64,000 bases of DNA from positions 1 to 64,000 of the forward strand of contig JASAND010008743.1 of assembly GCA_030248195.1 (NCBI GenBank), given 5' to 3'. Both the position numbers and the translations under genes were made by a program. The notes under the pieces are model-generated. The model did no database searches, had not been told where the DNA came from, and saw only the letters and a program-made list of their open reading frames with translations. Source of the stretch: Trissonchulus latispiculum. Lineage: Eukaryota; Nematoda; Enoplea; Enoplida; Ironidae. Shown piece by piece: positions 1-64,000 of the stretch (position 1 is its first letter; every line of letters begins with the position of its first letter).

Positions 1-2
1 CC

Positions 3-1613
3 CAAACAGTATGGAAAAGCTTTAATGTACAGACTCTTGGCGCATACCATGATCTTTATTTGTTAACTGATGTTTTGTTGTTGGCTGATGTCTTTGAGAA
101 CTTTAGATCCTTCTGTCTTCAGCATTATGACTTGGATCCCATCCATTACATTACGTTACCAAGTTTTGGTTGGGATGCTTGTCTTAAGTTGACAGACGTT
201 AGGCTGGAGCTTCTTAAAGACAGCGACCAGTACATGTATTTTGAGCAAGGAATTCGTGGAGGTGTAGCGATGATCTCTCATCGCTATGCCAAAGCGAATA
301 ATCCCTATCTGGATACTTTTGATAGTAACTTGTCTATTTCATACATTATGTATTTGGATGCTAATAATCTGTATGGGTGGGCTATGAGTCAAAAACAACC
401 TTGTGCAAAGTTTCATTGGCTTTCACAGTCTGAAATTGAGAAAATTGATTGGTCTACAGTTGATGTGGACGGGGAGGAGGGATATGTTTTAGAAGTTGAT
501 CTGGGGTATCCAAAAGAACTCCACCCATTGCACAATGGTTATCCTCTTGCTCCTGAGAAATTGATCATTTCTGATGATATGTTGTCACCATATTGTAAAC
601 AGCTGAAAGCAGATCTCAATGTAGCTGATTCAAAGGTGCACAAGCTCGTGCCCAATCTTTGCAATAAACAAAAGTATATTATTCATTTTCGTAATCTAAA
701 ACTTTATTTATCATTGGGCCTGAAATTAGAGCGAGTGCATCGCGTCCTTGCTTTTCGACAATCTGCATGGATGCATAAATACATCAGCTTCAACACTGAG
801 ATGCGCAAGGCTGCAAAAAATGATTTTGAAAAGAATTTGTTTAAATTGTTAAATAATTCTGTTTTTGGCAAGACTATGGAAAATGTGCGCCAATATATAA
901 ATGTGGAGCTTGTATGTGATCAGACTCGTTTCAGCAAATTGGTATCAAATCCTCGTTTTGAGCGGGCAACTGCTTTTAATGAGGACTTGGTAGCAGTCTG
1001 TATGAGCCGAGCGACGGTCGAGCTGAATAAGCCCATCTATGTTGGGTTTAGTGTGCTTGACTTGTCAAAGCTGCTCATGTATGATTTCCACTACAATTAT
1101 ATTGTTCCGAAATATCAAAATAAATGTAAATTATTATTTACTGATACTGATAGTTTATGTTATTTTATTGAATGTAATGATGTATATAAAGATATGTCTA
1201 TTGATTCTAATCTGTTTGACTTTAGTGACTACCCTTCCGATCATTTTTTGTTTTCCACAACCAATAAAAAGGTAATGGGGAAAATGAAAGATGAGACGAA
1301 TGGTAGTCCCATTTCTGAGTTTTGTGGGTTGCGGGCTAAAATGTACAGCATTTTGTGTGGTGGGGAGGCTAAAAAGAGGGCTAAAGGGGTTAAAAAGTAT
1401 GTGGTAAAACGTTATCTGAACCATTCTGATTATGTTGAAACGTTGTTTGATAAATCCCTTCGTCGAAATGTAATGAATATGATCAGAAGTGATAAGCATC
1501 AACTATTCACCTTAACTTCCAACAAAATTAGCTTGTCAGCTTTTGATGATAAGCGTTACATTTTAGATGATGGGATTACTAGTTTATCTTATGGTCATTG
1601 TGATATTGTTTAG
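3..1613 (+). CDS. Protein-primed family B DNA polymerase, C-terminal part (Polinton/Maverick type)
   Basis: The frame is open from the left edge of the window, so the gene starts outside it; about 536 residues remain and the stop is TAG at 1611-1613. Polymerase palm motifs are visible in order: motif A around YLDANNLYGWAM, motif B around KLLNNSVFGKTMENVR, and motif C with the catalytic DTD in LLFTDTDSLCYF. The later GLRAKMYS stretch is typical of the C-terminus. Before motif A, YHDLYLLTDVLLLADVFENF is a hallmark of the Polinton/adenovirus-like polymerases that replicate linear DNA from a terminal protein. No frameshift is seen in this part. It faces the next ORF tail to tail. No integrase or capsid gene accompanies it in the window, so this is the edge of an element or a relic. 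The 36-40 kb block is probably a separate insertion. Confidence 0.9.
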   Translation, partial: QTVWKSFNVQTLGAYHDLYLLTDVLLLADVFENFRSFCLQHYDLDPIHYITLPSFGWDACLKLTDVRLELLKDSDQYMYFEQGIRGGVAMISHRYAKANNPYLDTFDSNLSISYIMYLDANNLYGWAMSQKQPCAKFHWLSQSEIEKIDWSTVDVDGEEGYVLEVDLGYPKELHPLHNGYPLAPEKLIISDDMLSPYCKQLKADLNVADSKVHKLVPNLCNKQKYIIHFRNLKLYLSLGLKLERVHRVLAFRQSAWMHKYISFNTEMRKAAKNDFEKNLFKLLNNSVFGKTMENVRQYINVELVCDQTRFSKLVSNPRFERATAFNEDLVAVCMSRATVELNKPIYVGFSVLDLSKLLMYDFHYNYIVPKYQNKCKLLFTDTDSLCYFIECNDVYKDMSIDSNLFDFSDYPSDHFLFSTTNKKVMGKMKDETNGSPISEFCGLRAKMYSILCGGEAKKRAKGVKKYVVKRYLNHSDYVETLFDKSLRRNVMNMIRSDKHQLFTLTSNKISLSAFDDKRYILDDGITSLSYGHCDIV

Positions 1614-1625
1614 TTTTTTGTTGTC

Positions 1626-1660
1626 AATAAAGAAGTACCAACGACTTTGTCTTATTTATT
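1626..1660. terminator. Convergent polyadenylation signals
   Basis: AATAAA lies at 1626-1631 on the plus strand, 13 bases after the polymerase stop. A second AATAAA lies on the minus strand at 1655-1660, downstream of the 181-codon ORF. The two transcripts would therefore end tail to tail with overlapping 3' ends. Confidence 0.6.
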
Positions 1661-1717
1661 GAATAAGATAAGAATATTAAGCATAGTATATACAATAGCA
1701 AGCATAATCAGTAAGTG

Positions 1718-2263
1718 TCATTCACTGTCCATTTCTTCATTGAGGAAAAAGTGTAGCAGTTGATGAGCTCGGTGAGCTGAGCAGTATTTAGCTCCATCTC
1801 TTAGCATGTGGTCCGGACAACAGGTATTGTCTTCGTCATTAGGTATTAGCATGTAGCTGGGAACCCCCATGGAACCAGCCTCTATTACCCTGATAAAGTT
1901 TTCCCTTTCCATCAACCCAGAACGAATAATGTTCCACTGGGAAATACCCTTGGTGATAACCTTGTCAACATTGGCATCCTTCAAAATGTTGGAGATGAGG
2001 TCCATTGCTTGGTCCCAAGTTCGTAGATGAGGACTAGAGTCCCAGTCGAAACAAGATCGCTTCGTGACATACTGGATAGTCTCCTGTTGATTTGATGTTA
2101 GTTTCTCCAGATCATAGGGAGCACGAATAAACAAATGATGTATATCTGGCTGGTGAGACTTGGGCCGTTGAATCAACACAGTCACCTCTAAAGGGATATC
2201 TCCCAACTTCTGAACTCCAATGCACGCAACAGCAACAAATGCAGTAGACATGACTGAAAACAT
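1718..2263 (-). CDS. Hypothetical protein, possible RNase H-like fold
   Basis: An intact 181-codon ORF, convergent with the polymerase. The first ATG is at 2263 and a second in-frame ATG is at 2251. The TATA box at 2281-2288 would place transcription start close to the first ATG, so the second may be used. The C-terminal third contains CPDH, eight residues, then C and RAHQLLHF. Together with early GVQKLGDIPLEVTVL and later VITKGISQWNII, this recalls the divergent RNase H-like domain of Maelstrom, whose conserved residues are E-C-H-C. That resemblance is a visual judgement from motif spacing, not an alignment. The position beside a Polinton-type polymerase suggests an element-encoded accessory protein rather than a host gene. 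Confidence 0.55.
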   Translation of the reverse strand: MFSVMSTAFVAVACIGVQKLGDIPLEVTVLIQRPKSHQPDIHHLFIRAPYDLEKLTSNQQETIQYVTKRSCFDWDSSPHLRTWDQAMDLISNILKDANVDKVITKGISQWNIIRSGLMERENFIRVIEAGSMGVPSYMLIPNDEDNTCCPDHMLRDGAKYCSAHRAHQLLHFFLNEEMDSE

Positions 2264-2280
2264 ACCTATGTTGAGTGTTG

Positions 2281-2290
2281 TATTTATAGG
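2281..2290 (-). promoter_or_regulatory. TATA box for the 181-codon ORF
   Basis: On the minus strand the sequence reads CCTATAAATA, 18 bases upstream of the first ATG. This is a good match to a metazoan or viral TATA element. Confidence 0.5.
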
Positions 2291-5200
2291 TAGGAAAGTA
2301 GGTTAGGATGAGTCATAGAAACCGGTTATAACTGGTTATATTGTAGCAGTGTGCTATTATTGATGTGTCCCAAGCGCCACAAACTAGTTGCGTAGGATCT
2401 GCCTCAAGCGCCTCCTGCGCCTCTGCGCCAGAACCGCTATTTTTATACTACTAAAGCTGCTTACCGGAAAAGCTCTGTCGCAACAGGAAGAGCCCTGAAA
2501 ACTATAGTTAATTTTCCAGATAATCATTTATGTATTTTATAATCATTATGACTGTGTGTTTCTGCAAGGTTCTGCAAACATCTTGTCTCATGGCGATTTT
2601 GCGTAAGTGTAACTCAAAACAGACAGTTTCGTGTAGTGAGTTGACGCAAATTAGTGAGCATATGTAGGTTATATGTTCAAGCGGAAAAAGCATGTGTTGT
2701 CGTATAAATTTTATTCCATGAACTAATCATATTCTTATTTCAATCAACTCGACGTGGCATGTCCAATCACTGAGCGCAGTTTAGTGCACGACAAGGTTAA
2801 TCTATCTGGAAAATAGGAGGACTAAGAAGTAACTTAAAAATGCTGAATTAGCGATGAATAAATAGATTTGTCATAATATGAAATCTTGAATTCTGGGAAA
2901 TGAAGATGGAATGGAATCTACCGCAGCATGAATGAGAATGCCTGCTTCTGTTACTGTTTTTGTAATATATACAATTGTGTGTTATGTGGTAAGTGTTCAG
3001 TGTTAAATGTGTTAAGTTAAGAGTGTTAAGACATGAAGTTTGGCGAAAGTCAAAGTTTTGAAATCGTGTAGAAACTGTATTTACTGGCTACCACATTAAA
3101 ACTATCCTGTAATTAACGTTTGCCCCCAAAGAAACACTAGTGGGAGCTACAGAATCAAATAATCTACCCCTCAGTAAATTAGAATTAATAAATTTGCAAA
3201 GAAACTTATCTTAAACATCAACCAGCTTCCGTACGTGGAGGATCCGACCAGTGAAGACTGTTTGAACGTGTGTTGTTTTGAGCTTCGATTGCTGTGAACT
3301 GATGATGCTTTTGCGGGAGAGCTCAGAGCTAGGTAGAGAGAATGGAAGAGAATGGACAGGCGAGCTTGCCCAGGCCAATTGACAGGCGAAGAATGATCGA
3401 CAACGACTAATGCCGTTTGGTTGATTAATTTAATTTAAGTTTAAATTTAAGTTTAATTCATTAATTTAGGCTAACCAAAGGGATTCTATGTAAGGAAGGC
3501 ATGGTCAAAACAAATATGGCGAGTCGGCCAAAATATCAATTACGTCCGTCCAAGTTTAACCTAAAGATGGTCATATTTGGGCAGATAGGGCCCTGCATCG
3601 CGATCCAGCGGACTAATTTAGCATGTTCTGGGGGTTGTCTCTATTTCCCCAAGCCATTCTTCAAATACAGGTGATGAGCAAGGTTGATTTAAGGTTAAGT
3701 GAAAGTGAATGGTTAAGTGAAGGTTAAGGTTAAGTGAATAAGGTTAATTTCGTAATTTTCTCCGTTACTCAAAACGGTTTAAAAACTGGTTGAGTTAAAA
3801 ACTCGTGGCCTCTTTCAAGGACTCAGCCAGGAGCATGACATTGCCTTTTCGAATTGAAACTCTTCTTATTATATACTCTTGTTTTTGCCTTTTACTGGTG
3901 ACAGTTCAATTGGCATAGTTAGCACAGATCGTCATATACGCAAGACAAACACGTAACCGAAGTGACCCATGTGGTGTTGTGAAGTTAGCACCGGCAGGGA
4001 AGATATAAATTAAACTCGAGATGTTAAGCCTAAGTGAATTCAACAATACATTCTGACAAACGGTCAATGTTTCTTCTTTCTCTTGACTAAATTCATAATG
4101 TACTTAGCTAATATTCGCTATTCGCCATGTTGGTTGTTCCAGTTCAGTTGTGGTTGGATGTCGTCTGAGAACAGTCGTGATAGCATTCGGAGAATTTCCA
4201 TTGAAGTTGTGTTGGGCTTCGTGGGCACGTCGTTGCCTATTGGCAACTCTGGTGCTTGCTAACTAGTGTTTGCGTAGTTCTTGATTAATTTAGAAAGTTT
4301 GTCTTGCGCTAACTTTGTCATTGAATTGGCGTTGGAAATTCAATTAAATTGTTGTAACCTTTTCCATTTGTTTTAGTTGGTCAGGATCGCCTAGTTTTCC
4401 GATATCGCACACCACCGGTATTCTAGTCTAGAGTCCTAAGTTAGTAGTTCGAAGAAAGTCAACAACATTTTACTAATTCTCGTAGAGTCAAACTTCACAG
4501 TGTCTTGCGCAAACTCAGTCATAAAACAGTAAACAGGAAGTTAAGATAGAATTAATTGGCAATAATCAATTAGCCATAAATATGCAAAGCTTTTGATGCA
4601 AGCTATAAGTACTAATTCTGCCCCAGGGAGCATATTGTATCCCACATTACCACAGATAAGACTATGTGGTTTAGAATGTAACATACATTGAAGGAAGTTT
4701 TCCGAATTCGAGTTTTGTCTGATAAACCTTCTTCCCGTAACCTGCTTTGACTAATGATCACGAGTTTATAAAAGTATCATCATTAGTATATTTGGGCTTC
4801 AGCTTTTGCAATTAGTCTCAGCTAATCTCCGGCACAATTTTCTGAATTTAATTGTCGGCAGTATAGACTTTTCAACAACTAGCACACATTCCTTCTTACA
4901 CTAAGGCTTTTCATTTTAGGTTCTCTAAAGCAGCTCAAGAGCGTTATTCCATTGTAGACTTTCATACAAGAGTGGTAAGCAATGGATCAAACAGCAAAAC
5001 TGCCCAAAAGCATGAAAGTTGACATTACATTTCCACTTCTCTTAAGGTTATGGACAACTCTGTTTAGGTGTCTCTGGAAGTTCAACATGCACTGCAAACT
5101 TTCCCTAGACGAGCTTCGTTGCGAAGATTAGGTTTTTAAATTAAATTTTAAAAGTTAAAATTTAAACTAAAACTGACTGATCAAGAAAAAAGAAGACGAG

Positions 5201-5490
5201 GAAGAAGAAGACAAGAAGAAAACTGTTAGCTACTACTAAAAGTTCCAGTTTTGCCCAGCTGAGTAATCCGTAATTCTCTGAAACTTTGTTCCAATCCAGA
5301 ACATTCTTCAAGCGGATTTAATTTCTTACCCTGTTTCCTGACTGTGACAGATTACTTGCTTCTTAGTTTTACTGACAGTTAGCTCTGGGTGTGAAGCTTT
5401 CCTTTTAGAGATACGTTTGTAGGTGTATTAAATTTAAATTTAATTCATTAATTTAGGCTAACCATGATGATGATCCAAGATAATTTCAGT
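2291..5490. other. Non-coding stretch with AT-rich repeats
   Basis: No convincing gene is seen. A near-identical AT-rich block ending ATTAATTTAGGCTAACCA occurs at about 3440-3477 and again at 5425-5464, which may be the two ends of an old insertion of about 2 kb. A short GGTTAAGTGAA-type degenerate repeat lies at 3684-3750. The rest is unremarkable. Confidence 0.4.
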
Positions 5491-6725
5491 TTAAAGGGGG
5501 GGGTCCATTTTTGGCCGATTTTTCGACCATTTCCGATTTTGCTCATTTTCACTTATTTTGTTGTCCGATTGGTATATTTTAACGAGTTTTTGAAATGAAG
5601 GTCGGATCTCTTACGGTTAGCGAGTAATTTCACCTCAAAGTTGATGTCAGTATGTGTTAAACATAGGAAACAGAAAAAGTGGTGATTTTTTCCGTGCGCC
5701 AGAGAAATCTCGCCAACGACAAGACGGAGCACTTCAGTGTCCATCTTATATCATAAATACGATCTAGAAGGGTGATTTGTAGAAAGCAGAATTTTAATTT
5801 AGGCCTTCAAAAATTTTAATTATTTTTTAAGCTTGCGAACAGCCAAATTTGACTGTTTTGCAATGTTAAAATTGGGGGTCAGCAAATTTGATGAAATATT
5901 CTGAAAGCTGTAAGGTCTAATTAAAAATTCTACTTCCTACAAATCACAGCTTATGACAAGACATTTCGAACGATACCAATTGATCCTGGTTAGCTCTGTC
6001 CGATTTCGAGATTTCTCTGGCGCAGAAATCTCAATTTTTAGCAAAATTTCGAAAATTCCCGTTTTTTGGCAAATAGAGCTATGGCAACACAGACCTATAA
6101 AATGTTAGACTATCCATTTGCGCATCATTATTGATGACTTTAGGTCAAGTTTTGGCACAAATGGTGCAGGTTAGTGCAAACAGAAGGTCGCTGGGGTTAA
6201 ATATGGGGGTCTGACAACCATAATCTCAAAAATAGCGATTTTTCAAATTTTCAAATATGTTAAATTTTATATCAATCGAAAGCTCTCATTGTCCTGAACA
6301 TTTTTTCTTCTTGGACCGTTGCCCGCAAATGCACCAAATTCAAGTTATCGGCCGTTAAATGATTTTCGTGGTCAAGGCTTTCCAGCGCCTTTGCTATTCC
6401 CTAAAATCACTAAATAAAGTCATAAAGAAAAGTTTACCCATCAAAAGCTACCCTAACTTCTTCGTTTGCATCAGATAACAAACACACAACCGAATAAGCT
6501 CCATTCTCAAGGAAGTTCAGGTGTAAAGTGCCTTTATTTGCTGCGGCACCGCCGGTTTCACCTGTTTTCAGATTGCATGCAATTAATAGCCGGTAACTCG
6601 TTAAGTACTGAACGAAACTACTCGAAATTGAAACCCGATATGCAGGACATATGTGACAATATTTGTGTGAAAATGAGCAAAATCCGTGACCATAAAATTT
6701 TTCATGGTGGACCCCCCCCCCTTAA
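5491..6725. mobile_element. TTAA-flanked MITE with G-run termini (copy 1)
   Basis: The left end reads TTAA, A, then a G-run followed by TCC at 5491. The right end is its inverse, GGACCCCCCCCCC then TTAA at 6722-6725. No transposase is present. TTAA target duplications are typical of piggyBac and Kolobok type elements, so this is a non-autonomous derivative. The termini resemble those at 19586-20471 and 22661-24068, although the interiors differ. Confidence 0.55.
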
Positions 6726-8288
6726 GTTTCCGGTGGACTGAAAAGGTATAGTTCAGTTTCGGTTTTAGTTTCAGCTCTCCTTCCAAAATAGTTTCAGTAT
6801 AAGTTTCAATTTCAGTGCTTGACCCTGCAACCTGTACAACCTGAAACCTGTGGTATCAGTTTCAGTGTCTGAAGCATCACCTTACACACTTGTGAAGTGA
6901 TGTGAAGGCCTGCACAGCTTCAATGTGATAATTAAGTTAAGTTCCTTCGCAGTCTGTCACTAATGAGCTAATGCCGAACCTCTAAGGACAAAACAAACGA
7001 AAGTACTCAACGACAAGTTGCAGGTTGAGGTCAAATAGGCACTGATGCGTTACTTTAGCTAACCAACTCAATACTTAGACAAACCAGAGCTGGAAGCGGG
7101 CCAAAATTAGCGGTACACACTCGCCTCGCAGCCCGGGATCAACTTTTTGGCCCGCAAATGTCCGGCCCGCGGCCCGCATATAATAATTTTCGGCCCGCAA
7201 AGGCCCGCACAATGTTTTGGTTTCTTTGATGTTACGAATACTATTTAGAGTGTATAAAATGTTGATTTTTTGGTTTAAAGTTTTAGTCGTCAGAATTAAA
7301 GCATTTCTAAATATTTTACAATCACCACTTTTACAGAACCGCCTAAAGTGATCCCAAGAAGGAGCTCCTGTTTTAATAGTATATATAACAATACGCAGAA
7401 TTCGCCAATTCATAAGTTGTGGTTGCTATGAAATTCACAATTAGTAATTAATTCGGGCCTTGTCTCTTACCCCCACAACTCAAAATTCTTAAAACTTAAC
7501 CAATTGAGCTAAAATTTGGCATGGGTATGTTTCCGACCATGCTCCGTTCGATAAATATTTCAATTTTGCAAAATTAGATTTTTTGGATTCGCTAGAGAGA
7601 ACCAAAGAAAACCAAAAAATTTTGTCTCCGATTTTGCGGAATAGTTGATAAAGTGGACCTTCTGGGTCGTTGAACATGAATCTGAAGTTCGCTGTCTAAG
7701 CTAAAGTTTTAAGCTTAAGATGTATTTTTTGCCTATGCCTATTTTTGGGCAATATTCTTACCCCTTGTGGGAGCAATTTCGCTACCCCTTGTGAACGACT
7801 TCGTCGAGGGGGGGGGGGTTTCAAATCCCCCCTTCCCCCGTCCTATCCACCTGTGCTGTTTTCTCCGTTTTAAGGTTTTGGTTCCTTTTGAAGACATCAA
7901 CTTAGAACCATTATTATTTATTACTCACCATTAGGCACTTGGGACGCCATTTTTATATCAATATATAGCTTATTATTTTCTCATTTTAATGAATGCAATG
8001 GAACTAACATTTTTGTGCATCTTAAAGAGTCTAATTTACGTATACGATTGTTGCAGACAGAAGTAAAGTTTTTCTGGAGGCATGGATTATATCATCCGAT
8101 ACTTCTGTCAAGTAGCCAGGGACCCTTAGTTATTATGAACTCACTCCTCGTTACAGGAAATTAGCTATATATAATGCAAGCCAACTTAGATTTTGCTTAC
8201 TTTCCCCAACTTTGGCAACCGACCACTTTGAGTACCACCACTAGGAACTTTGATATTATAATTGAATAATCTTTGATATTTTTAGACA
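6726..8288. other. Non-coding stretch upstream of the GPCR
   Basis: No gene is recognised. A GC-rich cluster of GGCCCGC words lies at 7130-7215, perhaps the edge of a transposon. An 11-base G run lies near 7807. The segment before 8289 should hold the receptor's promoter, but no clear TATA box was found. Confidence 0.35.
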
Positions 8289-9224
8289 ATGGATAATTTC
8301 AGCGCAACGAATGAAGCTCTAAAATTTCCAAAAGCCAATCACTACTATGTACTGATATTAAATCCACTGGTTATTCTGGTTTGCATTTGCGGCATTGTTG
8401 CAAATGCTCTGATAATTCTTGCTCACTATCGCTGGCGATATCTGCATCGCCAGAGTTATACCATCCTGTTACTTTCGATTGTTGATCAACAAATCTGTGT
8501 TCAACTCCTGATCAGTGGGGTTGTGGGTCTGCTACAGTTCCACTGGACTCGAGGACCCTGCCTCATCGCTCTAACCTTTTCCATCTTTCTACACTGTGCT
8601 AACTCTAAGCTAACACTGCTGCTTGGACTGGAGCGACTGGCCGCCATAGTTGTGCCAAAGCTGTTCAGTCGCACTCACTTTCGGTCCTGTAGCCTTTTTG
8701 CATTCGCCCTTTTGACGTTTATCGTTGCCCTAGTTGTGGTAGTAATCGGTTTCGGTAGTGTCAATTGGACGAAGCCGAAAGTCTTGGTTCTTTGCTCTCC
8801 GCCCGCCGCTCTACCTCAAACTGCCCTTATGATCTGGGCCATAGACTTAAATGTGGTCAACATCCTCGGGGTAACGACCTACGTTGCTCTCTACAGTGCG
8901 AATCGACACAGACAGCGACTCCTGCCCAGTCACCAGGCACGATACGTCTCACAAACGGTGATGATCATAATCACCAGTTTTGTGATCACGTGGGTTCTGG
9001 CCAGCGGCGCCTTTGCTGTTCTGTCCTACCTAAATGCGGATGAAATCCTGGAAAGTCATATACTCTCGGCAATGGCTCTCCCTATTGCCATGAATAGTTC
9101 CATCAATGCGCTGGTCTATTATGCCCGGTCCAAGGACTATCGTAAATGCTTCAGACGAATATTTCGTCGAAAATCGACAGGTCCCCATCAGAATCGTGGT
9201 GCCTATGAAATGGTTAAATTATAG
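8289..9224 (+). CDS. Class A (rhodopsin-like) G-protein-coupled receptor
   Basis: A 311-residue single-exon ORF starting at ATG 8289. Seven hydrophobic segments fit a 7TM receptor: TM1 about 23-47 with the conserved Asn in GIVANALII, TM2 about 59-83, TM3 about 91-115, TM4 about 131-155, TM5 about 178-202, TM6 about 220-246 and TM7 about 258-278. The TM3 cysteine (GPCLIAL) and a second cysteine in loop 2 (LVLCSPP) can form the usual disulfide. The DRY motif is replaced by ERL and NPxxY by NALVY. A short basic tail follows (YRKCFRRIFRRK). The extracellular N-terminus is short, with one possible N-glycosylation site (NFS) and no signal peptide. The ligand cannot be predicted. It is at the plasma membrane by family knowledge. 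Confidence 0.88.
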   Translation: MDNFSATNEALKFPKANHYYVLILNPLVILVCICGIVANALIILAHYRWRYLHRQSYTILLLSIVDQQICVQLLISGVVGLLQFHWTRGPCLIALTFSIFLHCANSKLTLLLGLERLAAIVVPKLFSRTHFRSCSLFAFALLTFIVALVVVVIGFGSVNWTKPKVLVLCSPPAALPQTALMIWAIDLNVVNILGVTTYVALYSANRHRQRLLPSHQARYVSQTVMIIITSFVITWVLASGAFAVLSYLNADEILESHILSAMALPIAMNSSINALVYYARSKDYRKCFRRIFRRKSTGPHQNRGAYEMVKL

Positions 9225-11380
9225 CAGTATATTAATTGTAATTAGTAATTATAGCAGGGTATATTGTTCTACAAAATACGTGAACACAGGAAGGTTGACA
9301 ATCTATGATCTCTCTTGTCAACCAAAAGTGTTTACCATGTTTGATTATTTTTGATTACATGCAGTAAATTCGTTGTGTTCTGATTTCATTATATAGAGTT
9401 AGGGGGAGAGTTTATATAGAGACCTTGCTACTTCATGTAGCCATGTATGCTTCAAAGGTGACGAGGTAACAGCAATCTTAGAATATGATTATAAATTCTC
9501 TTTGAGAATGAATTGATGTTATCTAGCCTGTCTGAGTTGTTCTAAAGTATAGCGAGGCTAGTATATAATGAAACTTACATACTAACACCGTTACCACGAT
9601 GTTATTAAAGTTAGACAGCCACAACCACCAGCAACGGAAAGGTTGAGTGTGCGTCACTTTGATCCGTTACATTTCCCCAGGGATTGCCATCCGAAGTCCC
9701 AAGAGGATCAGAAGATCTGTAGCCTACGACGATACGAGAGCAAGCATACAGAGCAATGATGCTACAGTACAGTACAATGGGAACTAACGACTCCAAGTCA
9801 CAACTTAAGCAGCTATGCAAAAACAAAATTCGTATCTAAGAAAACGCTGAAACCAGTAATTAAATACGGCATATTACGGTGAGCAAGCATCTCCGTGTAA
9901 TGCCAGTAATAATCACAATAAAGCTCAAAGTGTCAAAATCATGCATATGGTCAAAACAGACGTATTATGAACCGTAGTAATATTTGAAACTGGTAAGTAG
10001 TGTGAGGTACTGTGCGTGTACCTCTATAATAAACTATATCGGACTTCAATAAATGATTGCAAGTAGGTGCTCAGTGTGTGATATCCAGTCCTAGCCAAAA
10101 GAGAGAAGATACAAGAGAACTGTAAATTAGCGAGTAGATTAGGGTAGAGTCACTAATGAGCCCTAGACGACCGTTTCCTAGAGCTAATAAACAATGTAAC
10201 CGCTAGACTTTACTATATGGAACACAAAATACTCATACTGACTTTAAAATAAACATACAAAACTATTAAAAACTACGAAAGGGAGCACGACGGCCAGAAG
10301 CAAAGAACACAAGGGAGGGCGTTACCCACTCCCGTACACCTAAACTCCTACCCGACCAAAGATTCACCCGACCCCGAAACTGATAACACTCCAACTGCGT
10401 GAAAACTACACTTTCTCTCGCTTATATATACTTTGTGCTACTGGCGTAGCTAGCCCAAAAAGAAATCACTTTTATCATTCATGAATAAGACAATTATCGA
10501 AATAGCTCAAAGTTGTACAATTTCATGCAATAGAATATACTTTAGGTTACGCATATGAAGATAGCACTACCTTTACTTTCTAGCGCTGCGCTGCTGCGCA
10601 GCCGACTACTAGTGCCCTAATGGGTAATATCCCACAAAACACCCCCTCTTTTCCGCCGCCGGCCCCCCGCGCGGCGATCAATACGGGTGCCACAGAAAGT
10701 TAAACAATGGTAAAACTGGATTACATTAGTTCTGGGTACCCAAGTAGTAGCTTTAGAGATAAAACGTGAATTAGACCTAGCTAAGGCTAAAAGTGGAGCC
10801 AAACGATCCCCACTGCCTGCGAACTACGCGGCTCACAGACGATTCCGGACTGACACTGGGTAAAACTGTGTCGGCTGTGACCGAAACTAAACACAAAACC
10901 AACTTAGACAGACGAAACAAACATACGGAACGAACTACTAAACGAAACTACTGACGACTTTTGAGAAACACAAACAACTACGTAAATTTTAAAAACAGTA
11001 CAGTAAACACCCGTATAGACCCCCACACACAAGGCCGAACAGACAGAAAAGACAGAATACAACAGGGACACTGCCCACTAGGGAACCCATCCCAACAATC
11101 ACAATAACCCCCACAGAAGAAACCCAACTAGAAGCTTGTAGAAAACAACAAATATAAGCAATTACTAGCGGTTTATTATACATATGGAGTAAGATAAACA
11201 CAAAAAATCAGTAGAAGCAAAAATTATACAAGGCAAAAATAGTAAGGCAAACTTATAAATGGCAAAACATGGCCAAAAAAGAAAACAAAGCTACCGCAAA
11301 ATAGCTACCAAACGTGAATAGGGAGCGCCCAAACAGAAGACTCCAAATTTGAAGGAACCCTCTCAATAGGTAGTAACAAA
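9225..11380. other. Non-coding stretch
   Basis: No gene is supported. There are scattered short ORFs without motifs and no clear inverted or direct repeats. The base composition changes near 10.25 kb, where the plus strand becomes A- and C-rich. That may mark the edge of the degenerate retroelement material that continues to 18.5 kb. Confidence 0.35.
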
Positions 11381-11382
11381 CA

Positions 11383-12069
11383 TCAAAAGAGACAAAATCC
11401 CCACCCGTTATACTGACAAAAATGGAATGCAAAATCACAACGAAACAGAGATACGGGGAGCTGGAAACGTCCTAGGCGTGCCGATGGAGGGGACCACGAC
11501 TTCATGATGGAGCAACCAGGCAAGTGACCAGAGCACACCGGGAGCCCATAAACAGTATACAAAGGTTCTAAATAGAACCCACCCACAAAGTTCGAAAATG
11601 GCCCAAGCCAACCCAAGTTCATAAAGTAAAGAGGGCACACACAGCCCAAATGAACAGTACAGACAATACCAAACCGGGATGCTATCAAAACCCGGGAAGA
11701 ACCAAGCTGGCCAGGTACGGCTACACAGGAACAGCAGAGGCCAGGAGGCCAGGATGTAGGCGCAAGGACCAAACCCCGCCACAGATCAAAGGTCAGAAAC
11801 AGAGTCAAAGGCGACAACTGGCCTGAAAAAGAGAATGGAACTGGCACAGAGGAACTGCCAAGCGAGACAGCCCACCCCAGATACAGAAGAATCAATCCAG
11901 CTCCCGGCCACACCGTTGCCACAAAGTCGACACCGACCAACACCACCAAGTCTCCGGGCGCTTCCAGACCAAACAGAACAAGGCCCTGCTCCATAATAGC
12001 ATGCATCGCGGGAGGCACGCCTGGCGCAAGAGGGGGTGTGGGATCCGTACAGTAGAAAAGAACCATCAC
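11383..12069 (-). other. Hydrophobic open frame of doubtful coding status
   Basis: A 228-codon open frame rich in L, V, F, G and C, with hydrophobic stretches such as LVVLVGVDFVATVW. A second minus-strand frame is also open over most of the same stretch, so openness may only reflect the G- and T-rich composition of this strand. No family was recognised. It lies on the same strand as the Gag-like ORF at 15.8-18.5 kb and might be remnant coding sequence of that element. Confidence 0.2.
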
Positions 12070-13046
12070 CTAAACACAAAAACAAAAATTAAAGTACTGT
12101 GAATAAAGCAATACCAGCATAGAATCAATGCAAAACAGTGGACAAAACAAATTCAGAAAATACGACATGAAAATAATAAAGCCCCTCAACTGTAGCAGCA
12201 TGACCACGGCGTTGTGAGCACCCCAAAGCTGACCCAGTTTTAGATAACAACCTTTGGAGGCCCACACCACAGCGACAACCCAAAAAAACTAAAACCGTAA
12301 AATACTAGTCAAGTGTAAGTAGATAGAAAACAAGGGCCATAAGGAAGACGAGCCACTCCGTGTCCCAGTCTTAGGTCAACAAAGCGACTCATCCACCCCA
12401 GGACCCCTTCAAGCCATAAGGTAGATAAGTAGAAAGACAGAAAATAGTAAATGTGTCCGAGCAAACGAAAAAACTAGGCAAAAATTCAACAGAACAGAAA
12501 AGAAATTTTCAGAATAAAATTTATTCGAAGAAAAAGACCCCTAAGATCAGCATGGAAAGGTACAATGATCAAAGAAATATAAAGAGAAATTTTTTAAAAA
12601 AAAAGTCAGCTCGGGCACAAAAGAAATTTTCAGAAAATTTCCATATAAATACACGGTGCTGCAAAAACAACAACAACGCACAACAACGCCCTCTACACAT
12701 TTTCGGCCTCAACCGCCAAGACCTCCTGTTCGCGGTGGTCCGCCCGCATTGCCGAGACCAAATCTGGCAAATCGGAGAACAGTTCACTCCGTAAGACCAT
12801 GTGGAGCTTGCCCATCCAATTTTGGTGGGGAGCCGCAGGGGTCGGATTTAAACACGTCAAACGCGTATAATCCTGTGGCCCCATGTGGCTAAGCATAGCC
12901 CTTTTCTTGCCGACCCCCAATACTCGTTTTGAGAGGCCTCGACGATGAGTCAGACCCCCGTCGCCGCTAGTCACTTGCGATACGATGGACAAACCTGGGC
13001 CTTCGCTCGGATGACATCAAGCATAACAAATGCCCGAACATGGATT

Positions 13047-14080
13047 TTAGAATGTTCCCAAAAGCGGCGAAACGGAACTGACCGATGGAACCAGCCCCTG
13101 GTATAATGCTTCGACCCTTGCATAGCCTGGAACGGGCAGGTATCGAGCCGGCTCAGGCAAGCAAAACCAGTAGTCGATTTTACGATGATGGTAACCGCTC
13201 TCCGAGAAACGGTATTCATGCCCATAGATCTTCAAGTACGGGTGGTGACCCCGCTCGCCCGTGTCCGGAATACGGTGCATGTTAGAAGCCACCATGTGTT
13301 CACCCGAACCCTGTTGTCCCGTTTCCACAACAGCTGAAATACCAGAGGTCGTGATAGGTCCGGATATTGTAGAGCCCGAACTTACTGATGGTAATCCCGA
13401 ACTTGTTGCTAGAGGGCCCGAACTTGTTGGGGCAGGTCCCGAACTTATCGGAGCGGACCCCGAACTTATCGGGACAGAGCCCGAACTTATCGAGACAGAG
13501 CCCGAACTTGTCGGGACAGAGCCCAAACTTATCGGGACAGAGCCCGAACTTGTCGGGACAGAGCCCAAACTTATCGGGACAGAGCCCGAACTTATCGGGA
13601 CAGAGCCCAAACTTATCGGGACAGAGCCCGAACTTGTTGGGCCGGACCCCGAACTTATTGGGCCAGACTCTGAACCTGTTGGGCCGAATCCCGAACTTTA
13701 CGGAACATGACCCGAACTTATTTCGGACTTCAGAGGGCCCCAAACTTCTCCAAAGAGATCCCGAACTTATTCGGAACAGTCACCGAACCTCATGCAGCAG
13801 TCCCCGAACTTTGGGTAACATTCCCCGAACTTTGGGTAATAGGTCCAGAACTCAGGTTGGCCAGTCCTGAGTTCGTAGAAACCAAACCCAAGGGAGGACA
13901 TTGCTGCAAGGATGTTGTAAATTTGATAACATTGCTGGAACTATACGTAGTCGGTGCTGCTTGAACCCTTTCAGAACCATATTCGACAGAAGAATCAAAT
14001 AATTCACCTGGACGACCCTCCGGTTGGGGAGCCTGGGCAACTACTACTCGTAAAGGGGAGTTTAATAAATCCTTATGCAT
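13047..14080 (-). pseudogene. Broken ORF with S-S-G repeats, retroelement-associated
   Basis: Two minus-strand open segments (14080-13790 and 13610-13047) lie in different frames. Both carry the same low-complexity pattern of Ser-Ser-Gly separated by about four residues (for example LSSGPITQSSGNVTQSSG), so they look like halves of one protein split by an indel inside the minisatellite. After the repeat comes a non-repetitive tail with HHPYLKIYGHEYRF and IDYWFCLPEPARYLP. No domain was recognised. The strand matches the Gag-like ORF upstream. Confidence 0.3.
13373..13725. repeat. 21-bp minisatellite
   Basis: Tandem units of about 21 bp, CCCGAACTT-ATCGGGACAGAG with variants, are most regular between 13430 and 13690. 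Because 21 is a multiple of three and the unit lacks stops, several frames are open on both strands, each giving a 7-residue repeat (PELIGTE on plus, PDKFGLC or SSGSVPI on minus). Degenerate CCCGAACTT words continue to about 13830. Confidence 0.85.
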
Positions 14081-14296
14081 ACAGGCTCAAACCTATCGTT
14101 GTTGGGTGCACCTGATCAATTTTGATTCAAAATTACTGTGACTTTTCTGGAAGAGTGACTGCAATTTGGATAAAGGGGTGAAGTGTGCCTGTTGACCCCA
14201 AAAAAATTCTCAAAATCCCTTGCATACACTCAGCTGTGGCTATCCAACCTGGCTTGAACCCATATAAAAATAGACGGAATCCATAGAGTAATAGTC

Positions 14297-14590
14297 CTAG
14301 CTAAAGATGGAAAAAAATTTTTCTAAGACATCTGGGGAATGTACGTAGTGAACTGAGCTCGTGGATTTGATCCCGGAAAGCAAAAATGCAGTAGCTTTAT
14401 CCAACAAATGATTAAGAATAAATGCTCGAGTACTATAAGGAATAGCTTTGCCAATCCTATTTTTAAACTGATTCGCGATACTAAGTTTCTCATCAATAGG
14501 TGGCTGAGAAGTGGAAGCGCCCCCGAGGGTTCGGTCTACCCTGAGAACCCCCACCACTTCAATATACGTACGTAGAGTGCGGCATAACCG
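14297..14590 (-). pseudogene. Decayed second Gag-like fragment
   Basis: The minus-strand translation contains LRTYIEVVGVLRVD, which resembles FRTYIEILRDVPRFD in the Gag-like ORF at 15817-18474. About 50 residues later comes LDKATAFLLSGIKS, where the other ORF has LAGKAQIYASRAGL. The fragment is about 95 codons and ends in a stop. It is probably a diverged, truncated copy of the same Gag family. The resemblance is short, so the call is tentative. Confidence 0.3.
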
Positions 14591-15816
14591 CTGAACCGCC
14601 CGAAAACTAATTTACTTTACATGGTAATCAAAGAAATACACATTTTTTATCAAAAGAACTTTATCCAAGAAAAACCCACAATCCGAAAAGTTTGTGTATA
14701 AAATAAAAATCTCCAACCTAAAAAATTTACACCATGTCACGAAATGCGAATCAAACTTCAATATTAAATTTTATGTCAAGAAATGAAACAACCTGATGCA
14801 GCTGGAGGAAAAGCCAACCATTGTCCAAAACCAGAATCCAAATCAAATCCAAAACCAAATTCCAAGGAACCAGGGAAAGGATTTGGAGCCCACGAAAACC
14901 GAAGGAACGCTAGATTGGCAGGACCTGAAAGAACCAAGCAAATAGGTGCAAACATAGAAGAAAACAAGTAAGTGCAAATACAAGACGGCGAAGAAAACTT
15001 GAAAAAATGGTTGCTAACGGAAGTCGTATTGTAAAAAACCCACGTACGTACATTTAAAATTTCGTGTAAAATCTAGAAAAACAAGGGAAAAAGAAATTTC
15101 AGAAATCGGAAATTTAGTGGTTTCGTACAGCATTGTAAGTATTCAAGGAAAATGTGTGTGCCACAAAATCTAATCCAAAAAATCCTTGAAATTTGATAAA
15201 TCATGGAAAAACCCACATAGCGAACTGATTGGAAATCACGAATGAAACCTAAAATACGAAGCAAAACTGACCATAAAATCCCGAAGAAGTTGCAGAAAAG
15301 CCGACCCTTGACGAAAAAAAACCAGAAATTAAACCTAAACACAAATAAAAACACATACGTATATACAATTGAGAAAGGTGATAAAGCGGTAATACCGTGT
15401 TGGTGAGTGATTGTGAAGTGACACAAAAACTTCATTGAGACCAGTGATATGAGATTTATACGTACTACAGTTAAGGGGTACAAAGCATGAAAAAACTGTT
15501 CACAAAGTCAGTGGTCGGGTGATATATCCGTAAAAAACGAGTTGGGACTATTCACATGAACTATCTCTGAAAAATATTGAAAAATGAGAAAACTATTGAA
15601 TATCTGCAGTGTCTGTTTCTGAGGAGGCAAAGTTTGGGATGTCAAAACCGGGAAAATTTCGCAAAACTGAATCGGAGGTCAGAATGGCCCGGTCGTGCCC
15701 CGGCACACCCCGATCCACTTGGGGAGTAGGAAACTCCGGGAAGGTGGGGTCGACCCCCTTCACCCCCCATAGCCAACCCTCCCCCCACAGAAAACTAAAT
15801 TTAGAATTGGAAAGAG
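14591..15816. other. Non-coding stretch between Gag fragment and Gag ORF
   Basis: AT-rich and without a supported gene. If a pol gene had followed the Gag-like ORF it should be here or at lower coordinates on the minus strand, but no RT, RNase H or integrase motif was seen. Confidence 0.35.
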
Positions 15817-18474
15817 TCAAGGCTTTTTTGATCCTTCCATTGCCAAAAAACCCGGCTGAGATTCTACCCAAACTTTCACTTCATCAGAAAACACCTTGGG
15901 GGTAACCCCCTCTTTTTGGGCGAAATCCTGGGTTACCCCCTCTTTTTGAGGTAGATTCCCCATCGACCAGAACACAAAAGAAAAAGGCAGTATTGTCAAG
16001 AAAAATACCAGAATCTTCAACAAAATGCAGGCGGGCGTAACCAATAAAGAATGCAGTGCCTTTTCTAGAGCCCCCACGCCCCCCGGAGCAGGTCTGGATG
16101 GTGGATCAGCCGCACACCCAGACGTGCCCCCACAAGCCCCGGCAACCGAGGTAGTGTCATCCACCGCACCCTGCTGCCGAAGCTGTGTGAGTCCCGCAGT
16201 CTGCTCTGAAAAGGCCACAGTCGGTGAAGGGGGAACAGCGTTCAGAGAGGGCAGAATAGCATGTTCAGAGCCCCCTGATATGGGAGAGTCAGCTTTGCAC
16301 CCCGAACCAGGCACCAGTGGCTCGGTACTTGATATGTTTTCACGATCAAATTTATCCGGTAATGTGTCCGCGATAAACCGGCGCAATTCAAAAATTTGTT
16401 GCTTACACGTATCTGCACTTTTTCGCATCGAATTGTACATATGTAACTGAATTGCAGATAACATAAGAGACTTTGTCTGAGTCATAGAAAATATCTCACC
16501 GCAACTATCTGATGTTGAATCAGCAGACAAATTTACCCCCAAAACATGAGGTTTAGATATAGGTGAGGCAGTTTCAATGTACCCCACATGGTGCCTGGTT
16601 GAGGTGTGCAGGAACTTTTCCCCTGGTTGGGGCACGCCCCCCACAGGACTAGGTGAAAAATGCTGTGGTGGTACAGGCGCTAGAGGTTGAGCCACTACTC
16701 CCCGCACAAACGGCGCGGCAGGTTGAACATTGCGCTGTGACGTCACCGTTTCCCACTGTGGGTGCCCAGACGAACCCGAAGATGGTGAAGTGGCCGATAA
16801 AGCTGAAGGGGCCGGAGCAGGTTCCAATGCTGGATAAACTGGCGGCTGAGCACAAAATTGGGGATAAACTGGTACGTATTGCATAACGCCAGCCACTTGT
16901 TCCCGGAGGAGGGATCGAACCTTCCAGCCTGCCGGGGCCAGCTGTGGATAATTGTCCCAGCAATTGTTTTGGTCATGGCCTCTTCTGCCACAATGGAGGC
17001 ACTTGTCCTTACGCTTATCCTCAAACCTAGGCCTTGCTTCCTTCCCTTCTTCCCATAATGTCCGAAGATCCTGCAATTCCATACGTAGTTGTTCCAGCGG
17101 GTCGTTGGAGCCCCCACCCGATTCTGCTCTCTCTGACAATGCCACATGATAAATTGGAGGGTCATACGAAAGCGCATCCCCTGAGGTGGGGCGTGGGGTC
17201 CGGGCGTCAAGTTTGTCAATAACCCGCAAAATGTCCTCCATAGAGGGTTCCCCATAGGCCCCCAAAGGCGCAAGCGACGCCGCGTACTCGTCATTTGCAC
17301 CGGCATAGACCTGCTGGACACAGTGCTTCTCCCGGTCACCCGGGTCATTCCAGATGTCCAGCGCCAAAGCTTGTAATTCTGAGATATACTTACGTATATG
17401 TTCTCCGGGACACTGAAGCCGGTTGACAAAATCTGTATACTTCTGTTGATATGACAGCTGCGGTTTGGGAAATTGAGTCTTCAAAAGTTTCAAAATTCTG
17501 TCATAAGAATCAATCATAGAAAGACCCGCCCGGGAGGCATAAATTTGAGCCTTACCCGCCAGTTTACTGTAGAAAAGACGAGGCCACTGATCTTTCGGAA
17601 TCTGATATGTTTCCACCGCTGATTCAAATTGTGGGAGCCAGTCTTCAACATAAACTAATTCTGGGTCAAACCGGGGGACGTCCCGGAGAATCTCTATATA
17701 CGTACGAAAAAGGCGCGGATCATGTACTAAAACTGAAGCATCTGTGGCCTCCATGGTCACCGGAGTTGGGTGACGGGCGGGCGTCGCTTGCGTCTCTTTG
17801 TGGGGAAAAACCCCCTTCTTACCCGCTTGCTGTGCAGAAAAACCCGGGGGGGCGCCCCCCCTATCCGGCGGAGGTGGAGGGTCGGAAGCCACCCGTGAAT
17901 TTCCCAACACAAAATCTGAAGTTTGGACATTCTGTGGGCTGGTTTCCACCGTCTGATTTGCAATTGGTGCTACCGGACCGGTAACCACTTGGTTAGGTGC
18001 CGGTACGTACGTATGAGCCGCCGGCTGTAAAACAGTAGAAGATCCAGTAGAAAACTGCGCCGGAGAATTATATACGTATACTGGATTTCCGTACATATCA
18101 ACGGCATAATAGCCGGATTGTGCCCAAGGCGGCACTGGCTGTACGATTTGAGGTGTATACGTATATAACGGCTGCTGAACCGGGGATTGAGATAGAGAAA
18201 AACCCGGTATAAAAGATGACGTTTGTGACGGTTGCTGAACATTTTGAACGGCCTGTGCTTGACCAGACGGAGAAGCACGCTGAAACGTACTCTGTGGATG
18301 CTGTACAGACGGTGGACACCAGACATGTCCTGAATTTTGACCAAAATTGGGTGATCCCCCTTGAGCACCGCTTACAAGACTAGGGACCCCCAAAGTGGTT
18401 TGCCCCACCTGTCCCCGGGACGGACCATGATAGCCAGATAAATTACTCTGGCATTGCGGGCATAGACCGATGGA
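15817..18474 (-). CDS. gag: Retrotransposon Gag-like protein, pol absent
   Basis: One frame is open for more than 860 codons, from about 18474. No ATG lies near its start; a GTG at 18408 is the first alternative start, so the true N-terminus may lie in a missing or spliced part. The order is: a Pro/Gln/Ser-rich N-terminal region; a capsid-like helical region with LVYVEDWLPQFESAVETY and LAGKAQIYASRAGLSM; a coiled segment; a CCHC zinc knuckle CLHCGRRGHDQNNC at about residue 467; then a long low-complexity tail. Near the C-terminus is a hydrophobic segment, LLKILVFFLTILPFSFVFW, unusual for Gag. No protease, RT or integrase follows, and no LTR pair was found. It is likely a non-autonomous or gutted Ty3-type element, or a domesticated Gag. 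Confidence 0.65.
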   Translation of the reverse strand, partial: SIGLCPQCQSNLSGYHGPSRGQVGQTTLGVPSLVSGAQGGSPNFGQNSGHVWCPPSVQHPQSTFQRASPSGQAQAVQNVQQPSQTSSFIPGFSLSQSPVQQPLYTYTPQIVQPVPPWAQSGYYAVDMYGNPVYVYNSPAQFSTGSSTVLQPAAHTYVPAPNQVVTGPVAPIANQTVETSPQNVQTSDFVLGNSRVASDPPPPPDRGGAPPGFSAQQAGKKGVFPHKETQATPARHPTPVTMEATDASVLVHDPRLFRTYIEILRDVPRFDPELVYVEDWLPQFESAVETYQIPKDQWPRLFYSKLAGKAQIYASRAGLSMIDSYDRILKLLKTQFPKPQLSYQQKYTDFVNRLQCPGEHIRKYISELQALALDIWNDPGDREKHCVQQVYAGANDEYAASLAPLGAYGEPSMEDILRVIDKLDARTPRPTSGDALSYDPPIYHVALSERAESGGGSNDPLEQLRMELQDLRTLWEEGKEARPRFEDKRKDKCLHCGRRGHDQNNCWDNYPQLAPAGWKVRSLLREQVAGVMQYVPVYPQFCAQPPVYPALEPAPAPSALSATSPSSGSSGHPQWETVTSQRNVQPAAPFVRGVVAQPLAPVPPQHFSPSPVGGVPQPGEKFLHTSTRHHVGYIETASPISKPHVLGVNLSADSTSDSCGEIFSMTQTKSLMLSAIQLHMYNSMRKSADTCKQQIFELRRFIADTLPDKFDRENISSTEPLVPGSGCKADSPISGGSEHAILPSLNAVPPSPTVAFSEQTAGLTQLRQQGAVDDTTSVAGACGGTSGCAADPPSRPAPGGVGALEKALHSLLVTPACILLKILVFFLTILPFSFVFWSMGNLPQKEGVTQDFAQKEGVTPKVFSDEVKVWVESQPGFLAMEGSKKP

Positions 18475-19208
18475 TCAAAAATATACAACAGCAAAAGCAC
18501 TGATCTAATTTTTAATTCAAGGTTATATATCGGTCATGTACCTTTAAGTAAACCCATCTTGTAAGCTAATAATGTTCTGAGTACTAGCCTAGCTTCCTTG
18601 CCACTGCACATTCTTTCATACATTATCAAAGGGGCTCCCATGAACGCAACAGGATACAGCAATTTATCGCAATTGCCATAAGAGTCCAAGCTAGAAATTC
18701 AGTGAATTAATTACATTACATTCGTTGAAAGGGCTGCAATATCTTAAGCTACAATCTAAAGATAATTTTCTTTGTGAGAATAATTATAATTGACAGCAAC
18801 ATGCACACAATGTCCAGCAAAAACATAGCATTTAATTAGTCATTCTTTAGCTAGCCTTAGCTTGCACCTTTTAGGCTTTTAACGATTAATTTTAGATTTC
18901 TTTTAGAACAGTCCTTGTCCAGATGCCACGGTGGTCACAGGCAGTACAGTCAGCGTTGTTTTTGTATTTTAGCTTCTGAGGTGTGATATTGTCTAATTCA
19001 TTGCTTCAGCTCAACTACAAACCCTTCCTAAATTCTCAGGATAATGCTAAATAGTTATAATCCAGAATTATTTAATCCACAAGATCTACAATCAAGTTTC
19101 AAGCAGTTTTTAACAGGTGAGGGAAATAATAAGATTAACTAAGCATGAAAATAATTGGCAAACAGTGTCGAATTATTAGAAACAGTATAGAGTTTATCTT
19201 TTACCCAC
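18475..19208. other. Non-coding stretch downstream of hydantoinase exon 12
   Basis: The remaining exons of the DUF917 domain would be expected from here downward on the minus strand. None was recognised in this stretch or further left. The last confirmed exon has a normal splice donor, so either a very long intron continues past the Gag insertion or the gene is truncated. Confidence 0.4.
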
Positions 19209-19449
19209 CTTTCCAAAAGTAAAACCTTTGGCTTGCCATAGTGTTTCATTGCCTGCAAGAGTCTGATTTTTCCACAGTATGGATTGCCACCACCACCACA
19301 ACCTAAGATTCCAGCTCCAATTGAGATGCATTCAACGTCGTACTCGCTTAGTGTCCAAATACCAGTTTCTTCATCTATGTCGCGCTGTGATGGAGTTTCA
19401 CAAACAGACAATTTGCCTGTTCCATTTTCAGTTGTTAACGACGGCGCTT
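19209..19449 (-). CDS. Hydantoinase-like gene, exon 12 (start of DUF917 domain)
   Basis: A Ser/Thr-rich linker is followed by WTLSEYDVECISIGAGILGC and GGGGNPYCGKIRLLQAMKHYG, the N-terminal glycine motif of DUF917. The donor is GTGGGT in phase 2. The acceptor is either TTTTTAAG at 19450 or the AAG just after it. Confidence 0.75.
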
Positions 19450-22400
19450 CTTAAAAATTCAAACCAGACTATGAAGGAATTATTTCAACTATTTAAATAG
19501 TTGCTTCACACGATCACAACTAATGTGTCATGGTGTAAGTCGGGTACTTTTTTCAGCAATAGTCGGTCAGCATGATGATAGAAGCTTAAGGGGGGGGGCA
19601 ACTTATGTCGAAAATTCGACCCTCACGGATTTCGCTCAAACTGTACCCATTGATACTCCTTACGGCCGTACGCAATCCATTGAAATTTGAGACGATTTCG
19701 AGCGGGAATAAAAAAGCTACAGCCATTAAAAAATTCCAATTCCTATTGAAAATGGCCTAAAACCGGAACTTCAGATTTTTCGATTCTGACAACGATAACA
19801 TACCCAAATCAAAACCGTTCAAAACGTTCTATAGCTAATTCTGTAGCGAAATACAATATCTAAAACTTGCCGAAGAGTTTTTCAAAATTCGGTTTCTAAC
19901 TTTTACAGTAATCGTTTCCGTGAGGCAACCCCAGAAATTTGTCAAAATGTGGCATTTTTCGAAAATTTTCGAACTTTACAAATATGCACAATATCTATAT
20001 CAATCGATAGCTTTTTCAATTTTAAAAAAAAACATTTCTTGTTGGCACAACCGTTCATTTTGCAACTGTTTAAAGTTATCGGCCAAAAACTGTAATTCCG
20101 TGATTTTTCAATTTCTCTGTTGTGGGGGTGGTCTCATAGAAAGGATTACTGCAAAAGTTAGAAACCGAATTTTGAAAAAAGCTTTTCGACAAGCTTTAGA
20201 TATTGTATTTAGCTACAGAATTAGCTATAGAACGTTTCGAACAGTTTGATTTGGGTAAGTTATCGTAGTAAGAAGCGAAAAATCTAAAGTTCCGGTTTTA
20301 GGCCATTTTCAGTAGAAATTGGAATTTTTGAATGGCTGTAACTTTTTTATTCCTGTTCGAGATCGTCTCAAATTTCCATGGATTGCGTATGGCCGTAGGG
20401 AGTATCAATGGGCACAATTTGAGCGAAATCCGTAAGGGTTGAATTTTTGACCCAAGTAGCCCCCCCCTTAAAACGAAACTGCCGCTTCTTTTTACAGGGC
20501 CCATGTCAAGATAAAAGTTAGAACCCCCAGAACCCCCGTCAGAAAAAAAGGAGGTTCTCAAATTTTTTTCATGCGTTTGTATCCACTACTCAATGACTAT
20601 GGCTACGTGACTATGTTGTGGATCTTTTCTATCTGACACTTTCCTTCATCATATGTTGATAACGTGTATATTTGTATCTCGGTCATCCAATTTGTGCCAT
20701 ATATACCGGGGTGTGCTGGGGGGTCCTCCTGGCTTCTCTCAAAAATTTAGACTGAAAAATTTGTTTGACTAACATCCAATGCGCACAATATAGGTATCAG
20801 TGGGAAGCCGACGAAAAGATGAACAACATCGCAATAGATCTAAGTTCAGGTAACGCACACACTTTTCAAAATCCCCGGACTCCCTAACCCACAGAACCTC
20901 CAGCAAACACTTAAAACTAGATAGTAGAGGATCAAATCTCCTGAAAAAATTTTAGAACCCCCAGAAATCCCAGAACCTCCATCAAAAATTTGAAACTAAA
21001 TATTATGTAGCTACGGATCAAATCTCATCAAAAAGTTAAGAACCCCCAGAACCCCCATCAAAAAATGAAACTACACATAGTCATAGATCAAATCTCTACA
21101 AAAAATTAAGAACCCTCAGAACCCCAAGAACCTCCATGAAAATAAAAGCTTCAAGAAAAACAATTGGTAGATCAGAACGCATCAGAAAGTGACTTTTATC
21201 TTGACATGGGCCTTTTACAGAAACCAACAAGAGGCGGAGACTAAAATCACGGGCAGAAAACTTCATCCAATGCCAAGCGCAGGACTAGTTGTTGGTAATA
21301 GCACACGTAGCTGCAATTCACAAAGCTATTTCCCCTAAGGTGCGTAGATTAGTTCAGTTTCAAATTAACTATCAACACAGTTCACACTGATAGAACTCGC
21401 CTTCGAGGTTTGCAGGAGTATTTAACTGTGGGGCCAATGAACTGATATCAATCGTCACGCTTTTAGCCGCATCCGACATTAACGGTCCTACTGCTGTGCA
21501 TTTTAGCTGAATCACATTTCCAGGAATATACGTAAGTGGCACCTGTTCAAAATCGATTATCTGAAACATTGCGCAAAACATTTTTAATGCTTGTCTCTGG
21601 TTCATTGGATACATTCGTGAATGAGTTATGTACAGTACCATATATACGTGTTTTTATGTAGTTGGCGGTAGCACAAAATGCCTGATTTTCAAAATGTTAC
21701 CAATGCCAAGTGACATGACAAGTGCGATCATATATAAACTGGAGAATCGTATCTTTCGAAGGAATCGACCCAAAACAGCTTGAGGGGGATTTATACCACC
21801 CGCATTTGTTTTCGTGGAAGTTGTTTTATTTTGTTGAAATTGTTTTCATAGAAATACGAAACAGTGGAAACAAGATGGAAAACTGATTTATAGTTTTTCA
21901 GTCAGGTAGATTTGATTTGATCAATGTTTGTATCAAATATGTTTGTATCAAATAGATAATTAAGGAACAGAATATCCACCAAAGAAAGTTTGTGATTGAA
22001 ATGTAGTAAAGTGAAATAATGTTCAATGTTTACTTTAAGATCATCTGGATTCGCACCACTACAAACTGCTGCTTTCCTAGCTAGCATCTTTGCCTCTTCG
22101 CATATTTTCGCTTTTGCTTCTGAGTCGGCCGCATCTGCGATGCTACGGACGATATCAACACGTCCAGATACGTGACACAAAGCAGCACCAATGGCATTCG
22201 CAACCTAGACAAGGAAATTTACTGTATGTATGTATCACACCATTTAATCTCAGACAAGGACAACTGTTACAAATGTTGTTCTGCGACCTAATCTAACATG
22301 CAATAAGCTAGTTTTTGGTCTATATCGGGTTGATGCACAGAAGTAACAAGGCAAGTGTCCTGTAAATTTCGTAGTTATCCGAAATAACCTCTTTGAATGA

Positions 22401-25400
22401 GTGGTTGTAAGATAGCACAGATGATACACTATGATTCAGTTAATCCTGAGTCAACCTAACAGTCAGTCAAAAAGTTTGCTTCAAATGCATCATCAAAACT
22501 TGCAACTCATAATGATAATAGTAGGACAGTAGCAATTAAGGTCACAGAAAACAACTTTTGAAAATTCATCTAAATAAAGCTGTTAATGAAGAATGTTAAA
22601 ATGTTAGATTTAGTTGAAAAGGCTACATTAATTCACGGTCGAAAAGACTGTCCAGAGTAGTTAAGGGGGGGGGGGGGCTACGAACGGTTTTGCCCAACTT
22701 CTTCAGAGAGACCTACCTTTTGCCATATGATTAGCTAACATATCAAGGTTAAATAGTCCGTAGTGGGCATTATTATATCTAACACACACCGATTCTGGCA
22801 CTACGCCAAAGTTGAAATTTTGGTGCGAAAAGTGGGTTTTTTGAAAAAGCTTTTCTGAATTCTGGTGGATTAACGGTTTGACCATTTCTGAAACTTTTTG
22901 CCACAAATGTTAACTGTTACTAGTGCTAAATATTAAAAGTATTCCGGCTTTCGAGCGTTGCTCCCTTCTTTAGTTATAACAGCTCAAAGTTTGAAATTTT
23001 GCAAAAAGTTGCGAGGTGACCGTGCGCCGTTTTCGATCTAATAAAATTGGCAGCCCCTAGCCTACCCCAGCTTTTCACCAGTTATTAGGCTCTAATAGGG
23101 GCATACTGTCTGTGAATTTCAAGGGCTTTAGTTTTCTGGTTAGTGTGCTAGCCAACTTTTCGTTAAGAAATAACCCTTATTTTTGGGCCTGAAAAGCTAG
23201 CTAAGCGCAGTAAAAATGGGGTCAAAAATTTTTTTGTCTCCGATTTTGCCGAAAAGGTGCTTACAGGGGTTATTTGACCTGCTGAATCAGAATATGAAAT
23301 CCGTTTTTCGATATGACGCTTCCTTCGTTCAGTATGCGCTTACAATTGTCTTGGAGCTTTTTGGAGCGAACGCCATCCATACTTTGAGAAATCAATTTAG
23401 CATTTCTAAACATTGGAGCGAAGTTTAGTGACATAGCTTTCGGCACATCTTGGTACACTCACTGGTCTCTAATGCGCAAAGTTTCAGCCGATTCTGCCAC
23501 AGTAATTTGGAGTAATTGACTCACATCTTCGAAATGGCACCAAATAACAGTGACAATATCGATAATGTCATCTAGCACTGCGAACGCAGGGATTAACGAA
23601 ATCACGTCATTTTTACATAAGTTAAGACAGATACTTGGAGTATTAATCGGAGCAAAGTTGGGCTCCTTTGATAAACCACAGCTCATTAGACGTTAGTTAA
23701 CCTCCACCCGTATAGACCTACAACACCCAATTTATCGCATTTTGATTGTATCGCGCAGAAAAGTATACAATGATCAAAGGATTATTTTACACGATATCAA
23801 AGCGCTATATGTTAGTACTATTTCTGGAAAATTTGGGTACCGTACCTTGCCCATAGCGATCAGGGCGAGGCAAAGTTTCTGTACGTGTCATGCCGAGCTT
23901 TGGACCGACAACACCAACTTCTGATGGGTCCACAGGACGCTACGCTGCATAAAATTCTTTCAAACTTTAAACTATTTTACACTAAACCTAATACTATTAT
24001 ATGGCAAAAGACTAGCTAGCTTTTCCAACATCGAACTTTTAGTGAAATTCGTAGCCCCCCCCCCTTAAATCGTTTCAATTATACACGCAGAATTTCAATT
24101 GGTGGAGTCTAAAGGCAGAAAACCACCGATCCAAATCCGAGCCCAATTTTGTTTGTTATTTTACTCTGTTTAGTCTAAGATCAGACCGTGGGCGTGTTAT
24201 ATCCGCGAATCCAGGTACGTACTTCAGAATGTTAATACTTAGAAAGAAGCAATAATTAAATACTGCTAACAACGGAAGAATACCGGACTGTATTGAGACC
24301 TGATGACCTGCGAGCATCCTTTAAGGTCCTGATTAGGACTAATTAGAATGTTTCCACCTCCGACCAGTATGATTGGAGTATCGCCAGCTGAAATCTAAAA
24401 GATAAATTAGAAGATAAAGTAGAAGAATGCAAGCCCACACGTCCTAAATTTCAAACATTAAAATTAGTAAAAATTACCTAAACTAAATCATTGTATAAGT
24501 ACGTTTACTAGATTACTTCTTTTCGATGAAACAGTTTTTGAAGTAAACTAAAGACTAACTTTGACACGATCAACAGCATTCTCAACCATTTCTTTGATAA
24601 TTTGAACAGCATGTTTGGCAATTTCAGGATTTATTAAATGCAGGACATTGGTGTTTCCTATGGACTCGCATAATCCTTCAGCAATTGCACAGTCCGTTGT
24701 GGTTAGTGTTGAACCGCCAAAACACAACGATTCTTTGGAAAGCTTATAACCTACACTTTTTGGCCCAATAGACTGAAATAATGTGATATGTTGTTATATC
24801 ATAAAACTTACATTAATTCTAACATATTTTGCTCCATGCTCAGGTGTGAAAGCCCAAACACTACGAGTTTAATTTAAATAAACAGTTTATACTTTCATCA
24901 TGCTAAAATAACGGGCGAACGCTCAATTTAACAAGTACAAATTTAACGGGGTTTAGGTAGCAAACAGAGAATATACTGCCAGTTGATAACGTGTCTTTTG
25001 TTACACTTCTACCAGTCATGTAATACACTCCTATCCTCTTATGATGAATCCATAGCAATTAACACTTTCATTACCTTTACAGAGTCATTCATAATTGTGA
25101 CCAAAGATCCTCCACCAAGTCCTATGCTTAAAGTGTCTGGCATACGGAAATTGGTTCTAACACCTCCAATCTGCAAAATATGTACGGAGGTACAAAGCTA
25201 TACGTTAATTGGCTGTACATGGCTCCTTGACCACATAACTATGCATTAATTAATAATCGGATTAATAATTGACCAAGAGCTAACTGCTCTCTCCACAGCG
25301 AGCCTTATTTCGATGCAGGAAGACTTTTCTCCCGTTCTCACTAACCAAGTACCTCTAGGCGGATAGTGCGAAACCCCGTATCCTAAGCCTTCACTCATTT

Positions 25401-28400
25401 ATTACCTACACAATGTTTATTATAAGCGTAAGTATCAAAACTACTTACCGCACCGCACTAGTAAGCTTAAGGCTAATTGGCAAACAGACACACGTTCATA
25501 TGAAAGTATGTAATAAGTTCAAAGCAGGGATTTCAAAATTCAACCTGTGCGATTAAATGTTTCAAAAATATGTATTTTTTTAAAAATCTATTAATAGAGT
25601 ATCTATAATTGCCATGACATGACGTCATAACGTTTCAGCCATTTCAAGCAGTTTTGGAATCTGTAATAGTTGTCGGTAGTTAGCAAACGACACGTGATGT
25701 CTTGGGTGAGTCAGCGACTGAACGCATGCCCGTTTGGCATGTGGCGTTGTTCCCTGGCCTTGACCTATGTCAACGTTTCTTGTTCATGTGAGGTCAACAA
25801 AGAGGCAGCGTCCAGCAAATGCTGCCTGCAGCTGTACCGTAAAACGCATGTTAATAGTAATCGAGTTAAACGTACAAGAACTTGTGTTCCGGCAGGTCTA
25901 GGAAATCCAGAAACAAGTAAGCCAACATCTGTTGAAGTTCCACCAATGTCAACAACGACTCCGTCTTTGAGATCTACAATACAGAAGTATATGGACTGCA
26001 CTGCAGTATTGTCCTAATTTAGCATCGACCAGTTTTAGTGATACAGGAAAAGAAATAGTGAAATAGTGGAACAGTTGTCCCTCTGATTTATGGACGGACA
26101 AACCAAGAATCTACTCTTGGTCACATTACAAGTTTTGTAATATATAGTCACATAAATTCACCATTTCCGTACACAACGTTTGCTCATCAACAGCGTACAG
26201 ATTATTGTAGCTTACTTGATATCCAGGCCGCTCCCCTCATGCTGTTAGTAGGTCCTGAGGCAAAAGTCAGCACAGGAAACTTCAAAGCGTTTTCAACACT
26301 GAAGCAAAAAGAAACGTTACTGAAACTGAAAAACTGAAAACGGAAACAATCTTAAAAGTTACTCCTTGTCGTCTAAACGTGGAAGGACCAGTGTGGCAAT
26401 AAGTAGCTCAGCCTCGTATCATTGCTAGGGAACATGCGAAGTGTGGTTGTTACTACAGCGCAACTGTTGCTGAAGAATCGTAAACAATTACAGTTCACAA
26501 CACACTTGGACAGAAGCGAAATTTGGGAGTGAAATCAAGGTTATCAAATATTTCTTCCTCAAAGCTAGCTTTTCATAAAAACCATTGATGTTAATATTTG
26601 AATTTTGATAGCATAGCATAGATTGACTACGCTTGACTCTTCAGGAGTTTTTGACTAAATTCGTCATACAATGAAATACGGGATACGTACTCGCAAATGC
26701 TTCCATCATTTTGAGTCAAGTATAGTTGACACTCTAAGGACAGGTTAGCAAGTGCGCGTTGCAATCCTGTAAGCGTTTTCTGGCAAAGCTTTTTGAGAGA
26801 TTGATTCAAGATAGCAGCATTTTCCCTTTCCAGTAAACCAATTCTTCCAATTTGGTGAGACAATGTGAGGCTGACGTCAGGAAACCTTTCTTTAATTATA
26901 GTTGCTGTCTAGGAATCAAATACGGCAACTATTGCAGAGATGTGTTTTAGTCTGATAACAAACTGTGTTTTAGCTGAATCTGTGAACGAGATCTGATAAC
27001 TTCATTTTTGGTCCAGTTTGACGTGGTGATCCATCACGTTTTAGTCGTTTTGTCAATTTGATCTCTCCAAGAACTCGTAGTTAAAATTTCCTACAGTTTG
27101 AAACTTGGATACAATTTCATTGTATTATCTCTTGAACGAGCGATCCCACAACTCACGGTTTTTCAAAATTTTCTTTTTCTTTTCCATTAAAATTTCCTTA
27201 AAATTTATTTAAATTGATATTTACTCTAAAATTGCATAGTGACCACATTGCACTGTAGATTTTACAACAGCGTAAACATACGTTAACACGGGGTCCTATT
27301 TTGGAGGGTGTTTACCACGACCTCCGGTCTACCACTAAAGAATTCCAAACTTTGAAGGGGGCTGCACCGAAATTAGCAAATTTTAACATTTTTTAGCACA
27401 AATTATTAAAACATGACAATATTTAGCGACTGTTAAAAATTTATTAAAACAATCGCTAAAATTTGCTAAAGAATGACTTTCTTTGATGAAAATCGCTGTC
27501 GCATCTACCCTTTTTTGACGAGAAGGTCTCCCTTTTCTTTTTCACCTTTTGCTGAGGGGACCCCTTTGTTATTTTTTGAGGAGTCTGCACTCCCCCCATC
27601 CCCCCATCCCCGTTCATATGAGTGTAGATATGCCTCATTAGGGTAACAATCCTAAGTTAACTTTATTCTTCATAGCTTCCAGTCTTCATGTGAAAGCAGC
27701 ATCATCTTCAAAATTTTTGTGCAAATACTACTAAAATGATACCCAAAACGTAGCCTTATCGTGACATAAAAGTCAAGAATTGAATTTAAATGAAACTATC
27801 AAGACTATGTCTTTGCCTTACCTCGATTTCGTCATCTGGATGAACTGGGGAAAAGATTCCACAAATGACCAAGTCTGTAACTCCATTGTCCAAGAAGTTG
27901 GATACAGTAGTTAAAATCTCGTGTTTATCCAAATGCCCTAATTTTGTACCATCATATTCATGACCACCCTTTGCCAGATATTGACCGCCGATGATATACT
28001 ATTAAAAACAAACAAGTTTAAATAAATAGTAACCTGAAGGAAAGGAAAATACTACAAAAACCAGTTTCAAAATTAACGCCAATAAATCCGAATAGAAGTT
28101 TTAAAGCATGATACGTCTTTGAGAAGATTTAAAGGGTTCAATTTCAGTTTCACTTCAATAGTTCAAAAAAGTTGATTTAAAAATATTTTACACCTTCAAA
28201 GCTTCGGGGAAATCCGAAAACGGTAAAGCCCCTTCCGAACAAGGCGGACTAGCCAGCCGGATGACTCCGACTCTTGAAAGCTCTGGACTTCTTTGGACCA
28301 CGGCATTGACGAAATGGGTTGTTCCAACATTCACTTGTTGAATTCGTATTTTTTGCACTAAAAATAAAATGACAGTCCCTGACAGTTTGATATTTTATGT

Positions 28401-31400
28401 GACCACAGTAGTATGCAACCATCGAAGTTTATGCTAAACTTATATATACTAAGCGAACCAGTTTGTTTACAACAACCAGGTTATAAAGCAAAAGCACAAT
28501 ACAAGCTTCGAGTTGTTCAGGATTTATCGTGCGATCTAGGTTGGTCGATTGTCTTGCAAGTTTTCGACATCTATCCTTGGATTGCACCAAATAAGACTAG
28601 GATTAACTTCAGATCAGCTGAGGACTATAAGTTGGACCGAAAAAATCTCAGCCAGTTGGCTTGGCCGGCTGTTGGCCGTTGGTCGGCCAACGGCCAACGG
28701 CCTACGCTCAAGGTTGGCCGTTGGCCGCTGGTTGGCCAATGGCCGACTGCTGACGAAGCTCAAATTTACTGATTTTGTGTCTTGCCGAATTCAACTGTGT
28801 TGCAGAATTTAATTTTTGCTGCATAATATCGCGCACATGTTGCATTATAATCGTTACATTAGATACATTACTACAGATTTTCAGTTTACCTACATAAGAT
28901 GTTGACACTTAGCTCGAACTTTGCAATACGTCCGTACTGATTTATCGTAGTTACAATTATTTTTCAATAAAATTTGCTAATTGCAAGCAAATTTTAATTG
29001 TGCTTATAACTTAGTTTTTAAATTTGTCTAGTTGTTAACGTCTCATCAATTCATTGTAGTCCCCCAGCAAAATTAAACAGAATTCTCGCGGATTGGAGCT
29101 AGAGTTTGGAAAAACCATTTTGGATAAAGTTTAATTAAGTTGAAGTATTATTAAGCACGATAGACGAATAAAAATATTAAATTCCATTATCCAGCGTTGG
29201 CAAACAGCTAAACAACAGCAAATGACTTACAAACAGCCTACGGCCGACCAGCGGCCAACGGCCAACCTTGGCCGTTGGCCTAGGGCCAATTGGCTGGCCA
29301 ACTTCAAACTCCGGCCAAGCCAAGCTAAGCCAACCAAGGAAAATTTCGGCCAATCCCAACACTACCTTGCTGATCAAAATGTAGCTAATCGACCTTGCTG
29401 AGATATCAACCTATACTTTGTTTCATGATGCGATATAAAAATACTAGTACTGCTATTAAAGAAATACTTCGGCCAATTTCGGCCAATTTCAAGATAAAAG
29501 TTATAGTTCTCAAATTCTTTCATGCGTTTGTATCCAGGACTTTGATTTGTAGGTCCTTTCCTTCATCAGGCACTTTAGCAGACATGATATGTTTATAATA
29601 TGTATATATTAATCTCAGTGATCAAATTTGTAGGATATAACCGGGGTGTACTGGGGGAAAGGGTTCTCTTGGCTTTTCTCATTAATTTAGACTGAAATTT
29701 GTGGGTATGCTACATCCAATATCCACATCATGGGTATCAATCGAAAGCTGACGACAAGAAGAACAAGTTCGTCCTAGATTTCAGACCAGACAACACACAC
29801 ACTGTTCGACATACCCGACTCCAGGGGCCGATGTTATCAAGCATCTCAACCCGGGTTGAAACCTCAACCCGGGTTGAGATTGGGGTTGAAAACTTCGACC
29901 CAATGTTATCAAAATAGGGTTGAATAAACCCGGGTTGAAATAACAGGGTTGGGGTTGAAATTTAAGATTTAGATTAGATAAGATTTAGATTAGATTTAGA
30001 TTAGTAAGATTTAATACAAATCTTATACCTCTACAGGTGATAGAGAACATTATTGAAAACAAAGTAATTTATTTATTTCAGCAAGTTTTGTTTCAGTAAG
30101 CTTATGCATTACTTTATTCCATCTAAATCACTGTTTTGCTTGAATTTTGCAATATAGGATAAGCTAGCGTATGTCGCTGTGATCGTGGACCGTTGGCCAG
30201 AGCCTATTAGTAAAGGCTGCTTTAGTGCTTATTAAAAATTGGGTTGAAATCAGGGTTGGAAACTGGGTTGAATTGGGGTTGAAACAGGTCAACCCGGGTT
30301 AAGTTAACCCAACCCCAAAAAACAATGATAACATAGGGTTGAGCAGCGGGGTTTAGCCAACCCGAAAATTTTAGGGTTGAACCAGAAAATGGGTTCAACC
30401 CGGGTTGAAGTCAACCCGCTTTTGATAACATCGGCCCCTGGGGCCGATGTTATCAAGCATCTCAACCCGGGTTGAAACCTCAACCCGGGTTGAGATTGGG
30501 GTTGAAAACTTCAACCCTATGTTATCAAAACAGGGTTGAATAAATCCGGGTTGAAATTGCAGGGTTGGGGTTGAAATTGGGATTGAGATCCAACCCAATG
30601 TTATAATCAAATTTGGGTTGAAACTTTGGGTTGATTTTCGGGTTGAAATGGCTAAATCTCAACCCTGTTCAGTGAGGAGGGTTGAGATTTCAACCCGGGT
30701 TGAAACATAATTAATAGAGAATGATCCTTTTAGTTTTAAAGACATTTAATGGCGTATTCTATGGTTTTTATTTCAAATTTCAAATGTATAAAAAGAAAAT
30801 TAGTATGTCCATTGCAGTATGAGTCATTTCTCCAGAAGCCGTATCTTCAACATAGGGCTAGATTAGGGCTGAGTTTTTTGAGAGAGAATATGCAAATTAG
30901 TTTTGGCAGCTGCTATTTAATCAGCCGAATGGACAGACTCTGCGCAGTCTTCGGCTGTCTGCAATAAAAATGGTTGCGTATTTTTGTGCACCAGTGTAGC
31001 TTGGGAGCTACACCAAGGTGCAATAGGATTGGGTAGTTAGATAGTATGTGTAGCCTGCTGGCATTTTCTAGCGGGCTTACACTACTATATCGCACTGGAT
31101 TTTGGTGATAAAGCATAAAACATAGAAGAAGCAACAAGGACCAAACGCAAAACACTAAAACACCGAAGACCTATTCTGACGACGTCCCAAATGCGGACGT
31201 CTTCCACCAATGGAGGTTTCTGCTGCCATTTGAAGACCCCCAACGGAAATAAAAATTGAAGCAAGAACTCAGTTTTTACTAACAAATCATTCAACTGTAA
31301 TTGAATAATAACAGGTCTACTAAGGAATACTGCCCCTTCTGGGGCCGGTGTTATCAAGCATCTCAACCCGGGTTGAAACCTGAACCCGGGTTGAAATTAG

Positions 31401-33139
31401 GGTTGAAAACTTCAACCCAATGTTATCAAAATAGGGTTGAATAAACCCGGGTTGAAATAGCAGGGTTGGGGTTGAAATCTGGGTTGAGTTCCAACCCAAT
31501 GTTATCATTAAAATTGGGTTGAAACTTTGGGTTGGTTTTAGGGTTGAAATGGCTGAATCTCAACCCTCCTCAGCTAGGAGGGTTGAGATTTCAACCTGGG
31601 TTGAGATAATGGTGAGCCATCCTTTTGTTCTAATTTTACCAATTGGCCATAGCTGACGAACGCCACTAGGAATATATATACTAGTTTTAAAAACTTAAAT
31701 ATTTTCATAAAACATGGCATGAAGAAGTCCAAACATATAAATTATATCATATAAATAGAGTCAAGAGCCGATCAAGGTGAAGTGAAATGTTGACCCAGTC
31801 TTCAGTTCATAAATTTGTTCCTTGACTTTTATGGCCACAGTGAATGTCTTATTAGCTAATATATCAACACATGATAAACGAATGAATTGCGTAATGATCT
31901 ATTTGTATCTATCTACATAGCTTGTTGCGTTTATAACAATCTTTCGTTACACGCTTTCAAATAGTCCAGTAGCATTCTTCACGCTAAGGCTCTTTTTGTG
32001 TTGAAAACTGGGTTCAAATTGGGGTTGAAACAGTTCAACCCGGGTTAAGCTAACCCAACCCCAAAAATGTTTGATAACATTGGGTTGGGCAGCGGGGTTT
32101 AGCCAACCCGGAAATTTTAGGGTTGAACCCAAAAATGGGTTCAACCGGGGTTGAACCCAAAAATGGGTTCAACCCGGGTTGAACTCAACCCGATTTTGAT
32201 AACATTGGCCCCTGGGGCCTACTTGTTTAAAGTAAGTATAAAACATACGCCTCATACCGCCATTGGGGATGTATGAGGAAATAATTTAAAACAAATTAAT
32301 TTATTTCTTTCAGCCAGGTTATTCACTGCTTTTCTGTTTTATCCCAATCACTGTTTTGCTTGGTATTTAGCCATTGATGATAAGCTAGCATACATGTGAT
32401 TAATTGTGGATCGCTAGCCGCAGCCTCAAATTAAGCTGCATTGTGAAAATGGGGTTGAAATCAGGGTTGAAAACTTGGTTGAATCGGGATTGAAACAAGT
32501 CAACCCGGGTTAAGCTAACCCAACCCCAAAAAAGATTGATAACATAGGGTTGACCGTCGGGGTTTAGCCAACCCCAAAATTTCAGGGTTGAACACCGAAA
32601 ATGGATTCAACCCGGGATGAACTCAACCCACTTTTGATAACATTGGCCCGAGAACCTCAGAACCTCCAGCAAACACTTAAACCTAGACAGTAGAGAATCA
32701 AATCTCCTGAAAAAATTTCAGAACCCCCAAAAACTCAAGAACCCCAATCAAAAATTTGAAACTAAATAGATGTAGTTACGGATCAAATCCCTTCGAAAAG
32801 TTAAGAAACCCCAAGAACCACAAGGGCCCCCATGAAAATAAAAACTCCAAGAAAAACAAGTGGTAGATCAGAACGCATCAAAAAGTGACTCTTGTCTTGA
32901 CATGGGCCCCAATGGCAAACAGTTATAAAGTGATAAACACTGATAAAAATTAAGAAAACTTATTTACCTCTGCATTTGGTTAATGCATCATGAATGCTTT
33001 TCACTAAGCCAGTTGTGATGTCTTGAGTGGTTGGGCTTTTGGCATATGCTAAAACTTCATTCCCTCTTAATATAACAGCATCTGTGTTTGTTCCTCCAAC
33101 ATCCACTCCAATAACGCAAGAGCAATTTTCTCCGCCCAT
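19209..33139 (-). CDS. Hydantoinase/oxoprolinase (HyuA-type) gene with DUF917 start, 12 exons
   Basis: Join on the minus strand: 33139-32968, 28357-28194, 27998-27822, 26908-26691, 26298-26216, 25973-25876, 25170-25075, 24772-24560, 24394-24284, 22204-22034, 21560 to about 21372, 19449-19209. Exons 1-10 keep phase exactly and give 501 codons with no stop. Order of motifs: ATPase-like N-terminus IGVDVGGTNTDAVIL, LLERENAAILN, ASGPTNSMRGAAW, VDIGGTSTDVG, GGVRTNFRMPD with GLGGGS, SVGYKL with FGGSTLTTTD, ILVGGGNI and VANAIGAAL. These match the ATP-dependent hydantoinase/5-oxoprolinase A family, which opens cyclic imides or lactams. Exon 12 begins a DUF917 domain (SIGAGILGCGGGGNPY), a fusion known from bacteria and fungi. 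Only about 60 residues of that domain are found here. The acceptor of exon 12 and the donor of exon 11 are uncertain, and an exon may be missing between them. Confidence 0.85.
19586..20471. mobile_element. TTAA-flanked MITE with about 325-bp inverted arms (copy 2)
   Basis: TTAA plus a G-run at 19586 mirrors a C-run plus TTAA at 20468-20471. The arms match for about 325 bp each, for example GGATTTCGCTCAAACTGT on the left against a near-identical inverse on the right, leaving a spacer of roughly 235 bp. It lies in the intron between exons 11 and 12 and has no coding capacity. Confidence 0.8.
20498..21212. mobile_element. hAT-like MITE with 8-bp target duplication
   Basis: The terminal inverted repeat GGCCCATGTCAAGATAAAA starts at 20498 and its inverse ends at 21212. 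The element is flanked by identical TTTTACAG at 20490-20497 and 21213-21220. An 8-bp duplication is the hAT superfamily signature. The interior has imperfect tandem AGAACCCCCAGAACC words. A second, interrupted copy lies at 29481-32908. Confidence 0.85.
21372..21560 (-). CDS. Hydantoinase-like gene, exon 11 (3' end uncertain)
   Basis: Acceptor ATGTTTCAG at 21560, then IIDFEQVPLTYIPGNVIQLK, the usual end of the A subunit. The frame stays open to a stop at 21372. That could be a true alternative C-terminus, or the exon may end earlier at a GT that I could not decide. Confidence 0.65.
   Translation of the reverse strand: MIDFEQVPLTYIPGNVIQLKCTAVGPLMSDAAKSVTIDISSLAPQLNTPANLEGEFYQCELC
22034..22204 (-). 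CDS. Hydantoinase-like gene, exon 10
   Basis: Acceptor TTGTCTAG, donor GTAAAC, 57 codons. Encodes VANAIGAALCHVSGRVDIV and an alanine-rich helix ending SGANPDDLK. Confidence 0.85.
22661..24068. mobile_element. TTAA-flanked MITE with G-run termini (copy 3)
   Basis: TTAA and a G-run followed by CTACGAA at 22661 mirrors TTCGTAG, a C-run and TTAA ending at 24068. The termini match for about 20 bases only. It lies in the intron between hydantoinase exons 9 and 10. Confidence 0.75.
24284..24394 (-). CDS. Hydantoinase-like gene, exon 9
   Basis: Acceptor CTTTTAG, donor GTATTC, 37 codons. Encodes PIILVGGGNILISP, then a VIRSQYSP end that joins directly to VANAIGAA of exon 10, as in family members. Confidence 0.82.
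24560..24772 (-). CDS. Hydantoinase-like gene, exon 8
   Basis: Acceptor TATTTCAG, 71 codons. Encodes GPKSVGYKLSKESLCFGGST and a helical region ending EMVENAVDRVK. The donor is the weaker GTTAGT. Confidence 0.84.
25075..25170 (-). CDS. Hydantoinase-like gene, exon 7
   Basis: Acceptor TTTTGCAG, donor GTAATG, exactly 32 codons. Encodes IGGVRTNFRMPDTLSIGLGG, a highly conserved block of the A subunit. Confidence 0.88.
25876..25973 (-). CDS. Hydantoinase-like gene, exon 6
   Basis: Acceptor TATTGTAG, donor GTACGT. Encodes VVVDIGGTSTDVGLLVSGFP, the second glycine-rich phosphate-binding motif of the fold. Confidence 0.86.
26216..26298 (-). CDS. Hydantoinase-like gene, exon 5
   Basis: A short 83-base exon with acceptor TTGCTTCAG and donor GTAAGC. 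Encodes FPVLTFASGPTNSMRGAAWI; SGPTNS is a core family motif. Confidence 0.86.
26691..26908 (-). CDS. Hydantoinase-like gene, exon 4
   Basis: Acceptor CCTAG, donor GTACGT. Encodes SHQIGRIGLLERENAAILN and QNDGSIC, the transition to the Hydantoinase_A domain. It ends in phase 2. The donor was chosen because only this phase keeps the next exon open. Confidence 0.83.
27822..27998 (-). CDS. Hydantoinase-like gene, exon 3
   Basis: Acceptor TTTTTAATAG, donor GTAAGG, 59 codons in phase 0. It encodes IIGGQYLAKGGHEYDG and VICGIFSPVHPDDE, matching the conserved FSPV segment of the Hydant_A_N domain. Confidence 0.88.
28194..28357 (-). CDS. Hydantoinase-like gene, exon 2
   Basis: Acceptor TTTTTAG; it opens by completing a valine codon and encodes NVGTTHFVNAVVQRS and IRLASPP, both family signatures. 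It ends in phase 0 at donor GTGTAA. Confidence 0.88.
28631..29360. mobile_element. MITE with GGCCAACGG-rich inverted arms (copy 1)
   Basis: The arms at about 28631-28750 and 29240-29360 are inverted copies rich in TTGGCCGTTGGCC words and share GTTGGCTTGGCCGG near the ends. No ORF is supported. A second copy lies at about 59305-59893, sharing arms and part of the AT-rich interior. It lies in intron 1 of the hydantoinase gene. Confidence 0.7.
29824..30438. mobile_element. GGGTTGA-type MITE, element A
   Basis: The terminal inverted repeat GGGGCCGATGTTATCAA at 29824 is mirrored by TTGATAACATCGGCCCC at 30438. The interior contains many CAACCCGGGTTGA palindromes. Confidence 0.8.
30440..32649. mobile_element. 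GGGTTGA-type MITE, element B, interrupted by element C
   Basis: Left arm from GGGGCCGATGTTATCAA at 30440, right arm ending TTGATAACATTGGCCC near 32649. It sits one base after element A in the same orientation and is split by element C at 31341-32212. Confidence 0.65.
31341..32212. mobile_element. GGGTTGA-type MITE, element C, nested in B
   Basis: It starts GGGGCCGGTGTTATCAA at 31341 and ends TTGATAACATTGGCCCC at 32212. The arms again hold CAACCCGGGTTGA palindromes. The spacer between the arms differs from that of element A. Confidence 0.7.
32968..33139 (-). CDS. Hydantoinase-like gene, exon 1
   Basis: Starts at ATG 33139 and encodes MGGENCSCVIGVDVGGTNTD and onward, the N-terminal glycine-rich nucleotide-binding strand-loop of the family, followed by AKSPTTQDITTG. 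It ends in phase 1 at donor GTAAAT. Confidence 0.88.
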
Positions 33140-34376
33140 AGAAAATTACACACTAAAGCATTCAGAAAGCAGCCTATCACAAAATAACTTGTCAACTGCA
33201 AAATGCTGTTTGTTTCATTTCTGATACATTAGAAAAGATAAAGCATTCTTGCGTAAACCAGACCAGATAGTCAACAGATACACTGACTCGAAATTTCGAG
33301 TCAGATGTTATGTTAAGCAATAACGTTGCTCGTATAATATAAAACGCATGTCGTGAACTAAATTCTGACCCCAAAATGAGTGTAGAAAACTCTGATCATA
33401 CAGCGTATATCATTTAATATTCATCAGAGCAGAGAAAGAGACCCATATCATAACATCACATATTTTTAAAATTGTCATGAAGAGAGGAGAATCTGTAGGG
33501 TTTAAAATTTTGAAAAATTTCAAAAGTTTTAAAAGTATCGGCTTATCAGGATTTTTGTTAGGAATATGCAAATTGCAATCTAAAAATTTCTGCATAGTAT
33601 AAACGAGTCATATATAATGTCCCATTATAGCTAAATTAAACAACTTCAAATATTCCTCCTACGACGCATATTTCATGCGGAAGAAATTTTCAAAGAAAGC
33701 CTTTTGGGTAAACTTGCTCCTTGTCACACAAAGACACTACTTACTAATATAATACCAGGCGTTATGGGTCACAGGTCACTGATGAATGAATGAATGCAGT
33801 ATGTGATCACAGATTTTGCACTCATTTTTGTGTCAGACTTTAGTATCGTTCATCATGAGTTTATAATTTTATAAGTGTATAATTATATTATAAGTTTCAT
33901 TGGGTCCCATTAGAGTGCTTTCGAAAAACAAAACCTCATTCTCTTGTCTAAACTCGAAGAAATCATGAAAACTGTTTTTGATGACTGGAAATATTTGGAC
34001 AGAGCAGTCAGTTAGAGTGGCAGAAAAATATAAATGTAACACATCTATGTAGTTACTATTTAATACAAACCTTGAGCAGTAAAGCTTACCTATATACTGC
34101 ATTAAACAAACTAATCAACAAAGAAACTGGAAAGTAAACAAACTTTTGCAAACTTTAAACTAATGCAGTCGGACTGTTGTGGGAATTTAATCAAAACAAA
34201 TGCAAAATGCAAAGCTTCCAGTATCTTATGCATTGTTAAACGATCTACCGTACCGGCCCAACTTCTTTTGTTCTTTTGGCGAGGAGCAGTGTTAAATTAG
34301 TTGTGAATGAGCATTTTGACTAGAAGGATATTCTGCTTGCACTGAATAATTGTTTTAACAGTTTTATCCGAGTCAT
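33140..34376. other. Upstream region of the hydantoinase-like gene
   Basis: No gene is recognised. The promoter of the minus-strand hydantoinase gene should lie here, but no convincing TATA box was seen just upstream of 33139. Confidence 0.35.
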
Positions 34377-35375
34377 TTAAGGTGGTGATTCCTTTTGGGC
34401 ACATATTGTTGGTTGACGGCCCAAAGCAAGATGAAATTTGATGAAACTTTCCAAAATAAGTTCATTTGGTGTTCTAACACCCTCCGCGCAATCTCGCTTC
34501 AAAATTTCGAGATTTCCGTTCAGGACGGTTTTAGCCAAATTTCTGACAGTTCAGCAGCAACTGCATGGTTATGACTATACTCATTTGAAAGATCTCGTTG
34601 AGCTCTATATTTTTGCTCTTGGAAGCAAGTTTCTAGCTCTTCTCTAGTGTGAGATATAGCCGATTTTCTTATTTTGGCGTTGAAAACTTGTCATTTTTGC
34701 AGAAATCAAATAATCCACGATTTCTTGAACTACGCAAGTCGTAAAATTTCACTAAGGGTGTCGATTTGAAGGTCTCGTCGAGCCCGATTATCCGAGGCAT
34801 GATAGTCTTCCAACTGCCATTCCGTTAGCTGCTATCATAAAAAATGTAATTTTTGCAAAAACATGACCAAATTTTTTCCAGCGATTGTGGAGCATTTACT
34901 ATGCAAGATAGAGGGTTGCCACTTACTAGATGTGTTTTACACAAAAATACCCAGGGACCCTTTTTTAGTTGCCCTGATTGCTGCTTTCTAGCTAAAGTGG
35001 CCGCTTGTTAAAGTTGGGAAAAGTAGGCAAAATCCAGGTTGCGCAAACATTTTAGCTAATTTCTTTATAACGAAGAGTGATTTCATGATAATTAAAAAAG
35101 GGTCCCCAGCTATTTGATAGTAGAATCGAATTATGTGGTCGACGCCTCACGAAAAAATTTACTTTAGTCTGCAAAAAATCTGGAAAATTAAAGTACTTCG
35201 AAAATCCAGGAAAATAGTTTCCAAAGACTGAAGTAAGTTTCACTGCATTCATTAGAAAGAGAAAATCTTAAGCTCCATTTGATCCATTTGATATAAAAAT
35301 GACTTCTTAACTCCAAGTAATGAATGAGTAATAAGGGTTCAAAGTTGATGTCTCCAAAAGGAATCACCAACTTAA
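34377..35375. mobile_element. TTAA-flanked MITE, TTAAGGTGGTGATTCC family (copy 1)
   Basis: The left end TTAAGGTGGTGATTCCTTTT at 34377 is mirrored by CCAAAAGGAATCACC ending in TTAA at 35375. The 985-bp copy at 61151-62135 shares both ends and most of the interior, for example GTCATTTTTGCAGAAATC. There is no transposase. Confidence 0.85.
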
Positions 35376-36300
35376 CAAGACTTGGGACTTGTCCATCTCA
35401 CCATCACCGACTGTGTGATGAAAGCATCTCGGCAGCTCTACATAGAGGAAGCCGCGCTTTTACTTTCGGGAAAATTGTTGACAACAGAGGGGAGTGTATG
35501 GACCAGAGTTGGAAGTGGGTACCCGCGGGTAATAGAAATTTTGCTACCCACAGGCTACCCGCGCGGGTTTTAGTTGCGGGTATCTCTTGTTGATGTAGTC
35601 ACTAAAATTCAAGGAATTTTATTGAAAAATGTTCGACAAAATAGGTTTCATGTTTGGTGATTTAAAAAAATTGCTGATTTTCGCTGAGTGCCCTTCTCCA
35701 CGATTACTAATCTCAGTTAAAATGGGCGTTTGACTAAACTTGTTCTATTAGGTTAATCCAGAAATGTAATCATAAGTCTTTTTCTTTTTTTGCAGAGCAT
35801 TCTAGTAGTATAGTAGGGGCATTTCAACCCTCACTCCGGGAGGGAATGACCTTGCAAGTTTAATGTCCCTTGAGATTTGTGTTTGAAAGTTTTGTTAACC
35901 CCATCTGTTCTCCCTCGGGATCTTGATTTCGAAACTTCTCTTCACACACCACCTGTCGTCCCTAGGGCATAATTATAATTCAAATACCCGACTTTATTTT
36001 ACAAGCAAGAATTTGGGCTTCCAGATTTGTCTGTGTCACCGAAGACTGGTTACTCACAAAAGAGGTAAGTACATATTTGCATTGTTTAAACTTAGTAAGA
36101 GTGTTTTAATCAACCTTTCCGTCCCTCTGTGTTCTTCCCCCGGGGCTTGGGACCCGGCGTCGGCCCATTACCGGACTACCTACCTAGCTAATTCCTACGT
36201 ACCTAACTACCAACCTAACCTATTTACACTAACCTAAGCCCGGTCCATCTAATGTTTTTGTATTTTTCTGTTTTCTTCTTTTTTTATTTTCTATATATAC
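35376..36300. other. Non-coding stretch with ACCCGC repeats
   Basis: GGGTACCCGCGGGTA, CTACCCGCGCGGGTT and GCGGGTAT lie in close succession at 35515-35585. They resemble termini of another small palindromic element. Nothing else is supported. Confidence 0.35.
36283..36288 (-). terminator. Polyadenylation signal after the virus-like gene block
   Basis: AATAAA on the minus strand, about 75 bases beyond the last stop codon of the block and 40 bases beyond the hairpin at 36328-36343. Confidence 0.4.
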
Positions 36301-36327
36301 AACATTTATATACAACTATATACAGTT

Positions 36328-36343
36328 AGCCCTGAAGAGGGCT
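36328..36343 (-). terminator. Histone-like 3' hairpin, downstream cluster
   Basis: On the minus strand AGCCCT-CTTC-AGGGCT forms a perfect 6-bp stem with a 4-base loop, preceded by CCCAAC. It starts 18 bases after the stop of the 81-codon gene. Size and shape match the metazoan histone mRNA stem-loop (6-bp stem, 4-nt loop). A near-identical hairpin ends the other cluster at 38929-38944. Confidence 0.6.
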
Positions 36344-36361
36344 GTTGGGATAAGAAAGAAG

Positions 36362-36607
36362 CTATTGTAGACTTTTACCCACGGCATACTCAGTCCCATC
36401 TACTAGACAAACGAATATTGTCATTGTCACTTCACTTCGAAATGGTAAAGCTTTTTCTAAAATTATTCCCACCGCCGGAATTTCAGGGTTGTTTCTAATG
36501 TAATTTTCAGCATCCATCCGAGCCTCAGCGAATGAATCGAAAACCCCAGCCCCAAGTGAAGTTTCCCCGTTATCAAGAATAATGCTCCAATAGTAACTGT
36601 AGTCCAT
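36362..36607 (-). CDS. Hypothetical 81-residue protein of the virus-like block
   Basis: Starts at ATG 36607, two bases after the NADAR gene stop, so the two are tightly packed. It encodes a small protein with no membrane segment, opening MDYSYYWSIILDNGETSLGA. No family was recognised. It is the last gene of the downstream cluster and is followed by a hairpin and a polyadenylation signal. Confidence 0.55.
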   Translation of the reverse strand: MDYSYYWSIILDNGETSLGAGVFDSFAEARMDAENYIRNNPEIPAVGIILEKALPFRSEVTMTIFVCLVDGTEYAVGKSLQ

Positions 36608-36609
36608 CC

Positions 36610-37110
36610 TTATGTTTTGTGTGATTTTGAGTTTCTGCTACTTTTATTAATTTCGTCCCTTACTTTCTCCAGCAAGTTTCCCAAACGATTTTCTCCCTGA
36701 TAGTCCTTTATATAGGTTTCAGTTCCAGTGCCCCAATACTTTTCAAACGAATTTACAAAGACTATTTTCTTCTCACCGGTACTCAGTAATATTTCCCTTG
36801 CTTGTTTGTTTTGTTCAAATTTTGCTCGAATTCCTTCTAGAACGACTTTTTCCTTTATTAGGTCCCAAACCTTTTCATCAAACCCTTTTATGTTCTTTGC
36901 GGCTTCCCTTTGACGTCTAGCGGTTTTTTCTTTAAGAATAACTTTTCTGCTCTCCCAATCATTAAAATAAGCAGCTTTTTCACCTTCGTACCACTGCTGG
37001 ACTGAGTAGTACATTTTTCCGTGAAGTCGAAAGGGACTGAAGTGAACGTTGCTTAGAGGGCAGTAGCCAGTAGAGAAAGTAGCGCAGTCATTAACTGTAG
37101 TTGGCTCCAT
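36610..37110 (-). CDS. NADAR (YbiA-like) domain protein
   Basis: A 166-residue ORF from ATG 37110, overlapping the end of the YqaJ gene by 20 bases. The order FSTGYCPLSNVHFSPFRLHG, then YYSVQQWYEGEKAAYF, then VWDLIKEKVVLEGIRAKFEQ and LLSTGEKKIVF, then KYWGTGT and ENRLGNLLEKVRDEI follows the NADAR/DUF1768 family across its whole length. Members act on NAD, ADP-ribose or riboflavin intermediates as N-glycosidases and occur in bacteria, large DNA viruses and phages. Here it probably works in nucleotide or ADP-ribose metabolism, or in counter-defence. The identification is firm; the role is inference. Confidence 0.85.
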   Translation of the reverse strand: MEPTTVNDCATFSTGYCPLSNVHFSPFRLHGKMYYSVQQWYEGEKAAYFNDWESRKVILKEKTARRQREAAKNIKGFDEKVWDLIKEKVVLEGIRAKFEQNKQAREILLSTGEKKIVFVNSFEKYWGTGTETYIKDYQGENRLGNLLEKVRDEINKSSRNSKSHKT

Positions 37111-37898
37111 TGTAGTAGAATTTTTTGAGATGTTCTTTAACGTCGTTTATGGTCTTTTCTGCTTTTATGTCTGCTTTTATGTCTGTTTTTATGTACTCCC
37201 CGCTTACAAACTTTTTGTTGAAGCTTTCCAGTTTTTCGATCATCCATTTCCAAGTACTGTCCTCGAAATCAACTCGAAATACCAATAGCTCATTTTTTCT
37301 GGGAGCGTGAACAACTAGATCGCATCTCGTTAATCCTGTAAGACCCATCATACCCATAATTTGATAGAAATATTTATGACGTCTTTTTAAGACAAGCTTA
37401 GTTCCCTGAGAAATTAGGTAGAATCCTCTCCTTTGGAGAACGATTTCGGAAATAGAACGGGGCTTCGGATTCTGATCGTAAATTGTCTTGATTTCTAAAA
37501 GCCATGGGTCAGGGTTTCCATCCTCGTATACGATACCGTCAGGACTGCCACCCAGCCAATCTAAGTGAGGAGGAACGGGGGTAGCGGTTATTTAAAGCAG
37601 TATTAGTGGACCCCCAAAAGCCTGCCGGAAGAACTCGAACTGCATAGTTCATGTGTCGAATATATGCTTGTCTCCCGTCGTCTTCGTAGCGGAGTCCGTA
37701 GGCGCAAGCCGGAATTACCTTTCTTTCTGGATTGTTTATGCGCTCAGCAAGATTTTTGGCTGCTTTCTCAGACTTCACCATAAGCACGTCACCAAATTTT
37801 GAACTAGTTATTCTCCCCTTCCTGTGGTTGAACCAGTTTTCGTTGTCGCTCTGGCCCAGTGTGGACAAAAAGACCTCTGTATCTATCGCTGCCGACAT
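37091..37898 (-). pseudogene. YqaJ-type viral recombinase/exonuclease, frameshifted
   Basis: The N-terminal part begins at ATG 37898 and has WFNHRKGRITSSKFGDVL and ACAYGLRYEDDGRQAYIRHM. The C-terminal part, in a frame one base off, has GGSPDGIVYEDG, WLLEIKT (the D...ExK nuclease residues) and YYQIMGMMGLTG-like helices, ending with CDLVVHAP. The switch lies between about 37600 and 37570, next to CCCCC and TTTAAA runs. Only a one-base indel separates two otherwise clean halves, so it may be a recent mutation or an assembly error. The family makes 5'-3' exonucleases used in recombination and end processing of viral DNA. Its start overlaps the preceding small ORF by 16 bases. Confidence 0.85.
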
Positions 37899-38119
37899 TT
37901 GTGAAACCAAGCTTTTTTCTGTCCACAGTACCTACAGTGAACTTTTTCGTATTCGTCCAGTCTTTTATTTCTTTCCGCCCTTATTTCCTTCTGTTTAGGT
38001 GTTAAAACTATTACTCTTTTCTGGGTGATGTTTGGTTTCTTAGGTTGGGAAGTTACTTCTCTGCAATATTTAAGTAAGGCGTCGACACTGTTGAAATGTT
38101 TACCACGAAATGAAATCAT
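37883..38119 (-). CDS. Small basic protein with CxxC...HxxC knuckle
   Basis: 78 residues from ATG 38119. A basic middle (TPKQKEIRAERNKRLDEYEK) leads to a C-terminal CRYCGQKKAWFHKC, a compact Cys2-His-Cys arrangement likely to bind zinc. It overlaps the start of the YqaJ gene. The function is unknown; nucleic acid binding is a reasonable guess from charge and knuckle. Confidence 0.55.
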   Translation of the reverse strand: MISFRGKHFNSVDALLKYCREVTSQPKKPNITQKRVIVLTPKQKEIRAERNKRLDEYEKVHCRYCGQKKAWFHKCRQR

Positions 38120-38276
38120 ACCGTGTTGCTTTCGTCGTTTTTATTGATTTATCGTTTTTATTAATTTTTTGTTGCTTTCTTTCTTTTATTAATGACACAA
38201 GCTGTGCAACAATTTTCCAGCCTCGATTCTTGCTGAATTCCATTGCAGTAACCTTTGCCACCAAGGAGTCCTTTCC

Positions 38277-38540
38277 TTAATAATATCCGAAATCCATTCT
38301 AACTCCTGGTCTACTTCTTTGGGTGATAAACACTTGACCGTTATCATAATTTGTTTTCCAAAAATCTATCAAAACGTCTGCTTCCAAAACGGCCAAGCAG
38401 GGATCTCCAAAACAATCAGGATAAGAGAAATCTGTAGATTCAGCATCCTCAAGTGCAGCCTCTAAAGTTAAGAAATCTCTTTTACTCTTTGCAAATATCT
38501 CAATTTCCAGGTAAGTCCCAAACCAGCACCACCAATACAT
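38277..38540 (-). CDS. Hypothetical 87-residue protein, first gene of the downstream cluster
   Basis: The frame is open from 38600, but the first ATG is at 38540 (MYWWCWFGTYLEIEIFAKSK). The TATA box at 38633-38640 would start transcription near 38605, so ATG 38540 is the likely start. The product is acidic and aromatic, with FGDPCLAVLEADVLIDFW in the middle. No domain was recognised. Confidence 0.5.
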   Translation of the reverse strand: MYWWCWFGTYLEIEIFAKSKRDFLTLEAALEDAESTDFSYPDCFGDPCLAVLEADVLIDFWKTNYDNGQVFITQRSRPGVRMDFGYY

Positions 38541-38632
38541 TCTTACAAGACCGCTGTAATCGAAGAGCGAGAAAACCGACCGTTCACTACGACTGCACAA
38601 GTCAGACTGACGAGTTGCCTAAAGTTTGGTCG

Positions 38633-38640
38633 TTTATATA
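38633..38640 (-). promoter_or_regulatory. TATA box of the downstream virus-like cluster
   Basis: On the minus strand TATATAAA, 93 bases before ATG 38540. It sits between the hairpin ending the upstream cluster and the first gene of the downstream one. Confidence 0.6.
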
Positions 38641-38892
38641 GACTTTTGAGTTAGCTAATAGTTGCTAGGTTTTCCACTTACGTTGACCGTCCACGAGATG
38701 TAGTGCTAACTTTATAACTTTTTGAGGTAGCTAATAGTTGGTTGTCCACCCCTCTGCGATTTTACCGGCTCACCGGAAGGGCTTGGGAACCTTCTGAGCT
38801 TTCGCCCAGGCCGCATTAATGGTTTTTGTTTTGTAATTTTTTTGTGGTTTTGTGGTTTTATAATTTTTTTGGTCCCTAATATACTATTCACA
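38641..38892. other. Inter-cluster region of the virus-like block
   Basis: A 250-base gap in an otherwise closely packed block, with T-rich runs and no ORF. It separates hairpin and terminator from promoter. Confidence 0.4.
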
Positions 38893-39282
38893 CTATGTAC
38901 AAGTGGTTTTTACCCCTTTTCCTTGGGGAGCCCTAAAGAGGACTGTTTGGATAGAGACGCTTAAAACGTCATAGTTCTGACCGAAGCATATCTCTGCCCA
39001 GTCGATGTTGAGAGAGTACCAACAAGGCTCAGTTCCGAGGACGGTTAGATTAACTTTTTGATCGAAAGATTCTCTGAGTTGGTCTATCTTTGTTTTGTCA
39101 AGACATAGAAATTTTGGTGAAATAAGTGCACCTACCAAGACAGTCAGTGTAACGGCGGCAAGGGAGATAGAACAGACTGCAATTAGTATTTTACCCCAAC
39201 CGAAGGATACGCCTCCTGAGAACTCTATGGGCGGCACGTAACTGCTCTTCATTTCGTCCATTAACAATGAAGCCTTTCCCAT
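38893..39282 (-). CDS. Single-pass membrane protein of the virus-like block
   Basis: 129 residues from ATG 39282. About 30 polar residues are followed by one strong transmembrane segment, ILIAVCSISLAAVTLTVLVG, then about 75 residues with three cysteines (PKFLCLDK, EPCWYS, EICFGQ). No cleavable signal peptide is apparent; it would be a type II or signal-anchored protein. No family was recognised. In related elements small membrane proteins are often virion components, but this is inference. The hairpin at 38929-38944 lies inside its last codons. Confidence 0.6.
   Translation of the reverse strand: MGKASLLMDEMKSSYVPPIEFSGGVSFGWGKILIAVCSISLAAVTLTVLVGALISPKFLCLDKTKIDQLRESFDQKVNLTVLGTEPCWYSLNIDWAEICFGQNYDVLSVSIQTVLFRAPQGKGVKTTCT
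38929..38944 (-). terminator. Histone-like 3' hairpin, upstream cluster
   Basis: On the minus strand AGTCCT-CTTT-AGGGCT forms a 6-bp stem with one T-G wobble and a 4-base loop, preceded by CCAAAC. Together with the flanking TATCC it matches the hairpin at 36328-36343 at all but three positions. The stem change keeps pairing as a wobble and another change is in the loop. It overlaps the last codons of the membrane-protein gene. Confidence 0.5.
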
Positions 39283-39365
39283 TGTGAAACATTCGTACTT
39301 TTAGACCGAGACTAGTGAATGTAATGCCGGAGAAAAGTTCGGTAAATCTTTAATTGCCCTTGAAC

Positions 39366-39755
39366 CTAAACATTGGTAGCTGCGTTGTCTAGCCATTTAT
39401 GCATAGTCGGTAAATCCACTCTCCGGTCAAAGGTGAATGAACCGACCATGTTTACGACCCTGTAGCTGGATACTCCAACTCCGAGTAAGTTCGCAACTTC
39501 CTGAATAGCATTTTCTGCTTCTTCTTGCTTTTTAGCCCCCAGACAATTGAAAGTTCCTGTTTTGAATATAACAAATGTAACGGGATCCCACCTTAGAGAA
39601 GCCCCACTGAATTTTTGAGGATTGTACTTGACGCCAGGAATTGTACTGAGGTTGATAGTTTGGTCAAATTTCCCACTGAGCACAATATTTTCAATTTTTA
39701 ACTCAGACATGGTTTGTAAAAAATCATTGTTAAACGTAGAAATTTCCTCTCTCAT
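39366..39755 (-). CDS. TATA-binding-protein-like factor
   Basis: First ATG at 39755; the frame is open further upstream to 39794. The product is about 129 residues. Its centre follows one TBP half-repeat: IENIVLSGKFDQTINLSTIP, then YNPQKFSGASLRWDPVTFVI, then FKTGTFNCLGAKKQEEAENA and VANLLGVG. After that VVNMVGSFTFDRRVDLPTM matches the start of the second half-repeat of TBP before the protein ends. A normal TBP core has two repeats, so this is a one-and-a-bit repeat or truncated form. By family it would bind TATA DNA. Its neighbours have TATA boxes at 40262-40267 and 38633-38640, which suggests an element-encoded transcription factor. Confidence 0.7.
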   Translation of the reverse strand: MREEISTFNNDFLQTMSELKIENIVLSGKFDQTINLSTIPGVKYNPQKFSGASLRWDPVTFVIFKTGTFNCLGAKKQEEAENAIQEVANLLGVGVSSYRVVNMVGSFTFDRRVDLPTMHKWLDNAATNV

Positions 39756-39781
39756 TGAAGGTTGAGTACTGATTGGGTAAT

Positions 39782-40198
39782 TTACCTCAGACACTCTACA
39801 AAGCTTTTTACAATTTCGTCGTTTTTCGAAGGTCGTTCTCGAAGAAAGGAGATTATGTCTTCAAAGGAAAACCCTAAGTCCCGGTGGTAGAGAAAGTAGA
39901 TGCAGTACTCCCCACAGACGAAAGTGGTATAATCCTGTAAACGAACCGGGTTATGCTTTTGCAATCTGTCGTACTTATCAAACTCTTTAAGTGGTGGTCG
40001 GCCGTAGCTATCGAAATACTCAGCGTAATCATCTAAATACATCGCAACCCAGTGTTGCCCAGGAAGTTGGCAGGGGTCGGTGTTGGCTACGAAACAGCTC
40101 GTTTCATGTTGAATATCAGGAAGGTGGTCAATGGGAAAGACTCCAACGAAATTTTGGACTAAGGGAGCTAGTGTGTTTTCAATTTCTAGTGTATTCAT
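39782..40198 (-). CDS. Adenain-like cysteine protease (Polinton PRO / C5 type)
   Basis: 138 residues from ATG 40198. The catalytic set of adenovirus-type proteases is present in order: His49 in GQHWVAMY, Asp63 in EYFDSYG, Gln88 and Cys95 in FVCGEYC. The opening FVGVFPIDHLP and CFVANTD also match Polinton and adintovirus proteases, and the length is typical for these short forms. By family it matures capsid precursors, so its presence argues for a virion-forming ancestor, although no capsid gene lies in this window. It is the first gene of the upstream cluster and is intact. Confidence 0.9.
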   Translation of the reverse strand: MNTLEIENTLAPLVQNFVGVFPIDHLPDIQHETSCFVANTDPCQLPGQHWVAMYLDDYAEYFDSYGRPPLKEFDKYDRLQKHNPVRLQDYTTFVCGEYCIYFLYHRDLGFSFEDIISFLRERPSKNDEIVKSFVECLR

Positions 40199-40261
40199 AT
40201 GGCGTAATCAAAGAAAGGTGTGCGGTTATAGTCGATTGAGACAAGGTTATCAAACTCCCCG

Positions 40262-40267
40262 TATATA
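40262..40267 (-). promoter_or_regulatory. TATA box of the upstream virus-like cluster
   Basis: The minus strand reads ATTATATACGGGG here, 64 bases before the protease ATG. The retroelement LTR begins only about 20 bases further upstream, so the insertion cut off whatever lay beyond this promoter. Confidence 0.55.
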
Positions 40268-40287
40268 ATGATTTCAACCCCCTGTGG

Positions 40288-40786
40288 AAGTTACATCATT
40301 TTCTCGTGACAGAGTGGTTTGCTCAAGGGCTCATGGGGTTCCCAAAATTCCCGATTAATCCTGATTAACCCCGAAGATAAGTTTTAACCTCTCAATTGCT
40401 AAAAACATCCCAATTAAATAGTTTGCTTGAATATTAACGAATTTGATTTAAGATTCCTTTCCCATTAGAGTCTTTTGTAATTTTCCTAACAAAGAACAGA
40501 AATACCCCAAACGTTCAAATAAATTGCATAACTCCAAATCAAGAAGACGTCCAGCAAACTCAACACATCACATTTCAACTCTACTTAGCCAGAATAGTCA
40601 GAAAATTCACAGGAGACCCAAAGCAGGGCTCGAAAGCAGGGCTCAAAACGGCAAAAAACCAAGATCCACAAAATTCACAAACTTCTCATCAATTCAAAAC
40701 ATTCAAAATCAAAATATTCAAGATCTGAATCCAAACAACCTCAACTTAGCTCATTCCTAGCCCGACATATCCTAGCTTCCCTTACA
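40288..40786 (-). repeat. 3' LTR of the giant retroelement
   Basis: 499 bp, matching 58472-58970 with only two differences noticed by eye, both near the TG end (CCTA here, CTTT there on the plus strand). On the coding strand it starts TGTAAGGGAAG and ends GATGTAACTT, without the usual CA. Confidence 0.85.
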
Positions 40787-40795
40787 CTCCTTCCC
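40787..40795 (-). promoter_or_regulatory. Polypurine tract
   Basis: The coding strand reads GGGAAGGAG immediately before the TG of the 3' LTR, the expected place for the primer of plus-strand DNA synthesis. Confidence 0.6.
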
Positions 40796-41756
40796 GCAAA
40801 AAATGGGGTAATCTTTCACTAGGTTGGGAGGATTACAGACAGATATGGTGACGGTGCAAACGGCAAACAAACACACGCAGTAATAACTATTTACAAACAT
40901 TATGAAGCATTGGTCCATAACTGTGGCAGATTATTTTCCATAGTCCTGGCGATTGGTGGCCATAACAAAGTACTGGAGAGTAGAGTAGAGATGACCGGTC
41001 ATAGTCCATGTCAGTCAGAGCTCTAATGGTGAAAGGTTGAAATCAGGATGAAAGGTAGGATGGGAAGGTGATCGGTTATAGTCCGCATCGAACAGAGCTT
41101 CCAGGGCGCCAAAAGACGTATTGGCCGGGGCATCGACAGCAGGTGAGTGGGCAGAGAGAGCTTCAGCATAAATTCAGTCAGGTAGGTGAGTGATGCACCA
41201 TAGTCCTAGGCACAGAGACGGTGATGAGTGGAGCTGACCGCGAGTAGAGGGTGCGGTCGATCAGCAGGCTCCCTAAGCAGAGAGCCAGTCAGTGGGAGAA
41301 ACGGTGTTGACATCACAAATTTAGGGAATCGAACCAACCAATCATCAAGTGAATCGAACCACGGACCAACCAAAAAGAAAAAACCACTGTTAGCAAAACA
41401 GCCTATAATCGAACATAAACAAATAAGCAACACAAACAAACAAGCTGAAACACACGCGGTTAACTAGTTGCAATTTCTACAGCTCCTTTTCGCTATCAGT
41501 CACTACTATCCCAAGGCAAAAGTGAAATGGAGAATCAGCGTGTGCAAGTGCTAGGAGTGCATTGCTTGTACGTGCGGTGCAAGTGTAGGAAAAGTAAACC
41601 AGAATCCATTTTAGGCACTCATCGCTTCAACCTAACAGGTTAGTTTCCCTCTAACAGAGTTAGTCAAAATCAGTGAAGGCCAATGTGTATGTGCGTGAGG
41701 TGCAAACAGGTCAGTATTTAAGCATCAAAAATTAATCAAAAGAAAACAAGCGTTAG

Positions 41757-43403
41757 CTGTCAGGGGACGCCGACCCATATCTAGCAAAAGATTTTTATAA
41801 AAATCAAAAATCAAGAATTTGACAGATTTTATTGGATGAAGAAAATATTTAAAAACAAAAATCAAAAATTTATGCAACACTCAGAGAATAAATGGCTTGA
41901 AATATCAATTATCAAAGGTTTGTGCATTTGTACACGTCATTTCTTAAAAACAAAAATCAAAAATCAAAAGCTTCTATGATTGGCTGGCGACTTCGGCCAA
42001 TCATGCAGCAGCTATAGAGTCACGTGCTGTTCACTAATGAAACCTATATGATTGATATTGCAGGTTTGCTGTAGCTATATATTTCTTGAAAATTTCATTT
42101 CAAATGAGGTTGTAAATAATTTTCGAAAAATTTATCAAACTATGAGTTAACTTTATAAACATTAACAAGAACAACAAGTTATTTCTATTCTTAATTCTTA
42201 ACAAATATTAAAGTAAAATAAATATATTTTAAGAACAGTTTAAATTCAAGTATACATGTCTTCAAACTTTAGTTTCCGTTTCAATTTCAGTTTTTGTGAT
42301 TTTGTTGCACCGAATTTGTTCGGCCCACATTTTAGGTGTCACAAATAAAATTCTCCGTCCTTGGAAACTTCCCCTTCGGGTAAATTAAGACCTAGGGAAC
42401 TTTTTCCTGTGAACTTCTTCGTTGAGAAAATCCCCCGGATCAGTAGAAATTCCGGGTCTGCTTTAGACCCCGCCGTCTTGAACCTGCAGCTGGAGCAGGA
42501 ACAAGAACAGGAACAGGAAAGGGATCTAATTTGAGGTAGTCCTTTTGTGCAGTGCTTTTGTGGGGATTTGTTAAAAACGCAACAACTTTCGCAATTTTGA
42601 GAGATGGAAACAGCTGTATGTACTTATAATCAGGACATTAAGGTGATTTTACGAAACTAGCAAAATTAGCAAAACTTTTCTGACATAACGGTTAAACATA
42701 GACCAACAATCTTTGAACATAGATTTCTCAAAACTGTAGAATGGCCAAAAGTTCTTTTTGTGCCATGATATGAAGGGCATACAGGCCCAGGGACGGCTTT
42801 TTGGATTTTGCTTATCAGTTCTTAACGGTCGAGAAAATCTTTTTTCTATTTTGACCATCAAAATTGTTTTTGCTTATACTGACTTAGTCGAAGGCTGTAA
42901 AAGCAAGTGTTGATTGCGGTGCCCTCTTTCCAGCCATACCAACCAATCCGGTGTCTCGACTTTCTTCTGAAAGTAGAAATGAATTGTTGTTCTTGTTAAT
43001 GTTTAAGTTAACTCATAGTTTGGTAAATTTTTCGAAAATTATTTACAACCTCATTTGAAATGAAATTTTCAAGAAATATATATAGCTACAGCAAACCTGC
43101 AACATCAATAATATAGGTTTCATTAGTGGACAGCACGTGACTCTATAGCTGCTGCATGATTGGCCGAAGTCGCCAGCCAATCATAGAAGCTTTTGATTTT
43201 TGATTTTTGTTTTTAAGCAATGACGTGTACAAATGCACAAACCTTTGATATTTGATATTTCAAGCTGTTTATTTTCTGAGTGATGCATAAATTTTTGATT
43301 TTTGTTTTTAAATATTTTCTTCTTCCAATAAAATTTGTCTAATTCTTGATTTTCGATTTTTATAAAAAGTATTCGCTAGATATGGGTCGACGTCCCCTGA
43401 CAG
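41757..43403. mobile_element. Foldback-type DNA transposon with 420-bp inverted repeats
   Basis: Inverted arms 41757-42177 and 42984-43403 match closely along their whole length. The outer ends are CTGTCAGGGGACG and CGTCCCCTGACAG, flanked by TTAG at 41753-41756 and 43404-43407. The 806-base centre holds no convincing ORF. It is a non-autonomous element inserted in the 3' region of the retroelement. The superfamily is uncertain because a 4-bp TTAG duplication is not diagnostic. Confidence 0.85.
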
Positions 43404-43827
43404 TTAGCTAAAACTTGGTTTAAGTGCAAAAGGCAAATCCAAACAGGTGCAAAGGATGGAGGAAGCCGATCTTCAGCAGTATCAAGCTAAAAATATTACA
43501 CACATAGCACGGACCGGACGAGAACTGCTAATCCCAAGTTTATTCGTGTTTATCTTCATAATTAACTCAACATAAGTTCTTTTGGAATCAAGCTGCTAAA
43601 GATACCATCCTAAATTCTTTCTAGTGCGTGTTGTTCGATATCAACCAAATGTCTAGTAAATTCTGTCCAACAGGATGCAATTAATATCATAACAATAAGC
43701 TAACATGAACTGATTAGTCAAGGCACAATGAACACAGATCCTATACAAGAACATTTACAATGCGATCAGTCGATAAACTATAAATAAACTATGGGAACGA
43801 ATTCCAACTTAAGCTTGGTTCGATTGT

Positions 43828-43899
43828 GCCCGAGTGGCTCAATCGGTAGAGCGTTGGCCTAGACAGCCAAAGGTTTTGGGTTCGATCCCCACCTCGGGC
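43828..43899 (+). tRNA. tRNA-like sequence, anticodon AGA, degenerate (tRNA pseudogene or SINE head)
   Basis: 72 bases fold as a cloverleaf: acceptor GCCCGAG with CTCGGGC (7 bp), D-arm GCTC/GAGC, anticodon stem TTGGC/GCCAA with loop CTAGACA, and T-arm TTGGG/CCCAC around TTCGATC with one mismatch. The anticodon AGA would be serine, but the variable loop is only five bases, while true tRNA-Ser has a long arm. Position 37 is C rather than a purine. A short hairpin (CCCGAATTTTTCGGG) follows. It is probably a tRNA-derived repeat rather than a working tRNA. Confidence 0.5.
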
Positions 43900-44359
43900 C
43901 CGAATTTTTCGGGTCGGAGGTGCTGTAGTGACAATCTTAGTTTCGTTTGTTCTTTCATATGTATCAAAGCAATCAGTAACCATTTCAAAATCCCGATTTG
44001 TCGTTAGAAATCTTCTATTTAGCGAAAGTTTTCAGTTCATACATAATTCGATGATGATATCGTTTTTTCCACGTTTTAATTTCCTGAACCAGAGTACATT
44101 AGGATCTTTTCCCTCTAGCTATTCGAGAACAGTTCATATCCACCTTATCTAATTCAGTACAAATACTGTTTCATCACTTGTAGATCCGGATCAGTGCAGT
44201 ACGTATCTAAACATGCAAGCAGGCGTGCATTCCCGTAAGTTTTCTTAAGGCTTAGGGTAAGGGAGTAAATCAGTAAGGAGCAGGCGGATATCTGGCCATG
44301 GCTAGACTCATCAAGTTCTACCAGGATCAATCACCACAATCAGTTCTTACGGGAACACA

Positions 44360-45067
44360 TCAACAGACACAAAATGCAGTAACATGCAAACAACAATTAC
44401 AAGTCAGGGCATGCAAAGTCAGGCGACAATTCAGGATGGATACGGGGCAAAGCATCCAAAAACATGCGAATAGTCCTAGGGACATGGTAGGTGGTCCAAT
44501 AAAACGATTCCACCCCAAACGAGCTTTCAACACAAGCACACGTTCAGACAAACACAAACTATTAGGACAATGATACTCAACATTATAGTCAGAGGGCATG
44601 CGGGACTGCAGACGTGACTTAGGGAGGGAGGACGCATAGAGAAGGGAGAGGGGAGCAGCGCGAATCTGTGTAGGAATACCATGATAAGACAGAGAATATC
44701 GCCAGAAACAGTTAGTACAGAGAATCCTGCACATGTCAGTTACCTCCGGTTCGAGGATGAGAACCGTCTTTCCTAAAGCGAACAACGTGGTAGTGCCTGG
44801 AGCAACGTAGATCTTAGTGGTCCGGAAACAGCGACGCAATGAATCTGGCAACGGGAGGATATGGCGCTCGGGACCTCGCTGGTGAGGCATGAGCCAGGAT
44901 TCTGCAGGGGGGCCCGACTCGTACTGGATAGTGGGGATGCGCGGCTCAGGTGGCAATGTGGAACGAGGAACTCTACGGGAACCTGAAGGCGTAGACAAAC
45001 TAGACAGATCAGTGGAGGTGACAAAACTCTCAGAACCAGACAACCAAGCTTCGATAGACAGAGGCAT
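44360..45067 (-). CDS. Cysteine-motif accessory protein, paralog 1
   Basis: 235 residues from ATG 45067 (MPLSIEAWL), intact. A Ser/Pro-rich N-terminus is followed by GPERHILPLP, a hydrophobic stretch, and the family core: CTNCFWRYSLSYHGIP, about 38 residues, then CPNSLCLSERVLVL and GWNRF. The two cysteine pairs (CxxC and CxxxxC) could form one zinc site. It shares this core with the next two genes, so the three arose by tandem duplication. No known domain was recognised. It lies 3' of integrase and OTU genes, where retroviruses carry accessory genes. Confidence 0.65.
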   Translation of the reverse strand: MPLSIEAWLSGSESFVTSTDLSSLSTPSGSRRVPRSTLPPEPRIPTIQYESGPPAESWLMPHQRGPERHILPLPDSLRRCFRTTKIYVAPGTTTLFALGKTVLILEPEVTDMCRILCTNCFWRYSLSYHGIPTQIRAAPLSLLYASSLPKSRLQSRMPSDYNVEYHCPNSLCLSERVLVLKARLGWNRFIGPPTMSLGLFACFWMLCPVSILNCRLTLHALTCNCCLHVTAFCVC

Positions 45068-45159
45068 CTTGTTTTAAGACTATAAACAAAAATAGAATAC
45101 GATCAGAAAAGTGTGAAACTGAGATGTAGAGAACCTAATTAGCAGCGGGACGGGACAAC

Positions 45160-45789
45160 TTATTCTCCTAGAATGTTAGGGACAAACAAAGGACTTTCAC
45201 CTGGCATACGCATTCTAAAATCAAGGATATCTCTAGGTAACCAAGCGGACAGGCAATTACAAACGGAATACAAAGCGGATATCGCATTCGGCTCTAGACT
45301 CTGGACACCACGAGAGTGCATCCATCCTTCGAGCTCATGCAACACAAGTACAGACACATGTTGACAATAAACATTGGGACATCGAAAAATACCGGCACCA
45401 AAACTAGGTATATTATCTATCAATCTGTGTTTAATAGTATTATTGCATCTACGTACTTCATCTGAGACAGGATATACTGTGATAGGGACTCCATGAAAGT
45501 TTAAACCTGCACGCCAGAAACAATTAACACAGAGGTACGTACAAACTTGCTCAACCTGGAGGCTTACTATATGAATTCTGGAATTGACCACAAAATCCTT
45601 ACGGGCGGGATCAGTGTAAACGTCTGCCGTACCTGGGAACATCATGAGGCCAACGGGCAACTCGGCTGGGGTGCGGCGAGGACCTTCAAACTCCTGCGGG
45701 CAATCTAGACTATAGGTGATTTCTAACGCAGCATCTTCACTAACGAACTCGGGTTCAAATACGACTTCAGGCGGAAGCTTCGGAGCCAT
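45160..45789 (-). CDS. Cysteine-motif accessory protein, paralog 2
   Basis: 209 residues from ATG 45789 (MAPKLPPEVVFEPEF), intact. An acidic N-terminus is followed by GPRRTPAELPVG, then CVNCFWRAGLNFHGVPITVY, about 37 residues, CPNVYCQHVSVLVL and GWMHSRG. It is the most complete-looking member and agrees with both neighbours at the same landmarks. Spacing to paralog 1 is 92 bases. The function is unknown. Confidence 0.65.
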   Translation of the reverse strand: MAPKLPPEVVFEPEFVSEDAALEITYSLDCPQEFEGPRRTPAELPVGLMMFPGTADVYTDPARKDFVVNSRIHIVSLQVEQVCTYLCVNCFWRAGLNFHGVPITVYPVSDEVRRCNNTIKHRLIDNIPSFGAGIFRCPNVYCQHVSVLVLHELEGWMHSRGVQSLEPNAISALYSVCNCLSAWLPRDILDFRMRMPGESPLFVPNILGE

Positions 45790-45905
45790 CAGCTGTTATT
45801 CCTAAAGGTAAGACGGGGCAGTGTAGACGCTAAAGGGCTTAAGGACAAGTTATGCTCTGTTCACAAAAACACACCAACCAACAGTATTACAGCACGCAAC
45901 ATTCA

Positions 45906-46588
45906 TCACACATAATTATATTGATATCCCAACAGGTTAGGTAAATAAGGAACAGTATCATCCAACATGGGCATAAAAGGATCACAAATAGAAGCAGGCA
46001 AGTCAGGATGAACGAAGCCAATTCTATCAAGCAAACCAATTTGGTATTCATTATACTGCACGTGCGTAGCATGCGACCAATCTTTATGTTCGAGCAACAT
46101 GACAGTCTTATCAGATTTACAGTAAATATTAGGACAATAGAGAACGGGATCTTGGACAGCGGGAAATGCTCGAAGAAGACAACGCTTGAAAACGTTTGTC
46201 TTCTCGCGAAACTTGTCCTCCAGCGGATAAAATACAAAGGGAACACCATGAAATGACAAGCCAAATCGCCAGAAACAATTACAACACAAATAGGCGGCCA
46301 TCTGAGCAACATGCATACCTTCCTTCAACAGATGAACTCTACGATTTGGGGGAAACAATTATCCGTGGCGATGAAGTATCGGGATCCTTGACGGACTCTG
46401 ACCAGTCAAGACGGCAAATGGTCACGTTCCCTCAACGGACCAATCTCTTGGCTCATCAAGCTGTAGAACAGCGTTGCCGGGTCTGGAGGCGACGACACAG
46501 GATTTGGCAGGACAAGATTGGGCGGAGGAGTGGATGGTCGGTACTCTACAATATGTTCCTCTCGGGCGGGCAGATCAGCTAGTGGCAT
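45906..46588 (-). pseudogene. Cysteine-motif accessory protein, paralog 3, frameshifted
   Basis: The N-terminal part runs from ATG 46588 (MPLADLPAREEH) to a stop at 46406 and includes GPLRERDHLP, aligning with GPERHILPLP of paralog 1. The rest is in another frame (46358-45906) with CCNCFWRFGLSFHGVPFVFY, CPNIYCKSDKTVML and DWSH. A frameshift near 46400 splits the gene. Spacing to paralog 2 is 116 bases, similar to the other gap. Confidence 0.6.
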
Positions 46589-47656
46589 GACGAAATCCTC
46601 AGTTTATCCTCTCAGATCTGAACAACACAGACACAAATTTATATTCGTTCAGACAGTTATTTCCCAAATACACATACGCAAACACTCAACTGGAAGAAAT
46701 TCTATTGCAGTACTGACGACTAAAACGACTTTCATTTATTTGTTAAAGCTACATCACATTCGAACTTCTATAGTTAACCAAGGGTTCACAAAGTAATATT
46801 TCACACAACACACACACACATAAGATAACTAATAACTAAGTGGATGATTAATTACTAACAGCAGATTCAAACAATAGTACAATTACAAGAAAGAAAGAAT
46901 GGTTTTTGTGTATTTTTTAAGGTTTTTATGTATTTTGTCTATTTTTGTAGGATGATTTTGTATTTTTCAACCCTACTGTACAATAGAGACTATATTAAGG
47001 AAAATAATACTTTATAGTACAGTCATTATATGATAACAAGAGACTTCTATGTTACAACAAGACAGAATTTATTTTACAAGAGAGTCATTTATGCTTTTGA
47101 GTAATATTTTAAGTAGATTTTGTGTCATTTTTATGTTGCTTAGTTTCAGAATGATCCTAAACTTTTATGCAGCGATTGTTATCGAAGCTACTGCGGAAGC
47201 TGCTTTATGAGCACTTCACATGGGCTTATAGCCCGAAGACCGGAACTGCTGCGAATACATGCCTATACCATCGACGGATGTTAGGGACGAGGTACTGTGC
47301 CCAACGTGGGGCAAACGGCAACCTAATACATTTCTTCCTCCAGTACGGATGTTATGTACTGAGGCAATGCCCAACATGGAGCAACTTTAACACAATCCAG
47401 AGTTCTAGATCATCGGTTTAGATGTTATAACCGAGACCTCTTAATCAAATAAACAGTACTATTCGCAATACAGCAGTTAGGTCAAACAGGTTATACAGTG
47501 CAACTTGGTAAACTATGGCAATAAAAACGATACAGGGTTAGAGTGCAAAACACTATAGTTATTGTACAGAGTCTTTACAAGGTTGACAGAGAAATAACCT
47601 TACAAACTTTACAATTCATTCTATTTTACAATCACAGGGCTGTTTAACGTTCAAGT
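46589..47656. other. Non-coding stretch between accessory genes and OTU gene
   Basis: AT-rich 1.1 kb without a supported gene. Its length contrasts with the tight spacing of the three paralogs. Confidence 0.4.
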
Positions 47657-48400
47657 TTACTGCTCAGACGAATGTCGACCCGACAGAGGGCCAGAGGAAG
47701 ACTTCCCACGTTGGGACTTCCTAAAGGGATTTCTAAAGAAGAGACTAGCACCAGAAAGCAATGGGCTCTCGGAGAACAACTTCTCGACATTTGGTGCGGA
47801 GGATCTGCCACCTTTGTTGGCATTGTCGGCGGGGGACGACTGATTGGAGGAGGAAGAAGATAGTAGCTCCATAATCGTAATTTTGGAATTATTGCTGGTA
47901 GGCCATTTCCAATCAGCAGGTGTCTGTACTGAAAGCACCACCATGAAGTGATCACTGTTTTCGTTATATAGGTGCAGTGCATTTCGTTCATAACTTTGAC
48001 TAGAACCCAACAGAGCACCGGGCAAGAATTGTTGCCATGCCCATACTTTGCAAAACTTTGGGTAAGATTGAATCGGAGTACGTAACCAGGCAGCAGTTAA
48101 AAATAATTCGTCGTCAGTTGCATATTTAGCAGTTTTAGTTAACCTATTTCTAACAGCTTCGGGGTCAGTAAAAAGTGTCCGAAATCGGCCCTTATGTTCA
48201 TAAGTAGAGAAAAATTCTAATAACCCACGCTTTACAGTTTTCGAATGATCTTCGGATCCCGTAATGGCCAGAGAGATGGCTCGATAGAAACAGTTTCCGT
48301 CACCCACTACATTTATTACCTCATACGGTTCATAAAGAGGGATATGTCTCATCATTTCCGGAAGACGGTGTTCTACTGGAAGGCCACGTAATAAGGCCAT
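47657..48400 (-). CDS. OTU-family cysteine protease in a retroelement
   Basis: 247 residues from ATG 48400, intact. The catalytic block VVGDGNCFYRAISLAITGSE puts Cys37 with Asp34 next to it. The matching histidine is His151 in NSDHFMVVL. Between them LLEFFSTYE and DDELFLTAAWLRTPIQSY fit the OTU fold. The last 90 residues are Ser-rich and poorly structured. OTU enzymes remove ubiquitin or ubiquitin-like proteins, and viral versions blunt ubiquitin-dependent responses. It starts 20 bases after the integrase stop in a different frame and stays open while gag, env and pol are broken. Confidence 0.85.
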   Translation of the reverse strand: MALLRGLPVEHRLPEMMRHIPLYEPYEVINVVGDGNCFYRAISLAITGSEDHSKTVKRGLLEFFSTYEHKGRFRTLFTDPEAVRNRLTKTAKYATDDELFLTAAWLRTPIQSYPKFCKVWAWQQFLPGALLGSSQSYERNALHLYNENSDHFMVVLSVQTPADWKWPTSNNSKITIMELLSSSSSNQSSPADNANKGGRSSAPNVEKLFSESPLLSGASLFFRNPFRKSQRGKSSSGPLSGRHSSEQ

Positions 48401-48420
48401 ATGTCCTTGCCAGCGTGCAT

Positions 48421-50276
48421 CTACGGGATTAAAAAGTTCCTACGATTAAATGCTATGGGATCATTTTCGGGAGAAAGTGATTCTTCTCCTACAAACTGTG
48501 GAATACTATCAGTTTCGGAAGCAGAGTCTTGTGAGGAGACTATAACCTTTGGAGGTGCGACACTCTTCTGTTTACGGGAGAGAGGTACACGTTTGCTGGG
48601 TCGAACAGGAGGTTTCTCCGGGCTAGTATCAGAACGACCGACCCTAGATCTCCGGCTGGGTTGTTTGCGAATGAGTGGCTTGGGAGTCTCATTTTCGGAA
48701 GGTGAATCGGCTGGGGGTGGCGTCTTAGGTAGGTTAGCTTTTTGTAACTTTGCAATACTCTTAGCGGGTTGTTCGTCAGGGATAGGAGGTTCAGCTCTAT
48801 CAGAACCTTCGTCGTCGTGATCGTGTATTGGCGCGGTAATCACACGGGGTTCAACACAGGGGTACATGTTATTGAACTGTACCTTGACCCTCTTGGCACG
48901 GCGGTTACCTGCAGGGTAGACTTCCGCAACGCAACCGACAATTTTCTCAACGCGGTATGGGCCGATTTTCCTATCTAAAAGTTTATAGACTTGATCGCGC
49001 TTAGCTACATTCGAGGCCTTAATCATGACTAAATCACCAACTTGAAATTTTGGTTCTACAGCGTTTTTGTTATAATTTTTATCGTTAACTTCTCGCGCAG
49101 CGCCAATCTTTTCGCGTGCTAGGGACCAAGCGAGTTGAAGTGCCTCATAGCCTCCCTCACATAGTCGAAACCAGAATACTTCCTGTCGGTGGGTATTGAA
49201 ACGTTGGTGGCACTGGGAAGAACAGGATCCCAGGCATGTAACAGATAATGGGGCGTTTCTCCTGTAGTTGAGTTGATGGCGGTGTTGTATGCGAAATGAC
49301 AGTAAGGCACCATATTATCCCATTCTATGTGATTCTCAGTAACTGTGGCAAGCATGTCCAACAGTGTTCTATGCCAGTGTTCAACCTGTCCGTTTGCGGC
49401 AGGATGATATCTAGTGGTTTCAAGCTTTCGTGTTTGAACTTGCGAGCAAATTTCCTTATTCAACTGTGCGACAAATTCCTTGCCCTGGTCTGAAATCAGT
49501 AATTTTGGCGAGCCATACTGTAAAATGACAAATTCGAGAAAACTTTGCGCGATAGAATAAGCGGTTTTGTTTTTAATGGGTATGGCAATCACATATTTCG
49601 AAAAGGCATCAATGAAACTCAAGATGTGTTTCATTCCACTTTTAGAAGTTTTGCTGACGTCCATTAAATCACAGTGAACACGTTCGAAAGGTTCGACGGC
49701 CATGGGGGCATGTCGAAGCATAGCTTTTGGGTTTTTTGGAGGGCCTTAACGTTTTTGGCAGCGGGGACAAGACTCAACCCATCGCTTAACGTCAGCATAC
49801 ATTCCAGGCCACCAGAAATGTTGAGATAACCTGAATCTAGTTTTATTTCTACCGCCATGCGCGGCGTAAGGGCTATCATGGCATGCGGCTAAGGCTTCGT
49901 CACGCAAACTTTCAGGAACAGCTAAAACTTCCAGGGTAGTGTCCCTCACTTTCTCGAGATGAACTAAGACGTCGTTGCGCATGTCGCATTGCTCGGCCAA
50001 AGACGTAATTTTAACAGCCAAATTGAAATTACTAGGTAGGTTCCCTAATGTTTTATAGTCAATACTCCCTTTCAAAAGTAAATCCTCGCGCTGTAAAGTT
50101 TGCAACTTAGCCCAAGATTTGGGATTCAAAGAAACGTTAGAATTATCCCGAACGGCATGGTGAAAAACATCACTGGAAATAGCCGTGGTTGGGTCAATTC
50201 GCTTTGAACGACCAGTTTCAGGAGAGTCATCTACAGGCTTTTCATAGACTTTGCTCGGATAGTCTAAATCTAGCAT
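48421..50276 (-). pseudogene. pol: Retroelement integrase, broken
   Basis: Zinc-binding HHCC region with HDSPYAAHGG and CPRCQKR at the end of the first segment (50276-49746). The catalytic core (49721-49119) shows the D-D-E triad in VHCDLMD, LLISDQGKEF and GQVEHWHRTL. A C-terminal segment (49026-48421) contains KIGPYRVEKIVG, the GPY/F module of Ty3/gypsy integrases, then a long Ser/Pro-rich tail. A stop near 49746 in otherwise matching frame and a frameshift near 49120 interrupt it. By family it inserts the DNA copy into the genome; this copy cannot make an intact protein. Confidence 0.88.
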
Positions 50277-51761
50277 ACGTGGTCGCGAAACTGGTTTTCT
50301 CTATCTTCACTTGATTCAGAGCTAGAAATTTTTTGCAGTCCCCTCAGTTTTGGTTGTTTTTCAGGGGATGGCTGACTTTGCTCCTCTTTGGAATCACTGG
50401 AGCTGGAGGCTTGTGAAATTTTCGAAACCTTGGATCGAACAGCAGGAAGTCCCTTTTTTGCTCTCAATTTGTTAACAACCGCAACGTTAGGGTCTCGAGC
50501 CCGTCGGGCCTGTAGACGAACGATAACCGAATTTATATGAGCAACTAGATCCTCACTATCATCTTGATAAATTTGCACAAATTTTCGGTCATTTTCTTGC
50601 TCGTCACCTAGTAATCCTTTTGCAATATCAGCGAACAAAGGATTCCTAGAGAGTCCATCTGCGTTCCTAAGCTGCGGATTATTTCGGTGCTTGATTTCAA
50701 AGCCATATTCTGAAAACGTCATTTGCCAACGAGCTAATCGAGAGTTCCGGGGCGGGTGCTTCATTAGCCAACGTAGGGCAGAATGATCAGTGAACAAGGT
50801 AAAAGGGGGGTCACCGTAAAGATAATGACGAAAATGTTCCGAATTTCATAGCTAGACACTCTTTGTCATGGGCGGAATAATTTCGCTCGTACTTCTTCAA
50901 GGAGCGGGCAGCATAAGCAACAGGATGATATTTACCGTCATCCTGTTCCTGAGATAGAACAGCACCCAATCCTAAATCGGAAGAATCAGTATGAAGAATT
51001 AAACCTTTAGCGAGATCAGGGTGAGCTAGTACGGGTGCTTCAACCAAACTCTTTTTCAGGAGCTCAAATGACTGCTGATGCGTATTGTTCCAAACGAAAC
51101 GGACACCCTTCTTTTTAAGAGAGTAGAGCGGAGCAGCTAGATGCGCAAAACCTTTAATAAACTTTGCATAATAAGCGCACATTCCTAAAAAACTTTCCAC
51201 ATCCTTAATATTTTTAGGTACGGCTAGATCATGTATTGCTTGGATTCGTTCCTTTAGAGGTTCGACCCCTTGTTCTGAAATGATGTGTCCCAAATAGGCG
51301 ACAGATTTTTTCAAGAAATGACATTTTCCAGGATTCATTTTTAAGTCAGCAGCGCGCAGTCGGTCAAAAACTTCTTGCATAATTTCCAAATGTTCCTCAA
51401 ACGTTTTTGAAAAGATCAAGATATCGTCTATGTAAATAATTTACTTTTCCCACTGTAGATCGCCTAGAATTCTTTCCATGCAGCGCTGAAAATTGCCGGG
51501 TGCACATTTTAGACCAAAAGGTAACACGTTATACTCAAACTGACCATGAAAGGTATTGAAACTGGCTTTTGCTTTGGATTCCTCATCAAGTTCGATCTGA
51601 TTGAATCCTTTACTCAAATCGATAGTGGAAAAGAACTTTGACCCCTTCAGTGACGTCATTATGTCGTCAATGCGCGGAATCGGATACACGTCGGGGTCGG
51701 TAATTTTATTAACTCTCCTAAAATCAACGCACAAGCCTAATTTCCCTCCGGGTTTGGGCAC
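50270..51761 (-). pseudogene. pol: Reverse transcriptase and RNase H, broken
   Basis: RT motifs in order: VPKPGGKLGLCVDFRRVNK, FFSTIDLSKGFNQI, LPFGLKCAPGNFQRCM and the active site YIDDI at about 51419-51433. The connection has MNPGKCHFLKKSVAYLGHII and FLGMCAYYAKFIKGFAHLAA. RNase H follows with LHTDSSDLGLGAVLSQ, YERNYSAHDKECLA and, in another frame, TDHSALRWL. An in-frame TAA at 51441-51443 lies just before the active site, a frameshift lies near 50810, and another near 50275. The layout is that of Ty3/gypsy (Metaviridae). Confidence 0.9.
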
Positions 51762-51779
51762 GTAAATTATGGGTAAACT

Positions 51780-53147
51780 TCAAGGACTGGTGGAGGGTCT
51801 GATTAGACTGTATTTCAGCATCTCGGTGAGCTCCTCAAGCAGCGGTTGTCTCAAGTGTACAGGGAGCCTATAAGGCGTGGCGTACAGTGGTTTAGCTTCT
51901 CCGGTATTAATGTGAGCCTTAAAAATAGTACATTTGCCAATGTCGAAAGGATGTTGAGAAAAACAGTTTCTATTTGCGTTCAGGAGCCCAAGAAATTGCC
52001 CAATTTCGGTTTTCGGCAAATTTTCCTGATCAAACGAAATGTCGCACATCGGTTCCGGTAAGTCGTTTAGAGTGCACGGGTGGCCGGTAAAACAAGTATT
52101 AGCGCTATAACCATGTTTTGGACTAATATTTCTGCCAGATTTCGGGGAATTTCTCAAACAAACAGGTTCACCATTTTCATTGACTAACGGTTGGAAGTTA
52201 CGAATGCTACCGCCTCGCCGAAGTTCATTCTGCGTACCTATCTGGGTCATACCTATCTGAAAAACTTCGCTCTTCCTAGATTTTACCGGCATCATAAGTG
52301 GCAGGGTTACACGCGTACCATCTGAAGCTGGCCAGGTAATGGTGTGCTGGCCAAAATCTAAAGAAATTTCTCCCGGAAAAGTTACCATAAAGTCGGATCC
52401 CAAGATACAATCGGTAGTCAATTTCTCTACCACTAGAAATTTCCAGTTAAGTACGGGTAGGCGCCTTTCGGCCCCGGCAAAGATTATAGGAATATTCACA
52501 TTTCCTAGAATTTGACACCTTCCCCCATTTGCGGTACGTAGAGATCCCAAAGCCTCAACGGGCATGGTGACCAAATCTAGTCTAGTAACCAAATTCTGTG
52601 ATACTATTGACAACAGAGATCCTGTGTCAAAAAGAGCGTTGACTGGCTGAGTCCTAGCCATCAAAACTGAGTGTGCGTTTACCATTCTCCCTGAACCTCG
52701 AGTGGATAGTCGTGTCTGTGGTCCCGACCCATCAGACTCAGGACTGACGGGTCTTAGGTTCCGTTTAAAAGGACTAGTTGCAGCATCAGCATGTGCCTGA
52801 GAGGATGTTGTAGCATCCTCTTCCTCCGATCCCTCAATAGCTACTTGGCGCGAAAACCGTACAATCCTGTTACCTTTTCCTTTTAGGTCACACCCTAGGT
52901 CTATAAGCGGCGAGGGTTGGCTTTCCTGACTATCATCGGTCAGAGGCCGTGAACTAATATCTAGGGGATCCAGTCCGTAATCGGACATGGACGAAGCGTA
53001 CGAGGTGTCTCTTGATATCGGCTTATAGTGGGTGGTTGCGTGGCATCGGTTAGCCATGGACCTACGATTGCGCTCGGCGAATGTAGTTTCAAGACTTTCT
53101 CGAGGTCGATAAGGCATCGGGTCACTCTTGACTGAAAGGTTGCCCAA
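51780..53147 (-). pseudogene. pro: Retroelement aspartic protease region (pro), stopped before RT
   Basis: 455 codons: an acidic, Ser-rich N-terminal part, then the protease core with ALFDTGSLLSIVSQNLV and ILGSDFM, then a linker to RT ending LTEMLKYSLIRPSTSP. The frame meets TGA at 51780-51782 where family members usually have a Trp codon, and RT continues in the same frame. The N-terminal residues (GNLSVKSDP) repeat the end of the env-like tail because of a 116-bp tandem duplication. The start at 53147 is not a natural one. Confidence 0.8.
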
Positions 53148-53350
53148 TTTTATCGGTACCCCTTCTTCATCATCACTAAACAGATTTTTCTGCAGTTTCT
53201 GATTCTCAATAGGTGCCGAAATAGCAGGCCTATTGGGTCACTCTTGACTGAAAGGTTGCCCAATTTTATCGGTACCTCTTCTTCATCATCACTAAACAGA
53301 TTTTCCTGCAGTTTCTGATTCTCAATAGGTGCCGAAATAGCAGGCCTATT
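53119..53350. repeat. 116-bp tandem duplication at the env-pro junction
   Basis: Copies at 53119-53234 and 53235-53350 are nearly identical and both begin GGGTCACTCTTGACTG. The next bases are again GGGTC, so the duplication used a short microhomology. Because 116 is not a multiple of three it shifts the frame. The reading phases of the flanking env-like and protease frames agree once one unit is discounted. Confidence 0.9.
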
Positions 53351-55207
53351 GGGTCGAGGGGAAGGAGAAGGGGTATTCCACCAGATAATGAAACAGCCTA
53401 GTAACACTATGACAATGACTACCATTAAGCCGTGTTTGAGCTCTAAGGGAATTAGAGGTAAGTCAACGTAATTTTTAACTTGATTCTGAATTAAATTTTT
53501 AGCTTGCTCGTTTTCATATTCTGCCGTCGAAAGCTCAGTAAAATGTAATGGGATCCGTCCCAATGGGGCGGGAACAATCGCTTCTCTCAAATCAGAAGTG
53601 GTTATCGTAGTTTTAGCAATTCCTAGCGTGCTAGTTAAGATGGTGTTTCCAATAATCAGATGTAAGTATCGACCGTGCTCAAACCAGAGAGTTCCAGTTT
53701 CTGGAACGGGTACTCTTTCACCTTCGGCTACGTGATTCAGCGAGGGCGAGCGTGCAACAATTACTTCCGTATAGTTTGTCCTAACCAATACACCTGCAGA
53801 CGTAGTACGATAGATAGTAGAATTATCTAATACTTTGACCTGTATGTATTCGCGGCAATGTTCACATTCCTTACCCACACGCTCGGGAGGAAAACTAATA
53901 AGAATCTGTAGGCACTTCGCTCTTAAACTCATCACAATTGCATTAGGGGGACAAAACCATAGTCCCGGTGCTGTTTTACACGCAGAGACATCTATCTCCC
54001 TAACCTCACCAGTATCTAATCCGGCAGGGGTGCCAAAGAAGTAATTCCGTTTTTTCGTGAATTATAACCTACGTTCTGAATCGCATACAGGGACCTTACC
54101 TCCTGTTCCAATGGCACGGGAATTTCTAACATAAATCCAAAACGTAAAGTATTGAAATCAATCTTAATTGGGTAAACCTTCCCAAACTGATAAATTAAGC
54201 TCGGCTCCTGACTAAGTAGTGAATTTCTCAAAGAAGGGTGGGTACGAATTATCCCTTTTAGAGTCTGCAAATTTACCAAGTTTGGATTAATCTCAGAATG
54301 TAGACCAGCCCGCATAACAGAGTTTAAACCATCTTGTAAAGATGAAGTACAGATATGAGCAAGAAGTTGCATGTAAATCCGGCGCATGCAGGAAAAGTTT
54401 GAACAACGAGCCCTAATAATCAAAGTTGTCAAATCCTGAACGGTGTGATGCAAAAAGGCGTACACCTGCTCATTAGCATGGACAATCCGTTTGATAGAAT
54501 CGGTAATTTTAAGTTGGTCCTCCCTCAAAACGTTAAACCCATGTTCAAAAGCCATTACTCTATTATCTAGTTCGCCCAAATGATAAGAATTAGCTAAACT
54601 ATTAGCGAGTCCTTCTAATCCTAGTGCTCCAGCTAACAAAAATTCGATAAAACGCTTAGGCCGGCTGTGTTTGCTCCGGTACCGGATAAGAAGTGCAGAC
54701 TCCCGGTGTTGAACGGCACAAACTCGAAAGCAACTTTGAGTAAAAATGAGTGTTCAAAACTCCCGAATATAATTTTCGATATTCAAGCTTGATAGAATCA
54801 ATTTCCCGTTCCAGAAAGTCAAATTGTGGACAACTTTGGTTTATCATACGAACACAGTACTGGTCGGTCTTAGCTTTTCCAGTCGATAAATTTATGCAAT
54901 CTTCCTCATTGGCCCATTAAGGGGGATTCCACTGAGGAGACATAGGTGGCACTGCCAACTGCACGATCAACGCAAGATATTCCGTTTTCTGCAAAATTAC
55001 CCCAATCCCGGCACGATTTAATACTGCTCCCCATCGGGGCAAGACTAGGGTACCGATTTTCGCAATTTCGTCTGCTATCAATCGAGATGAGTCTGAGTCA
55101 GCCTGTGTCTGCGCGTTAGCCTTTGACACAAGGAATGCCAACAAAACCCAAGCAGCGGGTACAGCTGCCTTTCGGCAAGTCCTTACAGCGGCCGCCAGAG
55201 TCCACAT
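53150..55207 (-). pseudogene. env: Envelope-like fusion glycoprotein between gag and pro, broken
   Basis: It begins at ATG 55207 with a signal peptide ending in SKANAQ. After an in-frame TAA at 54917-54919 it continues with a cysteine-containing ectodomain. At about 54651 a basic RPKR cleavage motif precedes a hydrophobic glycine/alanine-rich stretch, as in class I fusion proteins and insect errantivirus/baculovirus F-type envelopes. The ectodomain (54639-54016, then 53935 on) ends in one transmembrane segment, GLMVVIVIVLLGCFIIWW, and a short acidic tail. There are frameshifts near 54660 and at an A-run near 54053. The gag frame overlaps its first 25 bases. Gene order is abnormal, since env normally follows pol. 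Family assignment rests on layout, not alignment. Confidence 0.7.
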
Positions 55208-57004
55208 AAAAACAAAAATAGGTAGGAAAAAGTGTCCGGCTCGTGGGACAACTTATCCTCTCCTCGGCCCAAATCAGTGTCTATTTCTTTTGAAATCTCA
55301 AGTCTGCACTGAATTGCCACCGTGTTGTCAACAATAGGCTCAAATATCGCCCTATCCCGCCTCAAGCTAGGCATACGACTAGAATGTCGGGGCACAGTCA
55401 CAAACAGTTCTTCCCCTGTGGAGGTAAAAGAGCTCACGCTGGGCGGTCGGTAAGCAGGTTCCTTTATCTGGCCGTAGCTGTCAGGCGCACGACAGGTGCA
55501 AACCAAAGGCCGGCGACACACTAAAGCTTTATGCTGAAAATGTGGCGAAGCTAAACAGCGCTTCGCATGCATCATACCATCTTTAGAGACCCTGCGGGTC
55601 GTGCGGACAGTATATTGACCAGAAGAATCAGATCGCGGGTCATCTCTGCGTCGGGGAGAACGGTAATGTTCATGCGACGAATACCCATTTTGATAATCAC
55701 TACCAGTCAAGTCAGATGCCACAGAATATTGGCGGCGTCGACTGTTTCCCTCACGAAACTGTCCCTCATTTGAAGTTCTAGAGACAGCGAATTTAGGCCA
55801 ATATTCTCTCTTCATTTCAGGAGGGAAGTCCCTACCCCGTGCCCCACGATCATAATTCGGTTTTCTATCGTATCGGTCATTCCTCTCATAGCGATCGCTT
55901 CTTTGAGCATAATCGTCACGCCGATTATTCTGATAGTTTCGGTTATCCCTCTCATAGCGGTTTCCTCGACTACTTTGGTCGTAATTCCCTTCTCTCCGAT
56001 TCTGAAAACTTGAATTGTTTCGGAAATTTTGATTTCCATCCGATCTGCGCTGAAAGTTCCAATCCGACCCTTGATTGTTGGGTCGGCATGCTCCTCCGCC
56101 AGGTTGACGGCATTCTCGACGAACGTGCCCCTGTTTATTGCAGTTAAAACAAGTCGTTCCCGGGGGTAAATCACGTCCCTTTCCGTTCCCATTCGAATTT
56201 CCTCTCTGCTTAGAATCTAACTCGTACTGTTCAAATTTGGCCTTCAGTTCCTTAACCGCCTTTTCAGCCTCGGCGATGGCAGCAGGCGTGTCCCTATCAT
56301 TTCGAAAATTTGGCTCGATAACGGATGGGTAGGCTTCCCCAGGGTACTCTCCCTCAGCCTGAAGAGCTTTCTCAACAGCACGCTCCATGGTTTTACAACC
56401 GGGAGGTACACGTGCCTTCAGATCACTGCGCAGTCCAAAAAGAAACAGTCTCAGCTTCAGCAATTCAAGCTGGTCCTCAGTAAACCCGCCCTTCTCTGTG
56501 AAACTTAGCCGTGCGTATCTATTAAGTCTCATTAGATAATCCATAACCGGTTCCCCTTTTTCTTGTTTCACTTGAAACATAAGCGATGACGCATGAAGTG
56601 CAGTGTGGGGGGAGGTGGGGAATCATAACCTTTTTCGTGGCCTCTACCATCTCGGCCCACGTGCCACGACTGGGTTTTGGCACTGAGCGGAATAATTCCA
56701 AAGCTCGTCCCTCTAAGGAACTGGAGAAGGTAAGGACTTTTTGTCCTTCCTCAAAATCCGTGACCTGGCAGAATCGGTCATACTTTTCCAAATGCTCTTC
56801 GAATGACTCAGAGGGTAGCCCATGATAGATTGGCACCGAACTATAGGCGGTTGCTACACCCTGAGCCCTAATAGCGAATGTAAATTCTGTCAGCGTATCA
56901 TTTAACTTAGCTAGGACTTATGATTCTGCATTTGGCGGATTGGCATTGGCCCCTCTGGGTCCTGATTGCGCGGACAACCCTACCTCAGCTAAATCGTTCG
57001 GCAT
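55183..57004 (-). pseudogene. gag: Retroelement Gag, broken
   Basis: ATG at 57004; a TAA about 28 codons later interrupts the frame, which resumes in phase with VPIYHGLPSESFEEHLEKYD. A frameshift lies between 56580 and 56522. Capsid-like segments are FEEGQKVLTFSSSLEGRALE and MDYLMRLNRYARLSFTEKGG. A CCHC zinc knuckle, CFNCNKQGHVRREC, lies near 56150, followed by an Arg/Asn/Tyr-rich RNA-binding-like tail. By family it forms the particle and packages RNA. Its last codons overlap the env-like signal peptide in another frame. Confidence 0.85.
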
Positions 57005-58471
57005 TCTGTTATACTATTATGAATGACTATCTATTAATCTAACGTAAGGTATTTGGTCTAAAATTCCGCCCAAAAATTCAAAGGTTACTCAAAATAGTAT
57101 TATCAGTGTCAGGCAAACCTAGATGCGAGTAAGAAACCGTAGACATACGTAAAAATTAATGAGATTTCAAGGCCTACGTACTTTATAATTAATTAAAGTT
57201 AATTAACAGATTTCGCATACAGTTACGCAACACGTACAATGATCGTAAACCAGGGTTATTTTGGTCGTGAGAATTCTTTTCGAGGAAAAGGGCTATATTT
57301 TCAAACAGGTAAGACAGATTCAATTATTTTTGAACTGCAGAGCTCAATTTGAAATAATCACCCAGTTTTTTCCTCGCCTAAGGGAGCTCCACATGTAATA
57401 AAATGATTGTTCTGTCAAGTAAGTTTTGGCTTAGATTACATAAACCATCAAGGACGAGATAGGCCTCCCAACTTCAGATCCCAATCACTCTATTACAACC
57501 TAGCACTATAATACCAACTTCGGGGTGCACGAAATCTTAGGTATCGTTCAATCGGAATACTCGGAGAGTTCTGGTGAAATGACTCTCTTTTTCTCTATCC
57601 CATCAAGCAATTCAGCCACGATCTCGGAGCACTGGTTAAACGGCTCTCTTAGCTTATTATGTTGAGCGCTGGTGAAATGGTTCAGAATACAGCAGATCAA
57701 CTCTACACAATAACTTTTACTGTAATCACTACAGTCAAATAATCAGATGAATTAAGGTTAATGCGTTTGTCCAAAGGTACAAAACTTTACGGTTTCACGT
57801 CAACAGATTGAAAAGACCAGTACTAACTTTTCGCTCAATATCAACAACTAAATTTGCACATTGATGACAGAACAAAACAACAACTCCACATTCACAGATA
57901 CAGAATAATTCCCAACGAACGTTAACAGAGAAAAGAACTAATGTTGCATACTATACAAGTTGTGTATAAGATAGGACCTTACAAAAAACACAAGCTTTCT
58001 ACTCATTAAATTCTCCTCCAACTTGCTATTGGCGATTCGATTAACTCACACTTTACCGTATTGGCAATCACCTGACAAACTTCTCCTTTGAAGTTACCTT
58101 GGCAGAGCAAAATCCAAACCGTGCATCGACGGAAGAGGCAAGCACAGCTAATTAAGTTGCAGGACACGGGTTGAGTCGAGGGCTACGGTTCACAGGTCAG
58201 ACTAAAGCAGTTCACGGCACTGCGGGCCAATAACTTAACGCAGAAGGCTCTAGGGGCCTGTAAAACAAGTCAGATCTCTGGTCTACTCTCGACCGACCGA
58301 ACAACAAGACAGCCAAACCCAAGACTGTTTGAAAATCGGGGAAGACCTGTCAGTCAAACCCCTAACTCCGCCTCTCGACTTTCCCAGGTGTATGACGTGC
58401 AAATTTGGATACTGTAGTCGGAAAATCTTTGTGTTTGTGTTTGATGTCAGGCGATTGCTTTGAGTGAACGA
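57005..58471 (-). other. Leader between 5' LTR and gag
   Basis: 1.47 kb without a gene. The base next to the LTR reads TCGTTCACTCAAAGC on the coding strand, so no tRNA primer site starting TGG is obvious. Packaging signals would be expected here. Confidence 0.5.
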
Positions 58472-58970
58472 AAGTTACATCATTTTCTCGTGACAGAGTG
58501 GTTTGCTCAAGGGCTCATGGGGTTCCCAAAATTCCCGATTAATCCTGATTAACCCCGAAGATAAGTTTTAACCTCTCAATTGCTAAAAACATCCCAATTA
58601 AATAGTTTGCTTGAATATTAACGAATTTGATTTAAGATTCCTTTCCCATTAGAGTCTTTTGTAATTTTCCTAACAAAGAACAGAAATACCCCAAACGTTC
58701 AAATAAATTGCATAACTCCAAATCAAGAAGACGTCCAGCAAACTCAACACATCACATTTCAACTCTACTTAGCCAGAATAGTCAGAAAATTCACAGGAGA
58801 CCCAAAGCAGGGCTCGAAAGCAGGGCTCAAAACGGCAAAAAACCAAGATCCACAAAATTCACAAACTTCTCATCAATTCAAAACATTCAAAATCAAAATA
58901 TTCAAGATCTGAATCCAAACAACCTCAACTTAGCTCATTCCTAGCCCGACATATCTTTGCTTCCCTTACA
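58472..58970 (-). repeat. 5' LTR of the giant retroelement
   Basis: 499 bp, near-identical to 40288-40786. A 78-codon plus-strand frame inside it is shared with the other LTR and is not considered a gene. Confidence 0.85.
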
Positions 58971-59304
58971 TATAAGGGGGATAAATTCTTGGTTATTGCA
59001 GTCAGTTCTGCTGGCTGTCAGCAGTCTCGCTGCATACTCCGACAGGAGAGCAGTGAAGGCTTACCGCGCAGTACAATTGTACTGGACGCTACACCGTGTA
59101 CGGTGTAGCGTGCAATTCAATTATACGCAGGCGGTTGTAGCATGGTTCGGTTATACTGAGCCATGTTACAACATGACTTGTAGTCTTTGCTTCTTCATGA
59201 TCGCTTGTGCTGAGATACAGTGTCCAACTGTTTTATAGTTTGCCCCTCCGGCACACTTGGATTAGAAGTGGTAATGGTATTGCATAAGATTTGACTAGGT
59301 AAGC
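58971..59304. other. Right flank of the retroelement
   Basis: The sequence after the LTR (TATAAGGGGGATAAATTC) shows no match to the left flank. A short perfect inverted repeat, CGCTACACCG-TGTA-CGGTGTAGCG, lies at about 59089-59112. No continuation of the virus-like gene block was recognised here. Confidence 0.4.
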
Positions 59305-59893
59305 AATTGGCCGTTGACCGAGAAAATCTTAACCAGTTGGCTTGGCCAACCAGCGCCAAATAGGCTGGCTCTTGGCCGTTGACAGGCCGAATGTTGCTCA
59401 AGCTAAAATTTACTGGTTTTATATGACAACTGTGTTGCAAAACTTAGTTTTACTGCATAATATCGTGAACATTATAAACGTTACATTAGATAACGATTTT
59501 CAGATTACCCACATCAGATGTTGACACTATAGCTCCAACTTTTCGATACGCCCGTACTCATTTATCGTAGTCTTTTCCAATAAAACTCTCTAATTGCATT
59601 TGCTAATTTTAATTGCGCTAGCAACTTAGTTTTTAAATTCGTATAGCAGCAACGTTTCACGAACTCTTTGTAGTCCCTACCAAAATTTAAATAAACTTAT
59701 CTCAGATTGGAGCTAAACTTTTTAAAAACTATTTTGAATAAAGTTTAATTAGGTTGATGCATAACTATGCACGGTATACGAATAAAAAGGTCCCAGATAG
59801 CCAACGTTGGCAAATAGCTAAACAACGGCCAATGGCTTACGCCCGCCCAACCACCAGCTAACGGCCAACTTGCGGCCAACGGATAACCAGCAC
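59305..59893. mobile_element. MITE with GGCCAACGG-rich arms (copy 2)
   Basis: Arms around 59305-59400 and 59815-59893 are rich in GGCCGTTG and its inverse. The interior AACTGTGTTGCAAAACTTAG resembles the copy at 28631-29360. Ends are approximate. Confidence 0.6.
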
Positions 59894-61018
59894 CCAGTGT
59901 ATTATGCATAATTAATAATTTCATATTTTTAATATACAAATATATGTATGTTGACGACATTTTTGAATATCACCTGCAGGCTAAATTGAAAATCATTGTA
60001 TCATAGAATATTATGCTAAATGCCAAAAAGGATTGCCACGCATTTTATTTGCTCACAGGAGTTGATATCGAGCAACATCTGGTCATCCGATTAGTTGCTA
60101 AACTCTATATATAAATCAACCAAGGCAAACCAGCTATGCATTTCGGTTTCTTCAAGTGCCAGGAAAGGTAAGTCGACACTCCAATTACAGTAGGGCTTGC
60201 GCGTGACAGTGATTTTGATCTCCAGCACTAGCACTGATGCTGGGGTAGAAATGTGTAATGAGAAGTTGAATTAGTAGTGACAGTGCTTGCAGAGAGTAGT
60301 GGACGTTAAGGTTGAGAACTTCTTTAAAAGAACCCATCATTCACTTCTTTATAAAAGTAATCGTTCAGTGAGAGTCGCCATATGATCTAGCAAACTACTA
60401 CCAGCACTTTTGCAACGTCGACCCTGTGTACAGTGCATTTCACGAAAACCAGGACTGTTGGCGAAGCTCGCAAATATCGCGAAGCGACGGCGATTTGGCA
60501 ACTTGGCGAAAAGTCCGAAAAGTCAAGCGAAAAGTCAAGATTGTGACCGCTCCAATGCCCAGTGTAGCGACAATATACAATAGTTACTATTGACAGATTG
60601 ACAGACAGAATAATGACAATAGACAGTAATTAGTTGCGTATATTTGTTAAGCACAAGTGCATAACTGCACTATATCTCCTGAAGAAGAGAAAGCCACTAG
60701 AGTGGGCTCCTCATCTGTGTGCATTGTGTAACAATGCTCAGGCCACAATCCGCGAATGTCCCCCCTGTTTGGGAAAATTTATATTGGCTAGTAAATTTGA
60801 TTTGAAAGTGAAGAAACTGAAGAATTATAAATATTTACTAAAAATGAACCCACTGGCAGAACAGCTTCGTAGATTGTCTGAAGTTGAGAACATTTGATCC
60901 ATTTGATATTATATCTATACTGATATTGATGTCTTACGATATCTACAAACAGAGAAAAGGAAGCTTGTACCGGGCACGATAATCTGGCAAGAACTCTTCT
61001 GTGTATCACTGCCACATT
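59894..61018. other. Non-coding stretch
   Basis: Short ORFs only. One plus-strand frame at 60634-60897 has two CxxC pairs (LCALCNN and CPPC) in 87 codons. It could be an exon but has no convincing splice context. Confidence 0.3.
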
Positions 61019-61135
61019 CACATAACTCTATAACTCACTCACATAACTAACTCACATAACTCACACTCACATAACATAACTCACATAACTAACTCACATA
61101 ACTAACTCACATAACTTTCATAACTCACACTAACT
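61019..61135. repeat. ACTCACATAACTA minisatellite
   Basis: Irregular tandem copies of CTCACATAACTAA with length variants. Confidence 0.8.
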
Positions 61136-61150
61136 GCCACATTAGTCCAC

Positions 61151-62135
61151 TTAAGGTGGTGATTCCTTTTGGGCACATATTGTTGGTTGGCGGCGTAAAT
61201 CAAGATGAAATTTGACGAAACTTTCCTAAATACGTTCTTTTAGCGTTCTAACACCCTCCGCGCAATCCCGCTTCAAAAATTCCAGATTTCCGGTCAGGGC
61301 GGTTTTTTCCAAATTCTGAAAGTTTGGCAGCAGCTGTACAGCTATGACTAAATGCATTCGAAAGATCTCCTTGAGCTTCATATTTTTGCTTTTTACAGCA
61401 ACGTTCTATTTTTTCTCTACCGTGAGATATAATCGATTTTCTTGTTTTGGCGTCGAAAACTTGTCATTTTTGCAGAAATCAAATAATCCATCATTTCTTG
61501 AACTATGCAAGCCGTAAAATCAAACCAAGGCGTCGATCTGAAGATTTCATAGGAGCTAATTATCCGACGCGTGATCGTCTTCCTACAGCTATCCCGTAGG
61601 CTGCTATCATAAAAATGTAGTTTTTGCAAAACCACGACCAATTTTTTTCCAAAGATTGTGGAGCATACACCATACAAGCTGGAGGGCTGCTACTTAGCGG
61701 ATGTGTTCTGCACATGTATACCCAGGTACGATTTTTAGTTGGCCCGATTACTGCTTTCTAGCTAAAGTAATCGCTTGACAAATTTGGAAAAAGTAGGCAA
61801 AATACAGGTTACGCACACATTTCAGTTTATTTCTATATAACGAAGAGCGATTTCACAATAAATAAAAAATCGTCCCCAGCTATTTGATGGAGGTATCGAA
61901 TGATATAGTCGATGTCTCGCAAAAAATTTACTTGGGTCTGCAAAAAATCTGGAAAAATATACTTCTTCTAAAATGTGTTTTAAATATTTTAGAAAAGCAA
62001 CATTAGTTTCATGGTGTGCATTAAAAAGAGAAAATGTTAAGCTGCATTTTGATATAAAATGGCTTCTTAACTCCAAGTAATGAGTGAGTAATAAAGGTGC
62101 AAAATTTGTGTGACCAAAGGGAATCACCACCTTAA
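61151..62135. mobile_element. TTAA-flanked MITE, TTAAGGTGGTGATTCC family (copy 2)
   Basis: TTAAGGTGGTGATTCCTTTT at 61151 and its inverse with TTAA at 62132-62135. It is the same family as 34377-35375. Its right end is 71 bases before the start codon of the kringle gene, so it forms the proximal promoter region. Confidence 0.85.
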
Positions 62136-62205
62136 GAGTATTATCCATAATAAGATAATATGACTGTTTGAAGAATGTTTGCAGTTGCATCACGTTGCAT
62201 CTACA

Positions 62206-62266
62206 ATGGTTTGTGCCATCTTTGCAGTCGTCGCTTGCATACTGCTATATTTTGGAGCAGACGCAG
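62206..62266 (+). CDS. Kringle gene, exon 1 (signal peptide)
   Basis: Twenty codons plus one base, hydrophobic, ending GADA, with donor GTAACA. It lies 71 bases after a MITE. Confidence 0.8.
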
Positions 62267-64000
62267 GTAACAACTTGACGCAAATATAACGTTTGTGAGT
62301 TCATGTACTGTAAGAAGTTACCCGTTAATATTAATTGCATTTTCTGGAAACTCTGTCCAGAAGCTCTCACATTAAACAGGTAGATTATGAACATTCAGTG
62401 AACAAGTTTTTTGACTTTAAACAGTTTTGCTTAAAGTAAATCGAAGACTACATGAAGAAACTACGATCGTAGCATATCGAAGTGTTCCATTTCGGCTGAA
62501 CTTTTTTAGCAGACAATCAGTGCTTTGATAATAACAGGCAGTGTTGGTTGGACGCCACAGGATGCGGCGTCAGTGACAAATATGATGGAAATAAAGCCGT
62601 CACCGTTTCTGGATTGGACTGTCAACCCTGGTCAGATCAATTCCCCCATGACCATAAAAAGGGATTATCGTTGCCTAAAAACTACTGTCGAAATCCAGAT
62701 AACTCTGGAGGAGGCCCATGGTGCTACACCACAGATCCAAACCAACGCTGGGAATACTGCTTCAAGCTCTGCAGTCCTGCTCCTGCTCCAAAACCTGCAC
62801 CTAAGCCAGCGCCAAAGCCTGCACCGGTTACGCCAGTGCATAGACGTAAGGCTTATAGTCTCTCATGCAATGTTCGCTTTTCATTAACGCTTTAACGCTT
62901 TAACGCTTTAACGCATAACGCTTTTCATTAACTGAAGGACTTTTCAAAAAAGGTAGAGTAGAGTTAAATTAAATTTTAAATCATTTTAACTTCATTCAAG
63001 CTTGACGGCGATACGGTAGACGCACACCTGAGCGTAACTTTCGCAAAACTTAACCGATTTAGTTCAAATTTGGTATGGATGCATTTGAACGCATTTCTCA
63101 TCGATCTACCGATAGAATATCGCATTTCTAACGATAGAATAGATAGATATATATTGTAGATAGAAAGACATTCACTAGGATGTGTACCTATTGATTTCTC
63201 TTTGAAGTTTTTATTTTGAAGAAACTGGATGCAACACAAATGGTAACATTGCGAGAGTTGGATTCGAGTCAGCCGTGTACTTGAATCGACATGCGCTGAG
63301 TTGTGGTGAAAGTTTTATGACCCAAATGAGATTTATCCGGTGCGACAGAAACAACTTCCACTATCTCTATCAGTGTCAGGATAGAAAGCTTGGAGGGTAA
63401 GTTTAATTCCAATGTTGGCTACGCTTTTAAGTAAAATAAAAGACATCTCTTAGAGATAACGAACACAGTAATGATCATGACATGACTGACATAATTTTGG
63501 CTAATAACCGATATTACTGATTCTTCCAGAATTTCTAACAAGCATGAGTAAATAATGGCTAAGAGTGTGACAAGCATCACATTCTTGGTTATTGGGTTGG
63601 GGACATGATCTGTACATTAACGAGTGACCCCTCCACCACAACTGAGTACCCAATACACAATTATGTATGTTCACTCACTTCGTGTTTACCTCTTGAAGCC
63701 CAAAACGTTCTGTCAGCAGAGTTGCTGGTCTCGAGCTTCATAAAAGCGAGTGTACATACACGATTGTGTATTGGGACTCGGGGTCACTCGATGAAGATGA
63801 TGTCCTCCCCAGCCTAATAACTAACACTAGTTTGCACCAATTATTGTGATTAGCAAAATGATTAGCTAATTCCGTGCTAAGCAACTGCGAAGCAAAGCAA
63901 CGGACATACGGCCAACCGGACATTACAAGTCAAAGGTAGAGTTTTCCATTTTCAAACACAGATGCAAGTTTTTGGCCTCCGCAGGAAAGGCTTGCTGCTG
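62206..64000 (+). CDS. Secreted kringle-domain protein, 5' part of gene
   Basis: Join: 62206-62266, 62510-62845, 63222-63396, 63962-beyond the window. Phases agree at every junction (1, 1, 2). Exon 1 is a signal peptide (MVCAIFAVVACILLYFGADA). Exon 2 carries the kringle: CGVSDKYDGNKAVTVSGLDC, QPWSDQFPHDH, NYCRNPDNSGGGPWCYTTDP and WEYC, followed by a PAPKPAPKPAPKP linker. Exon 3 has a cysteine-containing module with FESAVYLNRHALSCG and FHYLYQCQ that I cannot name. Kringles are disulfide-linked binding domains of extracellular proteins. The catalytic or other C-terminal part, if any, is off the window. Confidence 0.85.
62510..62845 (+). CDS. Kringle gene, exon 2 (kringle and PK-rich linker)
   Basis: Acceptor TTTTTTAG, donor GTAAGG. 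The whole kringle is in one exon, preceded by DNQCFDNNRQCWLDAT, which adds two more cysteines. Confidence 0.9.
63222..63396 (+). CDS. Kringle gene, exon 3
   Basis: Acceptor TTATTTTGAAG, donor GTAAGT. Encodes TGCNTNGNIARVGFESAVYL and MTQMRFIRCDRNNFHYLYQC. Four cysteines suggest an extracellular module; the family is unknown to me. Confidence 0.7.
63621..63790. repeat. Small foldback element in kringle intron 3
   Basis: CGAGTGACCCCTCCACCACA and ACCCAATACACAATTATGTA on the left are mirrored by TACATACACGATTGTGTATT and CGGGGTCACTCG on the right, giving arms of about 45 bases. Confidence 0.75.
63962..64000 (+). CDS. Kringle gene, exon 4 (partial)
   Basis: Acceptor TTCAAACACAG; in the required phase it reads GCKFLASAGKACC and runs off the window. 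Support is limited to phase and splice site. Confidence 0.45.
   Translation, partial: MQVFGLRRKGLLL

What the first reader, a model, noticed from the sequence alone, without database searches (positions are those of the whole stretch)
53150..57004. Envelope-like gene placed between gag and protease in a Ty3/gypsy element
In this element the signal-peptide, RPKR-motif and transmembrane-bearing env-like gene lies after gag and before pro-RT-RH-IN. Retroviruses and known gypsy-type errantiviruses have env after pol. The Gag frame overlaps the env start, and the env tail runs into the protease region.
Basis: partly seen in the sequence, partly recalled or inferred. Interest (0 to 1): 0.87.

Follow-up and report, generated by a model that had tools for sequence, protein, structure and literature searches.

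The report
Retrovirus-like element with env before pol
A decayed but apparently recently inserted 18.7-kb retrovirus-like element, probably in an animal genome, carries its envelope-like gene between its capsid gene and its enzyme genes, an order that differs from the usual one but has at least one published parallel, in planarian worms.

Summary
[quoted passage not shown] The env-like gene starts inside the gag end and has the layout of a class I fusogen: signal-like start, RPKR, hydrophobic segment, heptad repeats, membrane span. Pfam, PDB and Foldseek gave no supporting match and both models were poor, so fusogen is inference. The env tail meets the protease frame in a 116-bp tandem duplication whose copies encode nearly the same peptide, one in each frame; from this I infer an Env-Pro-Pol continuum. 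Gag, env and pol are broken here. Whether the order is fixed in other copies is untested: 12 of 12 genome searches did not complete. The order is not unprecedented: planarian Burro elements have env in frame between gag and pol (PMC6431247). New variant of a known kind.

The parts
58472..58970 (-). 5' LTR, 499 bp, begins TGTAAGGG
   Evidence: 497 of 499 bases identical to the 3' LTR
57005..58471 (-). leader; no TGG-type tRNA primer site by eye at the LTR edge and no self-complementary primer site of 8-15 nt in the LTR
55183..57004 (-). gag: capsid part weakly like Retrotrans_gag (below cut-off), one CCHC knuckle, long tail; broken by one in-frame stop and one frame change
53237..55207 (-). env-like gene, in pieces (one in-frame stop, two frame changes); its low end is drawn at the edge of the protease ORF, though its own frame stays open to 53150
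55112..55207 (-). signal-peptide-like N-terminus of the env-like protein, about 32 residues (extent by eye)
   Evidence: hydropathy peak 1.51
54652..54663 (-). RPKR, furin-type site
54598..54651 (-). hydrophobic Gly/Ala-rich segment, fusion-peptide-like (by eye)
   Evidence: sequence
54484..54588 (-). heptad repeat A, 90% LIVMF at a/d positions over 35 residues
   Evidence: 1 of 300 shuffles reached the score
53471..53575 (-). heptad-like stretch B just before the membrane span (weak)
   Evidence: 21 of 300 shuffles reached the score
53384..53440 (-). membrane span of the env-like protein
   Evidence: mean hydropathy 2.59
53116..53347 (-). 116-bp tandem duplication (3 of 116 bases differ) where the env frame meets the protease frame; the copies encode nearly the same 38-residue peptide in the two frames
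51780..53237 (-). protease (DTG motif) and the start of RT
   Evidence: PF13975 and PF13650 above cut-off
50270..51779 (-). RT (YIDD by eye) and RNase H; two in-frame stops (one at each end of 51441-51779) and one frame change
   Evidence: ORF 51441-51779 itself was not scanned with Pfam; nearest PDB chains 4ol8 and 7q5b
48421..50300 (-). integrase: H2C2, rve, GPY motif (by eye) with weak SH3_Tf2-1; a frame change at each end of the H2C2/rve block and one in-frame stop
47657..48439 (-). OTU-type cysteine protease ORF (DGNCFYR and SDHF by eye), overlapping the integrase ORF end by 19 nt
   Evidence: PF02338 28.7 bits, cut-off 23.3; no PDB match to E 0.01
44360..46358 (-). three paralogous accessory ORFs (46358-45906, 45795-45160, 45073-44360) with a shared C-x-N-C-F-W-R ... 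H-G-x-P core; no Pfam match above cut-off
   Evidence: no PDB match for the middle one
41754..43406 (.). inverted repeat, arms about 430 bp and 94% alike, probably a nested element
40288..40786 (-). 3' LTR, preceded by the purine run GCGGGAAGGAG

Best explanation
A decayed, apparently recently inserted endogenous copy of a giant Ty3/gypsy-type retroelement whose gene order is gag - env - pro-RT-RH-IN - OTU - accessory ORFs. Shown: the order in this copy, the LTRs, the gag/env overlap, the meeting of the env and protease frames, the enzyme domains. Inferred: the middle gene makes a class I (F-type) membrane fusogen, cut by a furin-type enzyme at RPKR. Inferred, less sure: Env and Pol are by design one Env-Pro-Pol precursor, started at env's own ATG and probably translated from a spliced RNA. 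The Env ectodomain then lies outside, the membrane span anchors the chain, and protease-RT-integrase hang inside as a giant cytoplasmic tail until the element's protease frees them, so that Env rather than a Gag-Pol fusion carries the enzymes into the budding particle. OTU and the accessory proteins might act on ubiquitin-based or other host responses (a guess from the family name).
For: An LTR pair with 497 of 499 bases identical brackets the whole array in one orientation. Gag and env overlap by 25 nt. The env frame reads through copy 1 and the protease frame through copy 2 of the 116-bp duplication, giving nearly the same peptide. Two env pieces longer than any stop-free run in 1000 Markov sequences. 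Heptad repeat A: 1 of 300 shuffles as good. Domain matches to protease, RT, RNase H, integrase and OTU. Against a Gag-Env shift product: of the X-XXY-YYZ sites between 55300 and 55183 there is one, TTTGGGC at 55273, and the env frame has a stop at 55255-55253 just behind it. A parallel exists: Burro has env in frame between gag and pol (PMC6431247).
Against: One copy only; other copies untested (12 of 12 genome-search runs unanswered). No Pfam family above cut-off in the env pieces and no telling PDB or Foldseek match; both models poor (mean pLDDT 37.3 and 40.6). The heptad test was just as strong for the C-terminal end of gag (1 of 300), so it is not specific. A second, weaker hydrophobic peak (1.48) lies in the N-terminal env piece. 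The env ATG has a weak start context (T at -3 and +4). The best acceptor-like site (55415, 11.1 bits, background 95% 10.9) is followed by a gag-frame ATG before the env ATG, and no donor in the leader reaches the background median (8.4 against 8.8; weights recalled). In this copy env and protease are in different frames, and the copies of the duplication differ more than the LTRs (3 of 116 against 2 of 499, p 0.049), so the split may predate this insertion. No target-site duplication of 4-8 bp found.
Confidence: 0.55

Rival explanations
1. Same element and order, but Env and Pol are made apart: env from its own spliced RNA as in retroviruses, Pol by another spliced RNA, reinitiation or recoding; the duplication and frame change at the env/protease border are a normal feature of the family.
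For: The two frames differ in this copy; the duplication may be older than the insertion (3 of 116 against 2 of 499 differences, p 0.049); an acceptor-like site of 11.1 bits lies at 55415.
Against: No strong acceptor was found for a separate pol RNA in 53700-52700 (best 7.0 bits, against a median background maximum of 7.8 computed for the 1-kb gag/env region). Both duplication copies encode nearly the same peptide, once in each frame.
Confidence: 0.28
2. The middle gene is not an envelope fusogen but another membrane protein of the element.
For: No Pfam family above cut-off, no telling PDB or Foldseek match; structure models not usable; the heptad test is not specific (gag end 1 of 300).
Against: Signal-like start, RPKR followed by a hydrophobic Gly/Ala-rich segment, a heptad repeat right behind it (1 of 300 shuffles), a second heptad-like stretch (21 of 300) before a strong span: the class I features in the class I order.
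Confidence: 0.12
3. The order is an artefact: an assembly join, or a rearranged single copy.
For: No target-site duplication was found, which can mean recombination between elements; the copy holds a tandem duplication and an inverted repeat that is probably nested.
Against: Gag and env overlap, env runs into the protease region, and the LTRs at the two ends are nearly identical; behind integrase stand an OTU ORF and three accessory ORFs, and by eye no ORF of env layout (accessory ORF 3 does have two hydrophobic stretches near its end).
Confidence: 0.05

Closest known systems
Burro / GYPSM1 giant gypsy-like elements of planarians (PMC6431247; section 7 and passages read)
   Same: Env-homologous region between gag and protease, giant size, extra domains, accessory ORFs
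   Different: Burro has gag, env and pol in one huge ORF1 (4,873 aa in S. mediterranea, 5,140 aa in D. tigrina), with BIR, BCL2 and ankyrin motifs and a dUTPase-like motif between protease and RT; here gag is in another frame, env has its own ATG and signal-like start, and no such domains were found in the pieces scanned
Errantiviruses (gypsy) and other env-bearing Metaviridae (PMC7879559, whole text)
   Same: LTRs, gag, protease-RT-RNase H-integrase, an env with surface and membrane parts
   Different: their env is described as downstream of integrase; here it lies before protease
TelKA elements of bdelloid rotifers (PMC5408684, passages)
   Same: retrovirus-like LTR element with F-type env: RXXR site, hydrophobic region, coiled coil, C-terminal span
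   Different: env is ORF3, downstream of pol; similarity to paramyxovirus F was shown there, not here
Ginger1 DNA transposons (PMC2836005, passages)
   Same: gypsy-type integrase with GPY/F followed by an OTU protease domain
   Different: a cut-and-paste DNA transposon; OTU is at the C-terminus of the transposase, here it is an overlapping ORF in another frame

Membership tests
Ty3/gypsy (Metaviridae) | LTR pair around gag and protease-RT-RNase H-integrase in that order | tested here: met
Ty3/gypsy (Metaviridae) | RT nearest to Ty3 among solved structures | tested here: met
   4ol8 E 6.6e-29 (that it is Ty3 is recalled) and 7q5b, named Ty3-G, E 2.7e-28; next best E 8.1e-20. A nearest match, not a tree
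Ty3/gypsy (Metaviridae) | GPY/F module in integrase | tested here: met
   GPY by eye in the ORF; SH3_Tf2-1 21.9 bits, below its cut-off of 30
Ty3/gypsy (Metaviridae) | tRNA primer site after the 5' LTR; polypurine tract before the 3' LTR | tested here: inconclusive
   purine run GCGGGAAGGAG present; no TGG-type primer site by eye, no self-primer of 8-15 nt; not compared with a tRNA set
Ty3/gypsy (Metaviridae) | 4-6 bp target-site duplication | tested here: not met
   none of 4-8 bp with borders moved by -4 to +3; one copy only, may be lost
Errantivirus / env-bearing Metaviridae as described by ICTV | env downstream of integrase | tested here: not met
   env-like gene lies before protease; OTU and accessory ORFs follow integrase
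Burro-like elements | env between gag and protease | tested here: met
   (env by layout, not by homology)
Burro-like elements | gag, env and pol in one ORF | tested here: not met
   gag and env in different frames, gag stop inside the env signal region
Burro-like elements | dUTPase-like motif between protease and RT; BIR, BCL2, ankyrin motifs | tested here: not met
   no such Pfam match in the 15 pieces of the element scanned (9 pieces, E up to 1; 6 pieces, E up to 0.5); ORF 51441-51779 was not scanned
Class I (F-type) fusogen | signal peptide, basic cleavage site, hydrophobic segment, heptad repeats A and B, C-terminal span in that order | tested here: met
   B is weak (21 of 300 shuffles), and signal and hydrophobic segment are by hydropathy and by eye
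Class I (F-type) fusogen | class I fold or profile homology to a known fusogen | tested here: inconclusive

The most novel reading that the evidence does not exclude
A lineage of retrovirus-like elements in which Env and Pol are one polyprotein, separate from Gag: a membrane fusogen whose cytoplasmic tail is protease-RT-RNase H-integrase. Enzymes would be packaged through Env and the membrane instead of a Gag-Pol fusion.
Probability: 0.3. Interest if true: 0.85.

Novelty: new variant of a known kind. Interest (0 to 1): 0.6.

Why it matters
Env after pol is given as the rule for env-bearing Metaviridae (ICTV profile). A further case of env between gag and pol, with env tied to pol but not to gag, would show that the order can change in more than one way, and would raise the question of how such an element keeps a membrane protein and cytosolic enzymes in one chain and gets its enzymes into the particle. 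The OTU gene and the three-member accessory family add to the evidence that giant retroelements collect genes much as viruses do.

Tried and rejected
Homologue search of an env piece: the protein database was switched off. Viral contigs: 7 scans (pro-RT ORF, env piece 54019-54753, RT/RNase H, OTU, RT ORF 51444-51779, env piece 53351-54061, accessory ORF 2); 5 of 7 had pattern matches but no relative confirmed, 2 of 7 had none. Own genome: the same request was sent 12 times and never answered. PDB by sequence: env piece 54019-54753, 0 matches to E 10; env piece 53153-54061, 2 glutamate-receptor matches at E 0.26 and 0.46, taken as chance; OTU 0 matches to E 0.01; accessory ORF 2, 0 to E 1. Structure: two single-sequence models, mean pLDDT 37.3 and 40.6. 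I ran Foldseek on the second although it is too weak; of 364 matches none reached E 0.001, and the viral glycoproteins among the 50 rows shown (best E 0.2) are no evidence. Rfam: only the tRNA.

Considered and rejected: a -1 ribosomal shift from gag into env at a canonical site; Troyka (termini CG...CG, no env, no GPY/F: PMC12440569, abstract, first of five parts of the text, and section 12); splice-site scores as proof (weights recalled, scores near background). Decay against age: 2 of 499 LTR differences predict about 19 substitutions in 9.3 kb since insertion. I count five in-frame stops and seven frame changes, the duplication included, in the ORF lists. That looks like many for the age, though I did not compute an expected number of breaks; damage older than the insertion, copying in trans, LTR conversion or assembly error may be part of it and I could not separate them.

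Literature: searches (searches; reading) timed out. Searches that worked: 50, 52, 53, 59, 61, 62, 64, 65. One search ('gag-env-pol' with 'retrotransposon', whole words) found 0 papers. Of the papers listed I opened seven: PMC7879559, PMC6431247, PMC5408684, PMC2836005, PMC12440569 as said above, and passages of PMC8556966 and PMC10309623, which held no case of env between gag and pol in the passages shown. The library holds no bioRxiv and few subscription papers, so a closer description may exist.
Full report
What is there. The element lies on the minus strand. A self-comparison of the window found two direct repeats of 499 bp at 40288-40786 and 58472-58970 that differ at 2 of 499 bases. They begin TGTAAGGG; the downstream one is preceded by the purine run GCGGGAAGGAG. 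They are taken as LTRs, making the element 18.7 kb. No target-site duplication of 4-8 bp was found with borders shifted by -4 to +3, and no self-primer site of 8-15 nt; by eye there is no TGG-type tRNA primer site. So the ends are not wholly typical.

Gene order. From the 5' LTR: a leader of about 1.47 kb; gag 57004-55183 (CCHC knuckle above the Pfam cut-off, capsid part only 16.3 bits against a cut-off of 24.1); the env-like gene from 55207; protease (PF13975, 29.8 bits); RT and RNase H (PF17919 108 bits, PF00078 49.6 bits); integrase H2C2 (82.9 bits; all) and rve (48.9 bits) with a GPY motif by eye; an OTU ORF (28.7 bits, cut-off 23.3); three paralogous ORFs. Among solved structures the RT/RNase H piece is nearest to 4ol8 (E 6.6e-29, recalled as Ty3) and 7q5b (named Ty3-G, E 2.7e-28). 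The integrase piece is nearest to foamy virus integrase (3oym, E 4e-10), with Ty3 also found (7q5b, E 2.8e-8). This is a Ty3/gypsy-type element by domain order and nearest match; no tree was built.

The env-like gene. It has a start ATG at 55207 in a weak context, a hydrophobic N-terminal segment (1.51), RPKR at 54663-54652, a hydrophobic Gly/Ala-rich segment by eye, a 35-residue heptad stretch with 90% LIVMF at a/d positions (1 of 300 shuffles as good), a weaker one before the span (21 of 300), and a strong membrane span at 53440-53384. Cautions: the same heptad test gave 1 of 300 for the end of gag, 62 of 300 for accessory ORF 2 and 218 of 300 for OTU, so it does not by itself mark a fusogen; and a second hydrophobic peak of 1.48 lies in the N-terminal env piece. 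The order of features is that of class I fusogens (established knowledge; the rotifer paper lists a like set). No Pfam family reached its cut-off in any env piece (3 pieces, 6 partly overlapping pieces); PDB and Foldseek gave nothing of weight; both models were poor. The fusogen reading is inference from layout.

Borders. Gag and env overlap by 25 nt, and env is in the -1 frame relative to gag. Between 55300 and 55183 there is one X-XXY-YYZ heptamer, in the gag frame at 55273; the env frame has a stop at 55255-55253 just behind it, so a canonical -1 shift from gag into env is unlikely. At the other end the env frame (piece 54061-53150) and the protease frame (53237-51780) meet in a 116-bp tandem duplication. 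Copy 1 in the env frame and copy 2 in the protease frame give nearly the same peptide. The peptide thus belongs to a stretch that ties the env cytoplasmic tail to the protease region. I infer an Env-Pro-Pol continuum as the design. But in this copy the frames differ, and the copies of the duplication differ more (3 of 116) than the LTRs (2 of 499; Fisher p 0.049), so the split may be older than this insertion. The evidence does not decide.

State of the copy. Gag, env and pol all carry stops and frame changes: five in-frame stops and seven frame changes by my count, the duplication included. With 2 LTR differences in 499 bp, about 19 substitutions are expected in 9.3 kb since insertion. The number of breaks looks high for that, but no expected number was computed; copying in trans, older damage, LTR conversion or assembly error are all possible.

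Artefact or rearrangement? The array is in one orientation between near-identical LTRs, gag and env interlock, env runs into the protease region, and by eye no ORF of env layout follows integrase. This argues against a join. The missing target-site duplication is the main point in favour of recombination. Other copies would settle it, but 12 of 12 requests to the genome search did not complete, the protein database was off, and 7 viral-contig scans confirmed no relative.

Known or new. The ICTV profile of Metaviridae says that env, where present, is encoded downstream of integrase (PMC7879559, whole text). It is filed as a new variant of a known kind, not as a Burro member. OTU behind a GPY/F integrase is known from Ginger1 DNA transposons (PMC2836005, passages). 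Two searches for OTU with gypsy retrotransposons gave 1 and 2 papers; of these only PMC2836005 was opened.

How it most likely works. Full-length RNA gives Gag. Env is started at its own ATG; a spliced RNA is likely by analogy with retroviruses, but splice-like signals are near background (one acceptor of 11.1 bits at 55415 against a 95% background of 10.9; best donor 8.4 against a median background of 8.8; weights recalled). If Env and Pol are one chain, the span puts protease-RT-integrase on the cytosolic side, where the protease could release them. If not, Env and Pol are made apart. I give 0.55 to the whole account and 0.3 to the fused Env-Pol design as a lineage trait.

Host. The species is not known. 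The window holds a seven-helix receptor ORF (best Pfam model Srsx, 103.7 bits) and a kringle domain (70.6 bits), so an animal is likely; this is inference.

Noticed in passing
36613-40207: Just beyond the 3' LTR, on the same strand: an adenovirus-protease-like ORF (12.5 bits, below Pfam cut-off), a TATA-binding-protein domain (68.9 bits), a YqaJ-like ORF (below cut-off) and a NADAR domain (113.1 bits). It looks like part of a DNA virus or large DNA transposon.
   Followed up: partly
44360-46358: Three paralogous ORFs, the other two 36% and 22% identical to the first, with 24 invariant columns including C-x-N-C-F-W-R and H-G-x-P; no Pfam match above cut-off in the three, no PDB match for the one searched.
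   Followed up: partly
15820-18474: An 885-codon ORF on the minus strand with a CCHC-like motif by eye and no Pfam match to E 0.01: possibly the gag of another retroelement.
   Followed up: partly
3-1610: A 536-codon open frame that resembles a protein-primed DNA polymerase B by eye; Pfam gave only one match, below cut-off.
   Followed up: partly
13371-13832: Tandem repeat array in which both strands hold frames open for more than 150 codons.
   Followed up: no
41754-43406 and 43828-43901: Inverted repeat with about 430-bp arms, 94% alike, and a tRNA-Ser gene or tRNA-like sequence, both inside the 3' part of the element.
   Followed up: no
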